Shown piece after piece: positions 1-25,115 of a DNA stretch of 25,115 nt. This stretch comes from a virus, in the IMG/VR virus record IMGVR_UViG_3300038307_000284, positions 1 through 25,115 of that record; one strand, given 5' to 3'. Positions within the stretch are counted from its first letter, which is position 1, and every line of letters begins with the position of its first letter. The notes beneath the pieces are model-generated. The model did no database searches. It had not been told where the DNA came from and worked only from the letters and a program-made list of their open reading frames with translations. The translations under genes were made by a program, and so were the position numbers.

Positions 1-202
1 TAGCGGCAGCCACTATGCCGTGGAGGTATTCCTTCCTGAAAGACCAAACCCCGTTATGTCCACCTCCAACAAGTTGCTTGACGGCACCGAGTATGTTTGC
101 CTACGCATCGGGTCGGTGAAACTATTCGTATCCGTAGACGACGCAGAGAACATCGCCGGGTCGTTAGGCGCAACGCTCGCCAAGGGCAAGAGGGCAGCAT
201 GA
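1..202 (+). CDS. Hypothetical protein, 5' end cut by window edge
   Basis: The frame is open from base 2 to a TGA at 200-202 and codes for at least 66 residues, so the true start may lie outside the window. Inside starts are a GTG at 20 and an ATG at 56. The visible part has the pattern YVCLRIGSVKLFVSVDDAEN, two beta strands followed by a helix, ending in a basic KGKRAA tail. The stop overlaps the next ATG by four bases (ATGA), which implies translational coupling. I recognise no family. Codon choice, rich in C-ending codons, matches the genes that follow. Confidence 0.6.
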   Translation, partial: SGSHYAVEVFLPERPNPVMSTSNKLLDGTEYVCLRIGSVKLFVSVDDAENIAGSLGATLAKGKRAA

Positions 203-429
203 GCTACAGCCATTATTTCACAGTAAACTTCGTCGTCAGAGATAGCTATTTTCCTGAAGCAGGAGACTGCCTTCTCAAGGAGGACGGCCAAGTATTACAT
301 GCCTTATCTGAACGCATACAGGACATCATCATCACCGAAGATCTCTTAGGGAACATAGAGTGCTACGGTAGTGACGAAAACGTGTTCCCGACAGCGGACC
401 ACATCGGTACGCCGGGTTCGGACGCGTAA
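199..429 (+). CDS. Small hypothetical protein (76 aa)
   Basis: The product starts MSYSHYFTVNFVV and is acidic. GAGGG lies a few bases before the ATG, and the start overlaps the upstream stop (ATGA), so the two genes are probably co-translated. The N-terminal half reads as a beta hairpin followed by an amphipathic helix (LHALSERIQDIIITEDLLG), a layout shared by several small proteins of this window. No known domain is recognised. It ends at a TAA, after which about 380 bases carry no gene. Confidence 0.65.
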   Translation: MSYSHYFTVNFVVRDSYFPEAGDCLLKEDGQVLHALSERIQDIIITEDLLGNIECYGSDENVFPTADHIGTPGSDA

Positions 430-738
430 TCCTCGAAGTTAACTATTCTCCCGTAGGGGCACAGGCACGAATGGCCTGCTCAACCTTGCCTTAGTTCGTC
501 TCCTTTCTGGACTTTGGCTTAACCCATCCGAGTGGTTCCGGACGACGAGCTCACTCTCGTCGGGGTGGTTGAGTGCCTCTGCGGGTTTCCTTTCCTCCAC
601 CGTAAGCCTTCCCGTGTATAGCTTTCTTTCGAGCCCCGCTGGTCGGGGTGTTTGGGTGTTTGGCTTTGTTGGGGGGAACTGGTGTGGCGGGGCTTAAGGA
701 GCTGGGCGTTTGTTTGTGGGGAAAGTTTTTTGTGGGGG
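430..738. other. Non-coding stretch before the first repeated promoter
   Basis: I see no supportable gene here. The stretch holds a copy of the composite intergenic repeat (591-648) with a GC hairpin, then an inverted GCGGGGCT at 687-694 that mirrors AGCCCCGC at 632-639. A T- and G-rich tract leads into the promoter at 739. Antisense open frames over it are proline- and threonine-rich and look like by-products of composition. Confidence 0.6.
591..648 (+). repeat. Composite intergenic repeat, copy 1, with hairpin
   Basis: TTTCCTCCACCGTAAGCC is followed by GAGCCCCGC. The core folds as CCCCG (634-638), loop CTGGT, CGGGG (644-648), with a T-rich tail, so it may also act as a terminator. Related copies start at 1191, 2619, 4871, 5411 and 8091. 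Confidence 0.75.
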
Positions 739-768
739 TTGCTGTTTGCACCTTATTGCCCCCAGAAT
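739..768 (+). promoter_or_regulatory. Repeated promoter, copy 1
   Basis: The -35 is TTGCTG, the spacer is 18 bases and contains CCTTATTGCC, and the -10 is CAGAAT. Seven bases after the -10 comes ACG where the sister copy at 3176 has ATG (GGAGCCACG against GGAGCCATG). The leaderless start appears lost here; the gene starts at 809 behind a ribosome binding site. Confidence 0.8.
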
Positions 769-808
769 GGAGCCACGAACAATAAACCAACAACCAAAGG
801 ACCAGAAC

Positions 809-1009
809 ATGAGTGACCAAACACTAATCATCCATCCGGGCACGGGAACCTACTTCCTAAAAGAGGAATCGTTTGAACTGAACGCCTCCACCGTCCCTGC
901 CGACCTATGGGACGAGTTTACCGAAGCCAGCAACTACGGCGACATCTCATCCGACCTACTTCACCGTCTGGGCGCAGTCACCACCGGGCATCAAGGAGAA
1001 AACCAATGA
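809..1009 (+). CDS. Small acidic hypothetical protein (66 aa)
   Basis: The product begins MSDQTLIIHPGTGTYFL and is acidic with no membrane segment. I chose the ATG at 809 because AAAGGA precedes it by seven bases and the promoter at 739-768 reads into it. A 13-codon frame from an ACG at the transcription start ends in a TGA that overlaps this ATG. That is like the true mini-ORFs at 8783 and 9979. The gene ends in an ATGA overlap with a zinc-ribbon gene, so the two form one unit closed by the terminator at 1153. Confidence 0.75.
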   Translation: MSDQTLIIHPGTGTYFLKEESFELNASTVPADLWDEFTEASNYGDISSDLLHRLGAVTTGHQGENQ

Positions 1010-1140
1010 GCGTTGACGAATACTCCTGTGACCATTGTGGAACTAACCACAACATGGGCAACGGAAGCCTCAACGTCAAATACTTAGACGACGACCGGGT
1101 ATGCCACGACTGCTGGGAGTCTCACAGTGAGAGCAACTAA
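1006..1140 (+). CDS. Zinc-ribbon microprotein (44 aa)
   Basis: Two CxxC knuckles, CDHC at residues 8-11 and CHDC near residues 34-37, enclose about 22 residues, as in a treble-clef or zinc-ribbon fold that would bind one Zn(II). The protein is short and acidic outside the knuckles. It overlaps the previous stop by four bases and is followed at once by a strong terminator. A 44-residue protein at 22659 has the same layout and the same VCHDC second knuckle, so they may be distant paralogues. The function is unknown; protein or nucleic-acid binding is the usual role for this fold. Confidence 0.8.
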   Translation: MSVDEYSCDHCGTNHNMGNGSLNVKYLDDDRVCHDCWESHSESN

Positions 1141-1152
1141 CTAATGCGATGA

Positions 1153-1180
1153 CCTCCGACCTTCGGGTCGGGGGTTTTTC
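1153..1180 (+). terminator. Rho-independent terminator
   Basis: CCTCCGACC, loop TTCG, GGTCGGGGG and then TTTTT form a nine-pair stem with one G-T wobble and a tetraloop. It closes the unit 739-1140. Confidence 0.9.
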
Positions 1181-1190
1181 CGCGTTTCGA

Positions 1191-1268
1191 AGCCTATCCG
1201 CCACCGTAAGCTTAAGCGATGCGTCCCGTCTTCAATAAATAAAATACGAAATGCGGGGCCCCAACATC
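1191..1268 (+). repeat. Composite intergenic repeat, copy 2
   Basis: GCCTATCCGCCACCGTAAGC and TTAAGCG are followed 35 bases later by GCGGGGCCCCAACATCC (1252-1268). The second part is identical over 17 bases to 10518-10534, which is the 3' end of the dioxygenase gene on the other strand. Confidence 0.75.
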
Positions 1269-1312
1269 CTACCAAATGTACCGAGGCATGGCGCGAGTCG
1301 CCGGAAAAAAAC

Positions 1313-1321
1313 TTATCCACA
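1313..1321 (+). promoter_or_regulatory. DnaA box upstream of promoter copy 2
   Basis: A perfect TTATCCACA ends four bases before the -35 element of the promoter at 1326. The same four-base gap occurs at 2757/2762. Confidence 0.7.
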
Positions 1322-1325
1322 GGGG

Positions 1326-1355
1326 TTGCTGTTTACACCTTATAGCCCCCAGAAT
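1326..1355 (+). promoter_or_regulatory. Repeated promoter, copy 2 (leaderless)
   Basis: TTGCTG, 18 bases including CCTTATAGCC, then CAGAAT. The ATG of the next gene begins seven bases after the -10, at the expected transcription start. Confidence 0.85.
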
Positions 1356-1361
1356 GATGTC

Positions 1362-1688
1362 ATGAACCAAACACAGATAACCCAAGCCCTAGCCACCCTC
1401 CGGATTCCTCGGAAAGGGGGACACATAGACATCGTCAAAGTTGGCGACCGCCACCACGGCATGGTCGTGTTGACAGACCACGGAACCTCCTCCTGCGTTG
1501 ATGAAATCACCGTCTTTGAGACAACGTGCGTCGTTAACTGGGGAGGCACCCTTTACCTTTACTCCATGAAAGATGCTGCTCGCACTTTGGGCGAGTTCGT
1601 GCTGACCTTGTCTCTTGGCAAAACTGCCAACTGGATTAAGAAGAACTGCACCGAAGTGACCCCGATGGGTACGATTTCCCCGAGTTAG
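1362..1688 (+). CDS. Hypothetical protein (108 aa), shortened paralogue of 2798-3157
   Basis: The product starts MNQTQITQALATLRIPRKGG and aligns along almost its whole length with the protein at 2798: the shared blocks are IPRKGGHI, LTDHGTSSCVD, VNWGG and ALGEFVLTLSLGKTANWIK or close variants. There is no signal peptide or known domain; the pattern suggests a compact beta-rich protein. The start lies at the expected transcription start, so the mRNA should be leaderless. The C-terminus is altered: DNA similarity to the paralogue continues to about 1725 (GGCGGGTCGCA, CGGTGTAAATAAAA) but in another frame. A frameshift has therefore replaced the last residues by an early stop. Confidence 0.8.
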   Translation: MNQTQITQALATLRIPRKGGHIDIVKVGDRHHGMVVLTDHGTSSCVDEITVFETTCVVNWGGTLYLYSMKDAARTLGEFVLTLSLGKTANWIKKNCTEVTPMGTISPS

Positions 1689-1741
1689 GGGTAACTCGGG
1701 GGCGGGTCGCAGCGTCGGTGTAAATAAAAGCTCCACCGGCG

Positions 1742-1771
1742 TTGCGGCTTGCACCTTATAGCCCCCATAAT
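1742..1771 (+). promoter_or_regulatory. Repeated promoter, copy 3 (leadered)
   Basis: TTGCGG, 18 bases with CCTTATAGCC, then CATAAT. No ATG lies near the start point; the gene begins at 1804 after a ribosome binding site. Confidence 0.85.
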
Positions 1772-1803
1772 GGGGGAAGAGCCAACCACCACAAAAGGAA
1801 ACC

Positions 1804-2019
1804 ATGAAACCGCACCAAAAATACATCGTCACCGCCCACAACCCAGACACCGGCGAAGCCGAATGGGAGGCATTTAGCGGACGCAACGCCCTTGACGCCG
1901 CCCAATACCGTGCAGCGGGATGGGCAGAAACCTACTCGCATGTTTTCATTCGTGAATGCAGCGAAGTTATCCACTCCACCATTGACAACGCCGACCGGCG
2001 ACTGCTCAACCCACGATAA
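1804..2019 (+). CDS. Small hypothetical protein (71 aa), beta-helix layout
   Basis: The product begins MKPHQKYIVTAHNPDTGEAE: a first strand, a turn, a second strand and then a helix (ALDAAQYRAAGWAETYSH). This resembles the short DpnD/PcfM-like folds seen elsewhere in the window, but the similarity is only in layout. AAAAGGAAACC precedes the ATG, and nearly the same bases precede the next gene (AAAGGAAACCATGAAACC), so the start regions seem duplicated. It lies eight bases before the DUF2958 gene, in the same unit. Confidence 0.7.
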   Translation: MKPHQKYIVTAHNPDTGEAEWEAFSGRNALDAAQYRAAGWAETYSHVFIRECSEVIHSTIDNADRRLLNPR

Positions 2020-2027
2020 AGGAAACC

Positions 2028-2381
2028 ATGAAACCATTAACCGAACTAGCTGGTCGCAACCAGCTAATCGCCAACCACAAAACCAACCACGCATCCCGAA
2101 TGCTTGACGGCAGCGTCACCGATTTCTCTCCCGTCGTCAAACTATTCGTCTGCGTCGGCGGGTCGGCCACTTGGCTACTCACCGAACTCGACCCAGACAC
2201 CAACGAAGCGTTTGGTTTGTGCGACCTCGGCCACGGCTACCCAGAGATCGGTTACGTCGACATCACCGGCCTCGTCGAGTCACTCGGATGGCGTTTGGAG
2301 CGTGACCGCTGGTTCACCCCAAAGAAAACACTCAGCGGGTACGCCCAAGACGCTCGCAACGCCCAGAAGATCACGGCGTAG
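2028..2381 (+). CDS. DUF2958 family protein
   Basis: The core VVKLFVCVGGSATWLLTELD, then FGLCDLG, EIGYVDI and LERDRWFTP, follows the order of conserved blocks in DUF2958, a family frequent on phages and plasmids with no assigned reaction. At 117 residues the length is normal. The N-terminal helix (LTELAGRNQLIANH) also fits. The ATG has AAAGGAAACC before it and lies in the unit driven from 1742. There is no membrane segment, so it is probably cytoplasmic. The family call rests on motif order by eye; a profile search with DUF2958 would settle it. Confidence 0.8.
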   Translation: MKPLTELAGRNQLIANHKTNHASRMLDGSVTDFSPVVKLFVCVGGSATWLLTELDPDTNEAFGLCDLGHGYPEIGYVDITGLVESLGWRLERDRWFTPKKTLSGYAQDARNAQKITA

Positions 2382-2383
2382 TT

Positions 2384-2578
2384 ATGCCAGAATACTATGT
2401 AGAAATCGTGGACACCTACTCCCTATGTGTAGAGATTGAAGCCGGGTCAGAAGATGAAGCCCGCTCTATCGCCGAAGACATGTGGGGTCAAACCGATGAC
2501 CGGGAGCGCGAAGTGCTGTTAGAGGGTGACGTATGGGAAGCGCGTCCAGAGGTAACAATCGTCAATCCTTGGAAATAA
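2384..2578 (+). CDS. DpnD/PcfM-like small acidic protein (64 aa)
   Basis: YYVEIVDTYSLCVEIEAGS and EDEARSIAEDMW give two strands followed by a helix that starts at an acidic EDEA, as in the DpnD/PcfM family of phage and plasmid microproteins. The pI must be very low. The ATG is two bases after the DUF2958 stop and has no ribosome binding site of its own, so it probably depends on coupling. It is the last gene of the unit from 1742. Similar proteins are at 3376 and 20931 and an apparently interrupted one is at 4830. Confidence 0.7.
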   Translation: MPEYYVEIVDTYSLCVEIEAGSEDEARSIAEDMWGQTDDREREVLLEGDVWEARPEVTIVNPWK

Positions 2579-2618
2579 GCAGAAATGGTTTTGGGCGACC
2601 GGGTACAGATTTACACGA

Positions 2619-2670
2619 GCCTATCCGCCACCGTAAGGGTAAGCGCGTGTTCCTTGGGGTTGGGGCCCCG
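2619..2670 (+). repeat. Composite intergenic repeat, copy 3
   Basis: GCCTATCCGCCACCGTAAGG and GTAAGCG, then GGGGCCCCGC after about 14 bases. This matches copies 2 and 5 in using GGGGCCCCG as the core. Confidence 0.75.
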
Positions 2671-2717
2671 CTCTTGTAGCTTCGCCGCGTTTTTTGTTTC
2701 CGAGCGGCTCCCATAAG

Positions 2718-2757
2718 TTATCCACAGGTTATTCACAGATGTAAAAACTTATCCACA
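2718..2757 (+). promoter_or_regulatory. Cluster of three DnaA boxes
   Basis: TTATCCACA at 2718, TTATTCACA (one mismatch) at 2729 and TTATCCACA at 2749 lie 11 and 20 bases apart on one strand. The last box ends four bases before the -35 at 2762. Confidence 0.75.
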
Positions 2758-2761
2758 GAGG

Positions 2762-2791
2762 TTGTTGCTTGTACCTTATTGCCCCCATAAT
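2762..2791 (+). promoter_or_regulatory. Repeated promoter, copy 4 (leaderless)
   Basis: TTGTTG, 18 bases with CCTTATTGCC, CATAAT. ATG follows after six bases (2798). Confidence 0.87.
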
Positions 2792-2797
2792 GACGAC

Positions 2798-3157
2798 ATG
2801 ACCCAAACCCCGATAACCCAAACCCCAGCCACCCTTCAAATCCCACGGAAGGGGGGACACATAGAAATCGCCAAAGTTGAAGCGACACGACTGGACTGCG
2901 AATACATTTCGCTGACAGACCACGGAACCTCTTCCTGCGTTGACGCAATCTACGTCTTTGAGATTTCATGTATCGTCAACTGGGGGGGCAAGATGTACGC
3001 CTACGCCATGACAGACCCCGCTCGGGCTTTGGGCGAGTTCGTGCTGACCCTGTCCCTCGGCAAAACCGCTAACTGGATTAAGGAAAACTGTACCGAGGTT
3101 TCGGTATGGGATTTTGAACTAGACAACGGGCGTTGGCGGGTCGCAACCTCGGTGTAA
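2798..3157 (+). CDS. Hypothetical protein (119 aa), full-length paralogue of 1362-1688
   Basis: It starts MTQTPITQTPATLQIPRKGG and keeps the same blocks as the copy at 1362 (LTDHGTSSCVD, VNWGG, GEFVLTLSLGKTANWIK). It adds an intact C-terminus (WDFELDNGRWRVATSV), which shows the likely ancestral length. The ATG is at the expected transcription start, giving a leaderless message, and three DnaA boxes lie upstream. Two conserved cysteines (in SSCVD and ISCIV) could pair or bind metal. The function is unknown. Promoter and gene together look like a duplicated module. Confidence 0.8.
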   Translation: MTQTPITQTPATLQIPRKGGHIEIAKVEATRLDCEYISLTDHGTSSCVDAIYVFEISCIVNWGGKMYAYAMTDPARALGEFVLTLSLGKTANWIKENCTEVSVWDFELDNGRWRVATSV

Positions 3158-3175
3158 ATAAAACCTTCACCGAGG

Positions 3176-3205
3176 TTGTTGCTTGTACCTTATTGCCCCC
3201 AGAAT
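3176..3205 (+). promoter_or_regulatory. Repeated promoter, copy 5 (leaderless)
   Basis: TTGTTG, 18 bases with CCTTATTGCC, CAGAAT. ATG follows after six bases at 3212. Confidence 0.87.
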
Positions 3206-3211
3206 GGAGCC

Positions 3212-3376
3212 ATGAACCAAACACAGATAACCCAAACCGAATGCGAAGATTGCGACCAATACATGAACGACTGTGAATGCGACAGCAGATACGCCGCTTT
3301 CGTAGGTGGCCTCCTCGCTGGTCACTCACCCACCGATTTCTTGGGGGATTTTTTGAATCCTGAGCGTGACATCTAA
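3212..3376 (+). CDS. Cysteine-rich microprotein (54 aa)
   Basis: The first eight residues, MNQTQITQ, equal those of the protein at 1362 although the rest differs, so the repeated cassette extends into coding sequence. After it come ECEDCDQYMNDCECD, with four cysteines in a short acidic stretch that could bind one metal ion, and a hydrophobic segment (FVGGLLAGHS). The start is leaderless. The stop overlaps the next ATG (TAATG). No family is recognised. Confidence 0.75.
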   Translation: MNQTQITQTECEDCDQYMNDCECDSRYAAFVGGLLAGHSPTDFLGDFLNPERDI

Positions 3377-3570
3377 TGCCCACCGACGACAACACGAGCA
3401 ACCTAACCAAGCACTACGTCACGGTAGAAGAAACCATAACCACCCGCTACATGGTCTACGCCTCATCGGCAGACGACGCACGGGAAAACTACGAGGTCAA
3501 CTACGAAAGCGAAGAAACGGAACACGGAGACATCGTAATCGTGAGCATTACCGACAGCGTCACCCAATAA
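3376..3570 (+). CDS. DpnD/PcfM-like small acidic protein (64 aa)
   Basis: After a polar start, KHYVTVEETITTRYMVYASS forms two strands and ADDARENYEVNYESEE an acidic helix, then HGDIVIVSITD a last strand. The layout parallels the protein at 2384. The ATG overlaps the previous TAA, with no separate ribosome binding site. It ends the unit that starts at 3176, before a hairpin at 3589. The function is unknown; family membership is by pattern only. Confidence 0.7.
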   Translation: MPTDDNTSNLTKHYVTVEETITTRYMVYASSADDARENYEVNYESEETEHGDIVIVSITDSVTQ

Positions 3571-3588
3571 TCCTTCCCCCTCATCGGG

Positions 3589-3620
3589 AATCCTCCACTT
3601 TAAACGGTGGGGGATTTCTG
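3589..3620 (+). terminator. Probable terminator
   Basis: AATCCTCCAC, an eight-base loop and GTGGGGGATT pair along ten positions with one wobble, followed by a short T-rich tail. GAGCCCCGC follows at 3637. Confidence 0.65.
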
Positions 3621-3681
3621 CGTACATGAGCCCTTCGAGCCCCGCCGTTCCCGTAGCTGCGAAAACAAAACCCACACGACG

Positions 3682-3711
3682 TTGCGTATTGTTCCTTATT
3701 GCCTGTAAAGT
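3682..3711 (+). promoter_or_regulatory. Repeated promoter, copy 6 (leaderless)
   Basis: TTGCGT, 18 bases with CCTTATTGCC, TAAAGT. ATG follows after seven bases at 3719. Confidence 0.87.
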
Positions 3712-3718
3712 TATTTTC

Positions 3719-4219
3719 ATGACCAACAACACATTCATCAAAACCGTCACCGCAGGACCACGCGGCTTTCGAGCAGTCGTGGACTTGGGTGGTGGACCAT
3801 CCACTACAGTCGCAGCTTTCAAGAAGTGCGACTACCTCGGGCGAGCCGCCTACATCGGCTGGTACCCCACGGGAGTAAACAAGGGACGATGGGTCCAGTC
3901 AAACATTGAACAACCATCTGGATCCATCGCAATCCCCGCCGAGGCACAAAACGCATTCGGTAATACAAAACCAGAAACCCAAACCCAAACTCAAACCAAA
4001 ACCGTAATCAACGAAATCCGAAGGGACGGTCAACGCATTCTGCGCAGCGGGGCTAACGTGCGCGTCCAGCTCAAGCGTTCCAAGGGTACGAAGCGTGACG
4101 ACGGATACGTTGTTGAATGTTACGACGACAATACTGTCAAGGTGTTCCTTAATGGGCTGGGGGAGAGCGTTGTCCCCGTGGATGAGTGGGTTGGTGGCCG
4201 CTCAGGGACGACGAAATAA
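3719..4219 (+). CDS. Two-part hypothetical protein (166 aa)
   Basis: The N-terminal half (1-80, MTNNTFIKTVTAGPRGFRAV) is rich in glycine and aromatic residues. A linker ETQTQTQTKT follows near residues 86-95. The C-terminal part contains SGANVRVQLKRSKGTKRDDG, then YVVECYDDNTVKVFL and PVDEWV, the alternating strand pattern of a small SH3- or KOW-like barrel. Such folds often contact RNA, DNA or peptides, but no specific family is claimed. The start codon is at the predicted transcription start, so the message is leaderless. The gene is alone in its unit and ends 14 bases before promoter copy 7. Confidence 0.75.
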   Translation: MTNNTFIKTVTAGPRGFRAVVDLGGGPSTTVAAFKKCDYLGRAAYIGWYPTGVNKGRWVQSNIEQPSGSIAIPAEAQNAFGNTKPETQTQTQTKTVINEIRRDGQRILRSGANVRVQLKRSKGTKRDDGYVVECYDDNTVKVFLNGLGESVVPVDEWVGGRSGTTK

Positions 4220-4233
4220 ATCCTGCAGCGAGG

Positions 4234-4263
4234 TTGCGTCTTGTTGCTTATAGCCCGTAAGAT
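4234..4263 (+). promoter_or_regulatory. Repeated promoter, copy 7 (leadered)
   Basis: TTGCGT, 18 bases with GCTTATAGCC, TAAGAT. GAGGAC after the -10 matches the copy at 14716, but here ACC stands where that copy has ATG. Confidence 0.87.
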
Positions 4264-4289
4264 GAGGACACCCTAGAGAAAGAGAAAAA

Positions 4290-4496
4290 ATGCTAAACAC
4301 CGCAGACGAAGCAAAACTACACATCATGTACGGCAAATGCGACACCGATGCCCTACAGAAACGCCTCCACCACATGGAGACACTCGTAGCAGAGGCCACC
4401 GCAGAAATCGCCTCCCACCGTGCGATGCTTGTCTCGCTAGAGGCAATACGGCAAATATACACCGACGAAATGGCATGGTTCGCAGCCAAGGTCTAG
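4290..4496 (+). CDS. Small helical hypothetical protein (68 aa)
   Basis: The product begins MLNTADEAKLHIMYGKCDTD and continues with two long helices (ALQKRLHHMETLVAEATAEI, HRAMLVSLEAIRQIY), a likely helical hairpin or coiled coil. GAGAAAGAG precedes the ATG. It is the first gene of the unit from 4234 and is followed after 29 bases by 4526. No family is recognised. Confidence 0.75.
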   Translation: MLNTADEAKLHIMYGKCDTDALQKRLHHMETLVAEATAEIASHRAMLVSLEAIRQIYTDEMAWFAAKV

Positions 4497-4525
4497 CGGA
4501 AAGCGAAACCAACCAAGGAGAAAAA

Positions 4526-4774
4526 GTGTTAATAAGCCAAGGGATAATAGGCGGAGTTGTCGGAACCGGACACCCTGAACAAAACATAACGATTGACGGC
4601 CAGACCCAGACCTTACGGGCATGGGTCGCTGAGTTCAACGACCTTCGAGCATCGTTTAACGGGTCAGATTTCGTGCCTTACGATTGCGACGAGGTTACAC
4701 GGCACGATTTGGCCTTGGAGTTCGCAGCCGAAGCCTACGAAGCGTGGGACGGCAGAGGGCTTATAGAACTCTAA
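4526..4774 (+). CDS. Small acidic hypothetical protein (82 aa), GTG start
   Basis: I chose the GTG at 4526 because AAGGAG lies five bases upstream; the open frame further upstream is in the antisense-like frame of the previous gene. The product reads VLISQGIIGGVVGTGHPEQN, then ITIDGQTQTLRAWVAEF, and ends with an acidic helix (HDLALEFAAEAYEAWDGRG). No known domain is seen. It shares the promoter at 4234 with the gene before it. Confidence 0.72.
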   Translation: MLISQGIIGGVVGTGHPEQNITIDGQTQTLRAWVAEFNDLRASFNGSDFVPYDCDEVTRHDLALEFAAEAYEAWDGRGLIEL

Positions 4775-4870
4775 GCAGCGAGAGCGGGGCTGAGGACGAA
4801 GCAAACCAACCAACAAAGGAAACAGCACCATGAAGTACACGGTAGAAGTGTCAGAAACCAGAGCAGCGGC

Positions 4871-4926
4871 TTCCTCCACCGCATGCTTAAGCGCAACCCT
4901 TGAGCCCCGCTGGTGTGGTGACCAGC
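4871..4926 (+). repeat. Composite intergenic repeat, copy 4
   Basis: TTCCTCCACCGCATGCTTAA then GCG, followed after a few bases by GAGCCCCGC and the GCTGGT...ACCAGC hairpin. This copy lies inside the open frame at 4830. Confidence 0.75.
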
Positions 4927-4935
4927 TATTTTTTT
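4909..4935 (+). terminator. Rho-independent terminator
   Basis: GCTGGT, loop GTGGTG, ACCAGC, then TATTTTTTT. The right arm and T-run (GACCAGCTATTTTTTT) recur without a left arm at 5464. Confidence 0.85.
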
Positions 4936-5000
4936 GAGTTTCCGTGGCGGGGGGGGGCGGTTGGCTCGGCGAGTGGGGTGCGTCAAAGAGGGGCCGGAGG

Positions 5001-5030
5001 TTGTGCCTTGTTCCTTATTGCCTGTAGAGT
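5001..5030 (+). promoter_or_regulatory. Repeated promoter, copy 8 (leadered)
   Basis: TTGTGC, 18 bases with CCTTATTGCC, TAGAGT. The gene starts at 5061 behind AAGGAGAAACGAAA. Confidence 0.85.
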
Positions 5031-5060
5031 GACCCAAAAAGACAACAAGGAGAAACGAAA

Positions 5061-5363
5061 ATGGGCAAATGGACAGACTTGAACGAGCGGCTTGAAAGCG
5101 GCGGTTTGGTTGAATGGGTCAAGGGAGGCGACTTGTTGCCCTACGGCGGGTCAGTCACCTTGGAGGACTTGTTTGGAGCGGACAAAGTGAACGCTCAGCT
5201 CAGCGACGAGTTCGGCGACACGCCTTATTCGGCCCCACCAGTTGACCGCAAAACAGGCATCTGCGGAGGCGGTGACGCTTGGCCGCATTGCTGCCGGGGT
5301 CACGGCATCAAAGATTTCGTCATGTGGAAATCGTTTGACGAGCAAGACGCGGAAAAACGCTAA
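5061..5363 (+). CDS. Hypothetical protein (100 aa) with CH-rich C-terminal half
   Basis: It starts MGKWTDLNERLESGGLVEWV and has a central acidic region (LEDLFGADKVNAQLSDEFGD). CGGGDAWPHCCRGHGIKDF follows near residues 68-86; its three cysteines and two histidines could bind zinc. AAGGAG is placed well before the ATG. It is alone in its unit; the 3' side is composite repeat copy 5. No family is recognised. Confidence 0.75.
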   Translation: MGKWTDLNERLESGGLVEWVKGGDLLPYGGSVTLEDLFGADKVNAQLSDEFGDTPYSAPPVDRKTGICGGGDAWPHCCRGHGIKDFVMWKSFDEQDAEKR

Positions 5364-5410
5364 CGGTCGGTTGGGTCCGCTGCCGAACGACGCAGGATGA
5401 AGTCTGCGAA

Positions 5411-5456
5411 GCCTATCCCCCACCGTATGCTTAAGCGCAACACTGGGGCCCCGTTA
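5411..5456 (+). repeat. Composite intergenic repeat, copy 5
   Basis: GCCTATCCCCCACCGTATGC and TTAAGCG, then GGGGCCCCG after about eight bases. Confidence 0.75.
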
Positions 5457-5464
5457 TTTAATTG

Positions 5465-5540
5465 ACCAGCTATTTTTTTTGCCACCAGCTATTTTTTTCG
5501 CTATTCTTTTCGCTATTTTTTCTAAACCAGCTATTTTCCG
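5465..5540 (+). repeat. T-run repeat array (CCAGCTATTTTTT units)
   Basis: Five degenerate units follow each other: ACCAGCTATTTTTTTT, ACCAGCTATTTTTTT, CGCTATTCTTTT, CGCTATTTTTT and ACCAGCTATTTT. The first matches the right arm of the terminator at 4909, so this looks like a decayed, multiplied terminator end. It lies in the gene-free stretch 5364-5720. Confidence 0.75.
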
Positions 5541-5573
5541 GTTGTGGATTATCGCGAGAAACTTGACCAAACA

Positions 5574-5629
5574 CGGGGCTCGGGGTGAGCTCGGAGCTCG
5601 GCTGCCAGCGAGTCCGTGCGTGAGCCCCG
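5574..5629. repeat. Inverted GAGCCCC pair
   Basis: CGGGGCTC (5574-5581) and GAGCCCCG (5622-5629) are exact inverted repeats around 40 bases. GAGCTCGGAGCTCGG lies between them, and the right arm can also pair locally with GGGGC at 5635. Confidence 0.65.
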
Positions 5630-5659
5630 CTCGTGGGGCGCAAGGATTTGAGTCACGGG

Positions 5660-5689
5660 TTGCGTAGTGTTGCTTATTGCCTATAGGTT
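5660..5689 (+). promoter_or_regulatory. Repeated promoter, copy 9 (leadered)
   Basis: TTGCGT, 18 bases with GCTTATTGCC, TAGGTT. A very strong ribosome binding site (AAGGGAGGTGA) follows. Confidence 0.85.
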
Positions 5690-5720
5690 GCAACCAACTA
5701 CTACGAAGGGAGGTGAAAAT

Positions 5721-6122
5721 ATGATGTATAACTATCCAACGGTTCCCGGCTTCCTCGCCGATCTCCCACGCTTCGCGGAGGAGGGTTGCGACGAGGTTGG
5801 CCTCGCGGGCATGGCGTACGCTCTTGCGTACGAAGTCTGCGACGGGTGCGACGGCTCGGGTACGACCACTTTTGGGTGGCACCGTTCCGAAGCCGCCGCG
5901 TTCACCGCGGACGACCTCGACGAGATGGGTTACGAGGGGCGCGAAGAACTCGCCTCTGGTGCCTACGATCGTGCGTGTCCAACGTGCGAAGGGTTGCGTG
6001 TGATTCAGGTCTTTGACGCTGATTGCACGAACCCAGCGTTGATTGCTGCGTTCAGGGAAAACGTTGCTTCCATTGCGGAAGCCAACGCGATCCACGCTGC
6101 CGAAGCGCGTATGGGAGCCTAA
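5721..6122 (+). CDS. Protein with DnaJ-type zinc knuckles (133 aa)
   Basis: CDGCDGSG and CPTCEG, 59 residues apart, are two knuckles of the CxxCxGxG type that bind zinc in the cysteine-rich domain of DnaJ and related small proteins. There is no J domain. The rest is acidic, with helices around the knuckles (LADLPRFAEEGCDEVGLAGM; FRENVASIAEANAIHAAEAR). The start is one of two adjacent ATGs after AAGGGAGGTGAAAAT. It is more GC-rich in its codons than its neighbours. It is alone in its unit, closed by the terminator at 6147. A chaperone-like or RNA-contact role is only a guess. Confidence 0.8.
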   Translation: MMYNYPTVPGFLADLPRFAEEGCDEVGLAGMAYALAYEVCDGCDGSGTTTFGWHRSEAAAFTADDLDEMGYEGREELASGAYDRACPTCEGLRVIQVFDADCTNPALIAAFRENVASIAEANAIHAAEARMGA

Positions 6123-6146
6123 CCTCCTCCCCTGTCCCATTCACCT

Positions 6147-6178
6147 AGTCCCCCTGCTCCGGCGGGGGGACTTTCTCT
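6147..6178 (+). terminator. Rho-independent terminator
   Basis: AGTCCCCC, a GC-rich loop, GGGGGACT and then a T-rich tail (TTCTCTT). The arms match perfectly over eight bases. Confidence 0.9.
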
Positions 6179-6501
6179 TGCCCAAACGCTCCCACGGCTG
6201 ATGCGCCCATCCCCACGCACCCCCACACGCACCCCCCATTTGCCCGCTGTGGGCTTCCGACCCCAAACCCTAGCCAAACACCCGCCAGCACACACGGACG
6301 GCTTAAAACGGCTTAAAACGGCGCAAAGCCCGTAGCACACGGTGCCCCCACGCGAGTCCCGCTTTCGGCGGAGGTGGGCAGCGCACCCCCACTAACGCAA
6401 AAACGGGGCCGAAAGAGCTTTACTGCCTCTCGGAAAACAAGAAGTCAACACCCAAAAATAAGAAAAACACTCAAAACTCAAACCCCTTAATAAAGCTCCT
6501 C

Positions 6502-6556
6502 GAGCCCCGCAAAAGCCGTCGATAACCGCGTCTCTCGGAAACCCGAAGGCGGGGCT
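6502..6556. repeat. Inverted GAGCCCCGC pair
   Basis: AGCCCCGC (6503-6510) and GCGGGGCT (6549-6556) are exact inverted repeats, and AGCTCCTC precedes the left arm as in other copies. Confidence 0.65.
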
Positions 6557-6676
6557 AACGAGAGCTCCAGCTCCTCTCGGAAACATGGCTGCCCAAGCCC
6601 CCAGTCCTCCCAAAAGGGAAAAAGTTTATTTTTTCGGGAGTTGCGGTTCTCTTTTCTTTGTGTTACATAGCTCTTC

Positions 6677-6734
6677 GAGCCCCGCTATCTGTCCCAGCTC
6701 GAGCCTTGGGCGGGCGAAGCGCAGCGGCGGGGCT
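6677..6734. repeat. Inverted GAGCCCCGC pair
   Basis: AGCCCCGC (6678-6685) and GCGGGGCT (6727-6734) pair exactly; CCCAG and CTTGGG between them can also pair. Confidence 0.65.
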
Positions 6735-6788
6735 GAGGGGTTCTTTCTCCTCGGAGCTCTGGGAGGGTTCTTTTTTTTGGGGAACAGG

Positions 6789-6818
6789 TTGCGTCTTGTT
6801 GCTTATTGCCTATAAGAT
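6789..6818 (+). promoter_or_regulatory. Repeated promoter, copy 10 (leadered)
   Basis: TTGCGT, 18 bases, TAAGAT. CTTAT-TGCCT-ATAAG forms a perfect 5-5-5 dyad across the spacer and -10, a possible operator. Confidence 0.88.
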
Positions 6819-6855
6819 GCCCCTACAAGGAAAAACGACGAGAGGAATGAATAAA

Positions 6856-7005
6856 ATGAGCGGATGCGGACACACCAGATCAACAAGAACAGAGTGCGAC
6901 GGACAATGGGAAATCTGGCGTTGCGACGGATGTCAGGCGCAGAAAATGACCAAGTGCCGTTCAGAGATTTTCGGCGAGTGTTGGTGCGAAGGTGATGACG
7001 AATGA
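6856..7005 (+). CDS. Cysteine-rich zinc-binding microprotein (49 aa)
   Basis: It starts MSGCGHTRSTRTECDG and holds seven cysteines: CGH, EC, CDGC, KC and CWC. They are arranged as two or more knuckles around WEIWRCDGCQAQK. An ATG at 6847 is in frame, but GAGAGG touches it, so I prefer 6856, which has a workable distance to that site. The stop overlaps the next ATG (ATGA). It resembles host Cys-rich phage peptides in composition only. Confidence 0.75.
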   Translation: MSGCGHTRSTRTECDGQWEIWRCDGCQAQKMTKCRSEIFGECWCEGDDE

Positions 7006-7139
7006 GTAGTCAGTACCGTGGGTGCCAAGGTCCGGGTCTTTGTGAAGAGGAAGCGTGGGTGATGATTTGGAGCAAATGGTATTGCGGAACTCATGCCACG
7101 TTTTACCCACAAAAGGACGAAGCCCTGCCAACAAGGTAG
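7002..7139 (+). CDS. Small Cys/Trp-rich protein (45 aa)
   Basis: It starts MSSQYRGCQGPGLCEEEAWV and continues with WYCGTHATFY, giving C-x5-C and CxxH, a possible zinc site. Its ATG overlaps the previous stop by four bases and there is no separate ribosome binding site, so the two are coupled. It is too short for routine gene callers but has the same codon use as its partner. After it about 310 bases carry no gene. Confidence 0.65.
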   Translation: MSSQYRGCQGPGLCEEEAWVMIWSKWYCGTHATFYPQKDEALPTR

Positions 7140-7146
7140 GCGAATC

Positions 7147-7290
7147 GGAGGGGGACATAGCAGGGGTCGCGCCCCATGCGAGTCCGTGACAGGATGGTAT
7201 CTGTCACTCAGTCACCACGACTGGGTAAAGCGGCTCTCCCCCGATGTCTAGGTGCTGGCGAATACCACGCCAGCGGGGATAACGGTCAGC
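7147..7290 (+). ncRNA. Possible structured RNA (three to four hairpins)
   Basis: GGGG-TCGCG-CCCC (7163-7175), GTGACAG and CTGTCAC (7186-7207), ACTCAGTC and GACTGGGT (7206-7226) and GCTGGCG and CGCCAGC (7254-7274) are perfect or nearly perfect stems in a row. The second and third share bases and so exclude each other, like a switch. No tRNA or known riboswitch motif is recognised. There is no promoter of the repeated family directly before it, so it might be the 3' part of the 6789 transcript. Confidence 0.35.
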
Positions 7291-7320
7291 ATCTTTTGTA
7301 TGAGGCTTAGATAGATGAGA

Positions 7321-7404
7321 GTGAGCCCCGCAATTGTTGGAGCTGCGGGTATGGGTCCGTTGAGTTTCCTGTGGTCAAGGCGCAAATGGCATTGCGGGGC
7401 CCAC
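7321..7404. repeat. Long inverted GAGCCCCGC pair
   Basis: GTGAGCCCCGCAAT (7321-7334) and ATTGCGGGGCCCAC (7391-7404) match at 13 of 14 positions as inverted repeats, around 56 bases. This is the best-preserved pair of the family. Confidence 0.75.
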
Positions 7405-7455
7405 GCTCCGATTTATCAGAAGCTCGGCCGTCTTGATACGAATAATGAATCAAGG

Positions 7456-7485
7456 TTGCGTATTGCTGCTTATTGCCTATAAGGT
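7456..7485 (+). promoter_or_regulatory. Repeated promoter, copy 11 (leadered)
   Basis: TTGCGT, 18 bases, TAAGGT, with the CTTAT-TGCCT-ATAAG dyad. Confidence 0.87.
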
Positions 7486-7528
7486 GTCCCTGCGAGAGAA
7501 AATCAACCGCCAACCAAGGGGAACCAAA

Positions 7529-7681
7529 ATGCGACTACTACTTTTCATGTTAGTTCTCCCTCCAGCGTCTATCGGGTTCAGCCTTCTAGTTGCTGGAACC
7601 ATCACTGGAGGACTACCCTCGCTAGATAAATGGCGCAGTGTAGGCAACGGGGAGAACCCCCACCCAACCACCAACCACTAA
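7529..7681 (+). CDS. Small membrane protein (50 aa)
   Basis: It starts MRLLLFMLVLPPASIGFSLL and continues VAGTITGGLP: one long hydrophobic segment of about 30 residues with a proline break, then a polar tail (WRSVGNGENPHPTTNH). This is a membrane peptide or an uncleaved export signal. AAGGGGAACC precedes the ATG. The stop overlaps an ATG of the next frame (TAATG). No family is recognised; other single-pass peptides lie at 8818, 9352, 12721 and 14958. Confidence 0.75.
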   Translation: MRLLLFMLVLPPASIGFSLLVAGTITGGLPSLDKWRSVGNGENPHPTTNH

Positions 7682-7692
7682 TGGAGAACCAA

Positions 7693-7968
7693 ATGACACC
7701 AAGTGAACTGATTGAGGTAGCGACCGCTGCCAGTAAAATAATGAATGCTCCGTGGCCGGTAGTTGACCGCCACGACGACCGCCGAGAGTTCCACTGCGAA
7801 CACGGCACCTACACCGGGCATCCCAGCGGAGCCGACCTGATGTGTCAATGGTGCGAAGACGGGATACCTGCCGACGAATGGTCAGTTATGATGCGCGAAG
7901 CGCAACTGACCGACGCACTCAATACGCTCATCAACGCTGCGGTCATCTCGGCAATGGATTTTGCGTGA
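7693..7968 (+). CDS. Zinc-finger-like hypothetical protein (91 aa)
   Basis: CEHGTYTGHPSGADLMCQWC near residues 36-55 gives CxxH followed by CxxC, a likely zinc site. On either side are an N-terminal helix (SELIEVATAASKIM) and a C-terminal helix (AQLTDALNTLINAAVISAM). An ATG at 7681 overlaps the previous stop, but GGAG lies seven bases before 7693, so I take 7693. It is the second gene of the unit from 7456. Confidence 0.75.
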   Translation: MTPSELIEVATAASKIMNAPWPVVDRHDDRREFHCEHGTYTGHPSGADLMCQWCEDGIPADEWSVMMREAQLTDALNTLINAAVISAMDFA

Positions 7969-7991
7969 TGCGATGCGTGTGTGGCGACTGA

Positions 7992-8030
7992 CCCGAGGAA
8001 CAGAAGTGAGCCGAGGGTAAGCCTCGGGCT
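7992..8030 (+). terminator. Possible terminator or attenuator hairpins
   Basis: CCCGAGG, then CCGAGG-GTAAG-CCTCGG: the downstream arm can pair with either upstream arm. There is no T-run, so factor-independent termination is uncertain. Confidence 0.4.
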
Positions 8031-8090
8031 GGGATGTCGGGACACGGGGCTGCCGTGTGTTTGTGAGTCTGCCGTCGTTTGTCAGCTCCC

Positions 8091-8140
8091 TTTCCTCCAC
8101 CGTTAGCTTAAGCGGCTCTTCGAGCTTCGAGCCCCGTGGA
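8091..8140 (+). repeat. Composite intergenic repeat, copy 6
   Basis: TTTCCTCCACCGTTAGCTTA and AGCGG, then CTCTTCGAGCTTCGAGCCCC. The GAGCTTC/GAGCCCC doubling is unique to this copy. Confidence 0.75.
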
Positions 8141-8195
8141 ATTGGTTCGCTGTGTCTCGGGGTGGTTCTTTTATACAAAACAAACCTTGTGAAAG

Positions 8196-8243
8196 TTATC
8201 CACAGGGTGGAAAGTTATCCACAGGTTTGGGGAGTTATCCACA
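8196..8243 (+). promoter_or_regulatory. Three perfect DnaA boxes
   Basis: TTATCCACA begins at 8196, 8215 and 8235, at 19- and 20-base steps on one strand (about two helical turns). The last box ends 14 bases before the -35 at 8258, one turn further than the 4-base gap at 1313 and 2749. Confidence 0.8.
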
Positions 8244-8257
8244 GATTTCAAAAAAGG

Positions 8258-8287
8258 TTGCGTATTGTTGCTTATTGCTTATAAGAT
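8258..8287 (+). promoter_or_regulatory. Repeated promoter, copy 12 (leaderless or leadered)
   Basis: TTGCGT, 18 bases with GCTTATTGCT, TAAGAT. An ATG lies six bases after the -10 and a second one follows a strong ribosome binding site. Confidence 0.88.
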
Positions 8288-8293
8288 GCCCCT

Positions 8294-8491
8294 ATGAGAG
8301 GGAACGGAGGTGAAAAAATGAAAAATAAAAAGCTTTTAAAGGTAACGGTGGTGCTCGTCGTTGACGACGACGTGCGAAACACCTACCACGAACTCGGGCT
8401 TAAAGATAATTTAGGCCCGTATACGCGGCTTTTCTTGAACGAAACGCAGATTATTTCGTGGGACGAAGAAGTTTTGTTCTTTGACGCGTAG
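8294..8491 (+). CDS. Small hypothetical protein (65 aa) with two possible starts
   Basis: The ATG at 8294 sits at the predicted transcription start. The codons that follow it (MRGNGGEK) contain GGAGGTG, which is the ribosome binding site for a second in-frame ATG at 8318 (MKNKKLLKVTVVLVVDDDVR, 57 residues). Both a leaderless long form and a conventional short form could be made. The core is a strand (LLKVTVVLVV), an acidic DDD, a helix and a last strand (IISWDEEVLFF). No family is recognised. A GC-rich tandem repeat begins right at its stop codon. Confidence 0.75.
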   Translation: MRGNGGEKMKNKKLLKVTVVLVVDDDVRNTYHELGLKDNLGPYTRLFLNETQIISWDEEVLFFDA

Positions 8492-8550
8492 CCCACGGGG
8501 TCGGCCCACGGGTCGGCCCCACGGGGTCGGCCCCACGGGGTCGGCCCCAC
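8491..8550 (+). repeat. Short tandem repeat GCCCCACGGGGTCG
   Basis: Four units of 13, 12, 14 and 14 bases plus a partial fifth. Each contains CCC-ACG-GGG or CCCC-ACG-GGG, so every unit can fold into a small hairpin. Confidence 0.85.
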
Positions 8551-8569
8551 CACGGCGGGCCACTCGCTA

Positions 8570-8595
8570 CCCCGCTAACGGGGCTCGAGGAGCTC
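8570..8595. repeat. Inverted GAGCCCCGC-type element
   Basis: CCCCG-CTAA-CGGGG hairpin followed by CTCGAGGAGCTCC. On the minus strand this reads GAGCTCCTCGAGCCCCG, close to the consensus AGCTCYTCGAGCCCCGC. Confidence 0.65.
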
Positions 8596-8724
8596 CACGC
8601 GAGTGCGCCGCATCGCCCATTCTTGCCGATAACTGAGCGGGTCATTGGTTGCGCGGCCTTGCCCTCTGCGCCCAACCGAAGCCCCGCCAAGAGTGAAGCT
8701 CGGGCATCGTTGACTAGCGGAAAG

Positions 8725-8733
8725 TTATCCACA
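8725..8733 (+). promoter_or_regulatory. DnaA box upstream of promoter copy 13
   Basis: A perfect TTATCCACA ends 14 bases before the -35 at 8748, the same gap as at copy 12. The bases around it (GGAAAGTTATCCACA, then AAAAAGGTTGC) also match copy 12. Confidence 0.72.
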
Positions 8734-8747
8734 AGTTTAGAAAAAGG

Positions 8748-8777
8748 TTGCTATTTGTTGCTTGTTGCCCATAAAAT
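8748..8777 (+). promoter_or_regulatory. Repeated promoter, copy 13 (leaderless mini-ORF)
   Basis: TTGCTA, 18 bases with GCTTGTTGCC, TAAAAT. ATG follows after five bases. Confidence 0.86.
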
Positions 8778-8782
8778 GCCGT

Positions 8783-8821
8783 ATGACCAAAAACACCACT
8801 ATCCGAAAGATGGCAAAATGA
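8783..8821 (+). CDS. Leaderless leader peptide (12 aa)
   Basis: The frame MTKNTTIRKMAK starts at the predicted transcription start and stops in an ATGA overlap with the next gene. There is no ribosome binding site before that next gene other than the sequence inside this frame. Ribosomes that load on the leaderless end would therefore feed the downstream start by re-initiation. The peptide sequence itself may not matter. A similar arrangement is at 9979. Confidence 0.5.
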   Translation: MTKNTTIRKMAK

Positions 8822-8946
8822 AAGACCTAGCCAAGCGCCTCTACACCCATTGCGACGACAGCGGGCTCGTTACCGTCCTTTACGTCGCTTTCTATGCCGC
8901 CATTCTCGGCATCATCATTCTTCAAGTCGCGGGGTTCTGGGCATGA
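8818..8946 (+). CDS. Single-pass membrane protein (42 aa)
   Basis: A polar, basic N-terminal part (MKDLAKRLYTHCDDSG) is followed by a transmembrane helix (LVTVLYVAFYAAILGIIILQ) that runs almost to the C-terminus. By the positive-inside rule the N-terminus should be cytoplasmic. Its ATG overlaps the stop of the leader peptide and its own stop overlaps the ATG of 8943, so three frames are chained. No family is recognised. Confidence 0.75.
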   Translation: MKDLAKRLYTHCDDSGLVTVLYVAFYAAILGIIILQVAGFWA

Positions 8947-9179
8947 GCATGAAGTATTCAAGCAAACTGGCAGAACGGTTAGAGTTGGAGTGGATGGACG
9001 GGGCTTCCCCAGACGAGGAGCACGGCGACGTAGACCGCCAAGGTCACCTCGCATGGTTCTCAGCGGAGAGCGTAGTCCTGTTCACAGACTCCTTTGGGTT
9101 CGTTGATGCGGTAGAAGGCATAGACGAGGCAGCATGGGGAGAGTTGTTGACTGACATGCGGAAGGCAGAGCAAGCCTGA
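8943..9179 (+). CDS. Small acidic hypothetical protein (78 aa)
   Basis: It starts MSMKYSSKLAERLELEWMDG and is strongly acidic, with a C-terminal helix (DEAAWGELLTDMRKAEQA). The ATG overlaps the membrane-protein stop (ATGA); a second ATG two codons on is equally possible. The stop TGA overlaps the ATG of a 12-codon frame (TGATG). No family is recognised. Confidence 0.7.
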   Translation: MSMKYSSKLAERLELEWMDGASPDEEHGDVDRQGHLAWFSAESVVLFTDSFGFVDAVEGIDEAAWGELLTDMRKAEQA

Positions 9180-9217
9180 TGAGCACCTACCAAGTAACGA
9201 TGCCAATAAGCCAGTAA
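9179..9217 (+). pseudogene. Short frame, possible remnant (12 aa)
   Basis: MSTYQVTMPISQ begins like a first beta strand of the small DpnD/PcfM-like proteins. It then stops just before GGGGCTTCGA, an arm of the intergenic repeat family. It overlaps the previous stop (TGATG). I read it as a gene start that lost its body, as at 4830, but chance cannot be ruled out at this length. Confidence 0.3.
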
Positions 9218-9287
9218 CGGGGCTTCGACATGGCGCAAGCGTGGCAGGCACGGGTAGCGTGAAACCCAAAACTTTCTCTCCCCGGTG

Positions 9288-9317
9288 TTGCTAAACGTTG
9301 CTTATTGCCCGTAAAAT
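9288..9317 (+). promoter_or_regulatory. Repeated promoter, copy 14 (leadered)
   Basis: TTGCTA, 18 bases with GCTTATTGCC, TAAAAT. Confidence 0.87.
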
Positions 9318-9351
9318 GGGGAGGTAGCCAACCACAAGGAGGTGAAACGCT

Positions 9352-9420
9352 ATGTGGATCTTCCCACTGCTCACCATCGCAGTCGTCTTTTCGGCAGCGA
9401 TGTACGTCATGAAGGCGTAG
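9352..9420 (+). CDS. Transmembrane microprotein (22 aa)
   Basis: MWIFPLLTIAVVFSAAMYVM and KA: the whole peptide is one hydrophobic helix with a single basic residue at its end. It has a near-perfect ribosome binding site (AAGGAGGTGA, seven bases before the ATG), its own repeated-family promoter and its own terminator directly behind. The unit contains nothing else, so the peptide must be the product. A small inner-membrane peptide that binds a host membrane protein, or a holin-like or toxin-like action, would fit, but nothing specific is shown. Confidence 0.75.
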   Translation: MWIFPLLTIAVVFSAAMYVMKA

Positions 9421-9427
9421 GTTCCGA

Positions 9428-9457
9428 AGCCCCCAGCCCAACGGCGGGGGCTTTTTG
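9428..9457 (+). terminator. Rho-independent terminator
   Basis: AGCCCCC, loop of 11, GGGGGCT followed by a T-run. The arms are perfect over seven bases. Confidence 0.92.
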
Positions 9458-9477
9458 CCGTCCACAAACACCCAGCT

Positions 9478-9498
9478 CTTCGAGCCCCGCCCATCTGG
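9478..9498 (+). repeat. GAGCCCCGC element upstream of a TACCCT promoter
   Basis: CTTCGAGCCCCGCCCATCTG runs into the -35 (GGTTG). The same arrangement, GAGCCCCGCCCATTTGGTTG, occurs at 13741, so here the element is tied to a promoter. Confidence 0.7.
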
Positions 9499-9527
9499 TT
9501 GCGAAACCCCACAAACCCCCCTACCCT
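9499..9527 (+). promoter_or_regulatory. Second promoter type (TACCCT), leaderless
   Basis: TTGCGA, 17 bases, TACCCT, then ATG after eight bases. The same -10 and distances are found before WhiB (24303-24331). Confidence 0.6.
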
Positions 9528-9535
9528 GTCCCCAC

Positions 9536-9727
9536 ATGAACCAATTTACCTGCGTCCACTGCAAAGAAAAAATCGACCCCAAAAGCAGCAACGCCCTAAG
9601 ACTCGTAACCGGATGGGTCAAAGGGTCAGGAAAAACAATCGTCCACCTCGAACACGAAGAATGGAAATTCATGCACGGATGGTGCCTAGAAAACCCCAAC
9701 CCACTCGGAGGGCAACTATTCCAATGA
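9536..9727 (+). CDS. Zinc-knuckle hypothetical protein (63 aa)
   Basis: It starts MNQFTCVHCKEKIDPKSSNA, with a CxxC near the N-terminus, and later has KFMHGWCLEN with H and C that could complete a zinc site. This gives the C-x2-C-x~40-HxxxC order common in small phage zinc ribbons. The start follows the TACCCT promoter by eight bases with no ribosome binding site, so it is probably leaderless. The stop overlaps the next ATG (ATGA). Confidence 0.78.
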   Translation: MNQFTCVHCKEKIDPKSSNALRLVTGWVKGSGKTIVHLEHEEWKFMHGWCLENPNPLGGQLFQ

Positions 9728-9939
9728 GATACGTCGACTACCAACTCACCCTCACGATGAACCAACACCTTGAAGTCATGGACGCACTCAGCGGACGACT
9801 CGAAGAACTCGAAGAACTCGCCGAAGACTGCGCCAACTTCAACGAGAAGGCCGGGGCCGAGGAACGCAAACGGGCGATGCGAATACTAAAAGAAGCCCAA
9901 CTCCGTTTATCGCTCGGCAAGAAAACTTTTAAACGTTAA
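9724..9939 (+). CDS. Small coiled-coil protein (71 aa)
   Basis: A short N-terminal strand (MRYVDYQLTLTMNQ) is followed by about 55 residues of charged helix with heptad-like leucines (ALSGRLEELEELAEDCANF; ERKRAMRILKEAQLRLSLGK). It is probably a dimeric coiled coil. It starts in the ATGA overlap with 9536-9727. Its end reaches to three bases before promoter copy 15. Confidence 0.75.
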   Translation: MRYVDYQLTLTMNQHLEVMDALSGRLEELEELAEDCANFNEKAGAEERKRAMRILKEAQLRLSLGKKTFKR

Positions 9940-9941
9940 CG

Positions 9942-9971
9942 TTGCGAAACGATGCTTATTGCTCGTAGCAT
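9942..9971 (+). promoter_or_regulatory. Repeated promoter, copy 15 (leaderless mini-ORF)
   Basis: TTGCGA, 18 bases with GCTTATTGCT, TAGCAT. A DnaA box (TTATCCACA, 9971-9979) overlaps the transcription start here instead of lying upstream. Confidence 0.82.
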
Positions 9972-9979
9972 TATCCACA
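9971..9979 (+). promoter_or_regulatory. DnaA box at a transcription start
   Basis: A perfect TTATCCACA shares its first base with the -10 and its last with the ATG at 9979. Binding here would be expected to block, not help, transcription. Confidence 0.6.
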
Positions 9980-10014
9980 TGAAGACAAACTCAAAACGAG
10001 ACCACAATGGCTGA
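9979..10014 (+). CDS. Leaderless leader peptide (11 aa)
   Basis: The frame MKTNSKRDHNG begins about eight bases after the -10 and ends in a TGA that overlaps the start of the next gene by eight bases. As at 8783, the downstream gene has only a weak ribosome binding site, so re-initiation is likely. Confidence 0.5.
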   Translation: MKTNSKRDHNG

Positions 10015-10216
10015 CTTTTGGCTACGCGGAGCATTCTATGCGCTCGGGCGACGCTCAGGATTCAAAAAATCCCAACGCCGCTTCAAGCGAACAGCAACAG
10101 CGATGCGACAAGAATGGGAAGCAGCAGAACGGAACCCAGAATGTATAAACTTTCAACCCTTTTGCGAAGCCTACGGCTCGTGCGACGGACAACAATGCGA
10201 ATACAAGGAGGGCTAA
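10007..10216 (+). CDS. Basic hypothetical protein with Cys-rich tail (69 aa)
   Basis: It starts MADFWLRGAFYALGRRSGFK; the first half is basic (KKSQRRFKRTATAMRQEW). The second half has C-INFQPFC-EAYGSC-DGQQC spacing with four cysteines, probably a metal site. The start is embedded in the end of the leader peptide. It ends just before a strong AAGGAGGG site that serves the next gene. No family is recognised. Confidence 0.72.
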   Translation: MADFWLRGAFYALGRRSGFKKSQRRFKRTATAMRQEWEAAERNPECINFQPFCEAYGSCDGQQCEYKEG

Positions 10217-10217
10217 C

Positions 10218-10484
10218 ATGGCTCAAACACTAAACGCAGTACCCCAATGGGCAAAGTGCGACTCGCACCCGGGACGACCAGATAGTTACCCGTGGGATAG
10301 TTGGTTCAACGGCGAGGCTTGGTTGCTCACAGAAGGAAAAGATTACCAAACTGAATCCCGGTTTTTCCGGCACACAGTTTTACGGGCAGCACGGCGACGA
10401 AACTTGACGGTTATTTGCTCAGCGCGCCGAACTGAGGATAACGGGCATGAGATTCTAGTAAAGAACGTGAAGGCACTCGTTTAA
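10218..10484 (+). CDS. Hypothetical protein (88 aa)
   Basis: It starts MAQTLNAVPQWAKCDSHPGR. The centre holds YPWDSWFNGEAWLLTEGKDY and the C-terminal half is a helix-strand unit (FRHTVLRAARRRNLTVICSA; GHEILVKNV). AAGGAGGG precedes the ATG. It is the last gene of the unit from 9942 and ends convergent with the dioxygenase gene. The size and the order of helix and strands recall other small phage proteins, but I recognise no domain. Confidence 0.72.
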   Translation: MAQTLNAVPQWAKCDSHPGRPDSYPWDSWFNGEAWLLTEGKDYQTESRFFRHTVLRAARRRNLTVICSARRTEDNGHEILVKNVKALV

Positions 10485-10509
10485 ACCCAAACTTCGCGTC
10501 GCCCCGAGA

Positions 10510-11049
10510 TCACACAAAGCGGGGCCCCAACATCCACGCCACGAGACACCAGCGCTCCCCTGCCTTGACCGGCTCAACCTCGTGCAAAGTCCACGCAGGC
10601 CAAATCAAAGCCGCCCCAACCTCTTTGGAGGCAACCAGCGGTTCGGGGCCATCAAAAAGTTTTACCGCCCCACCGGTGTACTCGTCTCCCGGCGACAACT
10701 GGACAGTCATAGACAACTTGCGTTCCGAATAAGTCGGCGACCAATCCGTGTGGCTTCGGTAAAAGCCACCCGATGTGTACTTCAGAGCCTCAACGACTGG
10801 CAAAGCTTCTGAGCCCCGATGTAAATCAAAACCCCATTGGTTGTTAGCGCGGAACGCTTCGCGGACCTGAGCGAGAACGGCTGGGTCAACAATCTTGTAT
10901 CTTGTAGCGACCCTGATGGCTGGATTGGACTCGTCCCTTCCGGACGCCCCAATAATCGTTGCCTCTTTGCGCTCTCCTTCCAACGCCAGTTCTTTCAGAT
11001 AGGAGCAAAAGGTTGGCCCCCACAAGTGGATTTGTTCAAACGTGTTCAT
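10510..11049 (-). CDS. 2-oxoglutarate/Fe(II)-dependent dioxygenase (179 aa)
   Basis: The protein shows the HxD...H...R signature of the prolyl-4-hydroxylase/PKHD type: YRSHTDW (H100, D102), WTLHEV (H156) and GERWCLVAW (R166). Between them lies QLSPGDEYTGGAVKLF, a strand pair typical of the double-stranded beta-helix. These residues bind Fe(II) and the 2-oxoglutarate carboxylate. The substrate cannot be told; phage members may modify host protein, nucleotide or DNA. I chose the ATG at 11049 since TATGAT lies seven bases before it, giving a leaderless start; an ATG at 11061 is the alternative. It is the only minus-strand gene among the plus-strand cassettes. Its last codons contain GCGGGGCCCCAACATCC, identical to 1252-1268. 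Confidence 0.9.
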   Translation of the reverse strand: MNTFEQIHLWGPTFCSYLKELALEGERKEATIIGASGRDESNPAIRVATRYKIVDPAVLAQVREAFRANNQWGFDLHRGSEALPVVEALKYTSGGFYRSHTDWSPTYSERKLSMTVQLSPGDEYTGGAVKLFDGPEPLVASKEVGAALIWPAWTLHEVEPVKAGERWCLVAWMLGPRFV

Positions 11050-11056
11050 GGGGGTT

Positions 11057-11062
11057 ATCATA
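11057..11062 (-). promoter_or_regulatory. Probable -10 element of the dioxygenase gene
   Basis: TATGAT on the minus strand lies seven bases before the ATG at 11049. No convincing -35 is seen at 17 or 18 bases. Confidence 0.5.
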
Positions 11063-11089
11063 GCCGGTGCGTGGCAGCAGCAGCACTAA

Positions 11090-11118
11090 ATTGGATGGCG
11101 GGGCTCGAGGAGCTGGGC
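11090..11118 (-). repeat. GAGCCCCGC element, minus orientation
   Basis: On the minus strand CCCAGCTCCTCGAGCCCCGC is followed by CATCC. It is the same 17-base core, AGCTCYTCGAGCCCCGC, as at 6494, 6669 and 9476. Confidence 0.7.
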
Positions 11119-11138
11119 ATGGGAAACCCAACACGATG

Positions 11139-11168
11139 TTGTGTAATGATGCCTATTGCCTGTAGGAT
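11139..11168 (+). promoter_or_regulatory. Repeated promoter, copy 16 (leaderless)
   Basis: TTGTGT, 18 bases with GCCTATTGCC, TAGGAT. ATG follows after seven bases. Confidence 0.83.
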
Positions 11169-11175
11169 TCCCCAC

Positions 11176-11367
11176 ATGGACACCAACATGATCACAGAAA
11201 CCCAAATGGAACATCATTCACACGCTTGCCCATGCCCCTGCCCACCATGTCAAGCCGACATGCTCGCAGCCCTGCTTGAAGAACAAGAAGCATTTCAATC
11301 GTTCGGAGGCTTTTGCGACATTTGCGATGGCGGTCACAACGGCATCTGCCCACTTGAAGAGCGATGA
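11176..11367 (+). CDS. Cysteine- and histidine-rich microprotein (63 aa)
   Basis: It starts MDTNMITETQMEHHSHACPC and continues PCPPCQAD: alternating Cys-Pro with HH upstream, then a helix, then FCDICDGGHNGICPLEE. At least seven cysteines and three histidines suggest two zinc sites. The start codon is at the predicted transcription start (leaderless). The stop overlaps the next ATG (ATGA). No family is recognised. Confidence 0.77.
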   Translation: MDTNMITETQMEHHSHACPCPCPPCQADMLAALLEEQEAFQSFGGFCDICDGGHNGICPLEER

Positions 11368-11627
11368 TGAGTAGAATAATAAGCGAAAAATGGAAAGTAA
11401 AAAGCACCGAAGAAATGGCGGCAGAACTCAACGACGCAATCTACAGCATGCGAGAAAAACCTACAGCCCGGGAGAAGCAAATGAATAAACAACCATCACT
11501 TACGCACGGAGGCACAACCGGTTTCGTCAACGGCCCAAAGGTAGTCAACGCCGTAGCCCAACCGAAGCCCCGCACATCAGCTGAGGCATTGGCCGAGCAT
11601 CAACTCCGAACCAAACATCGGAACTGA
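11364..11627 (+). CDS. Small basic hypothetical protein (87 aa)
   Basis: Two adjacent ATGs (11364 and 11367) overlap the previous stop. The product begins MMSRIISEKWKVKSTEEMAA with a helix (ELNDAIYSMREKPTAREKQM). A low-complexity, proline- and alanine-containing tail (AQPKPRTSAEALAEHQLRTK) suggests partial disorder. No family is recognised. The next gene starts six bases later. Confidence 0.7.
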   Translation: MMSRIISEKWKVKSTEEMAAELNDAIYSMREKPTAREKQMNKQPSLTHGGTTGFVNGPKVVNAVAQPKPRTSAEALAEHQLRTKHRN

Positions 11628-11632
11628 CCTTC

Positions 11633-11830
11633 ATGCCAATCTACTTATTTCGCTGCGACTCGTGTGAATCCGAGTTCGCCCGCTCGTTCACGATGACCGA
11701 AAGCCACGAAATAACCGAATGCCATTTATGCTGGTCATTGGGTACGGTAAAAAAAGTGTACTCATCCCCATCCATCTCATTCAAGGGTGACGGTTTCTAC
11801 TCGGCTTCAAAACCCACGGACGACATTTAA
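11633..11830 (+). CDS. FmdB-like zinc-ribbon protein (65 aa)
   Basis: MPIYLFRCDSCESEFARSFT and then ECHLCWSLG give CxxC at 8-11 and 30-33. This is followed by VKKVYSSPSISFKGDGFY, the SSP..FKG.G(W/F)Y ending typical of the FmdB/CxxC-CxxC-SSSS family. The length is normal for the family, whose members are small putative regulators of unknown target. The second knuckle has the usual spacing. It is the third gene of the unit started at 11139, with only a weak ribosome binding site (ACCTTC precedes it). Confidence 0.9.
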   Translation: MPIYLFRCDSCESEFARSFTMTESHEITECHLCWSLGTVKKVYSSPSISFKGDGFYSASKPTDDI

Positions 11831-11915
11831 CCGAACGTGACTAACGACCCGCACCTGACGTACCCCAACCGTGGGTGCTCGCACTAAAATAGGGCTTGAC
11901 CTACTCAGGAAAAGC

Positions 11916-12059
11916 ATGAAACAAATCAAAAAAACTTACAAATCCTTCAAACGGAAACAAGCAGCCCGTCGCCGCCGACAATGGAACCCCAGCGACGAAA
12001 ACCATCTAGACGCACAACTCGGCACACAGAAATCCGCTTACACTCATTCAAGGTTCTAA
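11916..12059 (+). CDS. Very basic small protein (47 aa)
   Basis: It starts MKQIKKTYKSFKRKQAARRR and is full of Lys and Arg, so it is probably a nucleic-acid or ribosome binder. AGGAAAAGC precedes the ATG. A GTG at 11871 would add 15 residues but lacks a ribosome binding site. The stop overlaps the stop of the minus-strand gene 12056-12253 (CTAA), so the two genes converge with no room for a terminator. Confidence 0.65.
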   Translation: MKQIKKTYKSFKRKQAARRRRQWNPSDENHLDAQLGTQKSAYTHSRF

Positions 12060-12253
12060 CCGTCGGAACGCTCTAACGCTTCCAACCACTCGTCGAAATC
12101 TTCCCTCAGCCCCGCCAAACGGATCCGCCGCAAGACGATACCCCAATGAGGCAACTTTTCGGCCATCTCAAAAAACTGGTCTGCTAAAACTGTTGCTTGC
12201 TCAATAATCTCGTCGTGGGTTAGGGGCGGGTCAGGGGTTTCTTTCTTTGTCAT
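12056..12253 (-). CDS. Small helical acidic protein (65 aa)
   Basis: It starts MTKKETPDPPLTHDEIIEQA and consists of two helices (TVLADQFFEMAEKL; GLREDFDEWLEALERSDG) around a basic middle (VLRRIRL). The ATG at 12253 lies seven bases after TAGTGT on the minus strand, again leaderless spacing. A frame extension upstream to 12286 would overlap the divergent gene and has no support. No family is recognised. Confidence 0.68.
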   Translation of the reverse strand: MTKKETPDPPLTHDEIIEQATVLADQFFEMAEKLPHWGIVLRRIRLAGLREDFDEWLEALERSDG

Positions 12254-12272
12254 GGCTGTTACACTAACCGTT

Positions 12273-12455
12273 ATGACAGTAACCATAGTGGACCTTTCCG
12301 ACTTAGAACAACAAATCGCTGTTCTCCGTGATGTAACTACCAGCCTTCATAGGGCCGTCACCGATCTTCAGGACGGCAGTGCAATAGCCTTACGGAAAAT
12401 AGATGAGCTTGAACAGCACGCTCAATCGCTAGACGAACACATCCTGCGGCAGTAA
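12273..12455 (+). CDS. Small coiled-coil protein (60 aa)
   Basis: It starts MTVTIVDLSDLEQQIAVLRD and is almost entirely helical with regular hydrophobic positions (VTTSLHRAVTDLQD; ALRKIDELEQHAQSLDEH), so it is probably a coiled coil. TACACT ends seven bases before the ATG, which fits a leaderless start; the same bases overlap the promoter of the divergent gene at 12253, only 19 bases away. No family is recognised. Confidence 0.72.
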   Translation: MTVTIVDLSDLEQQIAVLRDVTTSLHRAVTDLQDGSAIALRKIDELEQHAQSLDEHILRQ

Positions 12456-12457
12456 TC

Positions 12458-12685
12458 ATGCACCAACTCGCAAAGATGAGTAGCATTATTAAACACTGGA
12501 TGCATCGGATGAGATACGTTCCATGTGGCCGTCGCGATGTTGAGGCTGAGTGGCCTGAACCCAGACTGCGTGTCGGGGAGTTAGAGTTTTGGGATGAACG
12601 AACTTGGCTGAAGGCTAAGGGCGATGGCGTGGACTTGGAAGAAAGATGGCAACGCCTTTATGGACAGAAAGAAGATAAGAAATGA
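12458..12685 (+). CDS. Small basic hypothetical protein (75 aa)
   Basis: It starts MHQLAKMSSIIKHWMHRMRY, with a possible second start at codon 7. The rest alternates acidic and basic residues (RRDVEAEWPEPRLRVGELEF; KGDGVDLEERWQRLYGQKED). It begins two bases after the previous stop with no clear ribosome binding site. No family is recognised. Confidence 0.62.
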   Translation: MHQLAKMSSIIKHWMHRMRYVPCGRRDVEAEWPEPRLRVGELEFWDERTWLKAKGDGVDLEERWQRLYGQKEDKK

Positions 12686-12756
12686 ATAACATGATGAAGA
12701 TTACCGGGGCGGCAGTAGCTTTACCGGTTAAACAGCCCTATTTGCTTCAACGCTGA
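12682..12756 (+). CDS. Doubtful small frame (24 aa)
   Basis: MNNMMKITGAAVALPVKQPY and LLQR: it overlaps the previous stop by ATGA, which is the usual gene junction here. It runs head-on into the 3' end of the membrane peptide gene at 12721-12837 on the other strand. Either could be chance; the minus-strand gene is the better one. Confidence 0.3.
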   Translation: MNNMMKITGAAVALPVKQPYLLQR

Positions 12757-12837
12757 TTCCACTATAAGAATGCCTATTCCTACGAGCGCCCCTACCCAGA
12801 GGGCTGCAACGAGGAGGATTATTGGCAGCTTTCGCAT
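12721..12837 (-). CDS. Single-pass membrane protein (38 aa)
   Basis: MRKLPIILLVAALWVGALVG, then IGILIVES: positive charges at the N-terminus and about 24 hydrophobic residues form a clear transmembrane helix, ending in a short tail (ALKQIGLFNR). GAAGA is the only upstream hint of a ribosome binding site. A frame rich in acidic residues and cysteines overlaps its start from upstream (see 12819-12952), which may provide coupling. It is too short for routine gene calling. Confidence 0.6.
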   Translation of the reverse strand: MRKLPIILLVAALWVGALVGIGILIVESALKQIGLFNR

Positions 12838-12952
12838 TCTTCAGGGTTTTCTAAATCGCATTGGGGGTCTATGGGTTCGTCGTTTTGGAACGGGTCGAGC
12901 GCGGGTGTTCTCCCATTGATGCTTCTTTATATTCTAACCAAAAATCGGTCAC
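12819..12952 (-). pseudogene. Possible frameshifted small gene
   Basis: A GTG at 12952 opens VTDFWLEYKEASMGEHP in one frame. In the -1 frame the reading continues with gene-like acidic sequence, PALDPFQNDEPIDPQCDLEN and PEECESCQ, to a TAA at 12819. Neither half alone has both a start and a convincing body. A single-base loss, a sequencing error or a programmed shift near 12900 would join them. The second half overlaps the membrane peptide start, a normal operon junction. Confidence 0.35.
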
Positions 12953-13031
12953 GGCATGCCTCGTGCTTTTGTTTGTATCAACATTGTGCCACACATTGTC
13001 AAATAGGATAGGGACCCCGTATGGTGGGGGT

Positions 13032-13727
13032 ATGACTTTATCTTTTAAGACTTGCACGAACCCGGAATGCGCCCATGATGGGAAGCCTCAACCATTAACG
13101 TCCTTTCATCGCCACACTCGCTCCAGCGACGGGCGGAGAGGACGATGCATTACTTGTGTGCGAATCGCCACTGGTGCCGACGCTGAACATCACGCTGCTA
13201 GAAGTGCGGCGTGGTACGCCGTTAACAAAGACCGGGCATTAGCCCGTCAAGCCGACAATAGAAAAAAACGTACCCCGGAGGAACGGTCAGAGAAAGCGGC
13301 ATGGAATAAGGCTTACCGCGAGGCTAATAAAGAACACATCGCTGCCCGCAAAAAGGCCGTGTACGAGGTTAACAAAAAACAAATTAGTGCCCTCCACAAG
13401 GCTCGTTACATCCCGACAGAAGGGTACGAAGCGTTACAGAAAGAACCAACGCTTGTTTATATTGTACGGAACAACGAATGGTTAAACTACGGGATCACCG
13501 CCGAACGCACGTTAAAGAAACGTCTCAGCACTCATAAACGTGGAGGGTTCCCGACGCTAGTAGAAACTATCCTATGTAAGGACAGGGCAGCAGCGTTAGA
13601 AATCGAGACGCAACTCGCTTTAGCGTGTCAAGGGTTGCCTCAGCACCCGCCTGCCCATGAGGTGACTCACACGGAGACAGCCCCTAGTTGGGTCCTACCC
13701 GAGTTGGTTAAACTCTTAAACCCCTAA
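13032..13727 (+). CDS. GIY-YIG family nuclease with N-terminal zinc ribbon (231 aa)
   Basis: The N-terminal part has CTNPEC and CITC (C8, C13, C39, C42), a zinc ribbon. Next comes a basic region with three loosely repeated blocks (WYAVNKDRALARQ; YREANKEHIAARK; YEVNKKQISALHK), as in the DNA-contact parts of phage HNH and GIY-YIG enzymes. From residue 141, VYIVRNNEWLNYGIT, KKRLSTHKR and AALEIETQLA supply the Tyr, Gly-Ile, Arg164 and catalytic Glu of a GIY-YIG core. It is probably a free-standing homing endonuclease. GTGGGGGT precedes the ATG; the longer frame from 12861 crosses the upstream non-coding part and was not used. It lies just upstream of the sliding clamp gene. Confidence 0.82.
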   Translation: MTLSFKTCTNPECAHDGKPQPLTSFHRHTRSSDGRRGRCITCVRIATGADAEHHAARSAAWYAVNKDRALARQADNRKKRTPEERSEKAAWNKAYREANKEHIAARKKAVYEVNKKQISALHKARYIPTEGYEALQKEPTLVYIVRNNEWLNYGITAERTLKKRLSTHKRGGFPTLVETILCKDRAAALEIETQLALACQGLPQHPPAHEVTHTETAPSWVLPELVKLLNP

Positions 13728-13740
13728 CCCGACACCAACC

Positions 13741-13760
13741 GAGCCCCGCCCATTTGGTTG
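13741..13760 (+). repeat. GAGCCCCGC element joined to the clamp promoter
   Basis: GAGCCCCGCCCATTTGGTTG differs from 9482-9501 at one position (T for C). It ends inside the -35 element in both places. Confidence 0.72.
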
Positions 13761-13786
13761 AAATCCCTCCTGTATCTTGATACCCT
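13758..13786 (+). promoter_or_regulatory. Promoter of the clamp gene (TACCCT type)
   Basis: TTGAAA, 17 bases, TACCCT. The ATG is 36 bases further on behind GAAAGAAG. Confidence 0.65.
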
Positions 13787-13822
13787 CACTCTTCTAACCA
13801 ATAACCAAACGAAAGAAGTATT

Positions 13823-14506
13823 ATGAACACAAACGAACTTACACTATCCGCCCTGATCGATGCCGACCTTTGGCACCGAGTATTAAAAGCAGCGTCGCTG
13901 TTCGCATCTCTTGACGATTCACGCCCCGCACTACGAGGTGTACTTGTTGATGTCAAAGAAGCCGACGAAGTAATTCTTGCCTCTTCTGACGCTTATCGTC
14001 TTGGAAAGTTCACCATCAAAGCAGATTTGTCAACCCCGGTCATGCTTGCGCCATGCCTCCTTGACCCGTTGGCCGTTCAACTTATGCTCTCCGCATTAGA
14101 CGCATACCTGAACCAAACCGGTGGAATCCCAAGCACCAACGTCATTCACCTGCAATTCGATACGCAACTTGGTGCCGACGGTGCAGGTGTCTGTCAAGCA
14201 GGTCGCTACAGTATGCGACTACCCTCCGGCGAAGAAGTGTCCGGCGACGTTATGGCAGCGCAATTCCCGCCATACCAAAACCTAATAGACGAGCCTTCGA
14301 GCGACGACGGTGAACCCACGTTCATTAACCCCAAACTTTTGACGAGCATTGCCGAAGCGTTCATCATCGCATCCGGCGACGAGAACCGTGACCCCGTTTC
14401 AGTAGAAACCAACGGCCTGAAAGCACTCAAGTTTGAGTGTCTCTTCGGAGATGGAAGAGGCGAAGTACGTTTGATGCCCATGCGGACGGCGGCCAACCAT
14501 GCATAA
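13823..14506 (+). CDS. dnaN: DnaN-like DNA polymerase sliding clamp (227 aa)
   Basis: RPALRGVLVDVKEADEVILA and SSDAYRLGKF match the (R)P.L.GV......L...D.YRL hallmark of the bacterial beta clamp, and the end, ALKFECLFGDGRGEVRLMPM, matches its C-terminal strands and xMPMR tail. FPPYQNLID is the F(P)xxxxLI element. Bacterial clamps have about 370 residues in three domains; 227 residues suffice for two, the size of the trimeric T4 gp45 clamp. It would act as processivity factor at the phage replication fork. The ATG at 13823 follows a promoter and a modest ribosome binding site (GAAAGAAG). The GIY-YIG gene lies just upstream. Confidence 0.85.
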   Translation: MNTNELTLSALIDADLWHRVLKAASLFASLDDSRPALRGVLVDVKEADEVILASSDAYRLGKFTIKADLSTPVMLAPCLLDPLAVQLMLSALDAYLNQTGGIPSTNVIHLQFDTQLGADGAGVCQAGRYSMRLPSGEEVSGDVMAAQFPPYQNLIDEPSSDDGEPTFINPKLLTSIAEAFIIASGDENRDPVSVETNGLKALKFECLFGDGRGEVRLMPMRTAANHA

Positions 14507-14584
14507 GAACAAAAACGGTTTCCGCGAACTCTGGGAATAACCCCAGTGAACCCACACGGTGTCTCCGCCGTGGTAAAATGTGGG

Positions 14585-14719
14585 ATGGGGAAAAGCGATG
14601 ACGAAGACGTAACAGGGTTGACCGAGGCAGAAGTAAACGCACGGAAACCCACAATAGGTGAACGCATCGTTATGCGCACCCTCGGTCATCGCCCTTCATG
14701 CGCAGGATGCCGAAAGTAG
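14585..14719 (+). CDS. Small Cys-ended protein (44 aa)
   Basis: It starts MGKSDDEDVTGLTEAEVNAR and ends RTLGHRPSCAGCRK, with one CxxC plus a nearby His. TAAAAT ends five bases before the ATG, which is the leaderless spacing seen elsewhere, but no -35 of the repeated family is present. GTGGG just before the ATG is a poor ribosome binding site. It is missed by length-limited callers. Promoter copy 17 overlaps its last codons. Confidence 0.6.
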   Translation: MGKSDDEDVTGLTEAEVNARKPTIGERIVMRTLGHRPSCAGCRK

Positions 14720-14745
14720 CAACTGCGCCCTATAGCCCATAGGAT
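14716..14745 (+). promoter_or_regulatory. Repeated promoter, copy 17 (degenerate -35, leaderless)
   Basis: GTAGCA stands in place of TTGCGN, then 18 bases with CCTATAGCC and TAGGAT. ATG follows after six bases (GAGGAC). Confidence 0.65.
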
Positions 14746-14751
14746 GAGGAC

Positions 14752-14904
14752 ATGAAAAACACACCACGGAACGCCACCAAACCCGTACGCCAATGGGACG
14801 ACGAAACTCGGTTTCTGTTCGCCACATCACGGCTCCGCGCATCAACGATGCCCAACAAGAAAAAAGCCTCCGCTAAAAGGGCTTGCCGAAAAGGCCAATA
14901 CTAA
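14752..14904 (+). CDS. Basic small protein (50 aa)
   Basis: MKNTPRNATKPVRQWDDETR, a middle hydrophobic FLFATSRL and a Lys/Arg-rich end (KKKASAKRACRKGQY). The start lies at the predicted transcription start. The high charge suggests nucleic-acid binding. It is followed, after 53 bases that hold an AAAGGAG site, by a membrane peptide gene in the same direction. Confidence 0.65.
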   Translation: MKNTPRNATKPVRQWDDETRFLFATSRLRASTMPNKKKASAKRACRKGQY

Positions 14905-14957
14905 GCGTATCCCCTGTAAAGCCCCGTCAAGCGACTAGCTCGCCCAAAGGAGAACAC

Positions 14958-15116
14958 ATGGAATCAATATCTTTCATCTTGGCTAGCAATTGGATCTCAA
15001 TCCCTGTAGGATCACTGTTGTTAACTTGGATACTACGAACAGGAGTTACTAACAATGTCAGATACAAAGAATTCAAACATAAAGCCAAACAACTCTACCG
15101 GCTTATCTTCCTCTGA
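14958..15116 (+). CDS. Single-pass membrane protein (52 aa)
   Basis: It starts MESISFILASNWISIPVGSL and continues LLTWILRTG: a transmembrane helix of about 20 residues followed by a basic amphipathic tail (RYKEFKHKAKQLYRLIFL) that should be cytoplasmic. AAAGGAG lies six bases before the ATG. Its last 62 bases overlap the next gene in another frame, an unusually long overlap for this window. Confidence 0.7.
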   Translation: MESISFILASNWISIPVGSLLLTWILRTGVTNNVRYKEFKHKAKQLYRLIFL

Positions 15117-15405
15117 GGCTCGCAGCGTCATAGACGCCGCCCTTGAAGAAGTCAACGAAGGCGCCTTATTTATAGATGACTTAGACAGCGCAATCGTTGG
15201 TGTCGGATGCCAGTACACCAAAAATGCGGTTATTGTTTACAGCGAGGAACGCATTTTAGAGGCCCTCGTATTTGAGCAAGGAATGACATACGAAGATGCG
15301 CAAGAATACTACTCGTTCAACATCGCCGGAGCATGGGTCGGAGAAAATACGCCGATAATAATGAAGACCGTTGACGAGGTGGTCAGAGACTGGTCGGGCC
15401 GTTGA
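15055..15405 (+). CDS. Conserved phage-type hypothetical protein (116 aa)
   Basis: After a polar start (MSDTKNSNIKPNNSTG) comes a helix (SEARSVIDAALEEVNEG), then SAIVGVGCQYTKNAVIVYSE, ERILEAL, MTYEDAQEYYSFNIAGAWVG and ENTPIIM. The block (V)Y...IL..L....MTYE(D/E)A.E(Y/F)..FN..GA(W/Y)VGE.TP is common in small actinophage proteins without known role. AGGAG lies nine bases before the ATG. The end overlaps a TTG start (TTGA). Confidence 0.82.
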   Translation: MSDTKNSNIKPNNSTGLSSSEARSVIDAALEEVNEGALFIDDLDSAIVGVGCQYTKNAVIVYSEERILEALVFEQGMTYEDAQEYYSFNIAGAWVGENTPIIMKTVDEVVRDWSGR

Positions 15406-15557
15406 GTCAAGGCATTACCGGGGATAAAAACACACCGGCTTGGTGGCAAGCCGACGACAAGGTGGAAGCGTACCTTTTGGCGAAACACGAAGAAACGTTG
15501 CGTGAACTGGCAGAGGAATGGTACGGGGGGCAACCCGTCAGAGAAGAGGACTTGTGA
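15402..15557 (+). CDS. Small acidic protein, TTG start (51 aa)
   Basis: A TTG overlapping the previous TGA opens a frame that reads LSQGITGDKNTPAWWQADDK, VEAYLLAKHEETLRELAEEW and YGGQPVREEDL, with gene-like codon use and a long acidic helix. It ends in a GTGA overlap with the next gene. No ATG alternative exists. The chain of overlapping stops and starts is the best evidence that this frame is real. Confidence 0.65.
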   Translation: MSQGITGDKNTPAWWQADDKVEAYLLAKHEETLRELAEEWYGGQPVREEDL

Positions 15558-15751
15558 GAGTTAATGTCTTCCGCCGAAAGCGGGACTCGCGTGGGATTTA
15601 CGCCATCACTGTAAAGTTTTGGGCAGCCGACTGGGATGAGGCAAGCTCCCTCGGGGAGGAAATCTGGGATTTGGCCGAAGATCGCCTTGACTCCAACTTC
15701 ACAATTGGGCGACTTTCCCAAATCTCAAAAAGGCGACGCAAGGTTGCGTAA
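15554..15751 (+). CDS. Small beta-helix protein, GTG start (65 aa)
   Basis: VRVNVFRRKRDSRGIYAITV and KFWAADWDEASSLGEEIWDL give two strands and then an acidic helix, and the end is basic (SKRRRKVA). The layout resembles the DpnD/PcfM-like proteins at 2384 and 3376. It starts in a GTGA overlap. The promoter at 15744 begins inside its last codons. Confidence 0.7.
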   Translation: MRVNVFRRKRDSRGIYAITVKFWAADWDEASSLGEEIWDLAEDRLDSNFTIGRLSQISKRRRKVA

Positions 15752-15774
15752 TCGGCCACTATTGCCTGTAAAGT
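15744..15774 (+). promoter_or_regulatory. Repeated promoter, copy 18 (19-base spacer, leaderless)
   Basis: TTGCGT, 19 bases with CACTATTGCC, TAAAGT; ATG follows after seven bases. It is the only copy with one extra spacer base. Confidence 0.72.
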
Positions 15775-15781
15775 AAAACAC

Positions 15782-15919
15782 ATGGAACGGTACGACATTT
15801 ACCCAAACCACAACGGGACATGGTCGGTCATAGACACCGAAAATGGAAACGGTGCACGCTCCACCCACAACACCCGCGAAGAAGCCCTAGCCGAAGCAAT
15901 CCGGCTAGACAACCCATAA
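15782..15919 (+). CDS. DUF2188-like small protein (45 aa)
   Basis: YDIYPNHNGTWSVIDTENGN and TREEALAEAIRLDNP give strand, turn with Trp, strand and then a helix starting at T(R/K)EEA, the pattern of DUF2188-type small proteins that are often found on phages and plasmids. It is leaderless from promoter copy 18. The stop overlaps the next ATG (TAATG). The family call is by eye and tentative; the gene itself is well supported. Confidence 0.68.
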   Translation: MERYDIYPNHNGTWSVIDTENGNGARSTHNTREEALAEAIRLDNP

Positions 15920-16167
15920 TGAACTACCACCTAAAAACAATCACCTACACCCAATTCCGGCACTCCGCCGACGAAGAATGGGACGACACGAAACCTTTGG
16001 CGTTAAGCCTAGCCACATACGGGTCATTCATAATGAGGCTCCTCCGTCAAAAAAACCCCAAACTGGCCGACAACCTCCACCTAACAGAACACGACGTAAC
16101 CAACAAAAATCGTGTCCCATACAGAACATGGGCATACATTGATGCCAACTGGGATCTCAACCCTTGA
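15919..16167 (+). CDS. Hypothetical protein (82 aa)
   Basis: It starts MNYHLKTITYTQFRHSADEE and continues with LALSLATYGSFIMRLLRQKN, probably a helix, and RTWAYIDANWDLNP. It starts in a TAATG overlap and ends 16 bases before the helicase start. GAGCCCCGC (16166-16174) lies in that gap, so the repeat element also sits between genes of one operon. No family is recognised. Confidence 0.7.
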   Translation: MNYHLKTITYTQFRHSADEEWDDTKPLALSLATYGSFIMRLLRQKNPKLADNLHLTEHDVTNKNRVPYRTWAYIDANWDLNP

Positions 16168-16183
16168 GCCCCGCCAGAACACA

Positions 16184-18091
16184 ATGCTATACTTAGAGGA
16201 TGACCAACTTGTTTTCAATTTTCCGTACGATTCTGCGCAGGTCGCCGAAATCAAGCAAATCCCCGGAGCGAGATGGAACCGCACGAATCGTGTATGGACG
16301 CTGCCGGTTTCCTCCCTCGAACATGCCCGAAAGTTCGCAAAAACCTACGGATACGAAACCACCAACGAAGTCCTAACACTCACCCTTCCCTCTCACAAAA
16401 ACGACGACGAACGAGTATCGCTAGACGGAGAATTCATTTCGTTAGCATTCCCGTACGACCCGGTGAAAGTCCGTTCCGTCAAACAAATCCCCGGCGTAAC
16501 ATGGGACGGCGGCACGATGGCATGGAAAGCCCCACTCGCCTCAATAGAGGAAGCAACAAAATGGGCGACCATCTTCTCTATCCCAATAGACGCCGAAGTG
16601 GAAGCCAAAGGAAACGAATCCACCTCAGAACTCAACGAACTATACGAAGCTAGCCGAGCAACCGACGCAGAACTAACCGTCCCCGGGTTACAAGCAACAA
16701 TGTTCCCATACCAACGCGCTGGCGTGGCCTACGCAATGAAAGCAAAACGGTGCTTCATCGCAGACGCAATGGGCTTAGGGAAGACACTTGAGGGCTTATG
16801 TTCGCTAGAAATGCTTCACGCCTACCCGGCAGTCATCGTTTGCCCCCCGAATCTGGTGCTCAACTGGGCCAACGAATACAAACAGTTCCTACCGCACCGC
16901 AACGTAGCGACCGTCACCAACCGCAAAGAGTTCCCCAAAGACTACGAAGTCGTTGTCGTCGGATACAGCAACCTGAACGCATGGCAAAAGGAACTCTCAG
17001 GTCACAACGGCTACATTTTTGACGAATCCCAGTACGTCAAGACTGGCACCTCTCAGCGGACAAAGGCTGCGAAGAAGATTGTGCGTTCTTCCCCCGAGGC
17101 CCCGGTGTTGATGTTGACTGGCACTCCGATCACTAATCGTCCTGCCGAGTATGCCAGTCAGTTGGAGATTTTGGGGCAGATCGATAAGTTTGGTGGGAAG
17201 TGGGGTTTTTACCGACGCTTCTGTGACGCCCATAAGGACAAGTGGGGGCAATGGCATTTAGAGGGTCATTCTCATTTGGATGAGCTTAATGACAGGTTGA
17301 GATCCACTTGTTATATTCGGCGAACAAAAGAAGAAGTTTTGAAGGATTTGCCTCCCGTTCTTCATGATCCGATGGTTGTCGACGGTACCCCTCTTGCTAT
17401 GAAGGAGTACAAGAAAGCTGAGTCGGACATTGTCAAGTACCTTATTGAGAGGGCTAAAGAAATAGCAAAAGAATTAGGCGAACCCATCGGCTCGGCAGCC
17501 GTCCGGGCCAAGTTCAAAGCCGAAGCAAACCAGCACCTAGTAAAACTATCTGTTTTGAGAAGGCTCGCAGCGAAAGCCAAAATGGCTCAGGTGGAGGAAT
17601 GGATCGATGCCCACATCGGTGAGGGGAAAAAGGTTGTTGTCGCTGCCCACCACAGGGACATCGTTGACCATTTGGCAGAACGCCACGGTGGGCTGAAAAT
17701 ACAGGGCGGCATGAAGGTAGAAGAAGTGGAGGCAGCGAAACACCGGTTCCAAACCCTTTCCGCCGAAGAAGCCCCCGTAATGGTGCTCAGCATACAGGCA
17801 GCAAAAACCGGGCACACTTTAACTGCTGCTCAAAACGTTTTGTTCGTGGAGCTACCGTGGACACCAGCGGACGTTGATCAGACGTACTCGCGGTGTCACC
17901 GGATTGGGCAAACGGGGTCGGTGACGGTAACGTACATGCTGACGAACGACACGGTAGATGAGGAAATCTACAGCCTTATCAACGATAAACGCCGCGTTGT
18001 TGATCAGGCAACGGAGGGGGGAGACATGATCGTCGCCGCCGAATCGGTAGCGATACGCATGATCAGCACCCTACTAGACGGGTTGTCTTGA
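16184..18091 (+). CDS. SNF2-family helicase with two HARP-like repeats (635 aa)
   Basis: Motif I is ADAMGLGKT (about residue 196), motif II is IFDESQ (about 278; DESQ replaces DEAH), motif III is LTGTPITNRPAEY and motif VI is QTYSRCHRIGQTG (about 566). These are standard SNF2 ATPase motifs. Residues 1-65 and 77-140 are two copies of a small domain (LVFNFPYDSAQVAEIKQIPG and ISLAFPYDPVKVRSVKQIPG, each followed by a Trp strand) resembling the HARP domain of the annealing helicase SMARCAL1. That suggests fork reversal or strand annealing during phage replication or recombination. I start at 16184, where the HARP repeat begins; upstream codons overlap the previous gene. Codon use shifts to T-ending codons near 17,040-17,460. 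Confidence 0.9.
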   Translation: MLYLEDDQLVFNFPYDSAQVAEIKQIPGARWNRTNRVWTLPVSSLEHARKFAKTYGYETTNEVLTLTLPSHKNDDERVSLDGEFISLAFPYDPVKVRSVKQIPGVTWDGGTMAWKAPLASIEEATKWATIFSIPIDAEVEAKGNESTSELNELYEASRATDAELTVPGLQATMFPYQRAGVAYAMKAKRCFIADAMGLGKTLEGLCSLEMLHAYPAVIVCPPNLVLNWANEYKQFLPHRNVATVTNRKEFPKDYEVVVVGYSNLNAWQKELSGHNGYIFDESQYVKTGTSQRTKAAKKIVRSSPEAPVLMLTGTPITNRPAEYASQLEILGQIDKFGGKWGFYRRFCDAHKDKWGQWHLEGHSHLDELNDRLRSTCYIRRTKEEVLKDLPPVLHDPMVVDGTPLAMKEYKKAESDIVKYLIERAKEIAKELGEPIGSAAVRAKFKAEANQHLVKLSVLRRLAAKAKMAQVEEWIDAHIGEGKKVVVAAHHRDIVDHLAERHGGLKIQGGMKVEEVEAAKHRFQTLSAEEAPVMVLSIQAAKTGHTLTAAQNVLFVELPWTPADVDQTYSRCHRIGQTGSVTVTYMLTNDTVDEEIYSLINDKRRVVDQATEGGDMIVAAESVAIRMISTLLDGLS

Positions 18092-18147
18092 TTTCTTCTT
18101 CAAAGTGGGCTAAAGTTATGAGAGTTACTCAACGACATGGAGCAATA

Positions 18148-18894
18148 ATGATTACACGGAAAGAATGGGGCGCAAAGAAACGCCGATATAAGACCTCTCA
18201 GAAGAGCTATCGTCCCGAAGTTTATATTCACCACGGAGGGACTCCTCTTGGCTCGAACACCGAGGAAGGGGAAGCCGCAGCGTTGCGGTCTTACCAGCAG
18301 TACCACATGAAGACTCGCCTGTGGTCGGACATTGCTTACTCGTTTGCTGTCGCTCCGGAATCGGGTCGTGTTTACGAGTTGCGTGGCTGGGGAAACCGCC
18401 CCGGTGCGACTCGCAACCACAACAAGTCTTCTTACGCGATTGTTATCATCGGCGACACTTCCCGCAACATCGTGTCGGATGCTTGCGTCGAAGCGGTACG
18501 TCATTTGATCATAGCGGGCCAAAGCGCAGGCCACATTTCTCATTCCGTGAAAGTCCTTGGACATCGCGACGCTAAGGCAACGGCTTGTCCGGGAGACTCG
18601 GCGTATGCGCGACTCAACGAGATGGACCCACAGTGGGCTCCCCTGAAACCCGTTAAGAAGAAACCAAAAAAGAAACCAAAGAAGCAAGCTCCGGCGTACA
18701 AGTTGGTGCGGTTGCGTAAACCGTATCAAAGGGGAGCAATAGTTAAATGGATTCAAGACACCACTAAAGCACCCGTCGACGGCGTATACGGGCCGAAGTC
18801 AGCTGCCGCCGTTAAAAGGTGGCAAAAAAGCCACAAACTTGTCGCCGATGGTGTTGTAGGCAGGAAAACCTACAAGAAAATGGCATCGCAGTGA
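18148..18894 (+). CDS. Endolysin: N-acetylmuramoyl-L-alanine amidase with peptidoglycan-binding domain (248 aa)
   Basis: Residues 5-155 form an Amidase_2/PGRP domain: YIHHGG (H28), SDIAYSF (Y64) and GHRDAKATACPGD (H139, K143, C147) supply the zinc ligands and the catalytic Tyr and Lys of the T7-lysozyme type. It cuts between muramic acid and the stem peptide. A lysine-rich linker (KKKPKKKPKK) leads to a PG_binding_1 repeat (GAIVKWIQDTTKAPVDGVYG, KRWQKSHKLVADGVVG). There is no signal peptide, so it needs a holin or another release path. GGAG lies five bases before the ATG at 18148; a TTG at 18088 or an ATG at 18118 would extend the N-terminus. It directly follows the helicase. Confidence 0.92.
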   Translation: MITRKEWGAKKRRYKTSQKSYRPEVYIHHGGTPLGSNTEEGEAAALRSYQQYHMKTRLWSDIAYSFAVAPESGRVYELRGWGNRPGATRNHNKSSYAIVIIGDTSRNIVSDACVEAVRHLIIAGQSAGHISHSVKVLGHRDAKATACPGDSAYARLNEMDPQWAPLKPVKKKPKKKPKKQAPAYKLVRLRKPYQRGAIVKWIQDTTKAPVDGVYGPKSAAAVKRWQKSHKLVADGVVGRKTYKKMASQ

Positions 18895-19040
18895 AAAAGG
18901 TGCGCAGGAAAACGCAGAAACGCAACGTTAACCAAGCGAAACTTAAAGCCGCCAAAAACAGTAGGCGGGCGAAGCGGAAAAGCGACAAAGCGAAAGCATC
19001 GTTGAAGCATTTCGAGAAACTAGTCAGGGGACGATTTTGA
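18891..19040 (+). CDS. Extremely basic small protein, GTG start (49 aa)
   Basis: VKKVRRKTQKRNVNQAKLKA, then AKNSRRAKRKSDKAKASLKH: about half of the residues are Lys or Arg. The GTG overlaps the endolysin stop (GTGA). It is likely helical and nucleic-acid binding. Next come terminators, so it is the last gene of the long plus-strand run. No family is recognised. Confidence 0.7.
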   Translation: MKKVRRKTQKRNVNQAKLKAAKNSRRAKRKSDKAKASLKHFEKLVRGRF

Positions 19041-19108
19041 TTAAATAGGCCACTGTGTTTGCTTTTCCTTCAGTGGGGAAGTAAACTACGGACTGTCCGG
19101 TGCCCCCT

Positions 19109-19129
19109 ACTCCCCCCCTTTCGGGGGTG
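19109..19129 (+). terminator. GC hairpin after the lysis operon
   Basis: CCCCCC-TTTC-GGGGG. There is no T-run; it stands before the stronger hairpin at 19142. Confidence 0.5.
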
Positions 19130-19141
19130 CCCGATAAAGGA

Positions 19142-19185
19142 ATCCCGCTCTTGAGTCAATACTTGAGGGCGGGGTTCTCTTTTTG
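19142..19185. terminator. Terminator between convergent operons
   Basis: ATCCCGCTC and GAGGGCGGGGT pair with one bulge around a 14-base loop, then TTCTCTTTTT on the plus strand. It overlaps the 3' end of the minus-strand gene and probably serves the plus strand; the minus side has a shorter TTCCTTTA tail. Confidence 0.7.
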
Positions 19186-19428
19186 CCATTGTTTCAAGGA
19201 GATTCGACGGGGGGCGTCGCCGCATTTGTATTGAGCTGCGGGGTGTGTGGAGATGACGCTACAAGTAGAGCATTCGGCAACAATAAGGGATGGGTCTTCT
19301 ACTTCGTTGAACCGTTTAGAAAGACGCACGATTTTCCATTTGTGGGAGTGCTCGTTTTCAAGAATTTCATCTTGGGTCCCACTAAAAAGAGGGGTTACCT
19401 TAATGACCTTGTCGCGGAAGGCACTCAC
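19156..19428 (-). CDS. Putative zinc-binding protein, GTG start (90 aa)
   Basis: VSAFRDKVIKVTPLF starts at a GTG that overlaps the previous stop (GTGA). HSHKWKIVRLSKRF is followed by AECSTCSVISTHPAAQYKCG: a CxxC plus a later CG and nearby His, as in small phage zinc ribbons. The C-terminus is basic (APRRISLKQWQKE). It is the last gene of the minus-strand operon. No family is recognised with certainty. Confidence 0.75.
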   Translation of the reverse strand: MSAFRDKVIKVTPLFSGTQDEILENEHSHKWKIVRLSKRFNEVEDPSLIVAECSTCSVISTHPAAQYKCGDAPRRISLKQWQKENPALKY

Positions 19429-19856
19429 GCGGCTATTTCAGGGTTTTCTTTTTCGTAGATTTCGGCGACGATCAGGCGTGAATACTTTTTGCGAAGACGC
19501 CATATCTTTTTATTCAATTCGTGTAAAGCTTCAGTGCCGCGCGCTTTGACGGCAAGGTCTGGGTCGAATGCGCCGTGCTTTGCATACAACACGTTTTCTA
19601 GGTCGGTTCCTTCGATAAGGATGTCGGAAATCCAGTCGCCGCGATCATCTGACCGCATCATGAGTTCCGCTAATCCTTCTTGTCCGAACTCTGCGTAGAC
19701 CCTTTCAACGATGGTGGCGCAGAGGTGAGAACGGTACACCTCTTCTATGTTTTTAGATCCACCCATGAAATCGCCGAGAAACTCGATGAGTTGCTCCCGG
19801 TCCATGTTCTCTTCGTGTATCTCGTCGTTGTTTATCTCTTCTGGGTCTTCTTGCAT
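19425..19856 (-). CDS. Acidic helical hypothetical protein (143 aa)
   Basis: It starts MQEDPEEINNDEIHEENMDR, strongly acidic. A mostly helical body follows (EQLIEFLGDFMGGSKNIEEV; CATIVERVYAEFGQEGLAEL) and a basic helical end (ELNKKIWRLRKKYSRLIVAE). I chose the ATG at 19856 because GAGGGA precedes it by five to six bases; an ATG at 19886 would add ten residues without a ribosome binding site. No family is recognised. The following gene is coupled by GTGA. Confidence 0.78.
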   Translation of the reverse strand: MQEDPEEINNDEIHEENMDREQLIEFLGDFMGGSKNIEEVYRSHLCATIVERVYAEFGQEGLAELMMRSDDRGDWISDILIEGTDLENVLYAKHGAFDPDLAVKARGTEALHELNKKIWRLRKKYSRLIVAEIYEKENPEIAA

Positions 19857-19911
19857 GAGGTCCCTCTTTGTTCGATTGTGCACCATTTATAGTGTGGCAT
19901 ATGGGCGGTTA

Positions 19912-20934
19912 TTAAAGGGACAGTAGGTATTTTTCAGCAGACTCTTTGCGCATCGCAACCCACGAGTTGTGAGACATTGACGCCAATGCTTTATCTTCCG
20001 GTTCGGCCGGACGAACGTGATCGAAGTATTCGGTGACAGCGTTGTAAGCCGACCATCCGTTGTTTCCGTACCCGCCAGCGTTCTTGGGTGAAGCAAAGAG
20101 TTGACGTACGGTTCGTCCTGTTTCTTCTCTGTTTTCTGTTTGCCGTTTCGTTTCACCTGTTTTTGTAGGGAAAACGGCTTCCACTAGGCCGTCAAAGCGG
20201 CGGGAGCCCGGGTTGACATGAACCCGTAGCAACTGTTCGGCAGTTTGTTTAAACGCTTTTGCCCACACTGTTGAGAACCCCAAGATTTCGTTGGCTCGTT
20301 CGATCGCCGATGGGGCGTTCCGTGTGTGCTTGGCGATAAACACCGAACGGGCGGTGCCTTTGCCTAACGTCACAGTGTTGCTACACACTGCCCGTATCGC
20401 TGTATTCGCATAGGTGATGGCGACTTTACCGTCGTGCCCTGAGTGGACGAGAAGGTAGCGTTCTAGTTTGTCTTTCGCTCCAGCTGGGTCGATTACTAAC
20501 GCACCCAGATCTAAACAAGCGAAGAACTGGCGTCCCCCGTAAAGGACCCCGCAGGTATCAACAACAGCGTCGCCCTTGGAAGCGCCAACAATGTTCAATG
20601 CGTTTTCCAAACACTCACGGTTTTGTTGAACAACGTAACGCGTGCCTACGGTAGCTAAACCATCGAACGTCCCATCAGGGTTGACTCGAACAGTTGCTCT
20701 ACTATCTTCGACTAGGACTGACGAACCATCTGGGTTAAGTATGAAATTTCCTTCAGCATCGACTGCCGCTACCCGTGCCAAAACAACATCGTAGTCGGCT
20801 TGAGATGCTTCTAGCATTGCTTCTGCTGTTTGCAACCCTTTCATGGGGGTACCCAATTGGTGCCAAGGGATTTTGCGGTCAGCGTACGCCATGCGAGCGA
20901 ACCCGTCGGCATCTAATTCTAGTTCGTGACTCAT
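19912..20934 (-). CDS. DUF932 family phage/plasmid-like protein (340 aa)
   Basis: MSHELELDADGFARMAYADR, then IPWHQLGTPM, ATVRVNPDGTFDGLATVGTR, GRQFFACLDLGAL, YLLVHSGHDGKVAITYANTA and IRAVCSNTVTLG follow the order of blocks in DUF932 (also described as phage/plasmid-like protein TIGR03299). The length is normal. The role is unknown; members often sit beside replication, recombination or defence genes. Start and upstream stop overlap (ATGA), so it is coupled with the 56-residue gene. The C-terminal YNAVTEYFDHVRPAE fits the family ending. Confidence 0.9.
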   Translation of the reverse strand: MSHELELDADGFARMAYADRKIPWHQLGTPMKGLQTAEAMLEASQADYDVVLARVAAVDAEGNFILNPDGSSVLVEDSRATVRVNPDGTFDGLATVGTRYVVQQNRECLENALNIVGASKGDAVVDTCGVLYGGRQFFACLDLGALVIDPAGAKDKLERYLLVHSGHDGKVAITYANTAIRAVCSNTVTLGKGTARSVFIAKHTRNAPSAIERANEILGFSTVWAKAFKQTAEQLLRVHVNPGSRRFDGLVEAVFPTKTGETKRQTENREETGRTVRQLFASPKNAGGYGNNGWSAYNAVTEYFDHVRPAEPEDKALASMSHNSWVAMRKESAEKYLLSL

Positions 20935-21101
20935 GAAACAGGTTCGTTTTCTTTATATGTGGGAGTTTCGCCTATTGAATCGATGCTTGCCGACCAGTCT
21001 GTTAGCCGCTCGTCGAACGCCCCCCCTAAGGATTCTACGCACATTGCCGCCGCTTCTTCTGAGTCGGAAACAAAGGTAACTGTCATTTTGTAGTGTGTCA
21101 T
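20931..21101 (-). CDS. DpnD/PcfM-like small acidic protein (56 aa)
   Basis: MTHYKMTVTFVSDSEEAAAM and CVESLGGAFDERLTDW: a strand, an acidic turn, a helix and an acidic tail. TAATAT ends six bases before the ATG on the minus strand, again leaderless spacing, although its -35 is poor. It overlaps the DUF932 start by four bases. It is too short for usual callers but has good codon use and the tight junction. Confidence 0.65.
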   Translation of the reverse strand: MTHYKMTVTFVSDSEEAAAMCVESLGGAFDERLTDWSASIDSIGETPTYKENEPVS

Positions 21102-21156
21102 GTCTTAATATTAGGCGAAGTCAACACGGTTTCCACCGACAGCATGGTTTTTTGTG

Positions 21157-21705
21157 TTATCCCCAGCAATGTTTGGACTCATTCCAATGGCCTTTACCCT
21201 GTGGTGTTTCGTACAGCAGCCAAGCGGCGACCAGCACATTGTTTTCCGAGTCTTCCATGTCGCTGTTTGGAACTCCGGCTTTGGTTGAACGCTCTGCCCA
21301 AAACTTGGGGAGATGTTGAAACCATCCCGTCGCCCCTGAGTCTGGATGATACGCAGTTGAGTAGGTGTCGCTTGGTTGCGCTGAGGATTCACAAAACGCT
21401 ACCCGTAAAGCCCACGCCCGGTCAGCCGGATCAAAGTACTGGTCAACGAGTTCGCTGAGTGTTGCGGACAGAAATACAGCCAGTGTAGTAGTAGTAGTAG
21501 TAGTAGGTGACACTCTCATAGTGGTGACCGGTGGGTGGGTGACCATTGGCAACGGATCAGGCACCCAAAAAGATTCAACACTGGTGGCAGCCCCCTTGGG
21601 GGAAGAATCTAGGCTCCCCGAAATACCCGTAGACAGTTGAGCACTGGCGCACCCAAAAGTCACCATTAAAGCAAATGCAATACGCATACGTTGGGAAATT
21701 CTCAT
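21157..21705 (-). CDS. Exported lysozyme/transglycosylase-like protein (182 aa)
   Basis: MRISQRMRIAFALMVTFGCA has a basic start and hydrophobic core, a signal peptide; the Cys at 19 could be lipidated, although the lipobox (TFGC) is weak. A threonine linker (seven Thr from a GTA repeat) leads to VAFCESSAQPSDTYSTAYHP, then DSGATGWFQHLPKFWAERS and ENNVLVAAWLLYE. The CES...GATGWFQ order with the catalytic Glu resembles SLT/Rpf-like lytic transglycosylase domains. It would act on peptidoglycan outside the membrane, perhaps for superinfection or as a structural or release aid. GGGGG lies four bases before the ATG. It heads the minus-strand operon. Confidence 0.8.
   Translation of the reverse strand: MRISQRMRIAFALMVTFGCASAQLSTGISGSLDSSPKGAATSVESFWVPDPLPMVTHPPVTTMRVSPTTTTTTTLAVFLSATLSELVDQYFDPADRAWALRVAFCESSAQPSDTYSTAYHPDSGATGWFQHLPKFWAERSTKAGVPNSDMEDSENNVLVAAWLLYETPQGKGHWNESKHCWG
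21485..21505. repeat. GTA trinucleotide microsatellite inside a coding gene
   Basis: Seven GTA units code for seven threonines in the linker of the lysozyme-like protein on the minus strand. Changes in unit number would keep the frame and change linker length. Confidence 0.85.
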
Positions 21706-21754
21706 AGTCCCCCTGTGTGGTTTAGAATCTAGTATTTTAGTTTACCAAACAAAC

Positions 21755-22051
21755 TTACTCGTTGTCGGTGTCGCGCAAATCTTCAGAAACAAGATATTCC
21801 TCTTCAATCTCATCCAAAAACTCGTCAATATTGAGAAGATCCAAAGTCACGGTCATCTTTTTCTCGGAAAAGCTCTTGATCTCAAGACCCAACGACCGAA
21901 TCATCAATTCGACCATTTCGTCAACATCCCTACGATGAGAAACCTGAGCAGCCATAGTGGCACCCTCGTCGATTGAACTAAACACCGCCACAAAGTCGCC
22001 TAAGTGATTAAGTAACGCAAGACGGGCATCTGGAATCGTTTTGTAAGTCAT
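21755..22051 (-). CDS. Acidic hypothetical protein (98 aa)
   Basis: MTYKTIPDARLALLNHLGDF and VAVFSSIDEGATMAAQVSHR at the N-terminus, then DEMVELMIRSLGLEIKSFSE and an acidic tail (DEFLDEIEEEYLVSEDLRDT). TAGATT ends six bases before the ATG and TTGCTT lies 18 bases upstream of it, so the promoter is clear and the message leaderless. The gene is divergent from SSB. No family is recognised. Confidence 0.78.
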   Translation of the reverse strand: MTYKTIPDARLALLNHLGDFVAVFSSIDEGATMAAQVSHRRDVDEMVELMIRSLGLEIKSFSEKKMTVTLDLLNIDEFLDEIEEEYLVSEDLRDTDNE

Positions 22052-22057
22052 GTTGTA

Positions 22058-22087
22058 AATCTATCACGGTTGCCGTAGGGTAAGCAA
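22058..22087 (-). promoter_or_regulatory. Promoter of the 98-residue gene (leaderless)
   Basis: On the minus strand TTGCTT, 18 bases, TAGATT, then ATG after six bases. The -35, spacing and start match the repeated family, but CTTATTGCC is absent from the spacer. Confidence 0.7.
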
Positions 22088-22134
22088 CGTTCACCGGAGA
22101 TATCCTCTCCGCACCTAAGAGAAACAGAGAAAAT

Positions 22135-22563
22135 ATGAACACATCCCCGATTACCTTAATCGGTAACGTCACCCAAAACCCGGAACTGGAGTACACCAAT
22201 ACCGGTGCCGCCAAGTTGCGGTTCAGCGTTGCATGTAACCGTAGTTTCAAACGAAACGACGAATGGGTTGAAGAAACTTCTTTCTTTAACGTAACGTGCT
22301 GGCGTTTCCTTGCCGAAGACACCGCAGACATTATCGAAAAGGGCCTCGGCGTTATTGTCGCCGGTCGCTTGGAGCAACGTTCGTGGGACAACCCCGAAGG
22401 TGTAAAACAGTACATCACTGAAGTGATCGCCGATAACGTAGCGGTGCAAACCCGTAGCATCGAAAACTTTGAACGCAAATCAGGGCGAGCCCAAAGCTCA
22501 TCAACCCCTAAAGCTTCATCTCCTCGACAAGCACCCGTAGTAAGCACAGAAGACCCCTTTTAA
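22135..22563 (+). CDS. ssb: Single-stranded DNA-binding protein (142 aa)
   Basis: MNTSPITLIGNVTQNPELEY, TGAAKLRFSVACNRSFKRND, ETSFFNVTCWRFLAEDTADI, EKGLGVIVAGRLEQRSWDNP and ITEVIADNVAVQTRS are the OB-fold strands of a bacterial-type SSB. The disordered tail ends in STEDPF, the acidic tip that recruits replication proteins in bacteria (usually DDIPF). It coats single-stranded DNA during replication. GAGAAACAGAGAAAAT precedes the ATG. A strong hairpin follows the stop. It is divergent from 21755-22051 with an 83-base gap. Confidence 0.96.
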   Translation: MNTSPITLIGNVTQNPELEYTNTGAAKLRFSVACNRSFKRNDEWVEETSFFNVTCWRFLAEDTADIIEKGLGVIVAGRLEQRSWDNPEGVKQYITEVIADNVAVQTRSIENFERKSGRAQSSSTPKASSPRQAPVVSTEDPF

Positions 22564-22584
22564 ACAAACCTAGCAAACGGTTCC

Positions 22585-22622
22585 AAGGGCCCCCTCTTTG
22601 CTTAGGCAAGGGAGGGGCCCTT
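22585..22622 (+). terminator. Hairpin after ssb
   Basis: AAGGGCCCC and GGGGCCCTT pair perfectly over nine bases, with extra pairs around a small bulge. The T-run is missing, so termination may be partial and let 22659 be read. Confidence 0.7.
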
Positions 22623-22658
22623 GTCGTAAACCCCCGTCAACAAATAGGAAACAACAAA

Positions 22659-22793
22659 ATGAACACCGACCACCCAACACCAATACTAAAACCAAACCGT
22701 GTTTGTAGAATCTGTTCGTGTGAACTCAAACCCGTAAACATCGGGCAACCCGTGTGCCACGACTGCTACCGTGAACTAGGTTCCCCAGCGTAA
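22659..22793 (+). CDS. Zinc-ribbon microprotein (44 aa)
   Basis: MNTDHPTPILKPNRVCRICS, CELKPVNIGQ and PVCHDCYRELGSPA: CxxC at 16-19 and 33-36, with an extra Cys at 21. It parallels the zinc microprotein at 1006 in length and second knuckle. AGGAAACAACAAA precedes the ATG. It ends one base before the end of the minus-strand operon. It is too short for routine callers. Confidence 0.75.
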   Translation: MNTDHPTPILKPNRVCRICSCELKPVNIGQPVCHDCYRELGSPA

Positions 22794-22794
22794 A

Positions 22795-23079
22795 TCAAGA
22801 AAACGCAACAGTCCGAGCCAACGCCTGCCAAGCAATAGCGTCACCCGTGGACCCTGCAGTAATCGCCCAATGCACCATCAACCCAGATAAAGACTGCAAC
22901 TCTTTTTTACGGCACCCAACAACCGTCATCCCTGTCCCAGAATAAACCCCAAGAGTCAACGACTTAAACCCGTGGCCCCCTCGTTCAAGAAAATCCGCGA
23001 CCTTAAGCCCTTGGGTTCCAGTCACAACAAACAGTCTGACAGGCCCATAGCCTCCGTCGTCTTCTCCGACTTTATTCAC
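22795..23079 (-). CDS. Hypothetical protein, GTG start (94 aa)
   Basis: VNKVGEDDGGYGPVRLFVVT, then TQGLKVADFLERGGHGFKSL, TLGVYSGTGMTVVGC, KKELQSLSGLMVHWAI and DAIAWQALARTVAF. It alternates strands and helices, as in a small alpha/beta domain. The GTG lies within an eight-base overlap with the nuclease gene, so the two are coupled. No family is recognised; it could be a partner of the nuclease. Confidence 0.72.
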   Translation of the reverse strand: MNKVGEDDGGYGPVRLFVVTGTQGLKVADFLERGGHGFKSLTLGVYSGTGMTVVGCRKKELQSLSGLMVHWAITAGSTGDAIAWQALARTVAFS

Positions 23080-23551
23080 TGCATCTCAAATCCTTGATTT
23101 GAACACTATAACAGTCAGCGGTAGCCGTCCAGCGATTAGACCCCTCAAGGTCACCTTTGCGTACAAACCGTGCCGACTCGAAAAACTCGGGCTTCCACAA
23201 ACCCCCCAAATACCAGCCCCTACTCAAGTCCTTCATGACTCGCATAAACACATATGCGTCGCACCCCTGAGTGGCGTTAAAGGCCGCAACGGAACATTCG
23301 TAATCCAACCGTGGTGGAGACGTACAGCACTTCGTCTTCACATCGATGGTCACCCCGGTAGAAGGCATGACCACATCGTACTCATAGTTGCTGTCACGCG
23401 TCGCCCCCTTCAGGGAGGCAAACAACAACTCCCCCAGCATTCCATAAACGGTACCCTCCCCACCCCTAATGGAGTTCTTCAACACGGGCACCTCGGCAGC
23501 TAAACGCCTAGCCTCAGCAATCATGCCGTCACCAACCGCAACCTCAATCAT
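23072..23551 (-). CDS. PD-(D/E)XK-type nuclease-like protein (159 aa)
   Basis: MLGELLFASLKGATRDSNYE (E41), YDVVMPSTGVTIDVKTK (D59, D70, K72) and DYECSVAAFN match the helix-E, D and DxK signature of the restriction-endonuclease fold; GAYVF/MRVM follows as a core strand. The catalytic residues are all present. Small proteins of this type occur in phages as putative DNA-degrading or DNA-processing enzymes. The substrate is unknown. It is 25 bases downstream of DUF1810 with a weak ribosome binding site (GGGTGTCGC). Confidence 0.82.
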   Translation of the reverse strand: MIEVAVGDGMIAEARRLAAEVPVLKNSIRGGEGTVYGMLGELLFASLKGATRDSNYEYDVVMPSTGVTIDVKTKCCTSPPRLDYECSVAAFNATQGCDAYVFMRVMKDLSRGWYLGGLWKPEFFESARFVRKGDLEGSNRWTATADCYSVQIKDLRCSE

Positions 23552-23576
23552 GCGACACCCAATACCCCCGTGGCAC

Positions 23577-24035
23577 TCATTCGAACTCCTCCGAATAGGC
23601 GCACGAAGGCAACCCCTGAAGGGCGCTAGCGAACAAAATAAGCCGGATTTTCCACTTCAACGCCACCGACCATCCTTCCTTCTCAAACACGGAGCCCTCC
23701 ACAACACGCAGCATCAACGTCAAAGACGACACCATCTTCAATGCGTCAGGATAAGGAAACATGTCCTCCACCAAAACATCGCCATCTACACTGTTGGCCC
23801 AAACGGCACCAACAACCCTCTCAAACGACGACCTCAAATCAGGGTCACCCAAATAAGCAACAGCCTCATCGAAGGAACATAAACCATACAGCTCCGAAAC
23901 CTCCGACACCCCTAACCCTGCGGCCTGAGGGAACATCCACCACATCCAATGCCCGGACTTGACGCCAGTCTCCAACGAAGCCACGGCAGCATCAACGTCA
24001 CGTTGAACCACGGGCCTGAATCGATCAATCCCCAT
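23577..24035 (-). CDS. DUF1810 family protein (152 aa)
   Basis: MGIDRFRPVVQRDVDAAVAS, LETGVKSGHWMWWMFPQAAG and LGVSEVSELYGLCSFDEAVA, YLGDPDL reproduce the DUF1810 hallmark (G.K..HWMW..FPQ..GLG.S...YG....EA..YL..P.L). The family has no established reaction. The ATG at 24035 lies within the last codons of WhiB (11-base overlap); a longer open frame from 24158 covers WhiB in another frame and was not used. The C-terminal W(S)VALKWKIRLILFAS is conserved-looking too. Confidence 0.88.
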   Translation of the reverse strand: MGIDRFRPVVQRDVDAAVASLETGVKSGHWMWWMFPQAAGLGVSEVSELYGLCSFDEAVAYLGDPDLRSSFERVVGAVWANSVDGDVLVEDMFPYPDALKMVSSLTLMLRVVEGSVFEKEGWSVALKWKIRLILFASALQGLPSCAYSEEFE

Positions 24036-24294
24036 CAGTGCACACCTCGGACGCTCGAACGGGCATCGCGGCTCTCTCACGCAGGGCGCGTTCTCTTTTG
24101 CGGTTAGCCGCTGTAGACCCCGACCAGTATCCATAAATGAGCGGGTCAGGGAGGGCATCCTCGTAGCACTCTTTCCGAACTGGGCATTGTTGGCAAAGGG
24201 TCTTGATGGTGCTACTTACGCTCGTCCCTGCTGTCGGAAAGAAAAGGCTCACATCTAAACCTCTGCATGCTGCCTTTGAATGCCACGTTGCCAT
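24025..24294 (-). CDS. WhiB-like iron-sulfur transcription regulator (89 aa)
   Basis: MATWHSKAACRGLDVSLFFP, then CQQCPVRKEC: the four cysteines C10, C34, C37 and C43 in C-x23-CxxC-x5-C order are the [4Fe-4S] ligands of WhiB proteins. GYWSGSTAANRKRERALRER gives the G-(V/Y)-W-(G/S)-G turn and the basic DNA-contact end. WhiB proteins are nearly confined to Actinobacteria and their phages, where they bind the primary sigma factor. It heads the minus-strand operon; TTGGTG, 17 bases and TACCCT precede it, with eight bases to the ATG. It may switch host or phage promoters. Confidence 0.95.
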   Translation of the reverse strand: MATWHSKAACRGLDVSLFFPTAGTSVSSTIKTLCQQCPVRKECYEDALPDPLIYGYWSGSTAANRKRERALRERAAMPVRASEVCTDGD

Positions 24295-24302
24295 AGGGGT
24301 GG

Positions 24303-24331
24303 AGGGTACCTGCGTGGGTGGGGTTCACCAA
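24303..24331 (-). promoter_or_regulatory. WhiB promoter (TACCCT type), leaderless
   Basis: On the minus strand TTGGTG, 17 bases, TACCCT and eight bases to ATG. Geometry and -10 equal those at 9499-9527. Confidence 0.62.
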
Positions 24332-24453
24332 CCTCTCATACCGTCCCCCCCCTTATACTCGTGGACTACCCATGGGCTCAAAGATCGAACCATTCTTCTT
24401 CTCCCCCTCACTTCTCTCGCCCCCCCCACCTCAGGCCCCCCACACACAAGCCC

Positions 24454-24666
24454 TCACCCCCCACACACATCAACCGCCAACTCATCAACCACCAACTCAT
24501 CAACCCCCTGCCCCCCACCAACGACACCCAACACACACTGAGTAACATGATGACGCACATCAAGAAGGACATCAGTGTATTCAGAAGCAGAAACCAGCGA
24601 CCTCCCAGCCAGCCCCCTCAACGCCGCATCAATAATACTCTTAACAGTTCCAAGTGTCGCCTTCAT
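24454..24666 (-). CDS. Small conserved-type phage protein (70 aa)
   Basis: MKATLGTVKSIIDAALRGLA and GRSLVSASEYTDVLLDVRHH resemble a widespread small actinophage protein with GL.GRSLVS..E..D.LLD(I/V)R. After that, the 3' third is encoded by repetitive DNA (CCAACTCATCAACC twice), giving VDELVVDELAVDVCGG. An upstream ATG at 24744 gives a Cys/Trp-rich extension without ribosome binding site and was not used. No function is known. Confidence 0.65.
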   Translation of the reverse strand: MKATLGTVKSIIDAALRGLAGRSLVSASEYTDVLLDVRHHVTQCVLGVVGGGQGVDELVVDELAVDVCGG

Positions 24667-25115
24667 ACACAACGCTTCCCAATCGAGGACCAAAATACCA
24701 CCAACCCCAGTGTAGCGGCAACACCACAAACCAAACCAACACACACCACACTAAACACACACCACACACCCCCCTCAAAAACACCCGCAGACCACCCGTG
24801 GCGTCAAAAACCAAACCACACCACACCAAACCAAACACGACACCAAACAACACCAAACAACACCAAACCACACACACCAAACCAAACCACAAACAACCAC
24901 AAACAACCACAAACAACAAACAACACACAAGACACCAGACATCATAGCCCCGAAAAACAATCAACACCCTAGACCACAGGGGGGGGGGAGTGTTGGTGTG
25001 TTTTTTTTCTGTGTGTTCTGGTTTAATTTGTGTGGTTGTGTGTTGGTTGGGTGGGGGTGTTTGGTGTTGTTGGGGGTTTGTTTGGTATGGTGGGGTTGTG
25101 CTTGTCGGGTTGGGT
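24667..25115. other. Low-complexity CA-rich then GT-rich sequence, no gene
   Basis: From about 24,710 to 24,955 the plus strand is almost only C and A in short repeats (CACCAAACAA, CCAAACCA). After a ten-G run at 24979-24988 it turns almost only G and T. AACAACACCAAAC (24846-24858 and 24856-24868) and GTTTGGTGTTGTT (25059-25071) are inverted repeats. Open frames here are artefacts of composition. The role is unknown. Confidence 0.6.

Follow-up and report, generated by a model that had tools for sequence, protein, structure and literature searches.

A conserved intergenic element with a constant strand in a group of uncultured, probably actinobacterial, viruses

The window analysed here is a 25 kb fragment (25,115 nucleotides) of the IMG/VR virus record IMGVR_UViG_3300038307_000284, and its gene content includes an SNF2 helicase, an amidase, a DUF932 protein, an SSB and WhiB proteins. 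The presence of WhiB points to an actinobacterial host. The best genome-contig matches of the phage SSB, at 47-49% identity, lay in a MAG titled Thermoanaerobacterales and in two Acidimicrobiales MAGs, which is weak evidence on the host, and none of the named phages is similar to the window at the DNA level. Between 735 and 11168, a promoter-like sequence, GGTTGCGTATTGTTGCTTATTGCCTATAAGATG, recurs about 15 times in the window, its spacer being conserved; a search with this promoter pattern gave no matches. Several start codons lie a few bases past its -10 element, which suggests near-leaderless mRNAs. Promoter and small gene together are duplicated at 1307-1657 and 2743-3099 (81-84% identical DNA), a cassette duplication. 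A 14 bp tandem repeat (GGGTCGGCCCCACG) occupies 8510-8561, and the contig end (24300-25115) consists of a CA-rich and then a GT-rich low-complexity stretch with strong strand asymmetry.

Interspersed with these promoters is a composite repeat made up of an upstream element (A) and a downstream core (B) (Table 1). Six copies on the same strand had been claimed in the initial annotation, and the claim was borne out: searching with the 18-mer part at up to three mismatches returned five copies, all on the plus strand (at 1201, 2628, 4876, 5420 and 8097; 0.01 expected from dinucleotide shuffles), and the sixth, at 597, has four mismatches. In copy 4 the lead reads CTTCC and the end has diverged. 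The second core reported behind the 18-mer was likewise recovered in all six copies, as GAGCCCCGC, GGGGCCCC or GAGCCCCGT, 7-37 nt downstream. In the composite this core reads GAGCCCCG(C) or GGGGCCCC and is followed by the repeated promoter, in agreement with the proposal that the composites stand ahead of it. The GCTTAAGC palindrome, regarded at first as a defining part of the repeat, did not hold up, being present in four of the six copies, local to the window and not conserved in relatives. A coding origin of the repeat was rejected, the variation, read by eye, not being codon-like. Behind composite copies 4 and 5 (4911-5537) we noted four copies of ACCAGCTATTTT, several of which extend into longer T tracts.

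Table 1. Coordinates of the composite repeat copies and associated features in the window
Feature	Positions	Strand	B-core start	Remarks
Composite copy 1	590-639	+	631	A CTTTCCTCCACCGT (590-603), B GAGCCCCGC (631-639)
Composite copy 2	1194-1262	+	1255	A CTATCCGCCACCGT, B GCGGGGCCCC (1253-1262)
Composite copy 3	2621-2670	+	2662	A CTATCCGCCACCGT, B GGGGCCCCG (2662-2670)
Composite copy 4	4869-4910	+	4902	Diverged A GCTTCCTCCACCGC, B GAGCCCCGC (4902-4910)
Composite copy 5	5413-5453	+	5445	A CTATCCCCCACCGT, B GGGGCCCCG (5445-5453)
Composite copy 6	8090-8136	+	8129	A CTTTCCTCCACCGT, B GAGCCCCG (8129-8136)
DnaA-box-like TTATCCACA	1313-1321	+		Between copy 2 and promoter
DnaA-box-like sequences	2718-2757	+		At 2718 and 2749, relaxed TTATTCACA between; between copy 3 and promoter
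Three DnaA-box-like TTATCCACA	8196-8243	+		At 8196, 8215 and 8235; between copy 6 and promoter
Promoter-like repeat	735-768	+		Downstream of copy 1
Promoter-like repeat	1322-1355	+		Downstream of copy 2
Promoter-like repeat	2758-2791	+		Downstream of copy 3
Promoter-like repeat	4997-5030	+		Downstream of copy 4
Promoter-like repeat	5656-5689	+		Downstream of copy 5
Promoter-like repeat	8254-8287	+		Downstream of copy 6
SNF2-type helicase, amidase, DUF932	16112-20934			SNF2 16112-18091 (+), DUF932 19912-20934 (-); conserved module, towards which A points in relatives carrying both

Relatives for comparison were fetched by way of the DUF932 and SNF2 genes of the window. Genes were called by a hexamer heuristic, and many if not most of the contigs are fragments; G019 and G024, as well as G028 and G030, are near-identical (99.9-100% over the common part), and one of each pair was counted in key statistics. 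The initial annotation named absence from all relatives as part of what would refute its reading, and 20 further virus records turned out to carry A. There, the 13-mer YTTCCGCCACCGT occurs in 2-10 copies per record, in one small-gene region and on a single strand in each, and a reversed-pattern control had no matches in the same records. The invariant block in relatives is the lead plus CCACCGT, and A can be written as YTTTCCGCCACCGT followed by a loose 3' half, which ends in TTAGAAAC or CTTGAGAAAG in relatives and reads CTTAAGCG in the window. When IMG/VR was scanned for the long form of A, 47 stretches were returned; these records were chosen for one A copy, leaving strand, position and neighbours free of selection. 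The long form was not found in 148 genomes from the class to which an Acidimicrobiales MAG belongs, exact 18-mer forms gave just chance matches within genes in IMG/VR (L003, L020, L021), and a literature search on the core 7-mer yielded nothing relevant. From these comparisons, the repeat appears to be a conserved control element of uncultured actinobacterial viruses with the core CTTTCCGCCACCGT, of whose two-part form, A plus a B of AGYCCCG or GGGGCC(CC) in cis, the window probably holds a diverged version.

The A-bearing phages have a gene order in common, namely an HA-domain gene, the small-gene region with A, SNF2, DUF932 and SSB (some fragments lack parts of it), and their SNF2 and DUF932 proteins are about 56-67% identical to those of the window. 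The HA-domain gene also encodes a sigma-region-4-like helix-turn-helix and has no match among named phages. As to single proteins, just a DUF5872-like protein tracks the presence of A in a comparison that included few A-negative genomes.

Near rightward genes the parts follow each other in a set order: A, then B (AGYCCCG, its complement or GGGGCC, with a peak at +40 to +60 from A), DnaA boxes, which peak at +80 to +150 in these units, and a promoter. Across 16 records, 39 of 73 strict DnaA boxes fell at +60 to +200 of A, an interval that makes up 1.8% of the sequence, compared with 0 of 16 permuted 9-mers. Promoter-like matches were found downstream of 51% of A copies (16% at random), at a median distance of 138 nt. 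The window itself holds eight consensus DnaA boxes TTATCCACA against about 0.2 expected by base count, all on the plus strand and mostly just upstream of repeated promoters (Table 1; the remaining two at 8725 and 9971). DnaA boxes adjoining promoters suggest that host DnaA may tune early transcription or local initiation. Bacterial control regions with DnaA boxes offer a parallel to the boxes lying here between A/B and the promoter, although the known bacterial case is one compact origin and the boxes described here are distributed among numerous promoter units of a single phage region.

The heptamer AGCCCCG is the most over-represented 7-mer in the window (28 against 4.8 expected, z 10.6) and ranks at or near the top for many of the phages, some A-less ones among them. 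In the contigs of 172 and 148 kb, the two largest, about 90-100 kb have none, and its copies cluster, mostly between genes, in the small-gene region. A role as a Chi-like host motif was rejected, as three host-type genomes show no enrichment of AGCCCCG and, in the two largest phage contigs, it keeps to a single region. Many further sites in the window carry GAGCCCCGC on its own and in inverted form, and at 6501-7400 it forms inverted pairs with GCGGGGC, about 50-70 nt apart, like those in G001. In the 148 kb contig G002 (for example L015, loci L043-L044), 27 of 65 AGYCCCG sites make up the loop of a perfect hairpin, and the 27 stems, of 7-17 bp, all differ from one another (1.3% at random); the loops often read GCCCCGT/C, and 11 have a promoter-like repeat (TTTGTCGGYTRGGGGTGGGT) within 45 nt. 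Such hairpins numbered zero in seven other records checked, the window included.

A keeps to one strand. Allowing up to two mismatches, the 21 records (932 kb) have 148 copies on the strand set by the genome axis and 2 on the opposite one, splitting as 81/34/33 against 0/0/2, and the orientation follows HA-SNF2-SSB wherever these genes are present. The strand does not change where genes run leftward: 22 of 112 copies lie between two leftward genes (G029, G031, parts of G025 and G026, and G001). Copies are mostly intergenic (94 of 112), in regions that are for the most part 17-46% noncoding, and 25% have a stop codon within 10 nt upstream, compared with 6% of random positions. The upstream gene's stop codon lies within this distance for 29 of 75 rightward and 10 of 35 leftward cases. 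The kept strand together with stop-codon proximity in both gene directions indicates that A follows neither transcription nor chance, and a site whose strand is constant irrespective of gene direction probably acts on DNA and not on RNA. Among the roles initially suggested, that of a boundary element fits best, A standing where a gene ends, in many cases no more than 10 nt from the stop codon, and ahead of the next promoter.

The same observations bear on readings at the RNA level. A linear element at the 3' end of rightward transcripts, serving as a processing, Rho-type termination or stability site, would be compatible with the C-rich, unstructured sequence of A, with its frequent start 4-10 nt past the stop codon of a rightward gene and with the T runs after some copies in G008. 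These T runs are not specific to the position behind A, however, and in leftward regions A lies on the same genome strand and hence would be antisense there. Folding gave z between -1.0 and +0.5 for the window composites and -0.19 for all A copies compared with -0.50 in the control, and Rfam had no match at E up to 1. We thus consider a linear RNA element unlikely. The processing site initially suggested fares poorly as well, there being no RNA structure at A and a strand tied to the genome axis instead of transcription. An intrinsic terminator or processing hairpin is likewise unlikely, no stable stem-loop having been found at A; pairing of the two halves of A was rejected, as TATCC variants lack compensating changes.

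Two readings invoke movement of DNA. If A were a recombination site delimiting exchangeable gene cassettes, comparable to integron attC sites, its orientation would be fixed regardless of gene direction. In line with this, homology blocks begin or end exactly at A between G022 and G028, with swapped segments (two older switches), and gene neighbours often change across A (82% broken adjacencies), but long gaps without A are about as break-prone (79%), and relatives 94-96% identical are collinear across A, with breaks about 290-650 nt inside the units. No tyrosine or serine recombinase (Phage_integrase, Resolvase) was found in 18 records, many of them fragments. Like attC arrays, A provides direct-repeat boundary sites around variable small-gene units, independent of the orientation of the enclosed gene; unlike them, it comes with no IntI-type recombinase that we could find and no folded hairpin, and recent breaks lie elsewhere. 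Cassette recombination at A is, in our judgement, improbable. Still further down we place the idea that A-B arose by strand-biased insertion of a non-autonomous mobile element, which we regard as very improbable. A-B is multicopy, mostly intergenic and of fixed polarity, as such an element could be, yet diverged phages retain the near-invariant core in a comparable position close to the HA gene, element ends are not evident and flanking breaks in close relatives lie away from A. The suggestion of a non-autonomous element in the initial annotation consequently found no support, given this strongly conserved core, its restriction to one region, the element ends not seen and the integrase not found. 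Taken together, the missing RNA structure, the integrase not found and the recent rearrangement breaks away from A argue against a transposon end, a terminator, a processing site and a cassette-recombination site.

The main rival explanation is that A, with B, binds a phage regulator and, placed between small transcription units, serves as a polar roadblock, operator or insulator, similar to a stoperator. An asymmetric 13-base motif that recurs several times in a genome, behind genes and ahead of promoters, would suit this, and A lies about 95-120 nt upstream of the gene for the HA domain and sigma-region-4-like helix in G008, G016, G025, G026 and G027, which could fit autoregulation. In G002, where A is absent save for one in-gene match, B sits in hairpins near promoter-like repeats instead. 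The stoperators of cluster A mycobacteriophages are likewise 13-bp multicopy asymmetric repressor sites, predominantly in one orientation, but their orientation is that of transcription, and from phage to phage they diverge together with the repressor (PMC6550527), whereas A follows the genome axis, keeping its strand in leftward regions, and is near-invariant. Some copies in G029 and G031, moreover, are squeezed between genes of the same direction, in gaps that leave hardly enough space for a promoter. A role in prophage immunity is unlikely because of the integrase and resolvase not found in the 18 records. On balance a regulator site seems possible but doubtful to us.

A strand that is fixed along the genome and not by transcription leads one to expect a directional process at the DNA level. 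Known strand-exclusive phage motifs are localized nicks, which favours nicking or another polar DNA event over an operator. We therefore lean, tentatively and with slightly less than even confidence, towards A being an asymmetric, strand-specific DNA site, a nick or a polar block, within the modular early control region of a group of uncultured actinophages. The reader of A would be a sequence-specific protein of phage or host origin that recognizes it as DNA and acts directionally along the genome; the event could be a localized nick, or else a polymerase or fork could be made to stop or start in a polar manner, and placement at gene boundaries would spare coding sequence. Nicking proper, within this strand-specific reading, is a tentative choice that we hold with rather low confidence. 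It is similarly uncertain, and to be counted as a minority view, that A is the recognition site of an undescribed process directed along the genome axis (nicking or a polar replication or transcription block), built together with DnaA boxes into early control regions. The ordered arrangement of A, B, DnaA boxes and promoter would also suit ordinary transcription control. Beyond the DUF5872-like presence correlate, no candidate nickase or A binder was identified.

The closest known counterparts of A are the nick motifs of phages tf and Rembedalsseter (TACTRTGMC, WACTRTGAC), of phiKMV-like phages (CGACxxxxxCCTA/CTCCGG) and of T5. Phage tf has 14 nick sites on its top strand (PMC3517423) and Rembedalsseter 13 on one strand (PMC11780129). 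Like these motifs, A is short, asymmetric, multicopy, restricted to one strand and conserved in related phages, and in relatives of Rembedalsseter the motif is independent of gene direction, as is A. The published motifs are spread over the genome, also within genes, and their nicks have been mapped; A, in contrast, is mostly intergenic (94 of 112 copies), confined to one region and paired with B, DnaA boxes and a promoter. It is some 50 years since strand-exclusive motifs became known from nicked phage genomes, and their function has been called enigmatic (PMC11780129). Compared with them, A would constitute a larger and well-anchored example, linked with DnaA boxes and promoters and shared, in conserved form, by many phages, which makes the role of strand-exclusive sites testable by strand-specific sequencing and gives an entry point, at the sequence level, to the early gene control of uncultured actinophages.
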